The translations under genes were made by a program, and so were the position numbers. 64,000 bases of DNA from an uncultured Bacteroidales bacterium (GTDB lineage Bacteria > Bacteroidota > Bacteroidia > Bacteroidales > Muribaculaceae): positions 62,001 through 126,000 of the forward strand of contig CADAZN010000007.1 of NCBI GenBank assembly GCA_902792435.1, written 5' to 3'. The number at the start of each line of letters is the position of its first letter. Position 1 is the first letter of the stretch. Of the stretch, positions 1 through 64,000 are shown in pieces. The notes beneath the pieces were generated by a model. That model saw only the letters and a list, made by a program, of their open reading frames with translations, was not told where the DNA came from and did no database searches.

Positions 1-896
1 CCACTGGTGTGGTTCTCTCGGCTCACACTTCGCTCTGCGTTGCTCCTATCATGGAGCACGGAACCGAGGAGCAGAAGATGAAATACCTTCCCAAGCTTGC
101 TTCGGGCGAGTGGATTGGCGCCTTTGGTCTTACCGAGCCCAATGCCGGTACAGATGCTGCAATGCAGCAGACCACAGCCGTTGATGCTGGCGACAAGTGG
201 ATTCTCAATGGTTCTAAGATTTTCATCACCAATGCTTCTTATGCCAACGTATTTATCGTTATGGCTATGACCGACAAGTCGAAGGGCACCAAGGGCATCT
301 CGGCGTTCATCGTTGAGAAGGGTATGCCTGGCTTCTCTATCGGCAAGAAGGAGTTGAAGATGGGTATTCGCGGTAGTGCTACTTGTGAGCTCATTTTCGA
401 GAACTGCGAGGTTCCTAAAGAGAACCTGCTCGGTGCCGAGGGTAAGGGATTTGGCATTGCCATGAAGACCCTTGACGGCGGCCGCATTGGTATCGCTTCA
501 CAGGCGCTGGGTATCGCTCAGGGCGCTATGGACGAGACTGTTAAGTACACCAAGGAGCGCAAGCAGTTTGGTCGTGCTATCGCCAAGTTCCAAAACACTC
601 AGTTCCAGATGGCCGACCTCAAGACTAAGGTTGAGGCTGCCCGCTTGCTCGTGCGCAGCGCTGCCTGGAAGAAGGACATGGGCTTGCCCTATAGCGCCGA
701 CGCTGCTATGGCTAAGCTCTTTGCTGCCGAGACTGCTATGGAAGTTACCACCAAGGCCGTTCAGTTCCATGGCGGCTACGGTTACACTCGTGAGTATCCT
801 GTAGAACGCATGATGCGCGACGCTAAGATTACCGAGATTTATGAGGGTACATCTGAGGTTCAGCGCATGGTAATTGCTGGTCATTTATTTAAATAA
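1..896 (+). CDS. Acyl-CoA dehydrogenase, 3' part (5' end outside window)
   Basis: FAD-dependent alpha,beta-dehydrogenation of an acyl-CoA, passing electrons to the ETF encoded just downstream. The frame is open from the first bases (codons for T-G precede the GTG at 9), so the N-terminus lies outside the window and the GTG is not a real start. About 298 residues of a roughly 380-residue family are present. Visible family signatures are [14 protein letters not shown] in the middle domain and [10 protein letters not shown] near the C-terminus; the Glu at 843-845 aligns with the catalytic base of the family. etfB follows after 18 bp. Direct adjacency to etfB-etfA suggests a short-chain or butyryl-CoA dehydrogenase type, but substrate chain length cannot be read from the sequence. 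Family certain; substrate is inference. Confidence 0.93.
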
Positions 897-914
897 TAAA
901 GGAGGACACAAGAT

Positions 915-1697
915 ATGAATATTATAGTTTGCGTAAAACAAGTTCCCGATACCACTGAAATCAAGATTGACCCCGTAAAGGGCACCTTGATTCGTGATGG
1001 AGTACCTAGCATTATGAACCCTGACGACAAGGGCGGTCTCGAACTCGCTCTACGTCTCAAGGACGAGTGTGGTGCTCATGTGACTGTTATCTCGATGGGT
1101 CCTCCCCAGGCCGACGTTATCCTGCGTGAGGCATTCGCTATGGGTGCCGACCGTGCTATCCTCTTGAGTGACCGCAAGTTTGCAGGTGCCGACACTTTGG
1201 CTACCTCTTACGCCCTCTCAGGCCTGTGCCGCACTCTCGACTACGACCTCATCATCGCTGGCCGTCAGGCTATCGATGGCGACACTGCACAAGTAGGTCC
1301 CGAGCTCGCCGAGCATCTCGACCTGCCACAAATTACCTACGTTGCCGATGCTAAGCGTCTTGACAATGGCAACCTCCTTGTTCACAAGGAGAACGAGGAC
1401 AGCGTGCAAGTGCTTGAGGTTGAAGGCAAGTGCCTCTTGACCGTTCTCGCTTCGGCTTTCGAGCCTCGCTACATGAGCGTGAGCGGCATCATGGATGCCT
1501 ACAACAAGGAAGTGGAAGTGTGGGGCGCCGACAAGATCGACGTTGAGGAAGGCAAGCTTGGTCTTGCTGGCTCACCTACCAAGGTGTTCCGCTCATTCCC
1601 CAAACCTATGAAGGAGCCCGGTGAGGTTCACGAGGTTACTCCCGAAGAGGCTGTTGAGCTTATCGTTAATAAACTGAAAGAGAAACACATCATCTAA
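915..1697 (+). CDS. etfB: Electron transfer flavoprotein beta subunit
   Basis: Beta subunit of the soluble heterodimeric ETF that carries electrons between the acyl-CoA dehydrogenase encoded upstream and another redox partner. It has 260 residues, the normal length. The N-terminus MNIIVCVKQVPDT and the segment AGRQAIDGDTAQVGPELAE (around residues 116-134) are ETF beta signatures. The ATG is preceded by a purine-rich GGAGGACA stretch at 901-908, one of the few Shine-Dalgarno-like sites in the window. It lies between the dehydrogenase (18 bp upstream) and etfA (13 bp downstream), so the three are almost certainly one operon. Whether this ETF is electron-bifurcating depends on cofactor-binding residues that I did not resolve. 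Confidence 0.95.
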   Translation: MNIIVCVKQVPDTTEIKIDPVKGTLIRDGVPSIMNPDDKGGLELALRLKDECGAHVTVISMGPPQADVILREAFAMGADRAILLSDRKFAGADTLATSYALSGLCRTLDYDLIIAGRQAIDGDTAQVGPELAEHLDLPQITYVADAKRLDNGNLLVHKENEDSVQVLEVEGKCLLTVLASAFEPRYMSVSGIMDAYNKEVEVWGADKIDVEEGKLGLAGSPTKVFRSFPKPMKEPGEVHEVTPEEAVELIVNKLKEKHII

Positions 1698-1710
1698 AAG
1701 TAAAGAAGCT

Positions 1711-2727
1711 ATGGAAAAGAAAGATTATAAGAACGTATTCGTTTTTGCTGAACAACGCGAAGGTGTAATCCAACCCGTTGCTTTCGAACTTTTGGGCAAG
1801 GCTCGTGACCTCGCCGATGTGCTTGAAGAAAAAGTTGTTGCCATGCTTCTGGGCTGTGGCATCAAAGATAAGGCTCAGGAACTCATCGAGTTTGGTGCCG
1901 ACGAGGTTATCGTTGTCGACACTCCCGAACTCAAGGACTTCCTCAGCGAGCAATATTCACAGGCTGTGTCGCAGATTATTCTCGACCGCAAGCCTCACAT
2001 TGTGCTTTACGGCGCTACTACCATTGGCCGTGACCTAGCTCCACGCTTGGCTTCACGCCTCAAGACTGGTCTTACTGCCGACTGCACTAAGCTCGAGATT
2101 CAGCCTGTTAAGGATGAGGAGAAGGAGTTCTGCATGACTCGTCCAGCATTTGGTGGAAACTTGATGGCTACCATCGTTTGCCCCAACAACCGTCCACAGA
2201 TGTCGACAGTGCGTCCCGGTGTGATGCAGAAGATGGAGCGCGACGCAAGCCGCAAGGGTGTTAACACCGAGTTTGCTCCCAAGTTCGATACTTCGAAGTT
2301 CAAGGTTAAGGTGGTTGAGACCATCAAGGCCGACAAGGAAATTGCCGACATCGCCGAGGCTAAGATTCTCGTTTCGGGTGGCCGTGGCGTTCACGACAAG
2401 GAAGGCTTCAACAAGCTGCAGGCTCTTGCCGACGTGCTTGAGGGACAGGTTGCTTCGTCGCGTGCAATGGTCGACAATGGCGTGATGCCTCACGAGTGCC
2501 AGGTAGGTCAAACTGGTAAGACCGTTCGTCCACAGCTCTACATGGCTTGTGGTATCAGCGGTGCCATCCAGCACCTCGCCGGTATGGAGGAGAGCGATTT
2601 CATCATTGCCATCAACAAGGACAAGTTTGCTCCCATCTTCAGCGTTGCCGACCTCGGCATCGTGGGCGACCTCCACAAAATCGTTCCCATGCTCACCGAG
2701 CGCATCAAGAAAGAGATGGAGAAGTAA
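1711..2727 (+). CDS. etfA: Electron transfer flavoprotein alpha subunit
   Basis: Alpha subunit of ETF, 338 residues, carrying the FAD-binding C-terminal domain. The segment RPQLYMACGISGAIQHLAG (about residues 272-290) and the later ADLGIVGD are the conserved FAD-domain blocks of the family. The N-terminal domain begins KNVFVFAEQREGVIQPVAFELLG, typical of bacterial EtfA. It starts 13 bp after etfB and is followed by a strong stem-loop at 2766, so it closes the operon. No truncation or frameshift is visible. Confidence 0.95.
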   Translation: MEKKDYKNVFVFAEQREGVIQPVAFELLGKARDLADVLEEKVVAMLLGCGIKDKAQELIEFGADEVIVVDTPELKDFLSEQYSQAVSQIILDRKPHIVLYGATTIGRDLAPRLASRLKTGLTADCTKLEIQPVKDEEKEFCMTRPAFGGNLMATIVCPNNRPQMSTVRPGVMQKMERDASRKGVNTEFAPKFDTSKFKVKVVETIKADKEIADIAEAKILVSGGRGVHDKEGFNKLQALADVLEGQVASSRAMVDNGVMPHECQVGQTGKTVRPQLYMACGISGAIQHLAGMEESDFIIAINKDKFAPIFSVADLGIVGDLHKIVPMLTERIKKEMEK

Positions 2728-2765
2728 GACTACATTTCAGTTGAATTTTTCATAACAATAAGTGA

Positions 2766-2802
2766 GAGGGTGAACCAAGCGATTTGGTTCACCCTCATTT
2801 TT
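2766..2802 (+). terminator. Rho-independent terminator after etfA
   Basis: A perfect 13-bp stem (2766-2778 with 2784-2796), 5-nt loop GCGAT, followed by ATTTTT. It ends the acyl-CoA dehydrogenase-etfBA transcript. Confidence 0.9.
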
Positions 2803-2876
2803 ATTATTTAAGATGAAGAAAAACTAATAAAAAAATGGTTATGATTCGCAATGAAGGTTAAAAGGGCTGAGATTTC

Positions 2877-2906
2877 TTGTTTTGTCCTTTTTAATATCTA
2901 ATTTTG
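2877..2906 (+). promoter_or_regulatory. Bacteroidetes-type promoter for DUF4954 gene
   Basis: TTG at 2877-2879, 19-nt spacer, then TAATTTTG at 2899-2906, matching the TAnnTTTG -7 box. The gene start is 38 bp downstream. Confidence 0.65.
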
Positions 2907-2944
2907 CCACGCAAAAGAAAGAGTATTAATTTTTACAACAGCAA

Positions 2945-4801
2945 ATGAAAGGATATCGCAATTTAACAAGTCAAGAAATACATAAACTTGAAAATAACGG
3001 TTGCCAGGCCGAGGATTGGGCTAGGGTTCAAGTGAGTGAGGGCTTCAATCCTTGCTGCGTGCACCGAGTAACCTTTTATGGCGATGTGAAGCTTGGTAGC
3101 TGCGAGGGAAGCATTGAGGTGAGTGACGGCTTTGTGAAACGTTGCGGCATCAACAATGCTACTTTGCGCAACGTCACCATTGGCGACAACTGCTTGATAG
3201 AGAACATAGGAAACTTTATGAACAATGTGGTGGTGGGCGATGAGTGCCACATCTCTAACGTGTGCACAATCGAAACACGTCCCAATGCCACCTATGGCCA
3301 GGGAAGCCTAATCTCGGTTTTGAACGAGGTGGGCAAGGGCAACTTGCTTCTCTTTGATGGATTGAACAGCCAGTTGGCGGCTCTCATGGTTAAGCAGTTT
3401 GGAAACAGTGCTTTTCTTAAGGCCTTGACTCAACTCGTTGAGAAATTCATTGCTGCTAAACGCCCTGAGTGCAGCACCATTGGTAACAAAGTACAAATTA
3501 TCAACACTAACGAGATTACCAACACAGTGGTGGGCGACGGCTGTCAAATGAGCGGAGCCTCACGACTGAGCGACTGCACCGTTAGCAGCACTATCGAGAA
3601 TCCTATTATTATTGGAACCGGTGTTATATGCGAGAACTCGATAATCAGCGGAGGTTCCAAGATTATTAATAGCGTGAAAATCGTGGATTGTATGGTGGGC
3701 GAGGCATGCGAGTTGAGCAATGGATTCACAGCTGCAAGTAGTGTATTCTTTGCTAATAGCTACATGTCTAACGGAGAGGCTTGTGCCGCATTCTGCGGGC
3801 CTTTCACTGTGAGTCACCACAAGAGTTCGCTGCTCATTGGAGGACAGTTCTCGTTCTATAACGCTGGCTCGGCTACCAACTTTAGCAATCATGCCTACAA
3901 GATGGGCCCCATGCACTATGGCGTACTCGAGAGAGGTACTAAAACCGCTAGTGGCGCCTACTTGCTCATGCCTGCCAATATTGGCACTTTCAGTGTGCTG
4001 TTTGGTAAGCTGATGTACCACCCCGACACTCGCGACTTGCCATTCTCCTACTTGATAGCCTACGGCGACACGATGTATCTCGTGCCCGGCCGCAACTTTG
4101 CAACAGTGGGTCTTTACCGTGACATACGCAAGTGGCCCAAGCGTGACAAGCGACGCGTGACCGACCGCAAGAGCATCGTCAACTTCGACTGGCTCAGTCC
4201 TTTCTCAATCAGTGAGGTGCTTCGTGGCAAGAAAATCCTGGAAAGATTGCGTGAGGCGAGCGGTGACAATGTGAGCACCTATAACTACCACGAGTATGTA
4301 ATCAAGGCACCATTGCTGCGCAAGGGCATTCGTTTCTACGACTTGGCGCTACGCATCTACATGGGCGCCGTTCTCAAGCGCCATCGTCCTGTTGTGCCAG
4401 CATCAAGCGATGGTGAGGGCGATTGGGTCGACCTGTCGGGCATGCTGTTGCCAGTGAGCGAGGAGAAGCGTATGGTTGACGATATCATCAGCGGCAAGCT
4501 TGCCTCGATAGAGGATGTGCTTGAGCGATTTGTGAATATACACAAGAATTACAATGAGTATCGCTGGGCTTGGACCTACCGCATGATTCTCGACTATTAC
4601 AATATCAACAACCTTGATGCCGAGGCAGTGGAACGCATTCATGCCGATTATGTGGCAGCGCGCAGAGAATGGATTTCACTTATCAGGAAGGACGCCGAGA
4701 AGGAATTCAATCTTGGCGACGTGGAGCAGGAAGTGCTTGACGACTTCGTGTCACAACTTGAGAGTGAAGTTGATTTTGAAAACAACAAGCTCTACATGTA
4801 A
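2945..4801 (+). CDS. DUF4954 family protein, left-handed beta-helix (hexapeptide) type
   Basis: A 618-residue cytosolic protein of the DUF4954 family, widespread in Bacteroidales and uncharacterised. Residues about 50-270 contain irregular hexapeptide-like turns (ATLRNVTIGDNCLIENIGNF, IIIGTGVICENSIISGGSKI) typical of left-handed beta-helices found in nucleotidyl- and acyltransferases. Residues about 275-400 are a conserved Gly/Asn/His-rich block (SNHAYKMGPMHYGVLERGTK), and the C-terminal third is helical and acidic. No signal peptide or membrane segment. It is monocistronic, with its own promoter and a strong terminator at 4825. The helix suggests a sugar-nucleotide-related role, but no catalytic function can be assigned. 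Confidence 0.85.
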   Translation: MKGYRNLTSQEIHKLENNGCQAEDWARVQVSEGFNPCCVHRVTFYGDVKLGSCEGSIEVSDGFVKRCGINNATLRNVTIGDNCLIENIGNFMNNVVVGDECHISNVCTIETRPNATYGQGSLISVLNEVGKGNLLLFDGLNSQLAALMVKQFGNSAFLKALTQLVEKFIAAKRPECSTIGNKVQIINTNEITNTVVGDGCQMSGASRLSDCTVSSTIENPIIIGTGVICENSIISGGSKIINSVKIVDCMVGEACELSNGFTAASSVFFANSYMSNGEACAAFCGPFTVSHHKSSLLIGGQFSFYNAGSATNFSNHAYKMGPMHYGVLERGTKTASGAYLLMPANIGTFSVLFGKLMYHPDTRDLPFSYLIAYGDTMYLVPGRNFATVGLYRDIRKWPKRDKRRVTDRKSIVNFDWLSPFSISEVLRGKKILERLREASGDNVSTYNYHEYVIKAPLLRKGIRFYDLALRIYMGAVLKRHRPVVPASSDGEGDWVDLSGMLLPVSEEKRMVDDIISGKLASIEDVLERFVNIHKNYNEYRWAWTYRMILDYYNINNLDAEAVERIHADYVAARREWISLIRKDAEKEFNLGDVEQEVLDDFVSQLESEVDFENNKLYM

Positions 4802-4824
4802 CAACGAGAAAGAAACAATATTTA

Positions 4825-4860
4825 ATTAGGGATTAGAGGCTGACTCTAATCCCTAATTTT
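4825..4860 (+). terminator. Terminator between DUF4954 gene and cstA
   Basis: A perfect 14-bp stem (4825-4838 with 4844-4857), loop GCTGA, followed by TTT. It lies between two convergent genes. The U-tract is better on the plus strand, but the stem could also serve the minus-strand cstA transcript. Confidence 0.85.
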
Positions 4861-4887
4861 CAATCTATAGTCTAATATCTTATTTTT

Positions 4888-6321
4888 TCAGAATATTGTT
4901 TGCAAGATGAAGGTAAGACTCACTGTTGTCATGAAGATGGCTGGAATGAGCGTTATCCAATAGCATTTTTTGTACTTGTAAAGGAAGATGGTGGCCGTCC
5001 ACAGAGTGAACACCGAGAGGGTCTGGTTGGACCATCCGAAATACTGCCACAGGACGTTGAAACCATTAGGATAGGCCATTTGCCAAATGAGCAGGCCAAG
5101 CACTGCCGCAAACATTGGCACGGCAATCATCAGACGCTTGGTTATGGGCTTCTGGTCAAACTTTAAGAAGTCGGCAATGATAAGGCGTGCGCTCCTTAGC
5201 GCTGTGTCACCACTGGTGATGGGAGCAGCCACAACACCGAGCATGGCCAGGATGCCACCCACCACACCAAGCCAACTGCTGCATACAAGCTTCACCACAA
5301 TTGGAACGGGGAAGTATTGTATCAATGTCTTGCCGTCGGTGTTTCCCACCTGTGCCAAGAACTCGTTGACAGCGTCCTGAGGAAGCACCTCGCGCCAGCC
5401 GCCACTATAGAAGAACCACGACGACACGGCAGCCCATACCAGCGCTACAAATCCCTCGGTAATCATCGAGCCGTAGAACACCGGCCTACCCAGTTTCTCG
5501 CTCTTGAGGCATCGTGCCATCAATGTGCTCTGGGTTGCATGGAAACCGCTGATGGCACCGCATGCAATAGTGATGAACATTGCTGGGAACAGCGTGTTCT
5601 TTGTCAAATAGGCCTTCACACCAAGCAGGTCGATGCCATCGCTCTGCTGTGCAGTCATCCATGACTCCATGCCTCCTCCTATGTTCCACACTTCAGGAAT
5701 GTGAGGCATCTTGATGAGCAGGCACACAAACAAGCCTACCGCCATGAATATCAGAGCGAAAGCAAACAATGGATATACCTTGCCTATAATCTTGTCGATT
5801 GGTAACAGAGTGGCAATGATATAGTAGATGAATATCACGACGAACCATATTATTACATGACCGCCAATGCCAGAGAGAATCATGGCAGGGCTGTAGACAA
5901 ACACCGCGCCAACCATCAACAGCAGCAGCATCGTGAACACCAACAAGATGATGCGCATCACTTTGCCCATGTACTTGCCCACCAGCTCGGGAAGGCCAGC
6001 ACCGTCATTGCGCAGCGACATCATTCCACTGATATAGTCGTGAACTGAACCAGCGAAGATGCAACCAAACACAATCCACAGGAAGCTTGCAGGACCAAAC
6101 CAGGCTCCCATGATGGCGCCAAAAATTGGACCCGTTCCGGCGATGTTCAAGAACTGGATCATAAACACTTTCCAAGTGGGCAGGGCAATGTAGTCTACTC
6201 CGTCGGGGTGGGCTATGGCAGGTGTCTGACGTTCGTCAGGCCCAAAAATCCTCTCCACCACTTTGCCGTATATCAGGTAGCCCAGCACTAGGGCCACAAT
6301 ACTTATTAAGAAAGAAATCAT
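4888..6321 (-). CDS. cstA: CstA family carbon starvation / peptide-pyruvate transporter
   Basis: Polytopic inner-membrane protein of the CstA family, which imports peptides and/or pyruvate in enterobacteria. I start it at 6321 (MISFLISIVALVLGYLIYGK), 477 residues. The open frame runs 40 codons further upstream, but that extension is hydrophilic and overlaps a promoter box. Visible are the family segments LNIAGTGPIFGAIMGAWFGP, GSVHDYISGMMS and ACGAISGFHATQSTLMARC, and about 12 hydrophobic helices. The short Bacteroidetes form lacks the C-terminal extension of E. coli CstA. Convergent with the DUF4954 gene and divergent from the small ORF at 6462. Family assignment secure; substrate not shown by sequence. 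Confidence 0.92.
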   Translation of the reverse strand: MISFLISIVALVLGYLIYGKVVERIFGPDERQTPAIAHPDGVDYIALPTWKVFMIQFLNIAGTGPIFGAIMGAWFGPASFLWIVFGCIFAGSVHDYISGMMSLRNDGAGLPELVGKYMGKVMRIILLVFTMLLLLMVGAVFVYSPAMILSGIGGHVIIWFVVIFIYYIIATLLPIDKIIGKVYPLFAFALIFMAVGLFVCLLIKMPHIPEVWNIGGGMESWMTAQQSDGIDLLGVKAYLTKNTLFPAMFITIACGAISGFHATQSTLMARCLKSEKLGRPVFYGSMITEGFVALVWAAVSSWFFYSGGWREVLPQDAVNEFLAQVGNTDGKTLIQYFPVPIVVKLVCSSWLGVVGGILAMLGVVAAPITSGDTALRSARLIIADFLKFDQKPITKRLMIAVPMFAAVLGLLIWQMAYPNGFNVLWQYFGWSNQTLSVFTLWTATIFLYKYKKCYWITLIPAIFMTTVSLTFILQTIF

Positions 6322-6348
6322 AATGTAGATAAGTTTTTTATTGCGATG

Positions 6349-6356
6349 CAAAAGTA
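6349..6356 (-). promoter_or_regulatory. -7 box upstream of cstA
   Basis: TACTTTTG read on the minus strand, 28 nt before the chosen cstA start. No clear -33 TTTG at the right distance. It supports the shorter start at 6321. Confidence 0.5.
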
Positions 6357-6430
6357 GTAAAAAAGTTTCAGTTTCGGTAAAAATAGAAAAATATTTGCGA
6401 GGATACTGTGATAATAGAAAAATTCTGCTT

Positions 6431-6438
6431 AAATTTGC
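6431..6438 (+). promoter_or_regulatory. -7 box for the 67-residue membrane ORF
   Basis: TAAATTTG on the plus strand, 24 bp before the ATG at 6462. No convincing -33 element. Confidence 0.45.
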
Positions 6439-6461
6439 CACACTAAAAAAACAATGATAAT

Positions 6462-6665
6462 ATGAAAGCTAATTTGTTTAACGAGGTAGAGGAAACGGTA
6501 GAGGCTATCGATGAGCACAAGATGGCTGTTGCCGAGGAAAAGCCCGAGAAGATAGATGCACCTAAGCCCACTTATTATATTGTAAACTATAAGACGCTGG
6601 CCATCCCTTCTCTCATAGCTCTCGCTATTTTTGTGGTTTGGGCTGTGGCTACATGGTTACTCTAA
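6462..6665 (+). CDS. Small protein with C-terminal membrane anchor
   Basis: A 67-residue protein I do not recognise. The first 45 residues are charged (acidic stretch EEVEETVEAIDEHK, then a Lys/Pro linker). Residues about 47-67 form one strongly hydrophobic helix ending almost at the C-terminus (SLIALAIFVVWAVATWLL), so it looks like a tail-anchored inner-membrane protein facing the cytosol. It has its own TAnnTTTG box and lies divergent from cstA; a regulatory or assembly role for a neighbour is possible but unsupported. Confidence 0.6.
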   Translation: MKANLFNEVEETVEAIDEHKMAVAEEKPEKIDAPKPTYYIVNYKTLAIPSLIALAIFVVWAVATWLL

Positions 6666-6731
6666 ACGGCTGCTAATAAGCACTATGAGATGTGTGGCGA
6701 ATTTTTTTTGAAAAAAATCACACAAAAAATA

Positions 6732-6761
6732 TTGCCAATTCAAAAAAAGTGCGTAACTTTG
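6732..6761 (+). promoter_or_regulatory. Promoter of tRNA-Arg
   Basis: TTG at 6732-6734, 19-nt spacer, TAACTTTG at 6754-6761, followed by the tRNA 22 nt later. Good match to the Bacteroidetes consensus. Confidence 0.7.
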
Positions 6762-6783
6762 CAACCGCAAAACAAAAAATGAT

Positions 6784-6857
6784 GGCTCCTTAGCTCAATT
6801 GAATAGAGCATCTGACTACGGATCAGAAGGTTATAGGTTTGAATCCTATAGGAGTCA
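6784..6857 (+). tRNA. tRNA-Arg (anticodon ACG)
   Basis: A 74-nt cloverleaf. Acceptor GGCTCCT pairs with AGGAGTC (one G-T), D arm GCTC/GAGC, anticodon stem TCTGA/TCAGA with loop CTACGGA, T arm ATAGG/CCTAT with loop TTTGAAT, discriminator A at 6857. The anticodon ACG reads CGN arginine codons after deamination to inosine. The 3' CCA is not encoded. Confidence 0.95.
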
Positions 6858-6863
6858 CTTAAT

Positions 6864-6904
6864 AGAGCCAATTGCCACAATAGCAGTTGGCTCTGTTTTT
6901 TTTA
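6864..6904 (+). terminator. Terminator after tRNA-Arg
   Basis: 8-bp stem AGAGCCAA / TTGGCTCT (6864-6871 with 6887-6894) followed by a run of eight T. Confidence 0.85.
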
Positions 6905-6974
6905 CTTTTTTATTACTGGAGATAGTATTGTTAACAATGTTTTTCTAAAACACACAACTGATAATTCGCTGATT

Positions 6975-7700
6975 ATGGGAAAGATAATAAGAACTATAGC
7001 TCTGATGACTCTGGTGGCTTTTTGTGCAGCTAGCGTCAATGCGCAGTTCTACACTAACCGCAAGCACGACAACGGAAACGACACGCTGTGGGTCTACAAC
7101 AGCTGGGAATCGGTGTTCTTTGATGGTCCCGACACGTTGGCTGTGAATCCAAATATAGAGATAAACTCACCTTTCAACTTCAGGTTTAAGCCAACTGAGA
7201 AGGACAGCAAGCCACTTCGCAAGATGATTGAGAAGGAGAGTGTGGCGGTTTCGATTGGTGACTCGGTGTGGCTGATTAATAGCAAGTATGTCAAAGACTC
7301 GTTGCAGGGTGAATATAATGGCATTTTCGAGAACTATGTGCCACTCTATTTCAACGAGAAGATTGCCTTTATTCAGTTTATACCCACCGAAATCAGCTAT
7401 CTGCCCTATGAAATTGAGGACTTTGAAGGTGTTATTGCCGGTGTAGGGCGAGATGGTATTTATAATGTAGGAGACTATGGCTATGTTGCAGTGCCTCATT
7501 TCTTGATTGACCTGGCGAGCAAGTCGTTAATACTTGTTGACCGCAGCTACCTCCTCGTGTTGCTTGAGCATTATCCCGACATGAAACGACGCTATGAAAT
7601 GATGGCCGACCAGAATGAGTTCTATATGATAAACCAATTCTTCTGGGACTATGTCGACCGAATCTCACGAGATCCCTTTGTTCCTTATTTGCTAAATTGA
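6975..7700 (+). CDS. Uncharacterised secreted protein
   Basis: A 241-residue protein with a clear signal peptide (MGKIIRTIALMTLVAFCAASVNAQ, cleavage likely before QFYTNR). The mature part is a mixed alpha/beta domain rich in Tyr and Phe without Cys or a recognisable motif. No lipobox, so periplasmic or secreted. It stands alone between the tRNA terminator and its own terminator at 7723. I cannot assign a family. Confidence 0.75.
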   Translation: MGKIIRTIALMTLVAFCAASVNAQFYTNRKHDNGNDTLWVYNSWESVFFDGPDTLAVNPNIEINSPFNFRFKPTEKDSKPLRKMIEKESVAVSIGDSVWLINSKYVKDSLQGEYNGIFENYVPLYFNEKIAFIQFIPTEISYLPYEIEDFEGVIAGVGRDGIYNVGDYGYVAVPHFLIDLASKSLILVDRSYLLVLLEHYPDMKRRYEMMADQNEFYMINQFFWDYVDRISRDPFVPYLLN

Positions 7701-7722
7701 GACTAACTGTTGAAGAAATAAT

Positions 7723-7761
7723 TGAGGGTGGACCAAATTTCTTGGCCCACCCTCAGTTTTT
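7723..7761 (+). terminator. Terminator after the 241-residue secreted protein
   Basis: Stem TGAGGGTGG / CCACCCTCA (7723-7731 with 7747-7755), extended inward by CCAA/TTGG after one mismatch, followed by GTTTTTT. The convergent PH-domain gene ends 19 bp further on. Confidence 0.85.
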
Positions 7762-7779
7762 TATCTATCTTTTTGATTC

Positions 7780-8238
7780 TCAAGAATCTTTCAACTTGGA
7801 AATTTGTTCATGAATCTTTGTTGTGAACTTTAGAGGATTGCCAATGTATTTGTACTGGTTGGTAACCTCGCCTGTGGTAACATTGACGGTGCCATAGTTG
7901 AAAATGCGACCCATAATCGACTGGTCAACCTCTACACCCTCACACTTCTTCAACAGCAACTCATGGGAGTTTCGATTGATGATGCCGTGCTTGAAGATTA
8001 GGCGATTGGTTGTTACTACATACTGTTTGCCACCATTTATTGAAATGGCCCAGAACAGTGCAACCAGCAAAAGCACCAGGCAAATGCCAGCATTAATCCA
8101 TTTGTTCTCAATTGGAATTAAAAATACTAAAAACGATAAAAGAGCCAGGAGGATGGGACCAGTATATATTATACCGTGCAGCTTTGCCTCATAAGCAATT
8201 TTCTCGCCAGCCATCAAGTTTTTTTGAATATATCCCAT
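7780..8238 (-). CDS. PH domain-containing membrane protein (bPH2 / YdbS-like)
   Basis: A 152-residue protein. Residues about 22-42 and 48-68 are two hydrophobic helices (IIYTGPILLALLSFLVFLIP; AGICLVLLLVALFWAISI), and the rest is a bacterial pleckstrin-homology fold of the bPH2 family: YVVTTNRLIFKHGIINRNSHELLL, then VEVDQSIMGRIFNYGTVNVT. The GRIFNYG block is the family hallmark. Such proteins sit in the inner membrane with the PH domain in the cytosol; function generally unknown. Monocistronic, with a promoter at 8279-8309. Confidence 0.85.
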   Translation of the reverse strand: MGYIQKNLMAGEKIAYEAKLHGIIYTGPILLALLSFLVFLIPIENKWINAGICLVLLLVALFWAISINGGKQYVVTTNRLIFKHGIINRNSHELLLKKCEGVEVDQSIMGRIFNYGTVNVTTGEVTNQYKYIGNPLKFTTKIHEQISKLKDS

Positions 8239-8278
8239 GATAATTACTTTTAAATTGTTGATTTCTAATTAACTCTCG

Positions 8279-8309
8279 CAAAGTTACAATAAACTGATTG
8301 AATATGCAA
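8279..8309 (-). promoter_or_regulatory. Promoter of the PH-domain gene
   Basis: On the minus strand TTG (8309-8307), 20-nt spacer, TAACTTTG (8286-8279). The ATG follows 41 bp downstream. Confidence 0.65.
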
Positions 8310-8349
8310 TTCTTTTTTATTAGTTTGTAATCTTGATTGAATTACTCCT

Positions 8350-11334
8350 CTATAATCGGCGACAGAAGTCTACAAACTTGCAATATCGGCAAGGTGAGGT
8401 GCTGGGCTTGGTGTTGGTGGTCTGCTTGAATGGCTCGTTGAGATCGAAAAATTCTTTCAGCACTTCTTCCATTCTTTGCTTAAACTCCTCGTTGATGTCG
8501 TGATAGTCAAGCAATGGTTGTGATTTTTTGTCCACAATGCGGAAAATGCCAGCTTTGCTCATGTCCTGAAGGGAGTAAATCTCGGGCTTGATGGGACCGT
8601 CATAGTTGTTTTCTTGAGCATAGGCATTGCAGTAGAGCATGAGCTGGAGCACAGCCTTTCTGCGTTTATCTTCACGGGTGAAGAGGTCGTCCATTGTGGC
8701 AAAGGTGGTCTCATCATGCCCTGTCTTGTAGTCCACCATGCGCAGGGTGCCGTTGCTCATGCGGTCGATGCGGTCGGCAGTATAGGTGAAGTTGAATTTC
8801 TCGTCTCCAAAGTTGAGGGGAATGTTTTTGTGCTTGTGCTCGCATTCCAGAACTGTGAAATAGTCGTTGCAGCCAGCAAGCAGGCTTAGGTCATGATCTA
8901 AGGCCGACTTGACGTACATCTCGATTGCAACGCTCACAATCGATGATTCGCCGCTGAGGGGAGTGTTGGGTTTTGCCTTGTTGGAGTACTCTCTGTTTAC
9001 TATGCGGCAAATGACATGGTTTAGATGCTTGTTTTTGAACTCCGTGATCATGGCTCCTGTCACCTTGTATTCTCCTGTGCGAGGTTCGCCATCAACATCG
9101 GGATAATAGAGTTCTTGAAGGGTGTCGTGAACGATAGTGCCAAAGGTGCTGAAATCCATGAAATCATCTTCGGTGCTGTCGGCATTCAGTCCCTCGATGT
9201 GCCTGAAATAGAATGCCAAACGGCAATTGATAAATTCGTTAATGGAGCTGGCCGACAGACATTTCTTGCCTATCTCTGGCCGATAGCTGTTGACTGCATT
9301 GGCCACATGACGCTCTTTTGGGACATTTATTATCAACTGCTCGCTCACAGGAACCGGCATCGAGAGGTTTATCTCGTTGATAGGGCAGCCATAAATCATC
9401 TTGAGTTGGTGCACAAACCTTGTGACCTCGTTCGACCCAACGGCTTGTTCGCTAGTGTCGTAAAGCAAATAAACTCTTTTGGCGCGTGAGATTAGGCGAT
9501 AAAAGTTGTAGGTCCACATCATGTCCTGGTCGGCAACTGTCGACATTCCATATCCGCGGCGCATGAAATCGGTGATGAACGAGCTGGAACAGAACTTGCG
9601 TGGCAGGATGTGCTCGTTGCACGAGAGAATTATTATGTTGTCGAAGTCAAGGCAACGAGTTTCAAGCATACCCATGATTTGAAGGCCATGGAGTGGCTCG
9701 CCTTCTAGTGGCATTGTGTGAACTCCCACTAGCTTGTCGACGAGGAAGAACACCGTGTTCTCGCAAGGTGGAACCGAGTGCTCGTTTATTGCGGCTCTCA
9801 CTCGGTTGAGTATGTCGATATACTGCTTGAGGAATGCCTCTTGCAGTGTCATGGGACGCTGGATGTCCTCATCAATTTCTTCTTCGGTCGATTGAGGCGA
9901 CATGATTTTGAGTACCGAATTACAAAAGTGCACCAGACCGCTCAGAAACTCTGTGACACTGGCAGGGTCATTGGTATCTGGGGCGGTATGGAAAAGGCCT
10001 TCAAAAGGACGTCCCTTAAACATCTCCTCAGGGACCTCAAACACATTGTCGGCATCAATTTGCTCTATTATTGCGAGGGCATGGTCGCCGTAGCAACTCT
10101 TGATGATGGGGTGAGAGAGAATGATTTTAACATCGTTGCGATAGAAGCTCCATTTATCATCGGCATCACGACGGGCACGGCGATGCATCCTCGACACCAC
10201 TCTCATGAGCGAGGCGATGTCGCTGTTTTGCAGTGGATATCCCATAGTCACATTGATGTTGGGAACTTTGGGACTCAACGAGTTGAGCAATGGCATGAAG
10301 AGTGACTCATCGGGGAGCACTATGGCGGTGTCGATGGCATTCAGCGGATTGGAAATGTGCTTGTTGTCAACCATTTCTTCAATCAAGTTGAAAGCGCATT
10401 TTGCCTGACCCACATTGGAGGGCACACCCATCACTGTGAGCTCAGGGAATGTGGCGATGGGTTGTGCTGTGAAGTCGTGAGGCGAGGGAAATTGTTGCTG
10501 GAAAAACTTCACATAGCGGCCACCAGGATTCTGGGGGTATTTGTCGGAGAATGCTGGTGAGGAAGTGTCCCAAAAATACATGGCCTTTTTCTGGTCGCCA
10601 AGGCGTTTCATTATCGCAATCTCGCTAGTCGACAGCATGTTGAAGCCAACAAACACATAGCACTTGTGCCCCAAGTCGCGACCTTCTTTCACAGCGGTGA
10701 CAGCCTCACGGTAAATGCGTCCCGGTGATTTCACTCCTCGCTTGTCGAGTTCTGCATTATATTTTTCGTAAAGGCCGAGCATGTTCTGCCACAGTTTCAG
10801 GTAGCTTGCTCTAACTTCTTCTTTGTCGAGATTCTCATTGCTGTAGTTTCGCCAGAAATCCATATCTTCGCCCGATAGGCCTTGGCTGCCTAGGTTGAAG
10901 TATTGAGCAACGAGCTGTTGCAGGTCTTCATCGATGTAATTGCTCTGAATTTCTCGGTGCTCTTTTATGTTGGTGAAAATCTCTTTGGGGTCGACAAGGT
11001 ACATGTCAACGTCATTAAAGTCGTTGAGGAGGATGTTGCCCCAAAATACAAACTTGTCGAATTTTTGTTCTTCGTTACCTGGCATGCTGGTGTAGCACTT
11101 GTAAAGAATGAACATGGCATCAATAGCATTCACAGCTATTGAGCCACTAAGGCGAGTGACGAAGTCGTTGATGGGTATCATCTCGGGCATCATGAACACT
11201 TTCTTGCTTGAGATGTCGAGTTCGCGCTCAAAGAACTTGCAGCTGCGGTGATTGGGTAGCACAAAGCAATAGTCGTGAATGTTTCCTTTTTGGTGAAAGT
11301 AGTGTGCTACTTGTGATAAGAATGATGTGTTCAT
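8350..11334 (-). CDS. PD-(D/E)XK nuclease family protein, AddB-like
   Basis: A 994-residue protein resembling the AddB subunit of AddAB recombination nucleases: an N-terminal helicase-like part without ATPase motifs, and a C-terminal PD-(D/E)XK nuclease. Nuclease motifs visible are FGTIVHDTLQELY and MVDYKTGHDETT, the Asp and Lys of the latter being catalytic. The C-terminus carries CRYCKFVDFCRR, which with an upstream Cys could hold the Fe-S cluster known in AddB. The equivalent Walker A position reads VLPNHRSCKFFER, so the N-terminal part is probably not an ATPase. It lies 35 bp downstream of holB on the same strand, so the two are likely co-transcribed. An AddA partner is not in the window. 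Confidence 0.88.
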   Translation of the reverse strand: MNTSFLSQVAHYFHQKGNIHDYCFVLPNHRSCKFFERELDISSKKVFMMPEMIPINDFVTRLSGSIAVNAIDAMFILYKCYTSMPGNEEQKFDKFVFWGNILLNDFNDVDMYLVDPKEIFTNIKEHREIQSNYIDEDLQQLVAQYFNLGSQGLSGEDMDFWRNYSNENLDKEEVRASYLKLWQNMLGLYEKYNAELDKRGVKSPGRIYREAVTAVKEGRDLGHKCYVFVGFNMLSTSEIAIMKRLGDQKKAMYFWDTSSPAFSDKYPQNPGGRYVKFFQQQFPSPHDFTAQPIATFPELTVMGVPSNVGQAKCAFNLIEEMVDNKHISNPLNAIDTAIVLPDESLFMPLLNSLSPKVPNINVTMGYPLQNSDIASLMRVVSRMHRRARRDADDKWSFYRNDVKIILSHPIIKSCYGDHALAIIEQIDADNVFEVPEEMFKGRPFEGLFHTAPDTNDPASVTEFLSGLVHFCNSVLKIMSPQSTEEEIDEDIQRPMTLQEAFLKQYIDILNRVRAAINEHSVPPCENTVFFLVDKLVGVHTMPLEGEPLHGLQIMGMLETRCLDFDNIIILSCNEHILPRKFCSSSFITDFMRRGYGMSTVADQDMMWTYNFYRLISRAKRVYLLYDTSEQAVGSNEVTRFVHQLKMIYGCPINEINLSMPVPVSEQLIINVPKERHVANAVNSYRPEIGKKCLSASSINEFINCRLAFYFRHIEGLNADSTEDDFMDFSTFGTIVHDTLQELYYPDVDGEPRTGEYKVTGAMITEFKNKHLNHVICRIVNREYSNKAKPNTPLSGESSIVSVAIEMYVKSALDHDLSLLAGCNDYFTVLECEHKHKNIPLNFGDEKFNFTYTADRIDRMSNGTLRMVDYKTGHDETTFATMDDLFTREDKRRKAVLQLMLYCNAYAQENNYDGPIKPEIYSLQDMSKAGIFRIVDKKSQPLLDYHDINEEFKQRMEEVLKEFFDLNEPFKQTTNTKPSTSPCRYCKFVDFCRRL

Positions 11335-11369
11335 GAAACCAAATATAGTAGTGGGGTAGATGTGTTGAT

Positions 11370-12491
11370 TTATTTCTTGATGAGGATTGTGATTTTGATT
11401 GCCACATCAAAGAGAATTATTTTAGCGTTTCCGTTACCTCTGATGTCTCTTATGGCATCGCTGAAGAGCTTGAGCATGCGTTCAACATTCTCCTCGTTTA
11501 TGAAACGAGCAAAGTTCTTGCTGAATTTTGATTCCTCGTCGGTCTCGTAATTGAGCGCTGGAGTTTGAAGGTTGTAGATATAGTTCTCTCTTACCATCCT
11601 TGAGGCGTAGTTCAAGAATCGTTGCGATTTCTCGCGCTTATATTCAGCAATAATCTCGCTCCAGCCCTTGAGGCCTGGGATGTCTCTCATGTAGGCGAGC
11701 CTCATGAGCTTGACAAACTGCTCGTGGAAAACGTGGGTCTCGCTCGAGTTATCCATGTTCTTGAGTGCCTGGAGCACATTCCCGTCGGCAGGTGCTGCAA
11801 GGGCAAGAGCCTCGCTCATTTCAATGCCTTTGACTCTTGAGATATAATCGGCAATCTGCTCAGTCGACGGTTTGCGCAGCTCTATCCTTTGAGTTCGGGA
11901 GTAGATGGTGGGAAGAATGTTCTTCACATTTGAAGTGGTGAGCAAGAAAATGCAATCCGACGATGGCTCCTCAATGAGCTTCAGGAGTTTGTTGGAGCAC
12001 TCTTTGTTCATCTTGTCGGCCTGCCACATCACCAGCACCTTGTATTGTGCTGTGTAGGCGCTGAGGCTCATTTTGCGCACGATGTTGTCGCTCTCGCTGG
12101 CGTAGATGAGGGGTTGAGCGTTGGTGTTGCCCAGCAGAGCGAGCCAGTGGTCATAGTCTTCGGCTATCACACCGTCTTCAATAAACTCTTTCCACTCGCG
12201 GTCAAAGTCCTCGCTCACGGGCTTTTCTCCTTTTTTTACAATAGGGTAGGAATAAAACGTGTCGGCATGGTTCATCGACTGGTGCTGAAGGCACGAAGGG
12301 CACATTCCGCATGAGTCGCCGCCAGTGCGGTTGGTGCAGTGAATATACTGCGACGTGGCTAGCGCAAGGGCGAGTATGGGAACTCCTGGTTCACCATGAA
12401 ACAGCAGTGCGTGGGCTATGTGACCGCTGTCCACCATGCGCCTAACTTGCTCTATGGCGCGTTCATTGCCTATTATATCGCTGAATTTCAT
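11370..12491 (-). CDS. holB: DNA polymerase III subunit delta'
   Basis: Clamp-loader subunit delta', 373 residues when started at 12491 (MKFSDIIGNERAIEQVRRMV). The open frame extends 65 codons upstream, but that extension crosses the promoter at 12526 and has no family character. Seen: a degenerate P-loop FHGEPGVP without the GKT lysine, as expected for non-ATPase delta'; a four-cysteine zinc site (C-x-T...CGMCPSC); the LLKLIEEPSSDCIFLLTT block with the conserved EEP; and the sensor-like SRTQRIELR. First gene of a two-gene unit with the AddB-like nuclease. Confidence 0.92.
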   Translation of the reverse strand: MKFSDIIGNERAIEQVRRMVDSGHIAHALLFHGEPGVPILALALATSQYIHCTNRTGGDSCGMCPSCLQHQSMNHADTFYSYPIVKKGEKPVSEDFDREWKEFIEDGVIAEDYDHWLALLGNTNAQPLIYASESDNIVRKMSLSAYTAQYKVLVMWQADKMNKECSNKLLKLIEEPSSDCIFLLTTSNVKNILPTIYSRTQRIELRKPSTEQIADYISRVKGIEMSEALALAAPADGNVLQALKNMDNSSETHVFHEQFVKLMRLAYMRDIPGLKGWSEIIAEYKREKSQRFLNYASRMVRENYIYNLQTPALNYETDEESKFSKNFARFINEENVERMLKLFSDAIRDIRGNGNAKIILFDVAIKITILIKK

Positions 12492-12525
12492 CTTCGATAA
12501 GTAAAAATAATTAGTTCTTAGACTA

Positions 12526-12556
12526 CAAAGATAGTGCAAGCCGAGAGCAGAACAAA
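12526..12556 (-). promoter_or_regulatory. Promoter of holB
   Basis: Minus strand TTTG (12556-12553), 19-nt spacer, TATCTTTG (12533-12526). The start codon at 12491 is 34 nt downstream; this fixes the shorter start for holB. Confidence 0.75.
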
Positions 12557-12606
12557 ATAATAAACGCAGTTTTTTTTTATTTTTTATGCCGAGGCATTTG
12601 ACAAAC

Positions 12607-12637
12607 AAGGCGCCCCCGCTAGATAGTGGGGCGCCTT
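12607..12637 (-). terminator. Hairpin after the subtilisin gene
   Basis: GC-rich 10-bp perfect stem (12607-12616 with 12628-12637). It lies 33 bp beyond the end of the minus-strand protease gene. The T-run is weak, so termination is inferred from position. Two copies of TTCTCTTGTCTTCTT-like sequence flank it at 12640-12671. Confidence 0.6.
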
Positions 12638-12669
12638 GAATTCTCTTGTCTTCTTGTTCTCTTGTCTTC

Positions 12670-15600
12670 TTAATTAAGCAGAACATTATAGATGACAGTG
12701 ACGTCGGCTGCTGTCACTTCACCATCTCCGTTTTGGTCACCGTTGATCATGTTCTCGGTGCTGCCATTAAGGAGGTAGTTGTAGAGGATGGTAATGTCCA
12801 CGGTGTTTACCTCGTCGTCACCGTTCACGTCGCCAGTGACGATATCGCCTCCACCAGCAAGAGTAGTAACCTCTATCATGTTGGACCAACCGCTAGCCAC
12901 CGAGCCATAGAGGGCCATCACATCATAATTGTAGGTGGTTTCGGGCAACAATCCAGTGACTTTATATTGATTGCTGGTAATACCATTAATTATGATTGGA
13001 TCTCCGGCTAAGCTAGTGTCGGTGAGGTCAACAGCGTAGATTTCCACGCCAGTGATTACCACGCGTTTCTTCTTGATGGTAGTGGCAAATCTAATCTTTT
13101 GTCCTGCTGCTTGAGCGCAGTCGAGTGCCACGATATAGCTACCCTCATTGCTTGAGGGAACGATAATGGTGTCGGTGCTAGTGCCGCAGCTCACTACTAA
13201 TGGGCAATCCACATCGGTGTCATAGGCGCGAGCAGTGAACTTAACGCTCACCTTGCCAGCGCTGCTAGTGAGGTCAACAGCTGGAGTTTGCAACACGCCA
13301 TTATAGCTTGTAGCGCCCAGGCGAATGCCACCCACGGCTTGATAAACGTAGGAAGCTGACCAACCTGCATTGTCGGTGTAGTTGTTGACCGAGCTGGCGA
13401 TATTGGTAGAACTCTCATTTACACATTTAGCAAATGTCTCTGTGAAGAACGGGCTAGCATCTATAGCAGGCGTGATGCGCAATGTGTAGCTGTTGGCAAA
13501 GGGACATGGGTCCCAGTTGGCGGTAAAGCTTGTGGAGCCAATGCCTGTAGCATCGGTAGCGTGTGGAGCCACGTTGTTAATAGTGGCTGAGCCAGTGAGA
13601 GCTACAGTCACGTTCTCGGCACCTGGGCTGCTGATTGTGATGTTGCCGTTGTGAGAGCCAGCAGCAGTTGGCGCATAGGTCACTGTCACGGTAACATAGC
13701 TGTTATCGTCGTAGGTGGCTGCAGGGATGGTGGCTGGACTCACGGTGAACAATTGGTTGTCGCTTGTGAGCGTAACGTCATCGGTAATAAACTCTCCGTA
13801 GAGACGGAATGTTTTGCTAGCTGTACCTCCAGCAAAGGCTGTGAAGTCGAGCGACTCGTAGCTTGTGCTCAGGGTTGGAGTCTTGGGTTGTGCAGTACCA
13901 TTCACTGTTATTGAAACCTGCTGGGCACCTGTACTGTTAAGGTTGATGGTGGCCGATGATGTGCCAGCTGCAGTGGGGATAAACTTGATGGTGAGGGTTG
14001 TACCAGCCATTATCTCAGCGTTAGTGAAGCTTGTAGGCTCAACACTGTAGATGCTTGGGCCAACCACGCTTACATTCACGCCCTGGGTGAGGTTGCGGCC
14101 TTCAAGATTCACTGTTGTGGTGATGGTGTCGCCCACATAACCACTCATATTGACCTCGGTCTTGCTGGCAATAATTCTTGGCAATGCGCTCTGCTGCAAG
14201 ATGTAAGAGATGCCGCTGAGGGCGTTGATGATGCCGTAGCCGCGCTGCTTGGGTGGGCTGGTGGGGTTGGTGTAAGCCGTAGCACTGTTGGCAATAGCGT
14301 CTTTCACACCATTGACATCAAGTTCGGGGTTGGCTTGAAGGTAGAGTGCAACCACGCCAGCTGCGATGGGAGTTGACATCGATGTGCCGCTCATCTCTCC
14401 CCACTTGTGAGTGCGACCATTATAGGATACTGAATAAGACGTACCGTACTGGCTGTTATAGGAGTCGTAACCGTTGAGCGAAGAAATCACAACGTGACCG
14501 GGGGCAGTGATGTATGGGTGATTAGCTCCCTTGACGTCGGTGCCGTAGCTTGAGAAATAGGCCACGTCGTTTACATTGTAATAGCCGTTATAGCTTGTGC
14601 GTGATGCCATAGCTCCCACACTGATGGTCTTGCTGCCGCAGATGTCGTCGCTCATGGTACCATCTTGTTGGCCAAGTGAGAGTGTGTATCCACTGATGTT
14701 TCCCGAAATTCCGATTCTAGATGCACTGCCACCTTCGCACCATGCGTCGATGGTGTTGCCAGCTGCACTGGTAACGATGTAGGCGAGGCGGTAGTTGCTG
14801 TTTTTCGCTCCTGTCATAGTGGGGTGGATGAAGATGTTCTTACGGTTGTTTGATGAGCTGAACGAGATTTCCACATTGCTGGAGCTGTTGAACCAGGTGC
14901 CGAAGCTGTTGAGCGTAGTGCTGCTGGTAATCTCATCGCTGGTATAAACGATTGCGCCAGTGTTGCGATTCACAACAAGCACTTTGAGCTTGAGTTGGTC
15001 GTTGGTGCGGCCCCAAATGTCCATATAGGCGGCCCCATAGTAAGAAGAGCCACCCACGTTGGCGGCACCAGTAGAGGTCTCGTGGATTATGGCAAAAGCA
15101 TCGCTGGCGCTCGAGAGAGCCTTTTTGGCATAGCCATAGGCATCGCCTTCGTTGCCCGAGGATAGCAGGATTACTGCACCATATTGGGTGGCGACTTGGT
15201 CATAGGCACGGCAAATGTAGCTCGACCCGTCGTGAGGTCCCATGTTGCTGCCTAAGCTGATGCTGATAACACAAGGTTTGCCTTGAGTCTTGGCATAGTT
15301 GGCGATGTATTTCACACTATTGGCGATAGAGGTTTGAGACAAGTTGTCGCCAAGTCCGCACATTACCAAGTCACAGTCGGGAGCCATGCCGGCATAGTTG
15401 CCAACCTGCGAGCCACCAGCGCAACCAGTGGTGTGAGTGCCATGACTCTCGCCGTTGGTATCGGTGGTGAGGGCAGCAATCTGCGCGGGAGTGGTGTAGT
15501 GATAACCACTGAGTGTTGTGGTGCCCACCTGTGGTGCTGTGCCACCGTTGGCACTTGTGGCATTGGGCAGATACACAGCTTTTACACGTGTATTGCCCGA

Positions 15601-16098
15601 AGAATCATAAAAGAAGCGGTGGTTGAAGTCCATACCAGTATCAATAACGCCAATCACCACGCCTGTGCCACGATAGTTCTGTGGCAACCCGTTGCTCGTG
15701 CCATTCCAAGCCTGATAAGCTTTGGTCACGTTCTTGGCTTGGTCGGTGTATTTTTGCGCAATAGGTGCTATGGCTACCTGCTTCACGATGTCGAGGCGGG
15801 CAACTTGCTCCACTTTGTTGATGGGCACGAGGGCGGTGACCACATCATCAAACTCGCCTGTGATGGTCACGCCCAGCGCCTTGAGTTGGGCTGTGGACTT
15901 GCCGTTGAGCATGATGAAGCAGTCCATGGTCTCCACGCCATTCACTGCCTTTGTGCTGCTGAATAGTTTCTTTTCGGCTTGCTGCGACGTGCCGTTGGCA
16001 CGGCTTTGCAAGAACAACTGTGTTGGTGCACTCAGCTTGTCGTTGGCGACCATCGCCAGCGACAACATCAGTGCCATCAGTAAAAATAGTCTTCTCAT
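12670..16098 (-). CDS. Secreted subtilisin-like (S8) serine peptidase with C-terminal dockerin-like pair
   Basis: A 1142-residue exported protease. Signal peptide about 1-18; propeptide-like region about 40-115; S8 catalytic domain about 145-630 with Asp153 (VIGVIDTGMD), His219 (ESHGTHTTG), oxyanion Asn316 (SSGNEGD) and Ser573 (SGTSMSTPIAAG). About 640-850 are two choice-of-anchor/immunoglobulin-like repeats (TSSATINLNS, NGNITISSPGAENVTVALTG), then a fibronectin-III-like segment, and a C-terminal dockerin-like pair (TGDVNGDDEVNTVDITILY, NGDQNGDGEVTAADVTVIY). All catalytic residues are intact. First by transcription order is the gene at 25.4 kb; this is the last of five adjacent dockerin genes. 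It is likely to act outside the cell on protein or on neighbouring exoproteins. Confidence 0.92.
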   Translation of the reverse strand: MRRLFLLMALMLSLAMVANDKLSAPTQLFLQSRANGTSQQAEKKLFSSTKAVNGVETMDCFIMLNGKSTAQLKALGVTITGEFDDVVTALVPINKVEQVARLDIVKQVAIAPIAQKYTDQAKNVTKAYQAWNGTSNGLPQNYRGTGVVIGVIDTGMDFNHRFFYDSSGNTRVKAVYLPNATSANGGTAPQVGTTTLSGYHYTTPAQIAALTTDTNGESHGTHTTGCAGGSQVGNYAGMAPDCDLVMCGLGDNLSQTSIANSVKYIANYAKTQGKPCVISISLGSNMGPHDGSSYICRAYDQVATQYGAVILLSSGNEGDAYGYAKKALSSASDAFAIIHETSTGAANVGGSSYYGAAYMDIWGRTNDQLKLKVLVVNRNTGAIVYTSDEITSSTTLNSFGTWFNSSSNVEISFSSSNNRKNIFIHPTMTGAKNSNYRLAYIVTSAAGNTIDAWCEGGSASRIGISGNISGYTLSLGQQDGTMSDDICGSKTISVGAMASRTSYNGYYNVNDVAYFSSYGTDVKGANHPYITAPGHVVISSLNGYDSYNSQYGTSYSVSYNGRTHKWGEMSGTSMSTPIAAGVVALYLQANPELDVNGVKDAIANSATAYTNPTSPPKQRGYGIINALSGISYILQQSALPRIIASKTEVNMSGYVGDTITTTVNLEGRNLTQGVNVSVVGPSIYSVEPTSFTNAEIMAGTTLTIKFIPTAAGTSSATINLNSTGAQQVSITVNGTAQPKTPTLSTSYESLDFTAFAGGTASKTFRLYGEFITDDVTLTSDNQLFTVSPATIPAATYDDNSYVTVTVTYAPTAAGSHNGNITISSPGAENVTVALTGSATINNVAPHATDATGIGSTSFTANWDPCPFANSYTLRITPAIDASPFFTETFAKCVNESSTNIASSVNNYTDNAGWSASYVYQAVGGIRLGATSYNGVLQTPAVDLTSSAGKVSVKFTARAYDTDVDCPLVVSCGTSTDTIIVPSSNEGSYIVALDCAQAAGQKIRFATTIKKKRVVITGVEIYAVDLTDTSLAGDPIIINGITSNQYKVTGLLPETTYNYDVMALYGSVASGWSNMIEVTTLAGGGDIVTGDVNGDDEVNTVDITILYNYLLNGSTENMINGDQNGDGEVTAADVTVIYNVLLN

Positions 16099-16158
16099 TG
16101 TTGTAAGATATTTTGATTATTAGTTATCGTGGAAAAGTGTTTTTAATGAATAAGCTTA

Positions 16159-16187
16159 CAAATTTATGAAAAATCACAATAACAAAG
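16159..16187 (-). promoter_or_regulatory. Possible promoter of the subtilisin gene
   Basis: Minus strand TTTG (16187-16184), 17-nt spacer (short), TAAATTTG (16166-16159), 61 nt before the start codon. The -7 box is exact, the spacing is not. Confidence 0.45.
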
Positions 16188-16218
16188 TCAATAAAAACTT
16201 TTTTTAACGAGTTCTATA

Positions 16219-16253
16219 CAAAAAAGGACAATTGAGAATCAACCCAATTGCCT
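16219..16253 (-). terminator. Terminator after the NAGPA-dockerin gene
   Basis: Minus-strand stem AGGCAATTG / CAATTGTCCT (plus 16225-16253, one bulge) followed by six T. It separates the NAGPA gene from the subtilisin gene. Confidence 0.65.
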
Positions 16254-16288
16254 CATTTTTGAAGAATCTGAGTGCAGTCAATAGAATA

Positions 16289-18688
16289 TCAACTGCTACC
16301 CAAAATAAAGTCATATACAGCAGTTATGTCGGCTGCTGTGATGTTGCCGTCGCCGTTCTGGTCACCATTGACTAGATGAGTTGTGGAATTGTTGAGCAAA
16401 AAGTCGTAGAGAGCTGTCACGTCGGCGGCAGTGATGACGCCATCGCCATTCACGTCGCCAGGAATCACCTGATGAAGTGGCGCATTGCGGTAGATTACCT
16501 CAAGTCCTGGAATTAGCATAGTGTATTGAGTTCCCGTGGTGGATTTCCCCATCGTGACCTGGATATAGGTGAGCAGGATGGGATAGTTGCTCATGTCGTC
16601 GGCGTCAATCCACTGGTCTATAGGTAAGTCGATTGTGGTCTCGACATTGGCAGGTACTGCCTCGGGGGTGACAGCCTGATAGCTGATTTTTCCACCCTTT
16701 GGACGCAAGGCGAAAGTGATGCCAGTGACGGGAGCCTCACATGGATTGATGCGCACTCGCAGAGTGTCGGGAAGGCTCCACAGCGTTATGTCTTTGTTCA
16801 TTCGCAGGTAGTTGGTGCGACCGCTAGAGCCAGTGTAAGTAACTTTTATTCCGTTGTCAAGTGGCTCGGTAACCACATTCTTGCCACCGCTCATTGAGAA
16901 ACTCCAGGTGCTCAAGTCCATCTCAGGGTCGAGGGGATAGACGCGCTGAACTGGCTTTTGAACAAATACTCTCATAGTCACCGACTGGTCGTCGATTACA
17001 CCTGTGACAGTAGCCTCACCATCGCGCACCCCTTGCAACTCGCCAGTGTTGGAGTCGATGACGACGATGCTCTCGTCGCTGCTGCTCCAAGTTAAAGCCT
17101 CAGGATCAAGAGGCATCATGTTCTCGCCAACTTGACTTTGAAGGTCGACGCGATAAGTGCGATAAGTGTCGGTTATGATTGAGTCGTTCTTCAACTCAAT
17201 GGCATCGCCGCTGCCAATGATGGTGAGTGGTGCGCTCACGCTGATGTCGCCCAGTGTGCCTGTGAGCATCGCTGTGCCGCTGCCTGTGGCAAAGATGGTG
17301 TTGCCGTCGCGTATTGTTCCCAACGACTCATCGCACGACAACTGCACGCCTTGAACATCGGTGTCGATGAGCATGCCATACTGGTTGTAGCCGTAGAAAC
17401 GAGGAGTATAAACGCCAAATTTGGGTACCTTTAGACTAAAATCTACAAATCGCAGCTCGGCAATAACGTCGTCGTCGGGAGCGTTGCTCACAACGAAGAG
17501 TCCGTTGCCATCGGCACGCTCGGTGCCGTCGCTGGGCTTGTTGCGAATGCCTAGCGCACTTGTGTAGAGAGTTGAAGAACCTCCACCATCCACATTCATG
17601 GCATCGGTGGCACCGGCATAGCGCATGATGTCGGCAAGCACGGTGGTTCTAACGCCATCGCTGATGAGCGAACGGCCGTCGACCACAAGAAAATAGACCT
17701 TGTTTCCACCATCGCTGTAGCCCACTGCCGAGCGAGGATGCAGCTGACTGGCGTCGCCACGTTCGCTCTCGGTGTCAAGCACCACGCCGTCGCCTAGAAT
17801 TTTGGGATTGCCCGATATCACCTGCTCGGGCTCAACGCTCAGGTCGCCAAATGTCCATGTTGGAGAGATGGTGATGGTGTCGCCTATCTGCAAGGTGTTG
17901 ACCACTGTAGCTGCCGAGCCACGGCCTCGAATCACATACTTTCCTGCCGGTATGGTCATGTCGCCGGCTGTGCTAGTGTCGCTCTCAACCAACATCTTGT
18001 AAGGGCGGGCGCTTTCAAACTTCTCGCCCTCGGCAAGGCGCGCCACAAGCTCTGTGCCGCTGTTGGTCTGGTCGGTGCTGCCATAGTAGCGGTCGGTGTA
18101 AATTACTATCTTGTTGTTGCATTCACTCGAGTAGGTGTTAACACCACCAAGTGCGGCAGTTTGCCCCGATGGAGTGGTTAGCGTGCCGCCAAAGACAAAT
18201 GGGTTGACATAGATGCCCTCATCCTTGTCGACGATGAAATTCTTGTAGAGCGCGGCATTGTTGCGAGCGCGGTAAATCTCGCCGTCAACCACCGTAGCCC
18301 CCACTGGCGTGCCAACTATTGAAACGCCACGGCCTGTGGTGCCGCTGGTGTTGAAGAAGTCGGCGTTGATACCGGCAAAGTAGCGCCTGCCGGGCTCGCT
18401 CTTGCGCTCGGCCATCGCCGAGACTTTTTCGTTGCCGGCAAGCTTGTCGGTGGCACACACCCCCGACAGCGATAGCCATGGGTTGCTCATGTCGATGGTG
18501 CAATAGAACACACGCAATTTTCCTGTCTCGTTGTGAAACCATAGCGAGGTTTGCGTGGTGCCTGGCCCCACCTGGTTGTGGAACAAGGTGTCGACTTGAT
18601 ACTCCACCCCACGCAACGTCCAAGTGTCGCTTGCCGAAGCACAGATTGCCAAGATGGCAAACAATGCAAACAAACTGATTTTCTTCAT
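16289..18688 (-). CDS. Secreted phosphodiester glycosidase (NAGPA) family protein with Big-like domain and dockerin-like pair
   Basis: A 799-residue exported protein. Signal peptide 1-19 (MKKISLFALFAILAICASA). Residues about 60-390 match the NAGPA family, which includes the enzyme that uncovers mannose-6-phosphate by removing GlcNAc from a phosphodiester: seen are YFAGINADFFNTSG, RSAVGYSDGGNKVYFLVVDG and the signature MNVDGGGSSTLY. Then a bacterial Ig-like (Big_2) stretch about 500-580 (LTWSSSDESIVVIDSNTGEL), a beta-sandwich region, and a C-terminal dockerin-like pair (PGDVNGDGVITAADVTALY, NGDQNGDGNITAADITAVY). The substrate in bacteria is unknown; phosphodiester-linked sugars on glycans or cell-wall polymers are plausible. 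Upstream neighbour lies 50 bp away. Confidence 0.88.
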   Translation of the reverse strand: MKKISLFALFAILAICASASDTWTLRGVEYQVDTLFHNQVGPGTTQTSLWFHNETGKLRVFYCTIDMSNPWLSLSGVCATDKLAGNEKVSAMAERKSEPGRRYFAGINADFFNTSGTTGRGVSIVGTPVGATVVDGEIYRARNNAALYKNFIVDKDEGIYVNPFVFGGTLTTPSGQTAALGGVNTYSSECNNKIVIYTDRYYGSTDQTNSGTELVARLAEGEKFESARPYKMLVESDTSTAGDMTIPAGKYVIRGRGSAATVVNTLQIGDTITISPTWTFGDLSVEPEQVISGNPKILGDGVVLDTESERGDASQLHPRSAVGYSDGGNKVYFLVVDGRSLISDGVRTTVLADIMRYAGATDAMNVDGGGSSTLYTSALGIRNKPSDGTERADGNGLFVVSNAPDDDVIAELRFVDFSLKVPKFGVYTPRFYGYNQYGMLIDTDVQGVQLSCDESLGTIRDGNTIFATGSGTAMLTGTLGDISVSAPLTIIGSGDAIELKNDSIITDTYRTYRVDLQSQVGENMMPLDPEALTWSSSDESIVVIDSNTGELQGVRDGEATVTGVIDDQSVTMRVFVQKPVQRVYPLDPEMDLSTWSFSMSGGKNVVTEPLDNGIKVTYTGSSGRTNYLRMNKDITLWSLPDTLRVRINPCEAPVTGITFALRPKGGKISYQAVTPEAVPANVETTIDLPIDQWIDADDMSNYPILLTYIQVTMGKSTTGTQYTMLIPGLEVIYRNAPLHQVIPGDVNGDGVITAADVTALYDFLLNNSTTHLVNGDQNGDGNITAADITAVYDFILGSS

Positions 18689-18738
18689 GTTATCCCTAAA
18701 TATGATTATGCATTCTAATAAGCATTATGCATTGTGCA

Positions 18739-20166
18739 TTAATTTGAGCCTCCTAACAAGACGGAGTAGACGGCAGTGATGTCGGCAGCAGTGATGATGC
18801 CGTCGCCTGTTTGGTCGCCATTGACGATGTGCGACTCGTCGTTGTTGAGCAGGAAGTCGTAGAGGGCGGTGATGTCGGCAGCGGTGACCACGCCATCACC
18901 GTTCACGTCGCCAGGCACAGCCACAGGACCATCGGGCTCAACGCCTGCGCCAATCTTGTAAACTCCCATACCGTTGTAGGCCTTGAATGTGAGCAGAGTG
19001 ATTTCCTCGTTGCCTTTTTCATCGTAGCCTTTCTCGACGGCGATGCTGTGCACACGCAATCCACCATCGTTAATCTTGCCCACGCTGTCGGCAGGAAGTT
19101 GCCAGTATTTTGTCATTCCCTCGAGCATGTCGCCGTCGCCAAGCTCACACACGTTAATTTGGCAGCCATTGCCGTTGCCGTTCATGTCGCTACGGACATA
19201 GGTAAAGAAATGGCGGTCATCGAGCGTGAACTCGTTCATGCCGTTGGCGGTATAGCTTTTCTGCCTCAACTCTGCGGGGACATTCTCAAAGCTGTCGATT
19301 ACATCGCCGTCGACCGAGTAGAGCACAGGTCCCTCGTCGGATCCATCGATGTAGAAGTACTCCCCGCTGTAGCGTGTGTCCTCATCATTTCCAAGCAACA
19401 TTTTCACCACTGGTGCCATAGCAAATCCAACCCTGCTCTCGGGGTAGAAATTGGTGAAGTCCATATAGGGGTCGCCACTGAAGCCTCCCTCCCAGGTGTC
19501 GATGTCTCCACCTTGCTCGTTGTGCCAGCGATAGACTGTGGGCTTGCCAGGATTGTTGCTGTCGTGACCCACTGCCATGATGTTGCACTCGGCCTGCTCA
19601 AGCGTGAGGTCGCCAATGAGGTCAAGGTAATCGGTGCGATAAGGCACTTCGCCTTTGCTCATGTTGGTCACCAGAGTCATTTCGGCACTCTCGGTGTCGA
19701 CTTGATAGATGGGAATCTCGGTTGCCGCAGCGCTGGTCATGGGTGCCACCCAAATGTGCCCGAAGCTGTCGCAACCAATGCAGGTGTTGCCCAAGAACAC
19801 CCCGTAAGGATTGCCATTGAATGTGAGCTCCAAATCTTTGGTTGGCTCGCCGGTGAGAGCGTCAAAGCAGTGAATGACGCCCTGGAGGATGGTGTCGTTC
19901 TTGCCTGTTTCGGGATTGGGGATTATCACCTGCTTTTCCTGACTGCGCGACACATAGACGACGCCGCCCGTCATCGTGGCAGTGCGGGCATTGGTATGGC
20001 AGATGGGTGACGAAATGTAAGCATTGCCTGCATGCACACGGTCTAGCATCCACAGGTTTTTCACTCCTATGCCGTTCACTTTGGCATAGGTCTGGCCGTC
20101 GGTCACAGCCCAACTGCTCAAGGCGGACATAACAGCCACAATAGAAAGTAGTAATAATTTTTTCAT
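18739..20166 (-). CDS. Secreted propeller-like protein with dockerin-like pair (copy 1)
   Basis: A 475-residue exported protein of unknown function. Signal peptide about 1-20. The body consists of repeated strands of the form V-Y-x-x-x-(F/V)-D-A-L-T-G-E (GVIHCFDALTGEPTKDLELT, IPIYQVDTESAEMTLVTN, LYSVDGDVIDSFENV), suggesting a beta-propeller. It ends in a dockerin-like pair (PGDVNGDGVVTAADITALY, NGDQTGDGIITAADITAVY). It is clearly paralogous to the next gene upstream: shared blocks include VNGIGVKNLWMLDR / VNGIGMRNLWLLDR, RTDYLDL(I/V)GD(L/I)TLEQAECN, SGDPYMDF and DEDTRYSGE. No catalytic motif recognised; binding or scaffold role possible. Confidence 0.85.
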   Translation of the reverse strand: MKKLLLLSIVAVMSALSSWAVTDGQTYAKVNGIGVKNLWMLDRVHAGNAYISSPICHTNARTATMTGGVVYVSRSQEKQVIIPNPETGKNDTILQGVIHCFDALTGEPTKDLELTFNGNPYGVFLGNTCIGCDSFGHIWVAPMTSAAATEIPIYQVDTESAEMTLVTNMSKGEVPYRTDYLDLIGDLTLEQAECNIMAVGHDSNNPGKPTVYRWHNEQGGDIDTWEGGFSGDPYMDFTNFYPESRVGFAMAPVVKMLLGNDEDTRYSGEYFYIDGSDEGPVLYSVDGDVIDSFENVPAELRQKSYTANGMNEFTLDDRHFFTYVRSDMNGNGNGCQINVCELGDGDMLEGMTKYWQLPADSVGKINDGGLRVHSIAVEKGYDEKGNEEITLLTFKAYNGMGVYKIGAGVEPDGPVAVPGDVNGDGVVTAADITALYDFLLNNDESHIVNGDQTGDGIITAADITAVYSVLLGGSN

Positions 20167-20225
20167 GTTATTATAGTGATTAGGGATTAGTGATGAGTGA
20201 TTAAAACTAGGAACTATTTACACAA

Positions 20226-20257
20226 AGGGGGGGAGAATAACCAATCCTCCACCCCCT
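20226..20257 (-). terminator. Weak hairpin between the two propeller paralogs
   Basis: Imperfect G/C-rich stem (seven G at 20227-20233 against CTCCACCCCC) downstream of the minus-strand gene at 20291. The following T-run is poor, so read-through into the next gene is likely. Confidence 0.35.
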
Positions 20258-20290
20258 AAAAACTTTTATGTTATGAATAAAGAAAGTGCG

Positions 20291-21733
20291 TTATTCGCCA
20301 CCGAGCATGATGGTGTAGACAGCAGTGATGTCGGCTGCAGTGATGTTGCCGTCGCCCGACTGGTCGCCATTGACGATGTGTGACTCGTCGTTGTTGAGCA
20401 GGAAGTCATAGAGGGCGGTAATGTCGGCTGCAGTTACGGTGCCGTCGCCGTTCACGTCGCCAGGCACGCTTAGTGGAGTTGGATCATCGGGTGTTACACC
20501 TTCACCTACAATATAAACGCCCATGCCATTGTAGCACTTGTACTCAAACACGAGCACGGCTTCCTCGTCACCCTCTTCGGTGTAGTCGGTAACTACGGGA
20601 TGGATGCGCAGGCCGCTATCACTGGTTTGTCCTTGGCCGTCGGCAGGGAAGGTCCAGTAGCGTTGCATACCGCTGAACGACATGCCCTCGCCAAGCTCGC
20701 AAATGTTAACCTGGCATGAGTTGGGAGCGTCATACTGAGCAATAGAGTAAACAATGAAGTTGCGATCGCCGAGTTTGAACTCGCCAATGCCGTTAGTGCC
20801 AACCTTAGGCATCAACAGGCTGTCGGCTGCCATTTCCTCTTGAGAGAGGCTGCCGAATCCGTCAACGATGGTGCCATCGCTTGAGTAAAGGGTGGGCACT
20901 GTGGTGAAGCCGTCGATGTAGAAGTTCTCGCCGCTATAGCGGGTGTCTTCGTCCTCGCCAAGCACAAAGCGGCATGCGGGAGCATAACCCCATTGGGTTT
21001 GGCTCTCGGGATACATCTCCACGAAGTCCATATAGGGGTCACCGCTGAAGAAGCCTTCCCAGGTGTCGGGGTAGCCGCCCTGGTCGTTGTGCCAAGCATA
21101 AACGGTGGGCACTTGTGAGCCGGGAGTCATCACGTTACACTCGGCCTGCTCGAGGGTGATATCGCCCACAAGGTCGAGATAGTCGGTGCGGGCAATCACG
21201 TCGCCCTTGTCGAGATTGGCAACGAGGGTCAATTCGCCAGTCTCGGTGTTCAGTTGATACAGAGGCACCTCGGCGGTCTTCTCGCTGGTGTAGGGGGCAA
21301 CCCACACATGGCCAAAGTTGTCCTTGCCAATTGAGTTCACGCCAAGGAACGTTCCGTAGGGCTCGCCGTTGAGTGTCACATCGAGTGGAGCCATTTGCTC
21401 GCCAGTCATCGCGTCAAAGCGATAAATCACGGCACCCATGATGGTGTCGTTGCCGTTGGCGCCAGGAATAATGTATTGCTTCGCCTCGCTGCGTGCAACA
21501 TATACCACACCATCTTGCAGCACCGCTGTGCGCGCCTTGGTGTTACACCATTCAAAGTCGGTTTGAAGCTCATTAACGCCATAGTGGAAGCGGTCGAGCA
21601 GCCACAGGTTGCGCATGCCTATGCCGTTCACCTTTTCATAGCCGTTTGGGTCTTTTTTCAACAGATGGCCAGCAGCCCATGCGCTAGAGCAAGCCATTGC
21701 TACCAATGTTAGAACGAGTAATAATTTCTTCAT
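20291..21733 (-). CDS. Secreted propeller-like protein with dockerin-like pair (copy 2)
   Basis: A 480-residue exported protein, paralog of the gene at 18739. Signal peptide MKKLLLVLTLVAMACSSAWA. Internal strands such as AVIYRFDAMTGEQMAPLDVT and VPLYQLNTETGELTLVAN suggest a beta-propeller. The C-terminus has the dockerin-like pair (PGDVNGDGTVTAADITALY, NGDQSGDGNITAADITAVY). The block EFKLGDRNFIVYSIAQYD aligns with EFTLDDRHFFTYVRSDMN of copy 1. The Cys in the signal (ACSS) could look like a lipobox but is in a weak context. The pair probably arose by tandem duplication and may bind different ligands. Confidence 0.85.
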   Translation of the reverse strand: MKKLLLVLTLVAMACSSAWAAGHLLKKDPNGYEKVNGIGMRNLWLLDRFHYGVNELQTDFEWCNTKARTAVLQDGVVYVARSEAKQYIIPGANGNDTIMGAVIYRFDAMTGEQMAPLDVTLNGEPYGTFLGVNSIGKDNFGHVWVAPYTSEKTAEVPLYQLNTETGELTLVANLDKGDVIARTDYLDLVGDITLEQAECNVMTPGSQVPTVYAWHNDQGGYPDTWEGFFSGDPYMDFVEMYPESQTQWGYAPACRFVLGEDEDTRYSGENFYIDGFTTVPTLYSSDGTIVDGFGSLSQEEMAADSLLMPKVGTNGIGEFKLGDRNFIVYSIAQYDAPNSCQVNICELGEGMSFSGMQRYWTFPADGQGQTSDSGLRIHPVVTDYTEEGDEEAVLVFEYKCYNGMGVYIVGEGVTPDDPTPLSVPGDVNGDGTVTAADITALYDFLLNNDESHIVNGDQSGDGNITAADITAVYTIMLGGE

Positions 21734-21936
21734 GTTGTGAAATGTTTTGGATATTAGTATTGTGTTGATAAATAAATTCTTTACAACCTACAAAGAAAAT
21801 AAAAACCAAATTATTCACCAAATTTTTCTCACACTTTTTCGGTGAAATGTGACAAAATTACACATTATTCAAAATATAAGTGCCAAAATGTTATTAATTG
21901 GTTTCGGAATCACTTTGTACTATGGCATCTCATCAA

Positions 21937-21977
21937 TAACACAAGGCAGAACCTTGACAGTGGGCTGCCTTGTGTTA
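21937..21977 (-). terminator. Hairpin downstream of the GHL10-dockerin gene
   Basis: 13-bp perfect inverted repeat (21937-21949 with 21965-21977), loop 15 nt, 9 bp past the end of the minus-strand gene at 21986. No T-run follows, so it may be a processing or stalling hairpin rather than a classical terminator. The remainder of 21734-21985 shows no gene. Confidence 0.5.
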
Positions 21978-21985
21978 ATTGTGTG

Positions 21986-24900
21986 TCATTTTTTACCATG
22001 TTTTGCACGGTTTCCCAAGATGATGTTGTAGACAAAGGTGACATCAGAGCTGGTGATGTTCCCGTCGCCATTTTGGTCGCCATTGACGAGGCCTGTGGCG
22101 TCGTTGTTGAGCAGGTAACTGTAGAGCGCAGTCACGTCGGCTGCTGTCACTTCGCCGTCGCCGTTCACGTCGCCAGGCACCGCCACAGCCACTGTCACGG
22201 TGTATTTGGCGAGACCGTTGCCTGGCACATACATGTAGATGAACATCTCATTGCTCTTGTCGCCAGGCACAGCAACACAAGGGGTGCTCATCGTTGTGCT
22301 GTTCACCACTCCCATGCCATTCTTGGGCAACGTCCACAGTGGGGTAAATCCAGCAAAGTCTTGTCCGTCAGGATTTACTGCGAGCTTGAAGTTGTGCCCC
22401 TCGGCGGTTTGGTAGTCGCCGTTAGAATAGAGCATGAAGTAAGAATTTCCAAGTTTGAGCATGTCGAAGCCGTCGTTGGCTGTGCCTACGCTCATCAGCG
22501 CACTATTATTGGCAAAGCTATCGAGAATCTCGCCGTTGGTCATGCTGTAGCAAGTGGGCTCAATGCCCGAGCCATGCACTATCACGCGGTCGCTGTCAAG
22601 GGCCTTGATGCGTGGCGAGGTGCCTAAGTTGGCGGCACTGGTGGGATACATGGCATTGACGATGACCACTTTGGTTGCTGACACACTCCCTCCAGCGATT
22701 GTCCAGCGAATAATCTCATTACTGCGTGAAAGTGCGGCAAATACTTCAAAATTACCCGATGTTACATCGCCGAGCACGTCGATGTGGTCGATGCGACCCG
22801 ATGACTCGCTGGTCGAGAGGGTAGCACGATGTGTCACTGCTCCGTTGCTTGGATTCACGCTGTAAATCACGAGCGGAGTGTTGTTGATTTTGAGCAGCAT
22901 GTTGCTGATGAGCAGGTTTCCTGCATCGTCAACAAGCACGTTGTTGCAAGGGAAATAGTCGCCTTGCACCTCGGCTGGCAGCTCAAGATCGCGCAGCCAC
23001 TCGCCAGTCTTGGCGTTATACACACGCAAGTAACAGTCGGCATTTGACGCGTTCTTGCTGCGGCCTGTGAGGTAGACATTGTCGCCCAGCACCGCAAACG
23101 AGCGGTTGAACGTGCCGTAATTCTCTTGCTCGAAGTTATTATAATTGCTCTTCACCGAGCGAATCCAGTTGTTGGTAACCGACACGCCATCGATAGGTGC
23201 GTAAGTGTCGTTGTCAACGTCTATCTTGCGCACATAGCCGGGCTCGGTGGCGCCAGTGGTGATTTCGGTGATGGTGAACGTGCGGGTTTCGCTCACATTG
23301 TGGTCACAGCCAGCAGCGGTGGTGCTCACGCGCCAGTAATAGGTTCCTTCGCCTAGCAGCGCTATCACGCACTGCAATGTGAGATTTCCGTTCTCGCTTT
23401 GGAGATAGTTGCTGGTTTGCACAACATTGGTGAACACCGCGTCACTTGCCACTTCAAGTTTGTAGGTGTCGGCTCCCACATTGGCGACTACAAATTTGAA
23501 ATTGTCGTCAATCTCAGCGCCGTTCTCGGGATAAATCAAGGTGGCCTGTGGAGCAAGGTCGCGCTGTGCCGTCATGAACGAGGCTACATCGCTCACTTTG
23601 TCAAACTTGCCGGTCTCAATTGTTGTCACGCGCCAGTAATAGCGGGTTGCCGATGCAAATGTGCTCAGGTCGAGGGTGACGTGATTCTCGGCGATGCCAT
23701 TCTGGCTGATAAGCACGTTGTTGAATGCGTTGTCGCTGGCCACTTCAATTTTGAAGGTCGCGCCAGGAACCGCAGTCCATGAAAATTCTTGTGTCCACTG
23801 TGCCAATGCGTCGTTGATGGGCGACAGCAGTGTCACTTGTTGGGCCTCGCCAGCAGGGGCGTTAAGATAGGCAGGGGCATACTCGAAGTTATAGCCGTCA
23901 ACGCTTGTCACTGCAAACCAATAGCCAGTCAAGTATTCACTGGCGAGGGTCACACTGGTGTTGTAGGTCACGGCCACCAGGTAGTCGCTCTTGATGCCCT
24001 CAAACTGTTGGCTTGTGATAGTGCTCACGTCCACACTTGTTGGAATGGCATAAACGGCATATTTCACAAGTTCTCCATCAACGAAATCCCATGACAGAGT
24101 GTTGCCGTTTAGAGCAAGATTCTCGGGGGTGTCGAGGTTGTCTTTGGGTTTCCACTCTAATGCTGGTGGTAACGCCTTTTTGGGAAATATGGTCTGTACT
24201 AAATAGTTGCCCAAGCCAGTCATGCGTGGGCCATTGATGTAGCGCGATGAGTAGAAGTTGACGCCTGGAGCGTTGTTCTCGGTGTATTGACGGCTGAGTT
24301 GAACCTGTGCCACAATCTCTTGCCAGCTAGTGGTGGTGTTGCCGTCATTGTCCATGAAGTAGATGTTTTGGCTGGCATAGTGGTGACGGTTGAAATGCTT
24401 GGCAATGTAGCTCCACCATTGGGTCAGCGGGCCAAAGGGATTGGTCGAGTGGTTGCGCTTCCAGTAGAGCTGGGGCGAGATGTAGTCAATAGTGCCTTCC
24501 TCGAGCCATGCCAATGGGTCGCTGAAGAGCGAAGAGTACTGCCAGTCGCTGCCTGTGGGGCAAGGATTCACACCATGCTGCGATGCACTGGTCGAGGCAG
24601 TGCCTGCCACACCGGCGGGGCCTATCGCAAATCGCACCTGAGGCTTCACCATCTGAACCATGTTATACACGTCGGCAACCATTTGGTTTACCTGGGCGCG
24701 GCGCCAGTTGGCAAAGGTCATCGTGGTGCCGCTGTTGCGCCACAGCTGGTAGTCGGCGGCTGAGCTGTTGGTGGGTATGCCGCTAGGGTAGAAGTAGTCG
24801 TCGAAGATGATGCCGTCGATGTCGTAGTTCTCAATCATTTCGCGGCACACGTTCACGATGCGCTCACGCGAGGCGGGCAAGCCGGGATTAAGCACTGTGG

Positions 24901-25396
24901 TAGTGGTGCCACTGCTGTTGGTGTAGGTGAGCAGGATGCCCGAGTTCTGGAGTGCCTGGTCTTGAGCGGTGTTCCAGGTTGTTGGGCCGCCATTAGCATA
25001 GCGATAAGGATTGACCCATGCGTGACACTCGATACCGCGCTTGTGGCACTCCTCAACGGCAAACGCCAATGGATCCCAACCGGGGTTGGTACCACGTGTG
25101 CCAGTGAGGTAACTTGACCATGGCTCATAGCTCGACTGGTACATGGCGTCGCACATCGAGCGCACCTGAATGCACACTGCGTTCATATTTGTGTTTGCAA
25201 AGCCATCGAGATAGTCAATCAGTGACTGTTTTTGGCGTGCTATCACAGCTGCGCCGGTGCCGCGCTCGCTTGGCCAGTCAATATTAGAAACTGTGGCGAG
25301 CCATGCGGCGCGCATCTCGCGCTTTTGCTCCTCGGCCTTGATGCCTGGCAGCATCAGCACAAGGGCAATAATGATAAAGGTTATTTTTTTTGCCAT
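21986..25396 (-). CDS. GHL10 (glycosyl hydrolase-like 10) secreted protein with propeller-like half and dockerin-like pair
   Basis: About 1136 residues from the Met at 25396 (MAKKITFIIIALVLMLPGIKA, a good signal peptide); another ATG in frame lies at 25414. The N-terminal domain about 25-400 is GHL10/DUF187: REMRAAWLATVSNIDWPS, DGIIFDDYFYP and IDYISPQLYWKRNHS are family blocks. Then fibronectin-III-like modules about 415-720 (FSWTAVPGATFKIEVASD, ATRYYWRVTT, GTYYWRVSTT). Residues about 725-1070 form a propeller-like domain that parallels the two preceding paralogs (RIDHIDVLGDVTSGNFEVFA versus RTDYLDLIGDLTLEQAECN). C-terminal dockerin-like pair PGDVNGDGEVTAADVTALY and NGDQNGDGNITSSDVTFVY, followed by a basic tail RAKHGKK. 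Substrate unknown; GHL10 proteins are linked to peptidoglycan-type or other glycans in some bacteria. Confidence 0.88.
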   Translation of the reverse strand: MAKKITFIIIALVLMLPGIKAEEQKREMRAAWLATVSNIDWPSERGTGAAVIARQKQSLIDYLDGFANTNMNAVCIQVRSMCDAMYQSSYEPWSSYLTGTRGTNPGWDPLAFAVEECHKRGIECHAWVNPYRYANGGPTTWNTAQDQALQNSGILLTYTNSSGTTTTVLNPGLPASRERIVNVCREMIENYDIDGIIFDDYFYPSGIPTNSSAADYQLWRNSGTTMTFANWRRAQVNQMVADVYNMVQMVKPQVRFAIGPAGVAGTASTSASQHGVNPCPTGSDWQYSSLFSDPLAWLEEGTIDYISPQLYWKRNHSTNPFGPLTQWWSYIAKHFNRHHYASQNIYFMDNDGNTTTSWQEIVAQVQLSRQYTENNAPGVNFYSSRYINGPRMTGLGNYLVQTIFPKKALPPALEWKPKDNLDTPENLALNGNTLSWDFVDGELVKYAVYAIPTSVDVSTITSQQFEGIKSDYLVAVTYNTSVTLASEYLTGYWFAVTSVDGYNFEYAPAYLNAPAGEAQQVTLLSPINDALAQWTQEFSWTAVPGATFKIEVASDNAFNNVLISQNGIAENHVTLDLSTFASATRYYWRVTTIETGKFDKVSDVASFMTAQRDLAPQATLIYPENGAEIDDNFKFVVANVGADTYKLEVASDAVFTNVVQTSNYLQSENGNLTLQCVIALLGEGTYYWRVSTTAAGCDHNVSETRTFTITEITTGATEPGYVRKIDVDNDTYAPIDGVSVTNNWIRSVKSNYNNFEQENYGTFNRSFAVLGDNVYLTGRSKNASNADCYLRVYNAKTGEWLRDLELPAEVQGDYFPCNNVLVDDAGNLLISNMLLKINNTPLVIYSVNPSNGAVTHRATLSTSESSGRIDHIDVLGDVTSGNFEVFAALSRSNEIIRWTIAGGSVSATKVVIVNAMYPTSAANLGTSPRIKALDSDRVIVHGSGIEPTCYSMTNGEILDSFANNSALMSVGTANDGFDMLKLGNSYFMLYSNGDYQTAEGHNFKLAVNPDGQDFAGFTPLWTLPKNGMGVVNSTTMSTPCVAVPGDKSNEMFIYMYVPGNGLAKYTVTVAVAVPGDVNGDGEVTAADVTALYSYLLNNDATGLVNGDQNGDGNITSSDVTFVYNIILGNRAKHGKK

Positions 25397-25434
25397 TTTT
25401 CTTATGTTTATCAAGTTATTACGATTTTACCCCA

Positions 25435-25442
25435 CAAAGATA
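25435..25442 (-). promoter_or_regulatory. -7 box upstream of the GHL10 gene
   Basis: TATCTTTG on the minus strand, 38 nt before the start at 25396. No -33 TTTG at the expected spacing. As no equally good box precedes the two propeller paralogs, part of the cluster may be transcribed from here. Confidence 0.45.
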
Positions 25443-25515
25443 ATGCATAAACTCAAAAATATTTGTATATAACACTTAAAAAATATTAATGTCGTGATTT
25501 TTATCACGAGCGAGT

Positions 25516-25556
25516 AATAAAAATAGACCAATTAGCATTATCGACTAATTGGTCTA
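25516..25556 (-). terminator. Terminator after the 156-residue secreted protein
   Basis: 12-bp perfect stem (25524-25535 with 25545-25556) followed on the minus strand by ATTTTTATT. It ends the CHASE2 operon. Confidence 0.85.
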
Positions 25557-25578
25557 AATGGTTATAAGCAGTTCTTAC

Positions 25579-26049
25579 TTACTCAATCATGTAAACTTTC
25601 ATCTCGCCATTGTCGTCAAGTTCCACATTCTTGATAATGACGGGTGTGGGCTTACGCTCAACGTTACCCGACGAAGAGTAGTCGAGTCTCTTGCTCTTTG
25701 TCATCATCGACTCCAGGAACGATTTTGCAACCGACTTGGGCTTCTTTACCTCAGTCACAAGATTCTTTAGTGCTGTCTTGCAAGGGCGGCTCACATAATA
25801 ACGCTTCTTGGCAACGTCGTCGACAAACATTAAGTATCCATTTTCCTTGATTTCAATCACGGTGTTGTCGTTAATCGATGAGCTAACGGCAATGGGAGTT
25901 TGGCCAACGAAGGCTTTATTGGCTTGCTCTACCTTATAGGCGTTTACTTTTTCAGTCTTAGGCTTTGCTTTGGTAGTTTTAGTAACCTTTGCACTGGCCG
26001 TGACACCAATCACCAAGCACAGCAATGTAAATAATAAAATCTTCTTCAT
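25579..26049 (-). CDS. Uncharacterised secreted protein, basic
   Basis: A 156-residue protein with a signal peptide (MKKILLFTLLCLVIGVTASA) and a Lys/Thr-rich linker (KVTKTTKAKPKTEKVNAYKV). The mature part has a short beta-rich domain (NTVIEIKENGYLMFVDDVAKKRYYVSRPC) with a single Cys. I do not recognise the family. It starts 11 bp after the CHASE2 gene on the same strand and is closed by a terminator, so the two form an operon; a periplasmic partner of the CHASE2 sensor is a reasonable guess only. Confidence 0.7.
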   Translation of the reverse strand: MKKILLFTLLCLVIGVTASAKVTKTTKAKPKTEKVNAYKVEQANKAFVGQTPIAVSSSINDNTVIEIKENGYLMFVDDVAKKRYYVSRPCKTALKNLVTEVKKPKSVAKSFLESMMTKSKRLDYSSSGNVERKPTPVIIKNVELDDNGEMKVYMIE

Positions 26050-26059
26050 AATTTATTCT

Positions 26060-27232
26060 TTATTGATTAATTAATGAGTTCTTCAATATCCACCAGTCAT
26101 GCTTTTGTACCAATGCCTTGATGGCCGAAAAGTAGTAGTTTCGAGCCTCCAAAACGAATCCCAACAACACCAAGATGAGCACAGCGTTAAGATAAATGCT
26201 CTTGACAGCAAATGCCTCGGCCAAAGCCCAAGCAACAAGCGCAAAAAATATTATTGTCACAACACGCCGCCCTAAATAGGACTCATCTAAGAACACGCTA
26301 AACGTGTCCTTGCGGCGTTTGAGCCATCTAACACCAACATCGATAATGAGCTCAAAAATGTAGCAAAGCACAAATGCAATGAGCAGGCTCACCCAAGTGC
26401 TGGGGTAAGTGATGTCGCGGTGATTGCGAATAGTCTCTACCGAATAGGCTTGTAGCACTACGCCAGGTATTGTGCCAATTGAGGAGTTCCACAAGTCACT
26501 TTGGTCGGTGGTGCTTCCCACGAGCACAATGTGATCGCTTATCAAGTTTTTGTATTTCGAGATGGAATCATAAGGCACCACATTGAATTCAGTGGCGAAG
26601 TTAATCGTGAGCTTGGTGTGAGGTTTGAGTGATAGACTGTCGAGCGTTGCCGCAATTTCGGCAGGGAATGACTTCATCGACTTGCCATCATAACTTTCCA
26701 AAGTGAGCATTTGCCTGATTGTGTTGCGCTCAAAATTGTCGTCAAGGTTTGTGAAACCCTCTCTCAAGCCGAGGGTGTCGGCAAAGAACGACGACCTCTT
26801 ACTGGCAAACTCGCCCTTTGCATCGTCGTAGTCAAGGAGTTTGGTGCCCCACACAGTGTTCTTGCCCATGTTCATGGCTGTCTCAAAAAGCACCAAGTTG
26901 TCCTCGGGCTCGCCTTTCATGTTGGCAAATACAATATCCACACCCGTTGCCCAAGGTTTTAGCGAATTAATCTGCGCGAGTGTTCTCGCTAGGTTGCCGC
27001 GATTATATTCATCCTTTATGTCGACTATTGTGACATCCTGACTCACGTCGGCATCATTGTGAGCCAACTTTGAGAAAAAGTCGGTCATCGAAACATTGCC
27101 AATCGCTTTGGCCAAGGGATCTAGAAACGGCAAGTTTATCACCACAAGATAACTGAGTCCCACGAGAGCAAACGCCAGCAAGGTGATCATCAAGTGGTCA
27201 ATGTGAAATATGTATTTTAATTTATTCTTCAT
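26060..27232 (-). CDS. CHASE2 domain-containing membrane protein without an output domain
   Basis: A 390-residue membrane protein. One N-terminal helix (about 14-36) is followed by an extracytoplasmic CHASE2 sensory domain (about 60-260; DVTIVDIKDEYNRGNLARTLAQINSL, WATGVDIVFANMKGEPEDN, DHIVLVGSTTDQSDLWNSSIG) and three C-terminal helices (about 275-375). CHASE2 normally sits in front of a histidine kinase, cyclase or serine/threonine kinase; here the protein stops about 15 residues after the last helix, so no output domain exists in this chain. First gene of an operon with the secreted protein at 25579. Ligand unknown. Confidence 0.85.
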   Translation of the reverse strand: MKNKLKYIFHIDHLMITLLAFALVGLSYLVVINLPFLDPLAKAIGNVSMTDFFSKLAHNDADVSQDVTIVDIKDEYNRGNLARTLAQINSLKPWATGVDIVFANMKGEPEDNLVLFETAMNMGKNTVWGTKLLDYDDAKGEFASKRSSFFADTLGLREGFTNLDDNFERNTIRQMLTLESYDGKSMKSFPAEIAATLDSLSLKPHTKLTINFATEFNVVPYDSISKYKNLISDHIVLVGSTTDQSDLWNSSIGTIPGVVLQAYSVETIRNHRDITYPSTWVSLLIAFVLCYIFELIIDVGVRWLKRRKDTFSVFLDESYLGRRVVTIIFFALVAWALAEAFAVKSIYLNAVLILVLLGFVLEARNYYFSAIKALVQKHDWWILKNSLINQ

Positions 27233-27254
27233 AAAATTATCAATAATCCAACTG

Positions 27255-27262
27255 CAAATCTA
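27255..27262 (-). promoter_or_regulatory. -7 box upstream of the CHASE2 gene
   Basis: TAGATTTG on the minus strand, 22 nt before the start codon. No -33 match. Confidence 0.45.
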
Positions 27263-27433
27263 CTGATAAATCTGCAGATTACCTAATTAATTGCTAAATA
27301 ATTAACCAATAGTCTTAATCTTGCTCTTTGTGAAACACCTTTATTTTATGTGGCATTAGTTGAACAATAATGGGTATTCACTTAATTCTTATACATTTGT
27401 AATGGCAAAACATTGTGGTTTGAATGGTAATCA

Positions 27434-27465
27434 TTTGCACATTTGATTACAAAACATTAAATTTG
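27434..27465 (+). promoter_or_regulatory. Promoter of the N-terminal-dockerin gene
   Basis: TTTG at 27434-27437, 20-nt spacer, TAAATTTG at 27458-27465; the ATG at 27496 follows after 30 nt. Confidence 0.75.
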
Positions 27466-27495
27466 CACACTTGAAATAAAAAAAATTAAACAACA

Positions 27496-28995
27496 ATGAA
27501 AAAGATAATTATTGTGGCATTGCTCATGATGTGGGCTGCCACGGGATATTGTGCTAGTGGAATCGCTGGAGATGTTAACGGTGACGGAACTGTGACTGCT
27601 GCCGACATTACTGCGCTCTATAACTTTCTGCTCAACAGCGATGAGAGCAGTGTTGTGAACGGCGACCAGAACGGCGACGGCGTCATCACCAGTGCCGACA
27701 TCACGGCTGTATATGATATTCTCCTGAGTGGTGAGGAACCTGGGCCAGACATCGACGACTTCAATGTTAACGTGGTGTATGATGGCAATAATGCTACTGT
27801 CACAGTTGCCAAGAACATCAAGAACTCTATGACTGTGAAAGTGAATGGTGCGCACGTCAACATCGTTGCCGACCCAGCACTCCAGGATTCAATAATCTAT
27901 AACTTAAGCGGCTCGACAAGCAACGGTTCGTTCTACATGGACGGCGACTACAAGTGCTTTGTCAACCTCACCGACCTCACAATCCACAACCCCGACAGTG
28001 CGGCAATCAACATCGACAATGGCAAGCGCATCGACCTCACTCTCAATGGCACCAACGCCCTGACCGATGCCACTGGCGCGGCTCACAAAGCTTGTCTTTA
28101 CATTAACGGCCACACCGTGATAGCAGGCAGTGGAACATTGACACTCACAGGCAACACTAAGCACGCCTATTTCAGCGACGAGTACACTCGCATCACTGGC
28201 GGAACCATCACCGTGCTCAACTCGGTGAGCGACGGAATGCACGTGAATCAGTACTTCCAGATGGATGGTGGCACCGTTACCATCAACACCACTGGCGGCG
28301 ATGGCATCGACGTGGGATGCACCAAGGATGAAACCGACACCAACAACGGCCAGTTCATCATTAATGGTGGAACTATCGACATTACCACCAGCGCCAGCAC
28401 TGTGAAGGGAATCAAGTGTGAATCGATAATGACTATCGCTGGAGGTAGCATCACGGCCAGAACAAGTGGCGGTGCAATGTATGATGCCACAGTTGACGAC
28501 GTCAGCAGTTGTGCGGCCATCAAGTGCGATAGCACGTTCAACATGACCGACGGCACCATCTACCTCATCAGCACCGGCATTGGAGGTAAAGGCTTGAATA
28601 CCGATGGCAGCGTGAACATCAGCGGCGGCACATTCACCGCTGTGACAACGGGCGATGTCTATGAGTACTCATCAACCAGCGACACCAAGGCTGGAGGAAT
28701 CAAGGCCGACGGAACCATCATTATTAGCGGTGGCACAGTGAAGGTCGCTGCTAGCAAATGGGATGCTCGCGCTTTCAACGGCAAGTGCGGATTCTTCACC
28801 AACGGTGGCTACATCCTTGGCATAGGCGGTAAGTCGTCGACAGTGAGTCCTGGCTACACCCAGACCTACAAATACTTGCGCAACCAGGTGGTTACCGGTG
28901 GCACAACCTATACTGCCGAGGGCGTTTCTTTCGATATCCCCTCGTTCTACAACAACGCTGCCGCCCTTGTAGTCGTTTCTACTCCTAATCTTTAA
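27496..28995 (+). CDS. Secreted Cthe_2159-type (carbohydrate-binding domain) protein with N-terminal dockerin-like pair
   Basis: A 499-residue exported protein. Signal peptide 1-20. Residues about 24-85 are a dockerin-like pair placed at the N-terminus (AGDVNGDGTVTAADITALY, NGDQNGDGVITSADITAVY). Residues about 90-499 resemble the Cthe_2159 family of calcium-binding parallel beta-helices that bind cellulose or pectin-like polysaccharides: repeated coils such as GGTITVLNSVSDGMHVNQ, GGTVTINTTGGDGIDVGC, GGTIDITTSASTVKGIKCES and GGSITARTSGGAMYDATVDD. No catalytic residues recognised; a binding protein is more likely than an enzyme. Own promoter. Confidence 0.88.
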   Translation: MKKIIIVALLMMWAATGYCASGIAGDVNGDGTVTAADITALYNFLLNSDESSVVNGDQNGDGVITSADITAVYDILLSGEEPGPDIDDFNVNVVYDGNNATVTVAKNIKNSMTVKVNGAHVNIVADPALQDSIIYNLSGSTSNGSFYMDGDYKCFVNLTDLTIHNPDSAAINIDNGKRIDLTLNGTNALTDATGAAHKACLYINGHTVIAGSGTLTLTGNTKHAYFSDEYTRITGGTITVLNSVSDGMHVNQYFQMDGGTVTINTTGGDGIDVGCTKDETDTNNGQFIINGGTIDITTSASTVKGIKCESIMTIAGGSITARTSGGAMYDATVDDVSSCAAIKCDSTFNMTDGTIYLISTGIGGKGLNTDGSVNISGGTFTAVTTGDVYEYSSTSDTKAGGIKADGTIIISGGTVKVAASKWDARAFNGKCGFFTNGGYILGIGGKSSTVSPGYTQTYKYLRNQVVTGGTTYTAEGVSFDIPSFYNNAAALVVVSTPNL

Positions 28996-29006
28996 AGCTT
29001 CATTCT

Positions 29007-29054
29007 TACTCCCGAATTAGCAATCAAAACACTGTAATGGCCAATTCGGGAGTA
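29007..29054. repeat. Inverted repeat between the genes at 27496 and 29103
   Basis: 12-bp perfect inverted repeat (TACTCCCGAATT at 29007-29018, complement at 29043-29054), loop 24 nt. No T-run follows on either strand. It overlaps the ATG at 29037, arguing that this upstream ATG is not the true start of the next gene. Confidence 0.6.
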
Positions 29055-29102
29055 AAAACTATTGAAACACCCATAATTTGCCTTATTAATAACTTTACTA
29101 TT

Positions 29103-30215
29103 ATGATTACTCCTCAAAACAAAAGATTGAATACTACTTTTTTAGTGGCATTGCTGCTAGCGACTTTTCCTGCCATGGCGATGACCGACATCATTGAGAC
29201 GCGCGGCCAAAAGCTTAAATACACGTTCTCGGGAGGCACTCTAACCGAAATGGACGGAAACATCTCCTATGATCAAAGCGGAAAAAACGTCAGAAACTCT
29301 CAGGACTTTGTCTTCGAGACCGATAGAGGCGCTACCATCACTGTCAAGGGTGAGAATGCTGGCAGCAGCGTCAAGAAAGGTGGCAACTATTGGATAATGG
29401 CTTCTTATCAAGTCTTTGATGCCAATAATAAAGCTATCACCAAAAAATCGCAAAAGAACGAGAAGAACAGTACAGTGGGATTTAATGCCCCGTTGCCTGA
29501 CGGTGCTGCCAAGGCTGTTGTCGAATTGAGTTTTAAAAGAGCTGATGTGACCATATTTCTCACAGCCACATTCAAAGTGAAAAATTCGAAGAGTAGCAGT
29601 GATAACAGTTCAAATTCAAGTGCAAAATCTCAGAGGAGCCGGCTCAGCATCAGTGGAGAGAAGGGTGGACACAAATATGTCGACTTGGGGCTGAGTGTGC
29701 TGTGGGCAAGATGCAACGTTGGCGCAGCCTATCCTGAAAACTCTGGCAAATATTTTTGTTGGGGCGAAGGTCAAGGAAATAAAAGTAAGCCTTACAAGCA
29801 AGAATACTGCTCAACCTACGACAAGCCCATAGGTGACATTAAAGGGCATTCGGTTTATGATGCTGCAACTGTTAATTGGAAGAACGGTTGGCGCATGCCC
29901 ACTCGCGATGAGATGAAAGAGCTTATCAATAAATGCAAGTGGCAATGGGATCAAATCAATGGCAACAAAGGATTCCTTGTAACCGGTCCTAACGGCAACA
30001 CCATTTTCTTGCCGGCAGCTGGATGCATATACCCAGCAGGGTTAGGCGAAGTCGACACGCAAGGATATTATTGGACATCGACGCCCTACACTAAGCACGA
30101 CCGCAGTTCTTACCGCCTTCATATTGGTCTTGAGAACAATAAGCCATTTTACAATTCAGGCTATGGATTACGCTTTAGGGGGCACACAATTCGTGCGGTC
30201 CTAAAGAAGAAATGA
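29103..30215 (+). CDS. Secreted protein with Fib_succ_major-like C-terminal domain
   Basis: About 370 residues from the ATG at 29103 (MITPQNKRLNTTFLVALLLATFPAMA signal peptide); an in-frame ATG at 29037 would add 22 residues that disrupt the signal. The N-terminal half is a beta-rich domain (about 25-165) of unknown type. A Ser/Asn-rich linker (SSSDNSSNSSAKS) leads to a C-terminal domain typical of the Fibrobacter succinogenes major paralogous type common in Bacteroidales: YVDLGLSVLWARCNVGA, NGWRMPTRDEMKELI, GYYWTSTPY, IRAVLKKK. Function unknown, surface or secreted. Followed by a strong terminator. Confidence 0.75.
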   Translation: MITPQNKRLNTTFLVALLLATFPAMAMTDIIETRGQKLKYTFSGGTLTEMDGNISYDQSGKNVRNSQDFVFETDRGATITVKGENAGSSVKKGGNYWIMASYQVFDANNKAITKKSQKNEKNSTVGFNAPLPDGAAKAVVELSFKRADVTIFLTATFKVKNSKSSSDNSSNSSAKSQRSRLSISGEKGGHKYVDLGLSVLWARCNVGAAYPENSGKYFCWGEGQGNKSKPYKQEYCSTYDKPIGDIKGHSVYDAATVNWKNGWRMPTRDEMKELINKCKWQWDQINGNKGFLVTGPNGNTIFLPAAGCIYPAGLGEVDTQGYYWTSTPYTKHDRSSYRLHIGLENNKPFYNSGYGLRFRGHTIRAVLKKK

Positions 30216-30237
30216 CCAAGTAACTCATTGAAATTAG

Positions 30238-30278
30238 GTGTGTGTCAAAAATGTCATTTTTTTGGCACACACTTTTTA
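30238..30278 (+). terminator. Terminator after the Fib_succ_major-like gene
   Basis: 14-bp stem with one G-T pair (30238-30251 with 30259-30272), loop 7 nt, followed by TTTTT. Confidence 0.85.
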
Positions 30279-30595
30279 TATGTAATAATTTTAATAATTT
30301 GCTACCTAACAAAGAAAGTGATATTTAAGTTAAAAGTGTTAATTTTGGGTGGAAAAGTTCTCAATAGTCGTCCAAAATGTTAAGAATGGTAAAAAATAGT
30401 AGTTAATGCTAAAAAATCAAAAAAATGTCAATTTTCTTATTTATTATTAATGTGTTTTCAAAATTTATTTTTAAGTTTGTAAAGTGAATATATTTTACCT
30501 ATTTTGTGTCACATTGTAACACGTGAAGACAAAAGAAAACGCCATAAATAAAAAGACAATTGAAAAACAAAAATATCAATAAACATTAAGTAATT
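30279..30595 (+). promoter_or_regulatory. AT-rich leader with probable promoter of the susCD operon
   Basis: No ORF. TTTG at 30476-30479, 20-nt spacer and TATTTTG at 30500-30506 (one T short of the consensus) give a likely start about 80 nt before the susC ATG. A palindrome-like CACATTGTAACACGTG lies at 30510-30525, just past the box. No adjacent regulator gene was found. Confidence 0.45.
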
Positions 30596-33500
30596 ATGAG
30601 AAAACAGCTACTACTACTGTTATTTTCCATCATCGCGATGACGGGCTATGCCCGTATTGTGACGGGAGTAGTTACTCAAAAGAGCGACGGCGAGACCATC
30701 ATTGGAGCGTCGGTGCAGGTAAAGGGTACTACTCGTGGCACGGCCACCGACCTTGACGGAAAATACACTATTGAGGTCAACGACGGCGAAGTCCTCGAGA
30801 TCTCTTATGTGGGAATGAACCCTGTCTCAATCAAGGTTAGTGGCCAAAAAGTCATCAACGTTGAGCTCGAGGACAATTCCCAAGTGCTACAAGAAGTTGT
30901 GGTGACTGCCTATGGTCAAACTCAGGAGAAGAAAAAACTGAACTTCGCAGTTCAGTCGCTGAGCAGCGACCAGGTTGCTGCTGGTGGTTCAGCCAACTTT
31001 GCCAACTCCCTTCAAGGTAAGGTTGCCGGCTTGCAGGTTGCTACGGGCGGTGGCTCTCCCAACTCGTCAACCCAAGTCATCATCCGAGCCATCAGTTCAA
31101 TTCACAATGGACAGAACAATGAACCGCTGATGGTTGTCGATGGTGTGGCGATTCGCGGTAGAGCTTCGACGCTTGCCGACATCAACCCCGACGATATCGA
31201 GACCATGAGCGTGCTCAAGGGCGCTGCAGCTAGCGCACTCTATGGCCAGGAAGGTGCCAATGGCGTTATCCTTATCACCACCAAGAGCGGTTCAAGAGAC
31301 GGCTCTATCAAGGTTGACGCAAGCGCCACAGTCGAGATTAGCAACTGTATGCGAGTGCCCAAGCTGCAGAGCATGTTTGCCCCTGGTTCTAAAGGCTTTT
31401 ATGTAGAGAACAGCGGCGGTGGCGGCTGGGGACCTTACATTCAGCCCGATCAGACCATCTATGACAACCTGGGCGACTTCCTGGGCACTGGCGTGATGCA
31501 GAAGTACAGCGTGTCGGCCTCGGGTGGTACCGAGAAGTTCAACTCCTATGCCTCGGTGGCCTACATGCTCAACGAGGGTGTTGTTCCCAAGGACTATAAG
31601 AATCAAATCACAGCGTTCTTGAAAGGGCAGTACAAGCCATCGGAGCAAGTCACAATCCAGATGTCGCTGAACTTCGTCAACACCAAGTCGCGAGGCTTTG
31701 GAAACTCGATGTCGACAATCTACAACTGGGGCCGCAACTTCAATATGGCCGACTATATCACTCCTAATGGCACCGTCAACTGGGCGAGCCGCTACGACCA
31801 CTGGGAACTGCTGCTCGACACACAGCGCATAGGCGCCACAGTCTCGCCCTACTACGGCCGCTATCTCGACAAGAGCGAGACCGAGAGCAACCGCTTCATG
31901 CTCAACGGCCAGGTTGCCTACGAGCCCATCAAGGGACTCGTGTTCACCGGCAAGGTGGGTTATGACAAGGGCTACTCGATGTATGACTCTTACACGGTGC
32001 CACGCCTCTATGAGAGCGACTTCGTCGACTACTCCAATCAGGAGGTTCAAGACCGCATGAACGAGAATAAAGACCGCCTGGGATCTTATTCATTCCAGCC
32101 CTCTCGCGGCCAACAGCTCACTCTTCAATTCTTTGCCAACTACACTCACACGTTTGCCGAGGATTTCAATTTCAACGTCTTCTACGGCATGGAGTATCGC
32201 AAGAGCACTAGTGTTGATGCCAACATGGGAGCCTATGAGTTCATGCTCCAGGATTCTCATGGCGACGGCTTCTACAGCTGGCAGAACCTCAACGATGAGA
32301 CCTACCGCACTCACGGAATAACACTGTATCACTCCTCTTGGAACAAATATGGTTACTTTGGTGAGGTGCGATTTGACTATAAGGGCGTCGCCCAGATTTC
32401 AGGAACCTGGCGTCACGATGGTTCTTCTCGATTCAAGCAGAACTACAAGACCAGCTACTTCTATCCATCAGTTACCGCCGGTGTAATCTTCAGCGAGCTC
32501 TTCCACTTGACCAACAACTGGTTCAGCTATGGTAAGCTGCGTGGTAACTGGGCTAAGGTTGGTAAGGACTGTCCTGCCTATGCGTTTACCGATACCTTCA
32601 AGCAGTGGACCACTTTTCCCGACCCTGGTTATGGCATCGACCCAACCACTTCGCGCGCAATCGCGCTTGAGCCCGAGATGACAAGCTCTTGGGAGATTGG
32701 TGCCGACCTGCGATTCTTCAACAGCCGCACACGCCTCGATATTGCCTACTACTCGACCACTGTCGACAACCAAATCGTGAGTGTGCGTGTGTCGCCATCA
32801 TCGGGAACAATCTTGCAGACCCGCAACGAGGGTTCGGTTCAAAACCGTGGTCTTGAGGTGACTCTGGCGCAAGACATCATCCGCAGCCACGACTTTGACT
32901 GGACTGCTACACTCAACTACTCGTTCAACCGTGGCAAGGTGACCCGCCTTCCCGAGGATGTAATTGAGATTCAAGGAACCCAATATGGCGACATCTTCCC
33001 TGTTGCCCGTCTTAATGGCTCATCGACTGGTCTCTCGGGTAAGGACTACATGCGTGACCCCGACGGCAACGTGATTTGCAACGCCGATGGTTATCCACTC
33101 ATCGACCCCGCCAAGGGAATCTACATCGGTAACCGCGAGCCTGACTTCCTGTTAGGTCTTGGTTCAAACTTCCGCTGGAAGAATCTCTCGGCATCGTTCC
33201 TCTTTGACTGCCGCAAGGGTGGTGATGTTGCCAACGTTACAGGCCGCAGCCTTATCACCAACGGCATGAACCACCTGTTTGACAAATATCGCAACCGTGA
33301 GATTATATTCAATGGTGTTGTTGACAATGGTGATGGAACCTACTCACCTAACCGCACTCCAGTCATTCTTGACTCCAACTTCATCAACACCTATTTCAGT
33401 ACTGTATCGTCCAATTTCATTGAGGACGGTTCCTACATCCGCTTGAGTTATGTGACCCTGGGTTATGACTTCACAAGTCACCTCAAGAAAGGATGTCCCA

Positions 33501-33676
33501 TCAAGCACTTGAGCCTTAACTGCACCGGCCGAAACCTGTTCCTGCTCACCAAGTACACAGGCAACGACCCAGCTATCCTGGCTGCAGTGAGTGGTGGTAC
33601 TGGTGGCATGGGTATCGACAACTACAACGTGCCCGCTACTCGTAGCTTTAACTTCACATTGAAGGCATCATTCTAA
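30596..33676 (+). CDS. SusC/RagA family TonB-linked outer-membrane transporter
   Basis: A 1026-residue TonB-dependent transporter. Signal peptide 1-19; carboxypeptidase-regulatory-like domain about 20-95 (VTGVVTQKSDGETIIGASVQ); plug about 100-225 with the SusC signatures LQEVVVTAYG, PLMVVDGVAI, DIETMSVLKGAAASALYGQEGANGVILITTKSG (given here in pieces); barrel to the C-terminal FNFTLKASF ending in Phe. There is no N-terminal STN signalling domain, so it is not wired to an anti-sigma factor. It forms an operon with the SusD protein (gap 15-24 bp) and two lipoproteins. Substrate cannot be deduced; no glycosidase lies in this operon. Confidence 0.95.
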   Translation: MRKQLLLLLFSIIAMTGYARIVTGVVTQKSDGETIIGASVQVKGTTRGTATDLDGKYTIEVNDGEVLEISYVGMNPVSIKVSGQKVINVELEDNSQVLQEVVVTAYGQTQEKKKLNFAVQSLSSDQVAAGGSANFANSLQGKVAGLQVATGGGSPNSSTQVIIRAISSIHNGQNNEPLMVVDGVAIRGRASTLADINPDDIETMSVLKGAAASALYGQEGANGVILITTKSGSRDGSIKVDASATVEISNCMRVPKLQSMFAPGSKGFYVENSGGGGWGPYIQPDQTIYDNLGDFLGTGVMQKYSVSASGGTEKFNSYASVAYMLNEGVVPKDYKNQITAFLKGQYKPSEQVTIQMSLNFVNTKSRGFGNSMSTIYNWGRNFNMADYITPNGTVNWASRYDHWELLLDTQRIGATVSPYYGRYLDKSETESNRFMLNGQVAYEPIKGLVFTGKVGYDKGYSMYDSYTVPRLYESDFVDYSNQEVQDRMNENKDRLGSYSFQPSRGQQLTLQFFANYTHTFAEDFNFNVFYGMEYRKSTSVDANMGAYEFMLQDSHGDGFYSWQNLNDETYRTHGITLYHSSWNKYGYFGEVRFDYKGVAQISGTWRHDGSSRFKQNYKTSYFYPSVTAGVIFSELFHLTNNWFSYGKLRGNWAKVGKDCPAYAFTDTFKQWTTFPDPGYGIDPTTSRAIALEPEMTSSWEIGADLRFFNSRTRLDIAYYSTTVDNQIVSVRVSPSSGTILQTRNEGSVQNRGLEVTLAQDIIRSHDFDWTATLNYSFNRGKVTRLPEDVIEIQGTQYGDIFPVARLNGSSTGLSGKDYMRDPDGNVICNADGYPLIDPAKGIYIGNREPDFLLGLGSNFRWKNLSASFLFDCRKGGDVANVTGRSLITNGMNHLFDKYRNREIIFNGVVDNGDGTYSPNRTPVILDSNFINTYFSTVSSNFIEDGSYIRLSYVTLGYDFTSHLKKGCPIKHLSLNCTGRNLFLLTKYTGNDPAILAAVSGGTGGMGIDNYNVPATRSFNFTLKASF

Positions 33677-33700
33677 TCACACTTGTAAAACATGGATATT

Positions 33701-35638
33701 ATGAACAAAGTAAAGATATTTGCCCTGTTGCTTCTCACCAGCATTATTGGTGTGAGTTGCGAAGATATTCTTGACGACAATGTGAACCCCGATAAGGCTC
33801 ACTCGATAAATGTTCAGGTAGCATTGCCAGTTGTGGTTTTCTATGCCCAGCAAATCAATTATGACCATGCCGAGTATTACAACTACTTCTCGCAGTTCCT
33901 CACCACTGGCGGCAAGAGCTCGGTGGGTGCCTATTCCTACAAGTGCGAATGGGAGATGCTTACCATGAACCGTCACCCACAGTGGCGCCGCCACTTCTAC
34001 GATATTGGCGTTAATGCCAAAAACTTGATACAATATTCTCAAGAAATCGGTTCACCTAACTATGAGCTTATTGCACGCACCATCAGGTTGATGTCAACCC
34101 AGTTGACTACCGACGCCTTTGGCGACATGCCACGCTCACAGGCCTATTTGAGTAATGCTCCTACCTACGACACTCAGGCGAGCATCTACAAGTGGATGTT
34201 TGAGGAGGCCGACGAGTTGATTTCTCTCTATGAGAATCCCGACTATGCACAAAATGAGCACAATCTGGAGATTGATGCAGCTCAAGATCGTGTGTATGCT
34301 GGCGACCTCGAGAAGTGGAAAGGCCTCGTCTATGCTATCAAGGCACGCTTGTTGCTGCGCAACATCCCAAATGTTGACCGCAGCCCAGCCATGTGCCAGA
34401 AGATTATCGCTGCTGCCGACGCTGCCATCAACCAGTGGCGCAAGGGCGACCTCCTGTACGGCAGCTGGTTTGGCAATGAGCCTCGCTATAACTTCCAGGA
34501 AGGCACCGGTACCGAGAACTGCGTTTGGAGCCTCTCAAAGCCTGTAATCAACAGTTGGGAGTCGCGCTCCAACCTGCTCGATGCGGCCATTCCAAGCAAG
34601 TACTTCATGGTAGATGTGCTAGGTATCAGCGCCCCCGACAATGAGCGTTACTGCGGAACTTACAATGGTGGTACCGCATCGAGCTTCCAAGGCTATGCCA
34701 ACGACCCCCGCTGCGTGCTGCTGATGATTCCACGCACAGGACCTCAATCGCTTAGCAACACCACAGCACAGGTCATCAAGATGCGTTGGCTGGAGAACAA
34801 TATCGGTATGAGCACCAGCTATAAGATTGCCAACTATCCCAACCTGTATATGGGAGCTTATTGCGGCGACCGTGCTGCCTACAACCCCATCTTCACGATG
34901 GAAGAGCTCTACTTCATCAAGGCCGAAGCAACCTACTGGCTGGGCAACAAAGCCGAGGCTTGCGCACTTGCCAAGGAGGCTACTGAGCACAACATTGAGC
35001 GACATCTGGAGTTCTTCCTCAATAAGTATCCTAACCCCAACTATAACGAGAGCACCGACAACAAGTATCCCGGCCAATGCACCGTCAGTGGCACGCCAGG
35101 CTACACTCAGGCTCAGTATTGGGAGGGTCAAATGAACTCCTTCCTCAACAACGAGGAATACTACACCTATACTTATAAGCCCGATGGCTCTATCAACAAA
35201 GCCACACTGCGCGTTCCCAAGGTGACCGACCGCGGCAACAAGCACTGGTTCTTCAACCCCTCGGAGTACACCCTCAGCGACCTGATGATTCAAAAGTATG
35301 TCGCTATGGTTTACCAACCCGAGATGTGGACCGACATGCGCCGCTACCACTACAGCAACAAGCGCAACAACTACGGTATTGGCGATGCTAACGAGATTAT
35401 CTATCCCAACCTGCGTCGTCCCTACAACCTCTATGCTGCTTATTGGGTAGACGGCTTGACCGAGGCCCAGAAGGAGAACACTTGGATTCAGCGCTTGAAC
35501 TACGACCCCGAGACCGAGGAGAAATACAACCGCTCGGAGTTGCAGCGCCTGGGCGCCTACAAGAACTACAAGTGGTTGCAGGAACCAATGATTTGGTCGC
35601 ACGCCTACGGTGAAGTGACTTCGCTCACCGCCGAATAA
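33701..35638 (+). CDS. SusD/RagB family nutrient-binding outer-membrane lipoprotein
   Basis: About 645 residues. I start at the ATG at 33701 (MNKVKIFALLLLTSIIGVSC); another at 33692 adds three residues. Lipobox IGVSC, mature N-terminal Cys anchors it to the outer membrane as the lid of SusC. The segments LDDNVNPDKAHS and TTDAFGDMPRSQAY are typical of the SusD-like_2 subgroup; TPR-like helices follow, and EELYFIKAEATYWLG is the conserved helix before the C-terminus. Pairs with the preceding SusC. Confidence 0.92.
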   Translation: MNKVKIFALLLLTSIIGVSCEDILDDNVNPDKAHSINVQVALPVVVFYAQQINYDHAEYYNYFSQFLTTGGKSSVGAYSYKCEWEMLTMNRHPQWRRHFYDIGVNAKNLIQYSQEIGSPNYELIARTIRLMSTQLTTDAFGDMPRSQAYLSNAPTYDTQASIYKWMFEEADELISLYENPDYAQNEHNLEIDAAQDRVYAGDLEKWKGLVYAIKARLLLRNIPNVDRSPAMCQKIIAAADAAINQWRKGDLLYGSWFGNEPRYNFQEGTGTENCVWSLSKPVINSWESRSNLLDAAIPSKYFMVDVLGISAPDNERYCGTYNGGTASSFQGYANDPRCVLLMIPRTGPQSLSNTTAQVIKMRWLENNIGMSTSYKIANYPNLYMGAYCGDRAAYNPIFTMEELYFIKAEATYWLGNKAEACALAKEATEHNIERHLEFFLNKYPNPNYNESTDNKYPGQCTVSGTPGYTQAQYWEGQMNSFLNNEEYYTYTYKPDGSINKATLRVPKVTDRGNKHWFFNPSEYTLSDLMIQKYVAMVYQPEMWTDMRRYHYSNKRNNYGIGDANEIIYPNLRRPYNLYAAYWVDGLTEAQKENTWIQRLNYDPETEEKYNRSELQRLGAYKNYKWLQEPMIWSHAYGEVTSLTAE

Positions 35639-35686
35639 TGACCACATGACTTGATTAATAATTGTAACACGATTATAAACACTATT

Positions 35687-36739
35687 ATGATTATGAAAAT
35701 TTTTAATATATTAAGTTCCCTAGCACTCTTGGTGACACTAACAACTGCATGTGCTGTGAATGACCCATTTGCCGATAACATGGAGATTGGCCAGGTGGTG
35801 CCCACTGTGACATGGGAACTCAGCGATGTGGCCAAGGCAGGTGGATATGTCAACTTCAAGGCAAAGTACTACACCAGCGACGACCACACTATCGACCACA
35901 GCGAGGTGTGGGCCTTGGTAACCCGCACCACCGAGGCCTCGGCAACTTGTCGCTTGACCACTTCATTGTCCTATACTAAAACAGTGAGTGGTACCGATAC
36001 CGTTCGCAACTTTGTAAGATATGCGAGCTATCCTCACAACAAGGCCGAGTGGGATGGGCACGAGTATGTGCTTGTTGATTCTTTCCCAGTGTCGGCAACA
36101 CTTGCTCCAGTCAATTGGGTAGAGCCCAAGGAGTTTGATGAGGAGCGCTTCGACATGTATTATCCCGCAACTTTCAAGCAAGAGTTTATCGACCATGTGG
36201 TAAATTACTTGACAAGAGACAGCGCTTACTACAACGACTTGCGCAACATCTACATCAACTACGACTTCACTGCTGAGCAGTTTGAGCAGCTCAATGCCAA
36301 GTATGGATTCTCAATCCCCACCGAGACCGAGAGCGGCAATAAGAGCGACCTGTGGTTTGTGAATGCCGATGTTGTAGACCATTACTACTATATTACTGTT
36401 GATGATGCCGGAGTAAAGGTTGAGCATGAGATAGATACTCCCGATCAGGCTCCTGCCGGAGTCAATGTGTATGAAGTCTACCAGTCATCTGATTGGGTTT
36501 ACAGTCGCTACAGCGACGACACTGGTGGACGCATCACTTCGGTTCGCAAGGAGTATATGCCTTATTGGAAAGATCTCATCAGCCAAATTCCTTTTAAGGA
36601 CTGGATTTTAAATCAAAGCAATAACCAGTATAGTATAGTATTTACTCGCAACTACATCCTTTATCCTGTTTTCCAAGTCTTTGACGAGACGGGCAAGATG
36701 GGTAAGGACACTGAGACCAAAGCTATTAAACTCAACTAA
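35687..36739 (+). CDS. Surface lipoprotein of the susCD operon, uncharacterised
   Basis: About 350 residues starting at 35687 (MIMKIFNILSSLALLVTLTTAC); upstream in-frame ATG at 35651 gives a poor signal. Lipobox LTTAC followed by AVNDPFADN. The N-terminal part after the lipobox is beta-rich (TVTWELSDVAKAGGYVNFKAKYY), possibly an Ig-like domain; the rest is mixed and Tyr-rich. I do not recognise the family. Position between susD and a PKD lipoprotein indicates an accessory surface glycan- or ligand-binding protein. Confidence 0.75.
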   Translation: MIMKIFNILSSLALLVTLTTACAVNDPFADNMEIGQVVPTVTWELSDVAKAGGYVNFKAKYYTSDDHTIDHSEVWALVTRTTEASATCRLTTSLSYTKTVSGTDTVRNFVRYASYPHNKAEWDGHEYVLVDSFPVSATLAPVNWVEPKEFDEERFDMYYPATFKQEFIDHVVNYLTRDSAYYNDLRNIYINYDFTAEQFEQLNAKYGFSIPTETESGNKSDLWFVNADVVDHYYYITVDDAGVKVEHEIDTPDQAPAGVNVYEVYQSSDWVYSRYSDDTGGRITSVRKEYMPYWKDLISQIPFKDWILNQSNNQYSIVFTRNYILYPVFQVFDETGKMGKDTETKAIKLN

Positions 36740-36755
36740 AAACATCACCCGGGTT

Positions 36756-38468
36756 ATGAAAACACTAAAAAATATAGCATTAATGGCATTGATGGTGATG
36801 TCCATGGCATCCTGTGTGGAAAAAGAGCCAGCCTATGGCAACTTCCCAGGAAAAGATGTTGACTTCACCTACAATGTCGACGGAGATGAATATACTCTCG
36901 ATTTCTATGTGGTGTCGACAATCAAGTTTAACAACACCAGCTCAGCGACTGGCAATGTGACTTGGGACTTTGGTGATGGCTCAACGTCGATTGACCAGAA
37001 CCCAACTCACAAGTATGCTAAAGCTGGCATCTACAATGTGACCTTGACTGTTGACGGAGTGGGAAAGCAGACCTATCCACTGCTTATCTACGACATTGCG
37101 CCAGTGCTGAGCGTGAAAGAGCAGAGTGCCGAGACCGTTGTTATCAACGATGTGACGGTGCTGCTCGATATTGCTCTGCCTAACCCTGAGGATCTGGAGT
37201 GCAAATACATTTGGAAGTTCCCCGAGGGCACTTCGCTCGAAGATGGCACTCCCATCACCGATTTCACAGGCTATAGCCACAGTGATGGCACAGTCGACAA
37301 TCCTGGCAAGCTCCGTTTCAAGAACATCGGTTCTCAGAAGATTGAGCTGCAAACTTGGTTTGATATCAATGGCGAGAACCGTCGTCTCGAGGACAGCTAC
37401 GTCAATGTGCAGGTGGGCTCGTCGATTCCTTGCCCCACTCTTTACTATGCTGTGAAAGGTGGCAACATCAAGGCCTACAAGCTTGTTGATATGAGTCAGC
37501 TTCCTGCAGGAACAAAGAATATGCCATTTGATATGGGTGTAAGCTCAGGCAACATGCCCACCACCCTTGTGTTTGCAACAGTTGAGAACAAGGACTATGT
37601 TTACATCCTTGATTGTGGCAAGCAGTACTACTATGTCAACGATGAGAACGGCGTGCTGGGTGATGGCAAGATTAGCGTTATGACTGCCGATGGCACCGAT
37701 GTGAGCACTATGGTTTCCAACGTGGGAGGTCAGGCATTTAATGACCCATTCCAGGGATTCAGCGACGGCACCTACCTCTATTACACCGATCGCAACACTG
37801 GCATTCGTCGATTGCCACTCACCACGCGTGGCGAGCGTGAGTCTACAGTGTTCTCAAGCACTGCTGGCTACTTCTGTGTGAACAACATGCTCCAGTACTA
37901 TGGCAACGGCATTGCCTATGGTGCTATCCACACAGGCCTGCTGCAAGACCGCAGTGGCACCTTCTGGTGGGGCAAGAACTACTCGGGTAACGGTATTTAC
38001 CGCTTCCGCACAAGCGACATTGGCGAGGCTTCTTCAACTAAGCCTGGTCCCATCCCATTCCCAATCGTGCTGCAAGCCACTCAGCCTCGCGCCTTCACTC
38101 TCGACGAAGACTTGGGCAACCTCTATGTGTGGATGTGCAAGGGCGGAACTCCGGGTCCTGGGTTTACTTGCTATCCATTGCCCGGTCCCAGCAGTGGCTT
38201 AGATTATGACCAGTACACAACCTTCGTTAACATGGAGGCCGATCCCGAGAACACTACTGCCGACGAAGGCGTTTACACCACCCAGTTTGCTGTGGATGCT
38301 GCAACTCACTTCGTTTACTTTGGCTTCCGTGCCGCCACAACCGAGAAGAACTACACAACAGGTTTGAAGTACTTCAATCCCACAAGTAAGCAAATTGTTG
38401 ATTTCAACGGCAACAATGAGCGCATCCTGGGATTGTGCATCAATCCTCGCGAGACCTATTTGTTCTAA
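36756..38468 (+). CDS. PKD domain lipoprotein of the susCD operon
   Basis: About 570 residues from the ATG at 36756 (MKTLKNIALMALMVMSMASC), 16 bp after the preceding gene. Lipobox SMASC. A PKD domain lies at about 45-115 (VTWDFGDGSTSIDQNPTHKY, AGIYNVTLTV), then a second Ig/PKD-like unit. The C-terminal two thirds have propeller-like repeats with aromatic residues (DGTYLYYTDRNTGIRRLPL). PKD-like lipoproteins in the fourth position of SusCD operons are common in Bacteroidetes and bind the imported ligand at the surface. Ends in a strong terminator. Confidence 0.85.
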   Translation: MKTLKNIALMALMVMSMASCVEKEPAYGNFPGKDVDFTYNVDGDEYTLDFYVVSTIKFNNTSSATGNVTWDFGDGSTSIDQNPTHKYAKAGIYNVTLTVDGVGKQTYPLLIYDIAPVLSVKEQSAETVVINDVTVLLDIALPNPEDLECKYIWKFPEGTSLEDGTPITDFTGYSHSDGTVDNPGKLRFKNIGSQKIELQTWFDINGENRRLEDSYVNVQVGSSIPCPTLYYAVKGGNIKAYKLVDMSQLPAGTKNMPFDMGVSSGNMPTTLVFATVENKDYVYILDCGKQYYYVNDENGVLGDGKISVMTADGTDVSTMVSNVGGQAFNDPFQGFSDGTYLYYTDRNTGIRRLPLTTRGERESTVFSSTAGYFCVNNMLQYYGNGIAYGAIHTGLLQDRSGTFWWGKNYSGNGIYRFRTSDIGEASSTKPGPIPFPIVLQATQPRAFTLDEDLGNLYVWMCKGGTPGPGFTCYPLPGPSSGLDYDQYTTFVNMEADPENTTADEGVYTTQFAVDAATHFVYFGFRAATTEKNYTTGLKYFNPTSKQIVDFNGNNERILGLCINPRETYLF

Positions 38469-38495
38469 GCAGGATTGTTGCTGATTACAGCTAAA

Positions 38496-38531
38496 AAAAC
38501 ACCCCGTCGCAATTAAGCGGCGGGGTGTTTT
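38496..38531. terminator. Bidirectional terminator between PKD lipoprotein and DUF4465 genes
   Basis: 15-bp stem with one G-T pair (38496-38510 with 38517-38531), 6-nt loop. TTTT ends it on the plus strand and a seven-T run (38499-38493) on the minus strand, so it serves both convergent genes. Confidence 0.9.
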
Positions 38532-38552
38532 GTGTTGTTTAAGTAGAATGAA

Positions 38553-39530
38553 TTACTTCATCATCTTGCTAGTTGAGTGAGTGCCATCGGTGTAGGTTTT
38601 AACCACGATGTTCACACCATTAAATGGAGTAGCGCTCTCAATACCTGCGAGGTTGACATATTTCACGCTGGCAACTTCCTTGCTTGTGTTGACATTCTTA
38701 ATAGCTGTTGCTGTATCATTCACTTGGAACTTATCCATGCAGAAGTAAGCAGAAGTGTTCATGCCGTAAGCACCGGTGTCAGTTGAGTTCATAGTGAAAT
38801 AAACGCTCTCAACCTCGCCCAGGCTTGACAGGTCGAAGAATGTCCAGTCGTTGAGGGCCTTGAGCTCACCGTTGGTGAACTCAACGAGCTTGATGCTAGT
38901 AGTAGCCTCGTTGCCTTCTGCGTCAACGCCATGGGCAATAAGCTCAAAGTAGTCACCCTCCTCAAAAGCGCGACCGAAGCCATCGCCATGCTCGCAGCCA
39001 TAGTAAGGCCAAGGATGGTTGCAAACATACACACCTGCGGGCTTGAAGGTGGTGTTGCCTTCGGAGTCAACATACATCACCTGGTTGGTTGGATCCTCGC
39101 TCCAAGAACCCCAGTAACCTACAATGTAAGGCTGAGCTGGGTCAGCAGTTACTGTACCATCCTCGTTGATGACGCAGCCACCACCTGCCATGCAGCCACC
39201 ATATTTAACTGTCCATCCATCGCTTGAACCAGATTGTCCATAGTCGGTGATGTCGCCACCAATAGCTGGGCAGAAACCATCCCAATAGTAGCCACCCCAT
39301 GACGAGCCTTCACCACCGATGAGGTGTGAGAGCAAGAACTCGCCATTCTCGTCGCCAAATTCCATCCAAGTGTAGTCGGCGTCATTGTAGCACTCAGTCC
39401 AAATGCCATTCTCGTTGTACTCTAGTGAAGTTGGGTTCACTGGCTTGTTCAAGTCAAGTGTGATAACACCAGCCATTGCTGCCGAAGCAGTCAGAGCAAC
39501 TGCTGCAAAAAGTGTAAAAATTTTCTTCAT
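38553..39530 (-). CDS. DUF4465 family secreted protein, apparently under B12 riboswitch control
   Basis: A 325-residue exported protein. Signal peptide 1-20 (MKKIFTLFAAVALTASAAMA). Residues about 21-255 match the DUF4465 family: ECYNDADYTWMEFGDENGEF, GGYYWDGFCPAIGGDITDYG, FELIAHGVDAEGNEATTSIK, VYFTMNSTDTGAYGMNTSAYFC. Aromatic and Cys rich. The last 60 residues, starting VKYVNLAGIESATPFNGVNI, look like a C-terminal sorting-type tail seen in Bacteroidales. No promoter box is visible in the 51 bp upstream, and a cobalamin riboswitch lies on the same strand about 200 bp upstream, so expression is probably repressed by B12. A role in binding cobamides or a precursor at the surface is inferred from the riboswitch only. 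Confidence 0.85.
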   Translation of the reverse strand: MKKIFTLFAAVALTASAAMAGVITLDLNKPVNPTSLEYNENGIWTECYNDADYTWMEFGDENGEFLLSHLIGGEGSSWGGYYWDGFCPAIGGDITDYGQSGSSDGWTVKYGGCMAGGGCVINEDGTVTADPAQPYIVGYWGSWSEDPTNQVMYVDSEGNTTFKPAGVYVCNHPWPYYGCEHGDGFGRAFEEGDYFELIAHGVDAEGNEATTSIKLVEFTNGELKALNDWTFFDLSSLGEVESVYFTMNSTDTGAYGMNTSAYFCMDKFQVNDTATAIKNVNTSKEVASVKYVNLAGIESATPFNGVNIVVKTYTDGTHSTSKMMK

Positions 39531-39581
39531 AAAAAAGTGATTTTAATTGTGAATAATATAATAATTAATGTGAATAACGTT

Positions 39582-39686
39582 TCAATGAGTGGGGGAGGGG
39601 TACACAAAGGTAGCCTCTTGAGCCGGTGCGAGCCCAAGAAACAAGCAGATAAAAGCCAGCATTGTTATGGCAATTCTCTTTAACAT
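39582..39686 (-). CDS. 34-residue ORF consisting of a signal peptide, between B12 riboswitch and DUF4465 gene
   Basis: Minus-strand ATG at 39686, TGA at 39584-39582. It encodes an almost pure signal peptide (MLKRIAITMLAFICLFLGLA) plus a 14-residue tail, PAQEATFVYPSPTH. The start lies 5 nt after a small hairpin (39692-39714) that may be part of the riboswitch expression platform. Either a leader peptide or the remnant of a deleted outer-membrane receptor gene such as btuB. No further sequence of such a gene remains in the 51 bp before DUF4465. Confidence 0.5.
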   Translation of the reverse strand: MLKRIAITMLAFICLFLGLAPAQEATFVYPSPTH

Positions 39687-39727
39687 AACTCTTTAACCCC
39701 GTTAGTCAGTTAAATAATCGTTCTTCA

Positions 39728-39985
39728 ATTTGGCAGGTTTTCTGACTCGTTCCACCACCTCTTTTCGCGAGGCTCAAGTATTGCTTGTAACTAACGAACT
39801 TGTTCCTTGTTACTTATTACTTCTTCCTTGAATGTGCTGCCTTCCCATTGCGCTGGGCAACAGTGGCTTAAATGGTGTAGCACATGGCGTCTTTAGGAAC
39901 TCACAGCAGCGTGGTCTGTCCAGGATTCTCACCTGGTTCCCTATTACCTGAGGAGCAAAGCCTAAGCTCCTCAGCACCAAAATGT
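39728..39985 (-). promoter_or_regulatory. Cobalamin (B12) riboswitch
   Basis: Minus-strand RNA element. It contains the conserved core AGGGAACCAGGTGAGAATCC, then GACAGACCACGCTGCTGTGAG, the GCCACTG segment, TGGGAAGGC, and the B12 box GAGTCAGAAAACCTGCC at its 3' end (39732-39748). The 5' part holds a stable GAGGAGC / GCTCCTC hairpin. The order and spacing match AdoCbl riboswitches. It is transcribed from the TATCTTTG box at 39997-39990 and reads into the 34-codon ORF and the DUF4465 gene. A 6-bp hairpin TTTAAC/GTTAAA (39692-39714) close to the ORF start could control translation. Confidence 0.92.
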
Positions 39986-39989
39986 GCTG

Positions 39990-39997
39990 CAAAGATA
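39990..39997 (-). promoter_or_regulatory. -7 box for the riboswitch transcript
   Basis: TATCTTTG on the minus strand directly before the aptamer. No -33 TTTG recognised. Confidence 0.5.
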
Positions 39998-40136
39998 ATA
40001 CTTTTTTTATTTATAGCTTGAATACTAGCCATTTTTTTGCTTTATGGATAATTTCTATATACTCTAGATAGTAGATTCTTAGAGCTGCATTTTTTGATTT
40101 TTAGACAAGAATGGCGCTTATATAAAAAATAATGTG

Positions 40137-40144
40137 TAACTTTG
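40137..40144 (+). promoter_or_regulatory. -7 box of glyS
   Basis: TAACTTTG, 46 nt before the glyS ATG; no clear -33 element. Confidence 0.5.
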
Positions 40145-40190
40145 CAGTTTGTAAAAATTATTGATTTTATAAAATTCTATTATATAAGAA

Positions 40191-41744
40191 ATGGCACAGA
40201 ACGAAGACGTTTTCAAGAAAATTGTTTCGCATTGCAAGGAGTATGGGTTTGTGTTCCCGTCTAGTGAGATTTACGACGGCCTGGGCGCAGTGTATGACTA
40301 CGGCCAGAATGGCGTTGAGTTAAAGAACAATATCAAGCGCTACTGGTGGGAGGCGATGACCTTGTTGCACGAGAACATCGTGGGCATCGACTCGGCGGTG
40401 TTTATGCACCCCACTATCTGGAAGGCCAGTGGCCATGTCGACGCTTTTAACGATCCATTGATTGACAACCGCGACAGCAAGAAGCGTTACCGTGCCGACG
40501 TTCTCATCGAGGACCAGCTTGCCAAGATTGAGGAGAAGATGGACAAAGAGGTGGCTAAAGCCAAGAAGCGCTTTGGCGACAGCTTCGACGAGGCGATGTT
40601 CCGCCAGACAAATCCCCGCGTGCTTGCCAACAAGGCCAAGTGGGACGAGCTTCACAGCCGCTTTGAGAAAGCTATGAACGACAATAACCTCGAGGAACTC
40701 AAGCAAATCATCCTTGACTACGAGATTGTCGACCCCATCAGTGGCACACGCAACTGGACCGACGTGCGTCAGTTCAACCTCATGTTCAAGACCCAGATGG
40801 GTAGCAGCAGCGACAACACTATGGACGTGTATCTGCGTCCCGAGACTGCTCAGGGAATCTTTGTGAACTTCCTCAACGTTCAAAAGACCGGCCGCATGCG
40901 TCTTCCTTTCGGTATCGCACAGATTGGTAAGGCGTTCCGCAACGAGATTGTGGCTCGCCAGTTTGTGTTCCGCATGCGTGAGTTTGAGCAGATGGAGATG
41001 CAATTCTTCGTTCGTCCTGGCGAGGAGCTCAAGTGGTTTGAGGTGTGGAAAGAAAACCGTCTTAAGTGGCACAAGGCATTGGGTCTGGGCGACGAGAAGT
41101 ATCGCTTCCACGACCACGAGAAGCTTGCCCATTATGCCAACGCCGCCACCGACATCGAGTTCCAGATGCCTTTCGGCTTCAAGGAGGTGGAGGGTATCCA
41201 CAGCCGCACCAACTTCGACCTGTCGCAGCACGAGAAATACAGCGGCAAGAAGATACAGTACTTCGATCCCGAGCTGAACGAGAGCTACACTCCTTACGTC
41301 ATCGAGACATCGATTGGCGTGGACCGCATGTTCCTCTCGGTGATGTGCTCGAGCTACGAGGAGCAGCAGCTTGAGGGTGGCGACACCCGCGTGGTGCTTC
41401 ACCTGCCCAAGGCTTTGGCTCCTGTTAAGTGTGCCATCCTTCCTCTAGTGCGCAAGGACGGAATGCCCGACAAGGCACGCGAGATTATGGATATGCTCAA
41501 GTTTGATTTCGCTTGCCGTTATGACGAGAAGGATAGCGTTGGCAAGCGCTACCGCCGCATGGATGCAATAGGCACTCCCTATTGTATCACTATCGACGGT
41601 CAGACCCTCGAGGACAACACCGTTACACTGCGCGACCGCGACACCATGGAGCAGCAGCGTGTTGCCATCGACCAGCTGCCCGCCATCATTGGTGAGGCCT
41701 GCAGCTTAAATAACCTGCTCAAGTCGAATGCAAGTAGCAAGTAA
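40191..41744 (+). CDS. glyS: Glycyl-tRNA synthetase (dimeric class II type)
   Basis: A 517-residue class II synthetase of the homodimeric type rather than the alpha2beta2 GlyQ/GlyS type. Motifs visible: YGFVFPSSEIYDGLGAVYDY near the N-terminus, motif 2 around FGIAQIGKAFRNEI and REFEQMEMQFF, motif 3 ETSIGVDRMFLSVM. The insertion about 95-160 is charged and helical, normal for the family. C-terminal anticodon-binding domain about 400-505 (KCAILPLVRKDGMPDKAREI). Full length, own promoter; an FKBP lipoprotein gene follows 47 bp downstream. Confidence 0.95.
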   Translation: MAQNEDVFKKIVSHCKEYGFVFPSSEIYDGLGAVYDYGQNGVELKNNIKRYWWEAMTLLHENIVGIDSAVFMHPTIWKASGHVDAFNDPLIDNRDSKKRYRADVLIEDQLAKIEEKMDKEVAKAKKRFGDSFDEAMFRQTNPRVLANKAKWDELHSRFEKAMNDNNLEELKQIILDYEIVDPISGTRNWTDVRQFNLMFKTQMGSSSDNTMDVYLRPETAQGIFVNFLNVQKTGRMRLPFGIAQIGKAFRNEIVARQFVFRMREFEQMEMQFFVRPGEELKWFEVWKENRLKWHKALGLGDEKYRFHDHEKLAHYANAATDIEFQMPFGFKEVEGIHSRTNFDLSQHEKYSGKKIQYFDPELNESYTPYVIETSIGVDRMFLSVMCSSYEEQQLEGGDTRVVLHLPKALAPVKCAILPLVRKDGMPDKAREIMDMLKFDFACRYDEKDSVGKRYRRMDAIGTPYCITIDGQTLEDNTVTLRDRDTMEQQRVAIDQLPAIIGEACSLNNLLKSNASSK

Positions 41745-41791
41745 TTAGTATTAAGTAACAAGGATTGCAATCCACGACAAATAATAAACCG

Positions 41792-42340
41792 ATGAAGAAG
41801 TTTCCTTTTATTTTAATTGTTGCGGCGGTGATGGGAGTCATGTTCTCATCTTGTTTCAAGGAAGATGATGAGGACAAGTATGCCGATTGGAGAGACTTGA
41901 ATGTTCTTTGGTATTTATCCCAGGCCGATCTCACCGAGGGTGATGGCAAATACTACACTGCTGTGAAAGCGCCATGGGATCCCAATGGCGAAGTTCTCAT
42001 TCACTGGTTTAACGATACAACCAAGACCAAGAACAACTTAAAGCCTAAGTTCACTTCTATGGTCGATGTGAAATATCATCTTCGCTTGTACGACGGAACA
42101 CCCATCGACTCGTCTTATCTGAGCACTTCGCCTGCCGATAGCATTTTCCGATGCAGGCTTAATAGTGGCGTGATTGAGGGATGGGCTGTTGCTATTCCCA
42201 AAATGCACATTGGAGATAGCTGCCGTGTTTTAATTCCTTACAACTTGGGCTACGGAACAACAGCTAGTGGCGATATCAAGCCATTCAGTACGTTACAGTT
42301 TGATATTAAGCTGAAGGGTATTCCTGCCTATGAACAATAA
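41792..42340 (+). CDS. FKBP-type peptidyl-prolyl isomerase lipoprotein
   Basis: About 182 residues from the ATG at 41792 (MKKFPFILIVAAVMGVMFSSC), lipobox MFSSC. The C-terminal domain about 75-180 has the FKBP fold: VDVKYHLRLYDGTPIDSSYL, VIEGWAVAIPKMHIGDSCRV, IPYNLGYGTTASGDIKPFST. The GYG and P-x-STL elements are the usual active-site loop. Periplasmic protein-folding helper. Probably co-transcribed with glyS and closed by the terminator at 42401. Confidence 0.88.
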   Translation: MKKFPFILIVAAVMGVMFSSCFKEDDEDKYADWRDLNVLWYLSQADLTEGDGKYYTAVKAPWDPNGEVLIHWFNDTTKTKNNLKPKFTSMVDVKYHLRLYDGTPIDSSYLSTSPADSIFRCRLNSGVIEGWAVAIPKMHIGDSCRVLIPYNLGYGTTASGDIKPFSTLQFDIKLKGIPAYEQ

Positions 42341-42400
42341 GCTCTGCTCTACATGGAGTTGAGTTCTATTGCTCAGCTCAATCAGGAGCTTATAGCTAAA

Positions 42401-42440
42401 AAAACTGGAAGTCTTTTATGGACTTCCAGTTTTGTTTTTT
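42401..42440. terminator. Terminator between FKBP and Cys-rich genes
   Basis: 13-bp perfect stem (42401-42413 with 42421-42433), 7-nt loop, GTTTTTT on the plus strand. On the minus strand the arm ends in TTTT, so it may also stop the convergent gene. Confidence 0.88.
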
Positions 42441-42454
42441 ATCGCGATTGTTAA

Positions 42455-42967
42455 TTATTTGCAGCAAGCTTCGGGGTTAGCTTTGCATTTTTCTTTACCG
42501 CAGCTAGCGTCTTTCTTGCAGGCGCCTTCCTTGCAGCAAGGGCTCTTGTGGTCGCATTCGCCTTTCTGCTCGCAATCTTTGCAGTCGGCTTTTTCTCCCT
42601 TGCACTCAGCTTTGCCTTTGAACTCTTTTAACTGCATTTTGTCGGCCTTGTTTTTGCCAAATAATTGTTTTTTGCCACCCTTCATTTGAGCCTTGTCGCA
42701 AGCCTTTGCCTCTTTGCACTCAACTTTCTTGTCGCAAGCTTTGGCGTCTTTGCACTCAACTTTCTTGTCACAAGCTTTAGCGTCCTTGCACTCAGCCTTT
42801 GCCTCGTCGCAAGCCTTCTCACAAGCTTTTTCAGCAACCTTTGCTACTTTCTCGGTTTTAGCGATTTTTTTGGTTCTGATTCTTTTGGCCTTTGCTTCGG
42901 CATCAAAACCAGTTGTCAATCCCATTACCAGTGCGCCAACGCACATCAATGCTAAAATTTTCTTCAT
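42455..42967 (-). CDS. Secreted lysine/cysteine-rich repeat protein
   Basis: A 170-residue protein with a signal peptide (MKKILALMCVGALVMGLTTG). The mature part has 19 cysteines and many lysines. The first half has a tandem 11-residue repeat of the form CDKKVECKDAKA, three units; the second half has CKGEKADCKDCEQKGEC and two CC pairs. The Cys spacing varies between 1 and 6. Candidate roles are metal binding or disulfide-rich structure; the repeats also resemble low-complexity proteins formed by codon expansion. The 5' untranslated region is about 90 nt from a good promoter. No family recognised. Confidence 0.75.
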   Translation of the reverse strand: MKKILALMCVGALVMGLTTGFDAEAKAKRIRTKKIAKTEKVAKVAEKACEKACDEAKAECKDAKACDKKVECKDAKACDKKVECKEAKACDKAQMKGGKKQLFGKNKADKMQLKEFKGKAECKGEKADCKDCEQKGECDHKSPCCKEGACKKDASCGKEKCKANPEACCK

Positions 42968-43065
42968 TTTATTTAAGTTTTATGCACCCCCACAATGGGA
43001 GTAGCGGTTTAACATAAAAATCAAAATTTAGACTAAATTAAAACTCTGATTGTCAATTGTCATCG

Positions 43066-43095
43066 CAAAGATAATTATAAATTATGAATATGCAA
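43066..43095 (-). promoter_or_regulatory. Promoter of the Cys-rich protein gene
   Basis: Minus strand TTG (43095-43093), 19-nt spacer, TATCTTTG (43073-43066). Confidence 0.65.
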
Positions 43096-43122
43096 TAATA
43101 GGGTTGTGTTTATTAACGTTTT

Positions 43123-43153
43123 TTTGTTGATTCAAATTATTTACATACCTTTA
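43123..43153 (+). promoter_or_regulatory. Promoter of the amylase gene
   Basis: TTTG at 43123-43126, 19-nt spacer, TACCTTTA at 43146-43153 (last base differs from the consensus). The ATG at 43205 follows after 51 nt. Confidence 0.55.
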
Positions 43154-43204
43154 CAACCTCAAGGCAAAAAATGTGCTTGTAAATAATAACCAAATAATAA
43201 TTTC

Positions 43205-45118
43205 ATGAAAAAAATCTTTCTATTATTTTTATTTATTGTGACGCTAAACATTGGCAATGCTACAGTCTATGGCGATGTCAATGGCGATGGCACTGTCACT
43301 GCCGCCGACGTGACCGCACTCTACGACGTGTTGTTGAACAACGACTACACCCATGCGGCCAATGCCGATGTTAACAACGACAACACAGTCACTTCGGCCG
43401 ACATTACCGCAGTCTACGATGTGCTCTTGGGCAATTACAACGCAGCGCCAGTGGTCTATGTTCACAGCGACTTGGGATGGAGCGACTATTGCATCTATGT
43501 GTGGAAAGACGGCCACGACCTGAGTGCTAGTTGGCCCGGAGAGCATTATAACTCGACCAAAGTCCTTGATAATGAGCTTTGGTATGTGTTTAATATGCCC
43601 GAGATTTACTACACCAGCACTGGCACCAATTGGATTATCAACAACAATAACAATGGTCGTCAATTTGACTTGATGCAGAATTTCAGCTACAGCAATGATA
43701 TCTATATCAGGGTTTCGGCCGACGGCGCCTATACCGTCTCCGACACTAACGACAACGGCTCGTCTGGTGGCGATGTGGTCACTCCTGGTCCGCCACAAGT
43801 GCTCAATGTGGATTACACCACAGCTGTGAGCTCTAAGAACCGCGTCATCTATGAGATGAACGTGGGTAGCTTTACAAGTGCCGGATCCTTTGCTGCAGCT
43901 CAGGACAAACTCGGAGACTTGCGCAAGCTTGGTATCGATATCGTTTGGCTCATGCCTATCTATCCTCGAGGTGGAGGCATCAATAGCCCTTATGCCGCTA
44001 CTAACTTCAAGGCTGTGAACCCTAATTACGGTACTATAGCAACTCTCAAGAATTTTGTCGATCGTGCGCATGAACTGGGCATGGAGGTAATGCTTGACTG
44101 GGTCCCTAATCACACCGCCACCAATGCTGTGTGGGTGACTCAGCATCCTGAATACTACACCACACAGAATGGCCAAATGGTGCACCCCAACAACTATGGT
44201 GATGTGTATCAACTCAATTACAATAATGCAGCATTGTGTGAGGCGATGAACGACTGCTTGCGATTCTGGATTGACCAGGCTGGTGTTGACGGATATCGCT
44301 GCGACTACGTGTCGAGTCCTTCTATTCCTGCCAGCTACTGGGCTAGCACAATACCCATGCTCCGCAACTATGCCTCTGGCAAGACCATCACAATGCTTGC
44401 CGAGACCGACATCGTGCACGATGCCAACAACTTGCTTAACGTAGGCTTCGACTACGACTATGCGTGGAACTTCCAGAGTGGCAAACTTGCTCGCTTTGGG
44501 CCAAACGGCACTAGCGCTTCGACCCTTAAGAGCTATTGCCAGTCGTTTATCAGTGAGAGTCAAGGCAAAAGCTTCGACCGCATGACCTATCTAACCAATC
44601 ACGATCAGAACTTCAACGATGGTGGCAAGACGCTCCAGAGTATGTATGGCGCCAACAAATACGCCTTCACAACGTTGTTCTTCACCATCTATGGCATGCC
44701 CTTGCTCTACAATGGCCAGGAAGTGGGTAACGACCAGATTCTTGACTATTTCAACGACACCAAGATAAACTGGAACTCTACCGATGCCAAGATAAAGAAT
44801 ACCATTGCCACGCTTGTTGCGCTGCGACACACTCAACCAGCATTAGCCAATGGCACCACAACTACATTCCTCTCTTGCTCAAGCGGCAACGTGCTAGCCT
44901 ACACCAAGACTAGCGGCAACAACACCGTGCTAGTCCTCCTTAATCTAGGCACATCTCAGGTGACTGCTACTGTTAACGGCATACAGGCAGGTGATTATTC
45001 GCAGTGGCTCGATAGCAGCATCGTGGCAGGTGGCGTTAGCCAGAGCGATGTCACGCTGTCGGCAAGCAGCACTTTCAATCTCGATGCCAAAGGCTACCGC
45101 GTGTTCGTGAAGAAATAG
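43205..45118 (+). CDS. Secreted alpha-amylase (GH13) with N-terminal dockerin-like pair and CBM26-like module
   Basis: A 637-residue exported enzyme. Signal peptide about 1-19; dockerin-like pair about 21-78 (YGDVNGDGTVTAADVTALY, then a degenerate second unit ADVNNDNTVTSADITAVY); CBM26-like starch-binding module about 82-185 (IYVWKDGHDLSASWPGEHY); GH13 (beta/alpha)8 barrel about 215-560 with nucleophile Asp367 (GYRCDY), acid/base Glu400 (LAETD) and Asp467 (NHDQ), plus the conserved DWVPNHT; C-terminal beta domain to residue 637. All catalytic residues present. It probably hydrolyses starch or glycogen outside the cell and may be bound through its dockerin to a partner. Own promoter and terminator. 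Confidence 0.93.
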   Translation: MKKIFLLFLFIVTLNIGNATVYGDVNGDGTVTAADVTALYDVLLNNDYTHAANADVNNDNTVTSADITAVYDVLLGNYNAAPVVYVHSDLGWSDYCIYVWKDGHDLSASWPGEHYNSTKVLDNELWYVFNMPEIYYTSTGTNWIINNNNNGRQFDLMQNFSYSNDIYIRVSADGAYTVSDTNDNGSSGGDVVTPGPPQVLNVDYTTAVSSKNRVIYEMNVGSFTSAGSFAAAQDKLGDLRKLGIDIVWLMPIYPRGGGINSPYAATNFKAVNPNYGTIATLKNFVDRAHELGMEVMLDWVPNHTATNAVWVTQHPEYYTTQNGQMVHPNNYGDVYQLNYNNAALCEAMNDCLRFWIDQAGVDGYRCDYVSSPSIPASYWASTIPMLRNYASGKTITMLAETDIVHDANNLLNVGFDYDYAWNFQSGKLARFGPNGTSASTLKSYCQSFISESQGKSFDRMTYLTNHDQNFNDGGKTLQSMYGANKYAFTTLFFTIYGMPLLYNGQEVGNDQILDYFNDTKINWNSTDAKIKNTIATLVALRHTQPALANGTTTTFLSCSSGNVLAYTKTSGNNTVLVLLNLGTSQVTATVNGIQAGDYSQWLDSSIVAGGVSQSDVTLSASSTFNLDAKGYRVFVKK

Positions 45119-45140
45119 TCCTAATAAACCTCTACAAGTT

Positions 45141-45176
45141 GCCCTGCAAGCACAGGCTTGCAGGGCATATTTTTTC
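45141..45176 (+). terminator. Terminator after the amylase gene
   Basis: 10-bp perfect stem GCCCTGCAAG / CTTGCAGGGC (45141-45150 with 45157-45166), followed by ATATTTTTTC. Confidence 0.9.
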
Positions 45177-45350
45177 ATAATTTCTAGTATTTAGAATTAC
45201 TACAAAAAGGCTACTAAAACACTACAATATTTTTTTGACCTAAAAATTCTCCACTACATACTAAAAATTATTCTATTGATTTCCAGCAAATAAAATTTAA
45301 CATAAACACTACAACGCCCTATACTATCAAAACATCAAACACACAATAGA

Positions 45351-45382
45351 TTTGCATTTTAAATAAATGTATTGTATTTTTG
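45351..45382 (+). promoter_or_regulatory. Promoter of the phosphate locus
   Basis: TTTG at 45351-45354, 20-nt spacer, TATTTTTG at 45375-45382; the ATG at 45410 is 27 nt downstream. No Pho box was recognised. The stretch 45177-45350 contains no other gene. Confidence 0.75.
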
Positions 45383-45409
45383 CATTTACTAACAAAAGCA
45401 ATTGTTGTT

Positions 45410-46057
45410 ATGTTTGGACTCAAGAAAACAAATAAGACCATAAGTGACCTGGATAGCTTCTTAGATTATCTTGACGAATGTGTGCTGATTTATAAGAGCG
45501 GCATCAAGAATTATCTTGAAGGTAACAAGAAGGATTTTGATGACAATCTCGAGAACATTACCAAGTTGCGTGACACATCAACCGACTTGCGCCGCACAAT
45601 AGAGAATGAGCTTTACTCTTACTCGCTCGTAACCGATCAGCGCGTTGAGATAATGCAATTGCTTGAGCAACTCGATATGATTGTCAACTTGCTGCACAAG
45701 AACTTGTGGCAATACGAAATAGAAATTCCATTCTTTCCTTCTGAGCTCAACGTTGATTTCCTAAAGCTTGTGGAGATTACCGGGCTTGCTGTTGAAGGAA
45801 CAATCCAGGCAACTCGCGACTACTTCAAGGCTCCTCGCTTTGTGAATGAGAAAACTCATCGCATTTATTTCTTTGAGAAAGAGGTTTCTAAGCTTGCGCA
45901 GTCAATCAAGCGTCGCGTGTTTCACGAGATGGACAACTTCAAACTTAGCCAAAAGTTCCACCTTCGCTACTTCGCGCTGCATGTCGAGGAGCTTGCCGAA
46001 GTCTCGGTGCGAGTTGCTGATCACCTCTCCATTATGGTTATTAAACACAACAACTAA
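45410..46057 (+). CDS. DUF47 family (PhoU-like) protein
   Basis: A 215-residue all-helical cytosolic protein, started at 45410 (MFGLKKTNKTISDLDSFLDYL); an upstream in-frame start at 45380 lies in the promoter. DUF47 proteins are PhoU-like and are typically encoded next to PiT phosphate transporters, which they regulate. Helical blocks such as LDECVLIYKSGIKNYLEGNK and FHLRYFALHVEELAEVSVRV fit the family, with the acidic positions of metal clusters (E, D at the helix ends). The next gene starts 24 bp downstream, suggesting an operon with the membrane-HTH protein. Confidence 0.85.
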   Translation: MFGLKKTNKTISDLDSFLDYLDECVLIYKSGIKNYLEGNKKDFDDNLENITKLRDTSTDLRRTIENELYSYSLVTDQRVEIMQLLEQLDMIVNLLHKNLWQYEIEIPFFPSELNVDFLKLVEITGLAVEGTIQATRDYFKAPRFVNEKTHRIYFFEKEVSKLAQSIKRRVFHEMDNFKLSQKFHLRYFALHVEELAEVSVRVADHLSIMVIKHNN

Positions 46058-46081
46058 TCTATTAGTCATAAGTCTTTTACT

Positions 46082-47656
46082 GTGGAATTCACAATGTCGA
46101 TATTGTTACTCCTTATGATAGGAGCGTGGTTGGGATACCGAGAGATTGGCGTCAGTTTCTTGGGTATCCACATCCGCGACTTGATGTCGACTCGAGTCAT
46201 TGGGATTATGCAGTTCCTAGTGGTTGCTGCACTTTGCCTGTTAGCCATTTTTATCAACGATGAGACATCGTCAAAGGTTAACAATCTCTACATCAACGAG
46301 GCCTATATTATAATGTGTGGGATTGTATTGGCGGTTGCTATTGTTCGTAGTGCCGATCAGTACACATCGGCTGTGACTGCCTTTTGGGGCGCTCTTGCTG
46401 CCGTTGCCTACAATGACCAATGGCTTAACAACTATCCTTTGACAGCAGCTTTGTTGTCGATTATTGCAGCCCCATTATTGGGACTGCTGTTTTTTTCGGT
46501 GTATGACCGATTGTTCGATCGCATCATTTTCAAGTCCGACAAGCATTTGCTACTCAAGAACTTGTATATGAAGCGATTGGCGCTTGTTGGAATCATTTTG
46601 GGCGGATTGACACTTGCTATAAACTATGCGCTCTTTTCCTCTCCATTCCTCTCGTCCTTCTTGACCCAGATTGATGTAACATGGCTGCCATTTTTGTTCT
46701 TGTTTATGGCAATCTTGAGCATGGCGATGGTTATCCCCATGACGGCGGTGCTTCGCAACGAGAACTCGATGGCTAAGCCCATGAGCTGGGCGCTACCTTC
46801 GCTCTATGCCCTCATCACAGTGTTGTTGCTTGGCAATATAGCCGGCACCCTGTTGCTAGGGATGGTACCTGTGATAGTGTCGCCCAGCCAGCTGCGTGAG
46901 TGCAGCAAGATGACCAAAGGCGCTCGCCAGCGCAGTCTTATCAACTTGGCGAGCATCACCATTGCCACGCCTCTCATCGCCTTCCTTATTGCGATGGCGA
47001 TGATGCGAATCGTGGTGAGTCCTTTGCTCATTGCTATTGTGACGTGCTTTGTGCTTATCACTTGCCTATTAATAATAATGTACTCCAAGCAGTGGCGCAA
47101 GCACAATATCACTAAAAAGGCACTTGACGACGAACTCACCCACAACACCGAGGCGGGTGATGAGCGCAACCGCCTTGATGTCGCAGCAGTGACTTCACAG
47201 TTTAATGTGATGACCAACGAAATCGACATCAAGCACAAAGAGCTAGTAAACCTTTCATTATATATTAAGCAGCAGCGACAATACCTCGAAGACTTGAGCA
47301 AGCGTCTCAATGATTTGTCTAATGAGAATGATGTCGACTTGCTGCGCCAAGAATTGCGCGAAACTGCGCAAAAACTCAACGAGAACATGCGGCTCACTGG
47401 TGAGATGGACCACTTCTACACTCAGGTCGAGGGACTTCACAAGAATTTTGTGAGCCGCCTGCTCATGCGTTGTCCTAATTTGTCGGAGAAGGAGAAGCGC
47501 CTGGCCATCATGTTGCGTCTGGGCTTCTCCAGCAAAGACATTTCCAGCATGCTCAATGTCGAGCCTAAAAGTGTGGAGGTGAGCCGATATCGCTTCCGCC
47601 GCAAGCTCAAGCTCGACCGCAGCACTAATATCGTAGAATATCTTCAAATGATATAA
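46082..47656 (+). CDS. Polytopic membrane protein with coiled coil and C-terminal LuxR-type HTH
   Basis: A 524-residue protein with an unusual layout. Residues 1-345 hold about nine or ten hydrophobic helices; residues about 350-445 are charged and form a long coiled coil; residues about 460-520 are a LuxR/GerE-like helix-turn-helix (LSEKEKRLAIMLRLGFSSKD, then EPKSVEVSRYRFRRKLKL). The membrane part weakly recalls a PiT phosphate permease in topology, but the PiT signature is absent, so transport is doubtful. Between a DUF47 gene (24 bp upstream) and an OprP porin (38 bp downstream), it may be a membrane phosphate sensor that acts on DNA directly. This reading is inference; HTH and coiled coil are seen. 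Confidence 0.75.
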   Translation: MEFTMSILLLLMIGAWLGYREIGVSFLGIHIRDLMSTRVIGIMQFLVVAALCLLAIFINDETSSKVNNLYINEAYIIMCGIVLAVAIVRSADQYTSAVTAFWGALAAVAYNDQWLNNYPLTAALLSIIAAPLLGLLFFSVYDRLFDRIIFKSDKHLLLKNLYMKRLALVGIILGGLTLAINYALFSSPFLSSFLTQIDVTWLPFLFLFMAILSMAMVIPMTAVLRNENSMAKPMSWALPSLYALITVLLLGNIAGTLLLGMVPVIVSPSQLRECSKMTKGARQRSLINLASITIATPLIAFLIAMAMMRIVVSPLLIAIVTCFVLITCLLIIMYSKQWRKHNITKKALDDELTHNTEAGDERNRLDVAAVTSQFNVMTNEIDIKHKELVNLSLYIKQQRQYLEDLSKRLNDLSNENDVDLLRQELRETAQKLNENMRLTGEMDHFYTQVEGLHKNFVSRLLMRCPNLSEKEKRLAIMLRLGFSSKDISSMLNVEPKSVEVSRYRFRRKLKLDRSTNIVEYLQMI

Positions 47657-47694
47657 TTCAGTAAACTTCTATTATTAACTAAAATGTTTTTACA

Positions 47695-49059
47695 ATGAAA
47701 AAACTATTAACTCTATCCTTTGTGCTGGCACTCTCCGCTTGGGGCAGTGTGTGGGCGCAAGAAGAAGACGAGAACGCCGTCTACAACCAGTATGGCGTGA
47801 AAGTCGACCGTGAAGAGCTGATCTCGGAGCAGCGCAACAACATCCTCACGTTTGAGTCTAAGAACAAGGAGTATCGCTTGTGGTTTGATAACCGCGTGCA
47901 AGTTGATGGAGCCATGTTCTTTGGTAACAACAAAGACTACAATGACATTGGCAATAATGTGTCGATTCGCCGCGCACGTTTCGCCGTTAAGGCACGCCTG
48001 CCACACAATTGGTATGGTGAGGTTGACGTTGATTTTGCCGATGGCAAGTTTGAGCTCAAGGACGCTATCGTGCAGTTCGATGGCATCAAGAATGTATCAA
48101 TCAAGGCCGGTAACTTCAAGGAGGACTTCTCAATGGAGCAGACCACCTCGTCGCGCTACTTGACCTTCATGGAACGTCCAATGGTTTGTAAGGCTCTCGT
48201 TCCTTCTCGTCACATCGGTTTACAAGTATCTTATCTGCGTGACCATTTCCGTGCTACTGGTGGTGTGTTCTTCCAGACTGTTGCTGGTGAGGAGGAACTT
48301 ACCAACGTTCAGGACAACAACAAGGACTATGGACGCAACCAGGGCTACTCGTTCACCGGTAAGATTGGTTGGATGCCCTACGCTAAGGACCGCAGCTGGG
48401 GTCTCTATCTGGGTGGTAAGGCTTCGTACCGCACTCCCAAGACTGAGGATGCTCCCGCCGACTGGGGTGGCATGCGCATCAGCACTCGCAACGCAACCAG
48501 CATCAACCGCAAGAAATATCTTGACACCGACGTGATTCGCGATGTTGATCACAACGTGCTCTATGGTATTGAGGGTGCTGCCTACTACGGACCACTCAAA
48601 ATCCAATCTGAATGGATTCAGACCAACGTTGACGCTAAAGCCAACAACTACAAGTTCAACGGTTGGTATGTTCACGCTGCATGCTTACTCTTTGGTGGTA
48701 AGCAGCGCTTCAACACTGCCGAGGCCGAGTTTACTCAGCCACAGCGTGGCCGCAAGTGGGGTGACCTGGAGTTAGCTCTTCGCTACGACTATCTCAACCT
48801 CAACAACAAGGACGTTTACGGCGGTGCTGGCGAGAACTTCACCGTGGGTCTGAACTACTGGGTTAACAACAGCGTTAAAATTGTTCTCAACTATCAGTAC
48901 TCTAACAACGACCGCTATGCCAACGGTAAGGGCAAGCTCTTCACTGGTCATGATGCCAACGGCAAGCCTACAGCCGACTACACTAAGATTGTAGAGGGCA
49001 AAGGCAAAGGCGGTGTGAACTATAGCATGTTAGGCCTTCGCTTAGAGGTTAACTTCTAA
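47695..49059 (+). CDS. OprO/OprP family phosphate-selective porin
   Basis: A 454-residue outer-membrane beta-barrel. Signal peptide about 1-22 (cleavage after WAQ). The mature part starts with YRLWFDNRVQVDGAMFFG, and strands alternate to the C-terminal LGLRLEVNF ending in Phe. Blocks NVSIRRARFAVKARLPHNWY, GNFKEDFSMEQTTSSRYLTF are typical of the OprP/OprO family, phosphate- or polyphosphate-selective trimeric porins in Pseudomonas. Third gene after DUF47 and the membrane-HTH protein; anion selectivity is inferred from family and context. Confidence 0.92.
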   Translation: MKKLLTLSFVLALSAWGSVWAQEEDENAVYNQYGVKVDREELISEQRNNILTFESKNKEYRLWFDNRVQVDGAMFFGNNKDYNDIGNNVSIRRARFAVKARLPHNWYGEVDVDFADGKFELKDAIVQFDGIKNVSIKAGNFKEDFSMEQTTSSRYLTFMERPMVCKALVPSRHIGLQVSYLRDHFRATGGVFFQTVAGEEELTNVQDNNKDYGRNQGYSFTGKIGWMPYAKDRSWGLYLGGKASYRTPKTEDAPADWGGMRISTRNATSINRKKYLDTDVIRDVDHNVLYGIEGAAYYGPLKIQSEWIQTNVDAKANNYKFNGWYVHAACLLFGGKQRFNTAEAEFTQPQRGRKWGDLELALRYDYLNLNNKDVYGGAGENFTVGLNYWVNNSVKIVLNYQYSNNDRYANGKGKLFTGHDANGKPTADYTKIVEGKGKGGVNYSMLGLRLEVNF

Positions 49060-49092
49060 TCTATTGTTTAACTCTTTAAAGATAAAAAGACA

Positions 49093-49977
49093 ATGAAAAC
49101 TATAAAATTAGCATTCGCGCTCATTATCGCTTCACTTGCGATGACAGCATGCGTTGAAGACAAAGTATATGAGGGTCCTAACACCATCGAGGCTGTTTCA
49201 ATTGCCCCCGATGCTCCCACCTCATTTGAAGACGTGGTTGTAACAGCCAAGGTTAGTGGACTTCTGAAAGTTACAAAAGCCGTTATGAGCTATTCAGTTG
49301 ATGGTGATTTCGTTGACGAGATTGAAATGGCCGGTGACGGTAAGATTTTCACTGCCACTATTCCTGCACAAGAAGACGGCACCAAGGTTAATTACACAGT
49401 AACTATTACTAACGAAGCAGGTTTTACAAGCACTGTTGAGAAAGACTACACCGTGGGTGACAAACCCAGCGATTTCACTAAGCTCGTTATCAACGAGGTT
49501 TGTGGTGCCGGTGGCGATAGCGATAAATATCTCGAGCTTTACAACAATGGTGATGACCCAATCAAGCTCAAGGAAGTTGTAATCAAGAAGGATGAAGCCG
49601 ATATCGTTTGGACTGGCGAAGACGGCGAAGTTATCATGGGTCATGGTTACTTCGTAATTGCTGGTGCCAAGAATGCACTTGGCGAAGGTGGCAGTGGACC
49701 TAATCCTCGCCCAATGAGCAAAGGTCTCTCGGCAAAGAAGAATGTTCTTATGGAGGTTTATGACCCCAGTGGCAACTTAGTGACAAAGTTCCAGCGTGGC
49801 GATGCAGGTGAAGAAGGTTGGGGTAATGGATCATCTTACAATGGTTTACCTTACACCGAAAACAAGCTGACTTGGAGCCGCTGCCCAGATGGCACTGGTC
49901 TGTTCATGATTGCTCCTGGCTCTAAGGGCACCAAGAACCCCGACGCAGGAGAAGCAGACTTGACAGTAGTACAGTAA
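49093..49977 (+). CDS. Lipoprotein with lamin-tail domain
   Basis: A 294-residue lipoprotein: signal MKTIKLAFALIIASLAMTAC with lipobox MTAC. Residues about 30-120 look Ig-like (APTSFEDVVVTAKVSG, KVNYTVTITNEAGFTSTVEK). Residues about 130-275 form a lamin-tail (LTD) domain: LVINEVCGAGGDSDKYLELY, NNGDDPIKLKEVVIKK, GHGYFVIAGAK, ending near LTWSRCPDGTGLF. LTD proteins in bacteria are surface or secreted and sometimes sit with nucleases or phosphatases; none is fused here. It starts 33 bp after the OprP porin and is closed by a terminator, so it belongs to the putative phosphate operon. Confidence 0.85.
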   Translation: MKTIKLAFALIIASLAMTACVEDKVYEGPNTIEAVSIAPDAPTSFEDVVVTAKVSGLLKVTKAVMSYSVDGDFVDEIEMAGDGKIFTATIPAQEDGTKVNYTVTITNEAGFTSTVEKDYTVGDKPSDFTKLVINEVCGAGGDSDKYLELYNNGDDPIKLKEVVIKKDEADIVWTGEDGEVIMGHGYFVIAGAKNALGEGGSGPNPRPMSKGLSAKKNVLMEVYDPSGNLVTKFQRGDAGEEGWGNGSSYNGLPYTENKLTWSRCPDGTGLFMIAPGSKGTKNPDAGEADLTVVQ

Positions 49978-49999
49978 ACTTCTATCTATAAAACACTCC

Positions 50000-50040
50000 A
50001 AGGTTTGGCAGGTCTAATCACTTGCCTGCCAAACCTTTTC
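50000..50040 (+). terminator. Terminator after the lamin-tail lipoprotein
   Basis: 13-bp perfect stem (50000-50012 with 50025-50037), 12-nt loop, ending in TTTTC. Confidence 0.85.
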
Positions 50041-50079
50041 AAAACAAGCAAAAAGTAAATCAAAATAAAATCCTAGAAA

Positions 50080-50724
50080 ATGGCAAAAGAAGAATTAAAG
50101 ATTGGCGAAATTTCTAAACCACGTTTTGAGTTCCGTAGCTTTGGCCGCTGCTTCTGCGAGGCAGGAAAGCGCATGGCGCGCCTGAGTGTTCCCGTTCCCG
50201 AGAAAGTGTGGGAGCGTCACAGCACCGAGACCTACATCGTGAGCCGCACTAACGACGTGAACAACACCAAGATACGTGATGGCAAGATGGACATCAAGAC
50301 ATTTGTTCAGGCTGTTGACGGGCTGGAGCAATGGAATCCACTGATGAAGGGTGAGTTCCCTATCAGCGCTCAGGTTCTCAAGGATGAAGTGTTCCCCGCC
50401 TTTAAGGTGGAGGGCATGCCCGAGCTCACCAAGGAGACCTACACTCTCGAGGAGTTCCTCCAGATGATTGACGAGCACCCCGACCTTCAGGCTGTCAAGG
50501 TTGAGAAAGCACGTTATGGCTATATGGTCAACGACACCATCTGCGAAACTGGCGAGGTTTACATCAACGGCGCTATGGTTCGCACTATCAACAGCGAGAG
50601 CACCGAGATTGAGGACATCAAGAAGACCATCGCCGACTGTGGCCTTGAAGGCGTTGAGAATATCAACTACCTGCAAGCCATCAAGCGCGTGATTGGTATG
50701 ATCAACAAACCCCTAGCAAACTAA
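50080..50724 (+). CDS. Uncharacterised cytosolic protein upstream of a CYTH protein, possibly CYTH-like
   Basis: A 214-residue soluble protein, no signal. Residues 12-75 (FEFRSFGRCFCEAGKRMARL, TETYIVSRTNDVNNTKIRDG, KMDIKTFVQ) alternate charged beta-strand-like segments reminiscent of a triphosphate tunnel metalloenzyme, but the canonical ExExK motif is not visible. The C-terminal half has KVEKARYGYMVNDTICETGE, again a strand with Lys/Arg/Glu pattern. A CYTH gene follows 66 bp downstream, so a diverged partner or paralog is plausible. No firm family assignment. Confidence 0.7.
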   Translation: MAKEELKIGEISKPRFEFRSFGRCFCEAGKRMARLSVPVPEKVWERHSTETYIVSRTNDVNNTKIRDGKMDIKTFVQAVDGLEQWNPLMKGEFPISAQVLKDEVFPAFKVEGMPELTKETYTLEEFLQMIDEHPDLQAVKVEKARYGYMVNDTICETGEVYINGAMVRTINSESTEIEDIKKTIADCGLEGVENINYLQAIKRVIGMINKPLAN

Positions 50725-50739
50725 ATAAATTGAAGATTA

Positions 50740-50789
50740 TCAACTAAAAGCTGATAACTGACAACTGATAACTGATAACTAACAACTAT
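50740..50789. repeat. Imperfect heptamer array between the CYTH-region genes
   Basis: Repeats of CTGATAA / CTGACAA / CTGATAA with one-base variants immediately before the CYTH start codon at 50791. Similar arrays occur at 53077-53142 and 57112-57142. Confidence 0.65.
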
Positions 50790-50790
50790 T

Positions 50791-51261
50791 ATGGCACAAG
50801 AAATAGAAAGAAAATTCCTTGTTAAGGGAGAATTTAAAGATGAGGCTTTTAAGGCAACTCGCATCACACAGGGATACTTGAGCTCAGTGCCTGAGCGCAC
50901 AGTGCGCGTTCGCGTTAAAGGCGAGAAAGGTTTCATTACAGTCAAGGGTATTGGCAACGAGAGTGGTGCTAGCCGCTTTGAGTGGGAGAAGGAGATTCCC
51001 GCCGAGGAGGTTATGGAGCTGCTCAAGATTTGCGAACCTGGAGTTATCGACAAGACACGCTATCTGGTAAAAGCTGGCGAGCGCACCTTTGAGGTCGACG
51101 AGTTTTACGGCGACAACGAGGGCCTCACCGTTGCCGAGGTTGAGCTTCCTAGTGAGGACGCTGCATTCGACCGTCCAGCTTGGCTTGGCGAGGAGGTTAC
51201 TGGCGATCCCAAGTACTACAACTCCATGCTCATGAAGAACCCTTACAAGAATTGGAAATAA
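50791..51261 (+). CDS. CYTH domain protein (triphosphate tunnel metalloenzyme)
   Basis: A 156-residue protein with the N-terminal motif QEIERKFLVKG (residues 3-13), the ExExK signature that binds metal and triphosphate. Further tunnel strands: TVRVRVKGEKGFITVKG, SRFEWEKEIPAEEVMELL, KTRYLVKAGERTFEVDEFYG, LTVAEVELPS. Members of this family hydrolyse inorganic triphosphate or act as adenylate cyclases; the short bacterial type is most often a tripolyphosphatase. Closed by a strong terminator. Confidence 0.9.
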   Translation: MAQEIERKFLVKGEFKDEAFKATRITQGYLSSVPERTVRVRVKGEKGFITVKGIGNESGASRFEWEKEIPAEEVMELLKICEPGVIDKTRYLVKAGERTFEVDEFYGDNEGLTVAEVELPSEDAAFDRPAWLGEEVTGDPKYYNSMLMKNPYKNWK

Positions 51262-51285
51262 TCCCAAATCAATAGACTTGCAATT

Positions 51286-51325
51286 AAGTGTCCTCAAATG
51301 GACAATTCCTTTGAGGACACTTTTC
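51286..51325 (+). terminator. Terminator after the CYTH gene
   Basis: 13-bp perfect stem (51286-51298 with 51310-51322), 11-nt loop, TTTT. Confidence 0.88.
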
Positions 51326-51342
51326 CTTAAAACCTTAAAGAT

Positions 51343-53064
51343 ATGGCGGAAGCAACTACCAAACAAGAGGCAACTTTTGATCCTCTTGACATGAACAACT
51401 ACAAGCTCGAAAAGTTGCCCAAGATGCAGAAGTCGGGCTTCGAAAAAGTCTTGCAGCGCATAGGCGGACCTTTGGCTATCCTCGTCTTTGTGTTCTTCTA
51501 TTGGTTTGCCGATATCTCGTTCATCAATAATATCGACACCAACAAGGAAACCACAACACTTGCCGAGGGGGCTGTGAAGCGCTATGATGAGATGTACAAG
51601 AAAGCCGAGAAAAAGCTCAGCGTTACCGTCGCCCCCGACGGCACCGAGACTAAGCACGAGCTTAGCGAAGCCGAGCAGGCCCAACTCAAGGCCGACACTC
51701 ACAACCGCTTCTTGCGCATCAACTATGCGATGCTTGCAATCTTTGTCGCCGCCATCATCCTATGGATTACCGAGGCAATACCCAATTACCTCACATCGTT
51801 GATTGTCATACTCATGATTGTGCTTACCGGGGTCACGAGCGACAAGGAGGCCTACGCCCAACTCGGACACCCAGTGATGTGGCTTAATATCTTGTCATTC
51901 ATTTTGGCAAGTATGCTTGTCAAAACTCAGGTGGCTAAACGATTTGCCATTTGGTTTGTGCTCAAGTTTGGAAAGAGCGCCAGCGGCATAATCCTGAGCT
52001 TTATCGTCATCAACATCGTCCTCTCGGCATTCATTTCGGCAACCACTGCCAAGGCTGCTATTCTGCTCCCAATCTTTATGGTTGTGGCAGCTATCTATGG
52101 AGCGTCGCAAGGAAAACGCAACAACTTTGGCCGCAACCTTGTGCTCCAGAACCTCTTCCAAATCAACTTGGGCGCCAACTCGTTCCTCACTGGCTCGGGT
52201 GCAACACTGCTGGCAGGCTCGCTCATAGCAGGAGCTTTGGGCATAGGCGCTTTCAGCTATCAAGACTGGTTTAAGTGTGCTTTCCCAATGAACCTGATTC
52301 TCATCTTCATTGGATGGTTTGTGGGCTCTAAAGTCTTTTTCCGTCTCAAAAAAGGGGAGGACAAGCCTCAAATTGATGGCGGACTCGACCGCTTGCGCGA
52401 CGAGTTGCACAAGCTGGGTAAGATGAGCGCTCAGGAATACAAGGCAATTGCTATTTTCCTCGTGGTGCTCCTCTTGTGGGCCACCGACAAGCAGCATGGT
52501 ATTAACCAGACTGCCGTGGCATTTATGGGGGCTGTAGTGGCATTGCTGCCCAAGATAGGTATTGTCAAGTGGAATGACGTTGATATCCCTTGGCACTTAC
52601 TGCTCTTCTCGGCAGGTGCTTATACGCTTGGTGCTGGACTGGAGGCTACTGGCTTGCCAGGCACTATGATCAATGCGCTCTTTGGAGCTATGGGAATTGG
52701 TGCCAGCACTCCATTCTGGGTAATTTATATGATTCTCACGGCGAGCATCTTGTTATTCTCCCTCATCTTTGAGTCGAAGACTATGCTCACGCTCATTTTT
52801 GTGCCCATTGCAATTGGTGTGGCACAGAGCAACGGTTACTCCATCATGAGCTTGGCATTCCCAGTTGCATTGCTCGTGGGACACGTCTACGTGCTGCCGT
52901 TCAACAGCAAGCCCGCCGCACTGCTCTACACCACCAACCAATATAGCATTAGCGACACGTTCAAGTTTGGTATCACAATGATGTTCATCAGCTGGCTGAT
53001 GGTTATCCTGTGGGGTGACACTGTGCTGCGCTGGTTTGGCTACACCAACGGTGTATTCTTCTAA
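51343..53064 (+). CDS. SLC13/DASS family anion transporter
   Basis: A 573-residue inner-membrane transporter of the divalent anion/sodium symporter family (dicarboxylates or sulfate). An unusual hydrophilic N-terminus of about 120 residues includes one helix (about 45-62) and a Lys/Glu-rich stretch, before the core that starts near RINYAMLAIFVAAIILWITEAIP. The core has the SLC13 features SAFISATTAKAAILLPIF (with the SNT/ATT type motif) and a second repeat SLIFESKTMLTLIFVPIAIG. About 12 helices. Substrate not deducible. It lies just after the CYTH terminator and before a heptamer array. Confidence 0.88.
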   Translation: MAEATTKQEATFDPLDMNNYKLEKLPKMQKSGFEKVLQRIGGPLAILVFVFFYWFADISFINNIDTNKETTTLAEGAVKRYDEMYKKAEKKLSVTVAPDGTETKHELSEAEQAQLKADTHNRFLRINYAMLAIFVAAIILWITEAIPNYLTSLIVILMIVLTGVTSDKEAYAQLGHPVMWLNILSFILASMLVKTQVAKRFAIWFVLKFGKSASGIILSFIVINIVLSAFISATTAKAAILLPIFMVVAAIYGASQGKRNNFGRNLVLQNLFQINLGANSFLTGSGATLLAGSLIAGALGIGAFSYQDWFKCAFPMNLILIFIGWFVGSKVFFRLKKGEDKPQIDGGLDRLRDELHKLGKMSAQEYKAIAIFLVVLLLWATDKQHGINQTAVAFMGAVVALLPKIGIVKWNDVDIPWHLLLFSAGAYTLGAGLEATGLPGTMINALFGAMGIGASTPFWVIYMILTASILLFSLIFESKTMLTLIFVPIAIGVAQSNGYSIMSLAFPVALLVGHVYVLPFNSKPAALLYTTNQYSISDTFKFGITMMFISWLMVILWGDTVLRWFGYTNGVFF

Positions 53065-53076
53065 AGTCAGTCTATA

Positions 53077-53142
53077 AAAACTGAAAACTGATTACTGATA
53101 ACTCATAACTCATAACTCATAACTCACAACTCACAACTCACA
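53077..53142. repeat. Heptamer tandem array after the SLC13 gene
   Basis: TAACTCA / CAACTCA heptamers repeated about six times (53101-53142), preceded by related CTGAAAA / CTGATTA units. It ends at the ATG of the next gene at 53143. Local slippage array, no coding content. Confidence 0.85.
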
Positions 53143-54591
53143 ATGATAAGCATCAAGCCAAAGATTCATGACAGCAACACGCTGGAGTTTAAGGTGGGAT
53201 TCGTTCCTAGCGACGGTGCCACCTATAATGACTTTTACATGAACACATGGATTTTTATCCCCGAGGTGCTTGATGTTAATCGCCACACCTATTCCAAAGA
53301 TACATTCTATAACGACACAATTTCCTACCTGAGGCTCATAACACCACGCTACGAGCTGCGTGAACTCACCGATCCACACTCGTTGCCTTTCACTAGGCTA
53401 CAGCAGGCTTGCGAGTATCCAGTAAATGACAACAAGGAGTTTGAGACCGAGGTAAAGATGTATGCATCAATCGTTAAGAGCAGCATGCGTGATGCCTATA
53501 TCAAAATTACGAAAGAAACCAACGAGGCTACTCAACATAGCCTGGCTTGCGACCTCGTGGAACATGCCAAGGAAGTGACAAATATGTATCGCGCACTGAG
53601 AACCACACTACTCAAGAGCGACATTGGAAAGCAGATGGCGGTGTTCTTTGACTTTGGCGACGAGTTCATATCCAACATTGTTGAGCAGCACTTAGGACGC
53701 ATCATCAAGTTGCTTAATCCACGTAGCAACGACAATGGTGGTCCGTTGCTGCCCATGCTCTCCCAGATGCTTGACAGTGAGCACAAATATCGTAAAAGCC
53801 GGCAATACATTGACGTGGAATCCAACAGCAGCGACGACAACCGCCAGTTTGTATATCACGCTAGCCAGCTCAAGAAGTACATCGAGAGTAACCTCTACTT
53901 GCCCACTCACAAGCGCCGTAACACCGCCTTTCTTGAACAAGTGGCTTTCAGCGTGGCGGCAGGCATATCAATGGTCTTTGCCACAGTGGTGTCGTTTGCC
54001 TTCCAGCAAACTTACGGCAACTTTACCCTTCCGTTCTTCATTGCTTTGGTCATCAGCTATATGTTCAAAGATCGTATCAAGGACTTGATACGCAATTATT
54101 TTGCTCATGGTTTGGGTAGCAAGTTTTATGACTATCTAATCACCATTCGCGTGGGTGGGCGCAAGATTGGAAAGGTGAAAGAAGGGTTCGACTTTGTGTC
54201 GCCTCAAGACGTGTCGAGGCATGTCTACGAGAAACGTGCGCGCAAGAATCCTCTGGTAGTTAACCGGGGTGTCGACGAGCAGGTTATCCAGTACCGCAAG
54301 TATGTTCATCTGCGCCGCAAGGCAGTCGACCGTCTCTCGGCCTATCCCATTAACGGCATCAACAACATTGTGCGCTACAACCTTGCCGAGTTCATGCGCA
54401 AGATGGATAACCCCAAGGTTCCACTCTACGTTAACCAGGGCGACGCCGCACTCAATTTCACCAGTGGCGACAAGGCCTATTATCTTAACTTCATTATTCA
54501 ATGCAAGTATGAAGGAATTAGTGAATACAAACGTTACCGTGTGTGCTTGTGCCGCGACGGTATAAAAAATATTGAGGAGAAACACCAATGA
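53143..54591 (+). CDS. Uncharacterised protein with two central membrane helices
   Basis: A 482-residue protein I do not recognise. Residues 1-255 are soluble and mixed (VKMYASIVKSSMRDAYIKIT); about 262-305 hold two closely spaced hydrophobic helices (FSVAAGISMVFATVVSFAFQ; FTLPFFIALVISYMF), and about 310-482 a basic soluble domain (DRIKDLIRNYFAHGLGSKFY, VNRGVDEQVIQYRKYVHLRR). Both ends would be cytosolic with a hairpin in the membrane. The next gene overlaps by four bases (ATGA), indicating translational coupling to a lipoprotein. Confidence 0.75.
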   Translation: MISIKPKIHDSNTLEFKVGFVPSDGATYNDFYMNTWIFIPEVLDVNRHTYSKDTFYNDTISYLRLITPRYELRELTDPHSLPFTRLQQACEYPVNDNKEFETEVKMYASIVKSSMRDAYIKITKETNEATQHSLACDLVEHAKEVTNMYRALRTTLLKSDIGKQMAVFFDFGDEFISNIVEQHLGRIIKLLNPRSNDNGGPLLPMLSQMLDSEHKYRKSRQYIDVESNSSDDNRQFVYHASQLKKYIESNLYLPTHKRRNTAFLEQVAFSVAAGISMVFATVVSFAFQQTYGNFTLPFFIALVISYMFKDRIKDLIRNYFAHGLGSKFYDYLITIRVGGRKIGKVKEGFDFVSPQDVSRHVYEKRARKNPLVVNRGVDEQVIQYRKYVHLRRKAVDRLSAYPINGINNIVRYNLAEFMRKMDNPKVPLYVNQGDAALNFTSGDKAYYLNFIIQCKYEGISEYKRYRVCLCRDGIKNIEEKHQ

Positions 54592-54950
54592 AAAAAATAG
54601 TTACTTTAGCATTCTTGACGATTTTGCTGGCTGCTTGTGCTAACCAAAACACCGTCAACATCCTCATCTCCAACACAAATGACCACGACACCACTAATGT
54701 CGTAGTGCATGTGCCCATCGAGAAGGTGATAACTCATATCAACACATCCAGTGTTGACTCGCTAATCATTCTCAACGAGAAGAATCAACGTGTCGACTTC
54801 TTAATAACACATGGAAACCAAGATATTGAGTTCATAGTTCCAATTGTTAAGGCACGCTCACAAAAGAACTATTCTATCAATACTGCTCACACCGAACTCG
54901 GCGACAATATCTTCAGTTTCCGCACAGCAAGCATCACAGTAAATCTCTAA
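54588..54950 (+). CDS. Small lipoprotein, uncharacterised
   Basis: A 120-residue protein with signal MKKIVTLAFLTILLAAC, lipobox LLAAC. Mature part is beta-rich (NTVNILISNTNDHDTTNVVV, RVDFLITHGNQDIEFIVPIV), about one Ig-like domain. It overlaps the stop of the preceding gene (ATGA at 54588-54591), so the two are coupled. No family recognised. Confidence 0.75.
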   Translation: MKKIVTLAFLTILLAACANQNTVNILISNTNDHDTTNVVVHVPIEKVITHINTSSVDSLIILNEKNQRVDFLITHGNQDIEFIVPIVKARSQKNYSINTAHTELGDNIFSFRTASITVNL

Positions 54951-54990
54951 ACTCGCGCAACTCCCAGCAAGCTAGGGGAAGTAAGATAAG

Positions 54991-55018
54991 TTGTATTGTA
55001 TCGCGAGCCACCGGCTCG
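54991..55018. repeat. Intergenic repeat copy 1
   Basis: GTTGTATTGTATCGCGAGCC followed by ACCGGCTCGT; a near copy lies at 59808-59834 (GTTGTTTTGTATTGCGAACC, ATTGGCTCGT). The CGAGCC/GGCTCG arms can pair. Possibly a small dispersed repeat. Confidence 0.5.
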
Positions 55019-55029
55019 TGAGTAAAAAC

Positions 55030-55062
55030 AACCGGCCGCTATTGGTCGGTTATAGTTTTTTT
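55030..55062 (+). terminator. Terminator of the two-gene unit at 53143-54950
   Basis: 8-bp stem AACCGGCC / GGTCGGTT (one G-T), 6-nt loop, followed by TATAGTTTTTTT. Confidence 0.8.
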
Positions 55063-55116
55063 CAACAGTTTTGACAAAATCTTTGTTGCAATCACCATAC
55101 ATTGAAAAAAAATCTA

Positions 55117-55124
55117 TAATTTTG
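55117..55124 (+). promoter_or_regulatory. -7 box of luxS
   Basis: TAATTTTG, about 103 nt before the luxS ATG. No -33 TTTG at the standard distance. Confidence 0.5.
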
Positions 55125-55125
55125 C

Positions 55126-55198
55126 CATCAGGAAATAAGGTGGCTGTTTTTTTAACTCTATATTATTGTTGAAAAAACATGTATCCATTTTCCTGATG
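55126..55198 (+). other. Possible structured leader of luxS
   Basis: A 10-bp perfect inverted repeat, CATCAGGAAA at 55126-55135 with its complement at 55189-55198, encloses 53 nt and begins directly after the -7 box, so it would sit at the 5' end of the mRNA. No known riboswitch class recognised. Confidence 0.4.
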
Positions 55199-55227
55199 TT
55201 CAATCAATTATAATTAGTCTTATTAAT

Positions 55228-55722
55228 ATGGAAGTCATTCAAAGTTTCACTATCGACCACACCCATCTCAAACCAGGCATCTATGTGTCACGTGAGGATA
55301 AAGATTTCATCACTTTCGACCTGCGCATTACCGAGCCCAACAAGGAACCGGCAGTTGCTCCTGCTGCCATTCACAGCATTGAGCACCTCATGGCAACATG
55401 GTTCCGCAACAGCAGGGTAAAGGAAGATGTGGTTTACGTTGGTCCTATGGGATGCCTCACCGGCATGTATATCATCATGAGGGGAACTTACACTGTTGAG
55501 GACATGCGAGGCCTTACCATTGAGTGCCTCCAGTGGATTATAGAGCAGACTGAGGTTCCTGCAACACGTCCCGAGGCCTGTGGCAACTACTTGCTTCACG
55601 ATCTGCCAATGTGCAAGTGGGAGTGCGAGCGCTATCTCCATCGTCTGCAAAACGACTTCCACTGCGAGTACACCAAGCTCCAAATTACACTCGACGACGG
55701 CATGGTGTTTGCCGACGCATAA
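55228..55722 (+). CDS. luxS: S-ribosylhomocysteine lyase
   Basis: Cleaves S-ribosylhomocysteine to homocysteine and DPD, the autoinducer-2 precursor, as part of the activated methyl cycle. 164 residues, normal length. Metal ligands are visible: His49 and His53 in AIHSIEH and Cys118 in ACGNY; Cys76 in GPMGCLTG is the conserved catalytic cysteine, Glu52 the general base. The N-terminus FTIDHTHLKPGIYVSR and FDLRITEPN are family blocks. The gene stands alone with a leader of about 90-100 nt, and a weak terminator follows. No Pfs (SAH nucleosidase) gene is adjacent. Confidence 0.96.
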   Translation: MEVIQSFTIDHTHLKPGIYVSREDKDFITFDLRITEPNKEPAVAPAAIHSIEHLMATWFRNSRVKEDVVYVGPMGCLTGMYIIMRGTYTVEDMRGLTIECLQWIIEQTEVPATRPEACGNYLLHDLPMCKWECERYLHRLQNDFHCEYTKLQITLDDGMVFADA

Positions 55723-55789
55723 AAAATCCAACCCAAGCACCATTCACACAAGGAGCATAGCCCCTTTGTAAGTTAAATAAAGCTTTATA

Positions 55790-55840
55790 TGGCACACCCA
55801 CAATCAGCAAGATTAAGTGGGTGTGTCATTATTGTTGTTT
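55790..55840 (+). terminator. Hairpin after luxS
   Basis: 12-bp stem with one G-T (55790-55801 with 55817-55828), 15-nt loop, T-rich tail TTATTGTTGTTT. Rest of the 55841-56080 interval has no gene. Confidence 0.65.
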
Positions 55841-55970
55841 AATTGGTTTCCACTGGATTAATGTTTTTAATATTTCAATAATATTAAATGGCTCTTACCT
55901 TTGCCCATAAAGCGTTCATTGACATAATGCCCCTCCTATCCACTCCTATCGGCCTTTAACATTTATTAAT

Positions 55971-56016
55971 GATTCCAGTGATTCCAGTGATTCCGACGAT
56001 TCCACCTGATTCCATT
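55971..56016. repeat. 9-bp tandem repeat
   Basis: Five GATTCC-based units: GATTCCAGT twice, then GATTCCGAC, GATTCCACC and (T)GATTCCATT. Intergenic; lies between luxS and the GSCFA gene. Confidence 0.75.
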
Positions 56017-56082
56017 AAAAGTGAGAAGTAGGGTACGACTCTTTTTCTCATGATTATGAGTTTTTGAATTATGAAGAGAAAA

Positions 56083-56114
56083 TTTGTGTTTTTTGTTTGG
56101 TTTTTCTATATTTG
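56083..56114 (+). promoter_or_regulatory. Promoter of the GSCFA-murF unit
   Basis: TTTG at 56083-56086, 20-nt spacer, TATATTTG at 56107-56114, 21 nt before the ATG. Confidence 0.75.
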
Positions 56115-56135
56115 CATTCTTAAAGTTTAAGCGAT

Positions 56136-57086
56136 ATGGATTTCCGAACAATGATACACCCTCGCGAGGGCGATAACTTTATGCGTCACAGCGACAAGAT
56201 GATGCTCATTGGTTCGTGCTTCAGCGATAACATTGGAGCACGATTAAAAGATGCTATGATCGACGTGGTGGTGAACCCGTTTGGCACCATTTTCAACCCG
56301 TTGAGTATTGCGAGCTCGTTGCACAAAATAATTGACGGCGAGGTGATTGCTGGCATGGATTTGTTCCTTGCTAATGGTGTGTGGAACTGCTTCGATTTCC
56401 ATTCTCGCTTCTCGATGGCCAACAAAGATGCAGCACTCGAGCGCATGAATCGTAGTATAACCGAGGCGCACGACCATCTGCGTGAATGCCGCACTCTCGT
56501 CATCACCCTTGGCACGGCGGTGGTTTATCGCCGTCGCGACACTGGTGAGGTGGTGAGCAACTGCCACAAGGTGCCTCAGCACGAGTTTACTCGCCGCTTG
56601 GCTAGCGTTGACGAATGCACCGAGGCTTTAAATGCAGTGATGTCGCGTCTGCATGAGTTCAACCCTGAGTTGCGTGTGCTGTTCACTGTGAGCCCCATTC
56701 GCCACATTGCCGACGGCCTGGAGATGAACTCGCTGAGCAAAGCAGTGCTGCGCGTGGCAATCAACAATGTGGTGCGCTCCCACAAGGAATGGGCAGGATA
56801 TTTTCCTGCTTATGAGATTGTTATTGACGACTTGCGCGACTACCGTTTCTACAATGCCGACATGGTGCATCCCAGCGATGTCGCCATTGAATACATTTGG
56901 CAAACGTTCCAGGCAACCTATTTTGATGACCGCTCCACTCAGGCCATTGCTCGCTGTGAGCGTGTGAGCAAGCGCCTCAAGCATCGACCCATGAGCAACA
57001 ATCCCGATGTGGTGGCACGCTTTAATGCCGACACTCAAGCAGTAATTGCCAATCTAAAAAAAGAATACCCCTATATAAATCCATAA
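56136..57086 (+). CDS. GSCFA domain protein
   Basis: A 316-residue cytosolic protein of the GSCFA family, named after its motif: LIGSCFSDNIG (Ser27, Cys28 in GSCF at 26-29). The serine and the segment VVNPFGTIFNPLSIA follow the pattern of SGNH-type hydrolases; RTLVITLGTAVVYRRRDTGE and TVSPIRHIADGLEMNSLSKA are other conserved blocks, and a DMVHPSDVAIEYIW segment near residue 247 supplies the Asp/His pair usual for SGNH enzymes. Substrate unknown. It is 57 bp upstream of murF-alr and shares its promoter, suggesting a cell-envelope link. Confidence 0.88.
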   Translation: MDFRTMIHPREGDNFMRHSDKMMLIGSCFSDNIGARLKDAMIDVVVNPFGTIFNPLSIASSLHKIIDGEVIAGMDLFLANGVWNCFDFHSRFSMANKDAALERMNRSITEAHDHLRECRTLVITLGTAVVYRRRDTGEVVSNCHKVPQHEFTRRLASVDECTEALNAVMSRLHEFNPELRVLFTVSPIRHIADGLEMNSLSKAVLRVAINNVVRSHKEWAGYFPAYEIVIDDLRDYRFYNADMVHPSDVAIEYIWQTFQATYFDDRSTQAIARCERVSKRLKHRPMSNNPDVVARFNADTQAVIANLKKEYPYINP

Positions 57087-57111
57087 TCTTCTGGAATATA
57101 TAGAATGTCTA

Positions 57112-57142
57112 GAAAAACTGATAACTGAAAACTGACAACTAA
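57112..57142. repeat. Short heptamer array before murF-alr
   Basis: AAAACTGATAACTGAAAACT with related units directly before the ATG at 57144; same family as the arrays at 50740 and 53077. Confidence 0.6.
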
Positions 57143-57143
57143 T

Positions 57144-59627
57144 ATGAGATATTCAATTCAAGAGATAGCCCAGGTGCTGGAGATAGAAACCAGCGAGTTG
57201 CGCGACAAGAATGCCGAAGTGAGCCAGCTGCTTACCGACTCTCGTTCGCTCACTTATCCCGCCGAGACATTGTTCTTTGCCATCACCACTCAAAATGATG
57301 ACGGGCACCGCTATGTGAAGCACTTATATAATAAAGGTGTGCGCAATTTTGTGATAGAATACAGTGGCAACATCGACATCAAAGCAATGCGTGAGGCTAA
57401 TTTTTTGCGCGTGAGCAACACCCTCGATGCTATGCAGGCAATCGCCACCTATCATCGCAAGCGTTTCCACATTCCCATCATCGGAATCACTGGCAGCAAG
57501 GGCAAGACCACAGTTAAGGAATGGCTCTATCAGCTCTTGAAAGATGACTACCACATCGTGCGTTCGCCTCGCAGCTACAACTCGCAGATTGGTGTTCCGC
57601 TGTCGTTGTGGGATATTGACGATAACACCTCACTTGCCATTATTGAGGCCGGCGTGAGCAAGACTGGCGAGATGGCGCGTGTTCAGGCTATGATAAGGCC
57701 CACTATTGGCGTTATCACCAACATTGGCGACGAGCACAACGAAGGCTTTGCCTCTATGCAGGAGAAAGTGGAGGAGAAGGCCAAAATTCTCAATAGTTGC
57801 GAGAGTATCGTTTATTGTGCCGACGATGAGCTGGTGGCTACTACCATCGACCCCATCCTTTATGTAGCACAGGATGTTGCTTGGTCGCGCAAAGATGAGG
57901 ACAAGTGGTTATATGTTAGCAATATAATCAAGCGTGAGAACAACGCAGTAATGGAGTGCAAGCACGAGGGTACATCGTTTGTACTCAATGTACCTTTTAC
58001 TAGCGATCGTGACCTTGAAAACGTAGCTACATGTGTGTCAGTAATGCTCTACTTGGGTATCAGCACCAGCGTGATAACCGAGCGAGTGAAGCGACTCACG
58101 CCTGTGGGAACACGCATCAGCGTGATTGAGGGTGTCAACGAGTGTACTATCATTGCCGATGGCTACACCAGCGACTACAATTCGTTGTCGCCAGCTCTTG
58201 ATTTCATGCTACGTCGCTGCAACCCGCAACAGCACACTACAGTGATTCTTAGTGACTTGATGCCCGAGGCGTTTACCGAGGACGAACTCTACATTCGCGT
58301 GAGCGAGTTGCTGCGCAGCAAGGGAATCACTCGCCTGATAGGTGTGGGGCCCGACATGTGCCGCTACAGCAAGTATTTCAATTCAGGACGCGATGTCTTC
58401 TTTGAGTCAACAGCTAAGTTCCTCGAGGCAATGAGTCAGGGCGACTTCGACAATGAGACGGTGCTCATCAAGGGTGCTTCGCGCTTTGAGTTCTTCCAAA
58501 TTGTAGAGATGCTTGAGGTGCGACGCCACCAAACGGTGGAGGAAATCGACCTCAACGCTCTTGCTCACAACTTCAAGTTCCTGAAATCGAAGGTGAAATT
58601 TGATACTAAGACTATTGCGATGGTCAAGGCATCGGGCTATGGCACAGGCTCTTATGAGATAGCCAAGACGCTGCAAGACTGCGGCGCTACCTATCTGGCT
58701 GTGGCTGTACAAGATGAGGGCGTTGATCTGCGCAAGGCAGGCATCACGCTGCCCATCATCGTGCTAAACCCCTCGACAGTTAACTACAAAGCAATGTTTG
58801 ACCGCTACCTTGAGCCCGAGGTCTACAGCATCGAGGAAGCTCGACAACTCATCAAGGAGGGTCGCAAATATGGCGCGAAGAATTTCCCTGTTCACATCAA
58901 GATTGACAGCGGTATGCACCGCTTGGGATTCACATTAGAACAGATTCCCGAACTTGTTGAGCTGCTTCTTTCACAAGATATTATTATGCCTATGAGTGTG
59001 TTCTCGCACCTTAGCGTGGCCGACGAACCTGCACAGGACGATTTCACTCGCGAACAAATAGAGTACTTTGAAATTTGCGCTACCCAGCTGCAAGCCAACT
59101 TCTCACACAATATCTTGCGGCACATTCTCAACACCACAGGCATAGTGCGATTCCCTGAGTACCAAATGGATATGGTGCGCATGGGTGTGGGACTCTATGG
59201 CATTAAGACCACCGACGACAGCAGCGAAGATGGCATCGTGCCAGTGGCTGAGTTGCGTGCTGTGGTCATTAGCATTAAGGAGTGGCCAGCAGGAACTACA
59301 GTGGGCTACGGACGACGCGGGGTGCTTGAGCGTGACTCGCGCATCGCCACGGTGTCAATTGGCTATGCCGACGGCATGGACCGCCACTTTGGCAATGGCG
59401 CCATCAAGGTGTGGGTTAACGGCACAATGTGCCCAACGGTGGGCAACATCTGCATGGATGCCTGCATGGTTGACATCACCGACGCGCAATGCGAGGTGGG
59501 CGACAAGGTGGAAGTCTTCGGCAAGCACACGCCCATCGACCAGCTCAGTAAGGCCCGTGGCACCATTGGCTACGAAATCCTGACCAGCATCTCGCCACGC
59601 GTCAAGCGCGTCTACTTCCGCGAATAA
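57144..59627 (+). CDS. murF-alr: Bifunctional MurF - alanine racemase fusion
   Basis: An 827-residue fusion typical of Bacteroidetes. N-terminal part about 1-450 is MurF, which adds D-Ala-D-Ala to the UDP-MurNAc-tripeptide: P-loop GITGSKGKTTVKEW (about 113-126), Mur ligase blocks VITNIGDEHNEGFAS and IADGYTSDYNSLSPALDFM. C-terminal part about 455-827 is alanine racemase: PLP lysine Lys495 in MVKASGYGTG, catalytic tyrosine Tyr722 in TVGYGRRGV, and VSIGYADGMDR. Lys-x-x-x-Tyr reads KASGY rather than the usual KADAY, a mild deviation. It gives both D-Ala supply and its first use in one chain. Confidence 0.93.
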   Translation: MRYSIQEIAQVLEIETSELRDKNAEVSQLLTDSRSLTYPAETLFFAITTQNDDGHRYVKHLYNKGVRNFVIEYSGNIDIKAMREANFLRVSNTLDAMQAIATYHRKRFHIPIIGITGSKGKTTVKEWLYQLLKDDYHIVRSPRSYNSQIGVPLSLWDIDDNTSLAIIEAGVSKTGEMARVQAMIRPTIGVITNIGDEHNEGFASMQEKVEEKAKILNSCESIVYCADDELVATTIDPILYVAQDVAWSRKDEDKWLYVSNIIKRENNAVMECKHEGTSFVLNVPFTSDRDLENVATCVSVMLYLGISTSVITERVKRLTPVGTRISVIEGVNECTIIADGYTSDYNSLSPALDFMLRRCNPQQHTTVILSDLMPEAFTEDELYIRVSELLRSKGITRLIGVGPDMCRYSKYFNSGRDVFFESTAKFLEAMSQGDFDNETVLIKGASRFEFFQIVEMLEVRRHQTVEEIDLNALAHNFKFLKSKVKFDTKTIAMVKASGYGTGSYEIAKTLQDCGATYLAVAVQDEGVDLRKAGITLPIIVLNPSTVNYKAMFDRYLEPEVYSIEEARQLIKEGRKYGAKNFPVHIKIDSGMHRLGFTLEQIPELVELLLSQDIIMPMSVFSHLSVADEPAQDDFTREQIEYFEICATQLQANFSHNILRHILNTTGIVRFPEYQMDMVRMGVGLYGIKTTDDSSEDGIVPVAELRAVVISIKEWPAGTTVGYGRRGVLERDSRIATVSIGYADGMDRHFGNGAIKVWVNGTMCPTVGNICMDACMVDITDAQCEVGDKVEVFGKHTPIDQLSKARGTIGYEILTSISPRVKRVYFRE

Positions 59628-59938
59628 CCACATCAAAAACTTCACCTCTGGTTAAGAGGAGTACTATCATGTCAAAAGCTCCCCTCTAAAAATAGAGAGG
59701 GGCGGGTGGAGTGTGAAAAGTAGCGTGCAGGTTGTATTGCCCGAGTAGCTCACCTTCTAGATAGAAGTGGCAAAGGGGGTATGATAGGTGTGCTTGTTGT
59801 TTTGTATTGCGAACCATTGGCTCGTACTACCACCTTCCGAGGGTTAGTGCTGCTATATTGTTATGTGTGTTTTGGCTTATTATTACTAAAGGTTGTGATC
59901 GGTTTTGTTAACTTTTGTAATTTTTGTCAATAAAATAC
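59628..59938. other. Intergenic region with hairpins and a repeat, no gene seen
   Basis: A 7-bp stem CCCCTCT / AGAGGGG (59681-59687 with 59696-59702) without T-run, in a context of CCTC/GAGG-rich sequence that looks like a REP-type element; a second copy of the GTTGT..GGCTCGT repeat at 59808-59834. No ORF or RNA recognised. Confidence 0.45.
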
Positions 59939-59969
59939 TTTGGATTTACAACTTTTATTGATATATTTG
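59939..59969 (+). promoter_or_regulatory. Promoter of the CBM26-LRR gene
   Basis: TTTG at 59939-59942, exact 19-nt spacer, TATATTTG at 59962-59969; ATG at 60025. The best consensus match in the window. Confidence 0.8.
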
Positions 59970-60024
59970 CCGTGATTTACTAATAGTTTATAAGGAAACA
60001 TTAACCATTTAATATAAATACAAC

Positions 60025-63000
60025 ATGAAACAAAAGTTACTAACTAAACACTGCGCCCTGCTCCTAATGCTAGCACTCGCCACAGCCTGGAGCACCCCAG
60101 CCAGGGCCGCAATAAAAGTCCATGTGAGGACGACTAGTGGAGTTGCAGCACCACATCTATATGTGTGGGACAACGATGAAACTCCATTGAATGGCGGCTG
60201 GCCAGGAGAAGTGATGACAACTACCACAACAGCCTACGATGGCTCCTTATGGTATGTTGCGACTTTCAACGAGAGTACTGTAAATGCCATTATTAATGAC
60301 GGAAGTAACCAAACAGGAAATATCACTGGCATTAATGGTGACAGATACTATGAGTATCAAGGAGGTTCCACCTATTATAATCTCACAAACATGTATATTA
60401 TACCAAGTGGGGCTGTTTATAAAGATGGCAAACTATTTGTGTATTTTGTAAACACTAGCCAATGGGGAACTCCTTATGCTTGGATTTACAAAGATGGCCA
60501 AAATTTCACTGGAGGGAATTGGCCAGGTCAGCCTATGACCAAGGTAGATGGTTCTGATAACTTGTGGTCTTGGGAAGCAGATAACACAGGAACACCTTCC
60601 AAAGTAATCTTCAGTGACAATGGTTCAAATGAAAGCATCGCAATGGACTGGGTCAATGGTGGTTATTATAGCACTAATTCATTAATTACTACCATTAATC
60701 AACTTCAGCTCAATGCAACTTACTTCCCCGATGCGAACTTCCGTGCAGCACTTGCCGAAGCATTGAATGTAAACGAAGGTGACAATATCTATCCAAACAA
60801 TGTGAAAATTCTTGATGTTAGTGGTAAAAGTATCTCTAACCTTAAAGGTATTGAGCTCTTCACTAATCTTGAGGAACTGTATGCGTCAAGCAATAACATC
60901 ACTTATGGCGATCTTACAGCTCTTCATAGATTGCGCATTCTTGATGTTCATGGGAATAGTGGCCTGAAAGGTTTTGGTGTAAACGCAGCTTCTACTTCTA
61001 ACCCTATTCTTAACCTTCCACCTGCTGGAAGTAATGTCTTAGAATATATAGATATTTCAAGCTGTGCTTTGCAATATTGTAATCAAGCTGCTTTTGCTGA
61101 TCGTGTTGCAAACACTCTTGAAACTTTAATTATTGCCAACAACTACGACCATTATCATTTCAATAGCGTTCCAGCATTAAACACATTGTCAAAACTCAAA
61201 TATTTCGATATGAGCGGTTGCGATGCTACGCCAGCAAATGTCATTAGCTCATTTAGTGCAGCACAGAAATCCACTCTCGAGTATTTGGATTTGAGCAACA
61301 ACCACATGACTTCAAGTGGTGCGGCACAAACACTTGATGGCTTTACCGTTCTTGAAACTTTCAAATTTGGCTCTCAAGCATCATGGGCTAACACGATGAC
61401 CATTACCAACTGCCCTGCTTTGACTCATATCGACGTAAGCGGCAACCTTCATATGACAGGTCTTACTATCAACAACAGTGGTATCACAACCCTTAATTTC
61501 CCAGAGGCAACTACATTGACAGGCCTCACGGCTCTCACAACTTTGAATGTTTCGAATAACCCCTTCACTGTGCTCAACATTCCACAGACTCCAAATTCAT
61601 TGCTTACTGTTACTGCCAATAATTGTAGCTTAATGACAAGGATTCTTGCCGAGCACAACAAATCGAAACTACAATATGTCACAGCGCATAATTGCCCAGC
61701 TCTTACCGATATCACCATCAATGGCGCTGACATCTATTTCAATAAGCAATTGAATGCCTTCGACGCTACCAACAAGAGCTCTCTTGTAACACTTGACTTG
61801 TCGAACGATGCCATGTCAACCAACTATGCACTCGACGGCTTCACTGCTTTGCAGACTGTAGATTTCGACAACAACTACATGGAAGGCAACAACAACACTA
61901 TTCATGAGTTTACTGCTACCAACTGCCCAGCATTGACTTCTGTCAACTTGGGTGGCATCACCAATATGCAAACCGTGACCCTCACTAACAATGGTTTCAG
62001 CAATAGCAGCTATCCCTTGGTGACTGTGGATGCTGGGGCAAGCAATGTTGTTTTAGACTTCAGTGATAATAACTTCACCGATGTTCCCAATATTCAGGCA
62101 AGCCAAATCAATGTTCTGAAACTGAACAATAACCAACTCTCCGACATCAACATTCCTAATGGCTGCAATGTGAATTACCTCTACGCCCAGAACAACAACT
62201 TTGGCAGTGGCGCTTATACCTTGCCAACCACTAGTCTTGTGGGTCTTGACTTGGGCAATAATGGATTCACTAAGTTTAAAGCCGAGAACAACACTTCTCT
62301 TAAATCATTGGCACTGGCAGGCAACACTGCTCTTACCGAGATTGAGCTTCACGGAAACACCGCTTTGACTCAGACAAGCCCTGATGGTGTTATCGAGAGT
62401 GACAATGGTCTTTACATCAAGTGGCTGAGCAACTTGCAGACGCTGAACATTGAGAACAGTAGCTTCAATAAGCTCGGCCAGCAGAACTCGCTCGAGGGTG
62501 TAACTGGCTTGACAAAACTCCAGGCTCGCCACAATGAGTTTACCACCTTCACCAATGGTGTTTATGCGCTTCATAGTGTAACAAACAGTGTAAATTATCG
62601 GCCAGCCGATGCCAACGAATCAAGCCTTGAGCACTTGGTTAACCTGCAATATCTTGACCTTGCCTATAACAACTTGCGTGATAGTGTGCATTTGTATAGG
62701 AATAAAGAACTTAGGCATCTTGATGTGAGCCACAATGCAGTAATCACAGGCGTGAAAGATGGTACTATCACTACCAAAGCACAAAAAGATGCGATGATTG
62801 AAAAGAAAGGCAAACGCTTGATGAAGTATAATAAAAAATATACTGCTGCAGGAGTCAATGCATCTGACGCGAATTGGACTACAGAATACACTGATTATCA
62901 GTCGAAACTGGCTCGTCCCTTTGATTTGCGAGAATGTGACTTGAATGATACTATAGGATTGTATCATCTTGACTTACAATATAATACCAAGCTTGAGTGG

Positions 63001-64000
63001 CTTGACTTCAGTAATACTGCGATTCGCAACACAGCATCAGGTCCCACCTATATGTGTCCTGGATGGATGGACAAAGACTGGGTCACCGACGATAATCTGC
63101 AAGCAGTAGTTGCAACTGCGGCGGGGCATCGCTGGTACTCAAGCTGGCATTCATTTATCTATTTAATCCCTTGCTCAGAGCTTAAGACCATTCATGCCGA
63201 CAATAACAACATGCAGTCAATGGGATTCATGTATTTCCCCAAGCTCGACACATTGACAATCTCGTGCATGTATGGCGACTGTGCTTATATGCGTGATTAT
63301 GGAGCATTGGCTGTTCCTCCCAGAGATATTACCCCTGAAGACAATGGTTATGGCAAAGGAAATTGTGGACTCTCAGGGTCGGTAAGAAAATATGTGAGCA
63401 CAACATGGGGCACAGGCTCCGATGGAAATGCCACGGCATCAATATCGTTTAATTATATCGATCCCGAGACAGGTGCGAATTACTTAAACCCTGTGAAATA
63501 TTTCGACGTAAGTAACAGTGGCTATAATGAAGTTCGTCTTAATTCAGGAGTTAACCTCGAATATGCTAACGTGAGTGGCAACCCGCTCAATTATGCTGTT
63601 CACAATACGGGAAACTCTTATCACAACTCGCTGGATGTGACTTACTGCCCGAACATACGCACTGTGCTTGCCGAGAATTGCTCTGACTTGCCCATTGTTC
63701 GCGCTCACAACCGCACTAAGCTCGACACGTTGTACGTCAGCAATGACCCCAACCTCAAGGTTCTCTACGTTCAGAACGATCCCTTGCTGAAGACCAATTT
63801 TGCAGGTCTAAACACTTTGACTGGACTTGAGACTCTGTTTGGCTATAACAACACTCAGTGGGGTAACGACATCAATTTCTCAAGCAACGCTGCATTGAAG
63901 AACCTGTGGATATCAAACATTGGCACTAGCAGCATCAATGTTGCAAACAATGCTAATCTTGAGAAGCTTCGAGCCTACGATAACAGCCTGACTGCCCTCG
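60025..64000 (+). CDS. Giant secreted protein: two CBM26-like modules and leucine-rich repeats (3' end outside window)
   Basis: An uninterrupted frame of at least 1325 codons that runs off the window. Signal peptide about 1-29 (MKQKLLTKHCALLLMLALAT, cleavage after ARA). Two starch-binding (CBM26-like) modules: about 32-115 (HLYVWDNDETPLNGGWPGEV, AIINDGSNQTGNI) and about 135-225 (AWIYKDGQNFTGGNWPGQPM, VIFSDNGSNESIAMDW). From about 235 onward irregular leucine-rich repeats with a bacterial N-x-L-x-x-L-x-(V/I)-S-x-N pattern (LEYLDLSNNHMT, LVTLDLSNDAMS, LQYLDLAYNNLR, LRHLDVSHNAVI), first unit preceded by FPDANFRAALAEALNVNEGD. No Cys lipobox and no dockerin within the visible part; the C-terminus may hold one. 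Probably an extracellular alpha-glucan-binding protein. Confidence 0.9.
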   Translation, partial: MKQKLLTKHCALLLMLALATAWSTPARAAIKVHVRTTSGVAAPHLYVWDNDETPLNGGWPGEVMTTTTTAYDGSLWYVATFNESTVNAIINDGSNQTGNITGINGDRYYEYQGGSTYYNLTNMYIIPSGAVYKDGKLFVYFVNTSQWGTPYAWIYKDGQNFTGGNWPGQPMTKVDGSDNLWSWEADNTGTPSKVIFSDNGSNESIAMDWVNGGYYSTNSLITTINQLQLNATYFPDANFRAALAEALNVNEGDNIYPNNVKILDVSGKSISNLKGIELFTNLEELYASSNNITYGDLTALHRLRILDVHGNSGLKGFGVNAASTSNPILNLPPAGSNVLEYIDISSCALQYCNQAAFADRVANTLETLIIANNYDHYHFNSVPALNTLSKLKYFDMSGCDATPANVISSFSAAQKSTLEYLDLSNNHMTSSGAAQTLDGFTVLETFKFGSQASWANTMTITNCPALTHIDVSGNLHMTGLTINNSGITTLNFPEATTLTGLTALTTLNVSNNPFTVLNIPQTPNSLLTVTANNCSLMTRILAEHNKSKLQYVTAHNCPALTDITINGADIYFNKQLNAFDATNKSSLVTLDLSNDAMSTNYALDGFTALQTVDFDNNYMEGNNNTIHEFTATNCPALTSVNLGGITNMQTVTLTNNGFSNSSYPLVTVDAGASNVVLDFSDNNFTDVPNIQASQINVLKLNNNQLSDINIPNGCNVNYLYAQNNNFGSGAYTLPTTSLVGLDLGNNGFTKFKAENNTSLKSLALAGNTALTEIELHGNTALTQTSPDGVIESDNGLYIKWLSNLQTLNIENSSFNKLGQQNSLEGVTGLTKLQARHNEFTTFTNGVYALHSVTNSVNYRPADANESSLEHLVNLQYLDLAYNNLRDSVHLYRNKELRHLDVSHNAVITGVKDGTITTKAQKDAMIEKKGKRLMKYNKKYTAAGVNASDANWTTEYTDYQSKLARPFDLRECDLNDTIGLYHLDLQYNTKLEWLDFSNTAIRNTASGPTYMCPGWMDKDWVTDDNLQAVVATAAGHRWYSSWHSFIYLIPCSELKTIHADNNNMQSMGFMYFPKLDTLTISCMYGDCAYMRDYGALAVPPRDITPEDNGYGKGNCGLSGSVRKYVSTTWGTGSDGNATASISFNYIDPETGANYLNPVKYFDVSNSGYNEVRLNSGVNLEYANVSGNPLNYAVHNTGNSYHNSLDVTYCPNIRTVLAENCSDLPIVRAHNRTKLDTLYVSNDPNLKVLYVQNDPLLKTNFAGLNTLTGLETLFGYNNTQWGNDINFSSNAALKNLWISNIGTSSINVANNANLEKLRAYDNSLTAL

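Follow-up and report, generated by a model that had tools for sequence, protein, structure and literature searches.

The window analysed here, the whole stretch of 64,000 nucleotides, carries on its minus strand five adjacent genes for exoproteins that end in dockerin repeats, as the first-pass annotation had proposed and as the open reading frames and Pfam Dockerin_1 confirm. The window has two further dockerin proteins on the plus strand, in which the dockerin directly follows the signal peptide. The dockerin features of the window are the following.

12670..16098, minus strand: Peptidase_S8 subtilase exoprotein with fn3 and a C-terminal dockerin (PF00082 E 3.8e-31; PF00404 E 4.7e-11, residues 1089-1140)
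12673..12837, minus strand: S8 protease dockerin (residues 1088-1142), the outlier of the five modules
16289..18688, minus strand: NAGPA exoprotein, a phosphodiester glycosidase, carrying Big_2 and a C-terminal dockerin (PF09992 E 2.2e-28; PF00404 E 9.1e-10)
16298..16462, minus strand: dockerin of the NAGPA protein, both calcium loops of which align to the CelS dockerin
18739..20166, minus strand: secreted protein with no Pfam domain but the C-terminal dockerin, residues 418-472 (ORF and Pfam)
20291..21733, minus strand: paralogue of the 18739-20166 protein, C-terminal dockerin at residues 424-478 (ORF and Pfam)
21986..25396, minus strand: GHL10 exoprotein with a C-terminal dockerin (PF02638 E 1.8e-56; PF00404 E 1.3e-11)
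22013..22177, minus strand: dockerin of the GHL10 protein (coordinates from the dockerin module)
27496..28995, plus strand: Cthe_2159-family carbohydrate-binding protein, N-terminal dockerin at residues 24-78 (PF14262 E 4.8e-47; PF00404 E 5e-10)
43205..45118, plus strand: 637-aa secreted protein, N-terminal dockerin at residues 22-76 (42.1 bits)

The reading of the minus-strand modules as type I dockerins was borne out, since Dockerin_1 scored over its cut-off in all five proteins (33.5-44.9 bits against 22.9), far above the chance level. When the NAGPA dockerin was compared with the sequences of solved structures, an EF-hand calcium-binding protein came first (E 1.4e-4), which is expected because dockerin loops are EF-hand-like, and the CelS dockerin 2mte came second (E 2.7e-4), with further matches below. 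The repeat motif quoted in the annotation is exact for both repeats in three of the five proteins, but the S8 protease (repeat 1 GDVNGDDEVNTVDITILY, repeat 2 EVTAADVTVIY) and the GHL10 protein (repeat 2 ITSSDVTFVY) deviate from it. Pairwise identity among the five 55-residue modules ranges from 29 to 49 of 55, and "near-identical" describes four of them best, as the S8 module is an outlier that shares only 29-31 of 55 residues with the others. The two proteins that had been labelled propeller-like (18739-20166 and 20291-21733) are 55% identical to each other, and the C-terminal half of the GHL10 protein is homologous to the first of them, the one paralogue compared, at 30% identity. The GHL10 frame as listed begins at ATG; a TTG is present at 25414.

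These modules belong to a genome-wide set. Searching the genome gave 107 dockerin matches at E<=1, 99 of them over the cut-off (150 of 159 candidates scored). We read 101 dockerin frames, and 91 of these are called clear here, meaning that they reach at least 40 bits with a purpose-built dockerin profile. The module lies at the C-terminus in 66 of the clear proteins, with 0-10 residues remaining after it, at the N-terminus right behind the signal peptide in 13, and internally in 12; both calcium loops are matched by a strict regular expression in 62. By a simple rule, 83 of the 91 have a Sec signal peptide. A loose lipobox pattern occurs in five of the 101, each with an equally good-looking signal-peptidase I site, and no convincing lipobox was found by this pattern in the dockerin cargo. 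A clean separation of scaffoldin dockerins from those of the cargo was considered and rejected, for the "ATSDV" type of the scaffoldins is also found on several C38 proteins that are not scaffoldins.

The Pfam scan of the cargo covered 96 of the 101 frames, 88 of them as the cargo set (E<=1e-5 for 82, E<=0.1 for the other 6) and 8 more separately; Dockerin_1 was found at E<=1e-5 in 75 of the 82. The cargo includes C10, S8 and M6 proteases, CotH, FGE-sulfatase-like proteins, amylase and CBM26 proteins (of the 82, 4 have an alpha-amylase and 5 a CBM26) and LRR proteins. Proteases with a pro-inhibitor, BspA LRR proteins and CBM26 amylases are usually extracellular. The expectation of a cargo other than cellulases agrees with the scan, in which no GH5, GH9 or GH48 was found among the 88 proteins. 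The mucin glycoside hydrolase families named in the relevant part of PMC12997984 likewise gave no Pfam match in the 88, and some mucin families may have no Pfam model.

The annotation had recognised no cohesin in the window, and our genome searches with PF00963 and with profile A1 placed none there either. It had raised the possibility of a novel partner domain and had advised searching the complete genome for cohesins; this search found recognisable cohesins outside the window, on scaffoldins and on Doc-Coh proteins, so a new type of domain is not called for. In the genome search PF00963 exceeded its cut-off in five stretches in two frames, two in C22 and three in C1, of which two of the C1 stretches pass only together with neighbouring ones. 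In the protein scan the C22 scaffoldin matched PF00963 at E 3.5e-18, and hmmscan gave no PF00963 match in the C1 and C9 scaffoldin proteins. The C1 cohesins thus rest on the PF00963 genome search, profile A1 and structure models, and those of C9 were found with profile A1 only. Profile A1 detects 15 cohesins in the genome, 11 of them on three scaffoldins with the architectures Coh6-Doc (C1, six cohesins), Coh3-Big2x5-Doc (C22, three) and Coh2-Big2-half Doc (C9, two, terminating in half a dockerin). The other cohesins are on proteins built as [..Dockerin-Cohesin-T9SS-like tail]. Against PDB sequences A1 ranks cellulosomal cohesins first, weakly (E 0.0037-0.012).

For the two fragments modelled with AlphaFold the predicted fold is that of a cohesin. 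The Doc-Coh-tail fragment (pLDDT 83.7) had only cohesin chains at Foldseek ranks 1-20, and against 2jh2 it gave E 1.6e-6 with a TM of 0.76 by target and 0.42 by query. The Coh5-Coh6-Doc fragment (pLDDT 90.9) had the cohesin dyad 3l8q as its top match (E 2.8e-10), yet with a TM of 0.31 over both domains; against the single cohesin 6kgd the TM was 0.77 by target. Many integrins and Fabs are also in its list, which indicates a generic beta-sandwich similarity. We also observed that the scaffoldin cohesins are few for the load, 11 against about 90 cargo proteins.

Each of the three scaffoldin genes has a Doc-Coh-tail gene at a distance of 40-88 bases, one of these neighbours having weak modules only. 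The gene in question, next to the C22 scaffoldin, encodes a subtilase of 1457 aa; its dockerin scores 17.5 against the Pfam cut-off of 22.9 and its cohesin is detected solely by a profile whose alignment included it; thus the pairing is secure for two of the three. The C1-type pair is kept at all nine loci found in related MAGs, and comparable gene pairs occur at three loci in two other genomes of the genus. No scaffoldin accompanies the two Doc-Coh genes at L078 (own C19) or the two at L203 (G173), and no pair is seen at L175 (G017). With TIGR04183, whose cut-off is 23 bits, the Doc-Coh proteins reach 12.8-21 bits in their tails, and one tail has no match. In the part of the dockerin proteins that was scanned, an 864-aa protein (L066) has a TIGR04183 tail at 30.5 bits, and a genome of another family (G200) encodes two multi-cohesin proteins with TIGR04183 tails of their own over the cut-off.

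All 16 sampled genomes of the genus carry at least 30 dockerins and 3-18 cohesins each, and SprA_N, of the T9SS gene sprA, was found in 18 of 18 genomes tested, 16 of them within the genus and the present one included. One genus genome is a single contig with 36 dockerins over the cut-off, which is not a binning error; this and the 16 of 16 count disfavour contamination or a chimeric bin. The named relatives of a scaffoldin come from Muribaculaceae, Prevotellaceae and Bacteroidales MAGs, several of them from ruminants, in line with the gut Bacteroidales host that had been suggested. Dockerins and cohesins co-occur outside the genus as well: of 182 such genomes, 35 have both modules, 32 dockerins only, 9 cohesins only and 106 neither. 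A system confined to the genus was rejected, as 12 other genomes of the 295 sampled in the order have at least 10 dockerins, with no more than 21 scored per genome. A1 cohesins occur in 7 of these 12 against 0 of 12 hand-picked dockerin-free genomes; five of the 12 have no A1 cohesin, and a sixth has one weak match.

The proteases give a further clue. Leaving the present genome aside, a dockerin terminates all 18 C10 proteases of the genus among the matches listed, and it is over the Pfam cut-off in all eight tested. These proteins come from one clade, so Fisher values calculated on the first 13 make them look more independent than they are. By contrast, none of 20 C10 proteases from 20 other genera, chosen by us as one strong listed match per genus and not at random, has a terminal dockerin. 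TIGR04183 at E<=0.01 matched 12 of these 20 against 0 of 13 genus proteins scanned, and a tail regular expression matched 10 of the 20. The outside tails missed by both are tail-like by eye only. The present genome has 15 C10 matches, 8 of them among the scanned dockerin proteins. The S8 proteases of the genus are mixed (n=10): 5 end in a dockerin, 4 have an end that is tail-like by eye, and the last is truncated where its contig stops. Outside the genus, S8 tails were assessed solely by eye. Judged from these sequences, the T9SS tail is exchanged for a dockerin in protease homologues of the genus.

We consider that the five window proteins probably belong, as cargo, to a cohesin-dockerin assembly encoded across the genome, in which the dockerin replaces the T9SS sorting domain of sister-genus homologues. 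The cargo would be exported by Sec and then fold, and its calcium-loop dockerin would plug into the cohesins of one of the three scaffoldins. The dockerin of the scaffoldin itself would plug into the cohesin of the neighbouring Doc-Coh-tail protein; the T9SS-type tail of that protein would serve the assembly as carrier and anchor, and the cargo would cross the outer membrane either pre-docked or by another route. We infer that the cohesins and dockerins of this genome bind each other; the matching of particular cohesins to particular dockerins and the surface location of the assembly are likewise proposed.

As for the route, we speculate that tail-less dockerin cargo might dock in the periplasm to a tailed cohesin carrier and be exported by the T9SS as a loaded scaffold. 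This piggyback export is a tentative proposal that we think rather improbable; if true, it would explain why tail-less scaffoldins adjoin Doc-Coh-tail genes. It is unlikely that the assembly stays in the periplasm, with Sec-only cargo held there on cohesin proteins and never reaching the surface. Such a location would suit cargo in which the loose lipobox pattern gave 5 matches in 101, none of them convincing, and among which, beyond the Doc-Coh-tail proteins, a single T9SS-tailed member, L066, was found in the proteins scanned for it, but the cargo is of usually extracellular kinds, the sister-genus C10 homologues bear T9SS-type tails, and the multi-cohesin proteins of G200 have such tails over the cut-off. 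The annotation had itself named cleaved sorting tails as the case against assembly. Dockerins that serve as sorting tails, either cut off or recognised during export, with cohesins serving otherwise, would fit the 66 modules at the extreme C-terminus and their place where sister-genus C10 proteases have T9SS-type tails; yet 13 of the 91 follow the signal peptide at the N-terminus and 12 lie within the chain, where no C-terminal signal can be, and with two calcium loops in 62 of 91 and cohesins in 16 of 16 genus genomes we regard this explanation as very improbable. Less probable still is binding to ligands other than the cohesins described here, as suggested for the dockerins of Ruminococcus albus 8, for which one may point to genomes rich in dockerins in which no cohesin was detected (G001, from the same family, and 5 of the 12 from other families) and to the other mechanism raised for dockerin-only rumen MAGs in the pertinent section of PMC9763041, but against which stand the cohesins of the present genome and of all 16 sampled genus members.

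The preferred reading, a cohesin-dockerin assembly, points to a machine resembling a cellulosome in bacteria for which none is described. According to a March 2026 paper, descriptions of cellulosome systems are confined to Firmicutes, the presence of cohesin and dockerin in Bacteroidetes MAGs is surprising and needs investigation, and the 78 Bacteroidetes with both modules among 4333 human-gut MAGs were deferred to future work (PMC12997984). Camel rumen Bacteroidetes bins have up to 11 dockerins per bin and 1-2 cohesins in two bins (PMC6071333), and single-cell genomes from cockroach have dockerins in Alistipes and Bacteroides (PMC10266427); the pertinent sections of these two papers give counts, and contain no Bacteroidetes scaffoldin architecture, anchor or tail exchange. 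We found no prior account of such a Bacteroidales system in the open-licence literature, and other earlier work may hold part of it. The genus offers a concrete, testable case, with some 90 proteins that bear a clear dockerin, as well as scaffoldins, candidate anchors and the swap between T9SS tail and dockerin. Dockerins on non-fibrolytic proteins are reported in a portion of a study of rumen metagenomes (PMC3396655), and the proposed system may help account for them; it would also supply a cohesin-dockerin toolkit functioning behind an outer membrane.

Among non-cellulose systems of the gut, the Limousia mucinolysome is similar in its dockerin-bearing peptidases and unlike in that its host is Gram-positive and its dockerin enzymes are for the most part glycoside hydrolases acting on mucin, from families that did not turn up in the scanned proteins here (PMC12997984). 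LRR_5-dockerin, dockerin-peptidase and dockerin-Cthe_2159 proteins, kinds shared with the present cargo, have been listed for a rumen Ruminococcus (PMC7480376). The Bacteroidota T9SS cargo (TIGR04183/PF18962) is represented by the sister-genus C10 homologues with tails (12 of 20), and the present genome has sprA, but the C10 proteases of the genus have a dockerin instead (18 of 18 among the matches listed). The amylosome of Ruminococcus bromii is marked by dockerin-bearing amylases on cohesin scaffoldins. Amylases with a dockerin are found here too, but starch proteins are a minority beside the proteases, CotH, FGE-sulfatase-like and LRR proteins. In Firmicutes such as Clostridium thermocellum, Ruminococcus flavefaciens and Acetivibrio, cellulosomes are anchored by SLH domains or sortase motifs. 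They share with the present system type I dockerins on many secreted proteins, dockerin-ended multi-cohesin scaffoldins together with separate cohesin proteins that could serve as anchors, and cohesin structures that our models match. A cellulosome is further marked by scaffoldins with several cohesins, of which there are three here, and by a cargo of plant cell-wall hydrolases with cellulases among them; no GH5, GH9 or GH48 was found in the 88 scanned proteins. Unlike those systems, the present one belongs to a Bacteroidales host with an outer membrane, and its presumed anchor is the T9SS-like tail.

The dockerin partner is probably not a domain of a new type, a possibility raised in the first-pass annotation, because genome-wide searches with PF00963 and with A1, a cohesin profile that we constructed from the genome's own cohesin repeats, located cohesins outside the window. 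PF00963 matched six stretches, of which five, spread over two frames, exceed the cut-off and one falls short of it; A1 recovered 15 cohesins. Three proteins, designated here by their contigs, carry several cohesins each:

C1 scaffoldin, 913 aa: six cohesins and a dockerin
C22 scaffoldin, 1132 aa: three cohesins, five Big_2 domains and a dockerin
C9 scaffoldin, 424 aa: two cohesins, one Big_2 domain and half a dockerin

When the three were scanned with hmmscan, PF00963 was matched in C22 only; the predicted cohesin fold is backed by two AlphaFold models, of which the second, of a scaffoldin fragment, also resembles generic beta-sandwiches. Four other proteins of the genome end in a dockerin, a cohesin and a T9SS-like tail (Doc-Coh-tail), with BspA leucine-rich repeats in three of the four, and a fifth is a protease:

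L212:653-5023 (+), on C22, adjoining the Coh3 scaffoldin: 1457-aa subtilase

The dockerin of this subtilase scores below the cut-off, its tail is of the same T9SS-like kind and its cohesin was detected only with a profile that included that cohesin. Scaffold components may thus include a protease. The distance from the scaffoldin gene to the Doc-Coh-tail-type gene is 40 (C1), 88 (C22) and 52 (C9) bases. The C1-type pair is kept in nine of ten related MAG loci (L122-L130), once with four cohesins, and the arrangement differs at the tenth, which is 33% identical. Doc-Coh-tail and Coh-Doc gene pairs were found again at three loci of two other genomes of the genus (G187 and G193), and no such pair was seen at L078, L203 and L175, which were examined for pairing. 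Those of the L122-L130 loci that extend far enough have, upstream of the pair, genes for two more secreted proteins of about 266-271 and 628-659 aa, whose ends look T9SS-tail-like by eye. A Cohesin-Dockerin protein of G187 (L204:3297-4697), whose C-terminus is FGE-sulfatase-like by eye, adjoins a Coh-Doc-Coh-tail gene.

In the window, ORF reading bore out the description of the five minus-strand ORFs (S8 protease, NAGPA protein, two "propeller-like" proteins, GHL10 protein), and each is closed by a Dockerin_1 module scoring above the Pfam cut-off. The repeat motif attributed to all of them is exact in both repeats of three; the S8 protease and GHL10 proteins deviate, and pairwise identity among the five modules is 29-49 of 55 residues. 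Two additional window proteins carry the module N-terminally. The two "propeller-like" proteins (18739-21733) hold copies of one unrecognised domain at 55% identity, which recurs at 30% identity in the C-terminal half of 21986-25396 and has no confident Pfam match besides the dockerin. The whole 2.96-Mb genome gave 107 Dockerin_1 matches at E<=1, 99 of them above the cut-off. Among 101 frames read that match a dockerin profile, 91 reached at least 40 bits with our own profile, and in these clear proteins the module is C-terminal in 66, N-terminal in 13 and internal in 12. A simple rule assigned a Sec signal peptide to 83 dockerin proteins; a loose lipobox pattern occurred in five of the 101 frames, all with an equally good-looking signal-peptidase I site. 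Two adjacent proteins with similar N-terminal starts lie within a series of ten dockerin proteins on a single 33.5-kb contig (C38):

L040:6530-7993 (+): C-terminal dockerin without the second helix (...AADVTALLH or ...AADVTANA in the pair)
L040:8050-9741 (+): likewise

Both are perhaps decaying modules.

The strongest pointer to function is the alternation of dockerin and T9SS tail. In a set of 20 C10 proteases drawn from as many other genera, one per genus, our profile found no dockerin, and 12 match the T9SS sorting-domain model TIGR04183 (E<=0.01). Within the genus, own genome excluded, all 18 C10 proteases among the matches listed end in a dockerin by our profile, above the Pfam cut-off in eight of eight tested, and TIGR04183 matched none of 13 scanned. 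No dockerin was found in 17 S8 proteases outside the genus; of ten inside it, five have a dockerin, four a tail-like end and one is cut by the contig. Because of these comparisons, dockerin and T9SS tail can be regarded as alternatives at one site in homologous exoproteins. All 18 genomes tested for the T9SS marker SprA_N carry it, among them the 16 genomes of the genus.

Most likely, cargo dockerins would bind the scaffoldins, and these in turn the tail-bearing cohesin proteins. Docking may take place after the outer membrane has been crossed; that it comes before, as piggyback export, is the bolder reading, which we consider rather unlikely. Several observations speak against the mechanism: the tails on the cohesin proteins score below the cut-off, dockerin types are common to scaffoldins and other proteins, the number of cohesins per cargo protein is low, and one scaffoldin/neighbour pair of the three is weak.

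Among 198 genomes of the family, dockerins (E<=0.001) occur in 83 and A1 cohesins in 60. All 16 genus genomes have at least 30 dockerins and 3-18 cohesins, and a single-contig one has 36 dockerins above the cut-off; family genomes outside the genus mostly have none to two modules. There, the two modules tend to be found together, with 35 genomes having both, 32 dockerins only, 9 cohesins only and 106 neither. One exception, G042, has 9 dockerins and 13 cohesins. Another, G001 (genus g2), has at least 30 dockerins and no cohesin by A1 in an assembly 85% complete in 230 contigs, which may reflect either missing sequence or a different partner. In an order sample of 295 genomes, 82 have dockerins (E<=1e-4); A1 cohesins occur in seven of the 12 with at least ten dockerins (own genome excluded), compared with none of 12 hand-picked dockerin-free genomes. 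Two adjacent, very long proteins come from G200, one of these dockerin-rich genomes, which belongs to another Bacteroidales family:

L173:2477-9877: eight A1 cohesin stretches
L173:10022-13741: five A1 cohesin stretches

Both have a TIGR04183 tail above the cut-off (30.4 and 31.8 bits vs 23) and would be scaffoldins bearing their own anchor; the Pfam cohesin model did not match the one so tested. Both also carry Listeria/InlB-type repeats.

In the excerpts of open-licence literature available to us, we found no prior description of the scaffoldin/Doc-Coh-tail architecture or of the tail exchange. Dockerin and cohesin counts for Bacteroidetes have been published (PMC6071333; PMC10266427), rumen dockerins were recorded on non-fibrolytic proteins (PMC3396655), a rumen Bacteroidetes bacterium with T9SS cellulases had neither module (PMC5831590), and one source states that no cellulosome has been described beyond Firmicutes and calls for investigation of cohesin and dockerin together in Bacteroidetes (PMC12997984). 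A Pfam scan of 88 dockerin proteins (82 at E<=1e-5, 6 in a separate scan) found proteases (Peptidase_C10 8, S8 3, M6 2, C39_2 1), starch-type modules (alpha-amylase 4, CBM26 5) and LRR_5 (15), CotH (8), FGE-sulfatase (7), NAGPA, GHL10, Amidase_3 and Cthe_2159 (2 each), GH53 and GH113 (1 each), with no GH5, GH9 or GH48 among them. By its domain content, the dockerin set looks less like a strictly defined cellulosome than like a kit aimed at protein, starch and adhesion.
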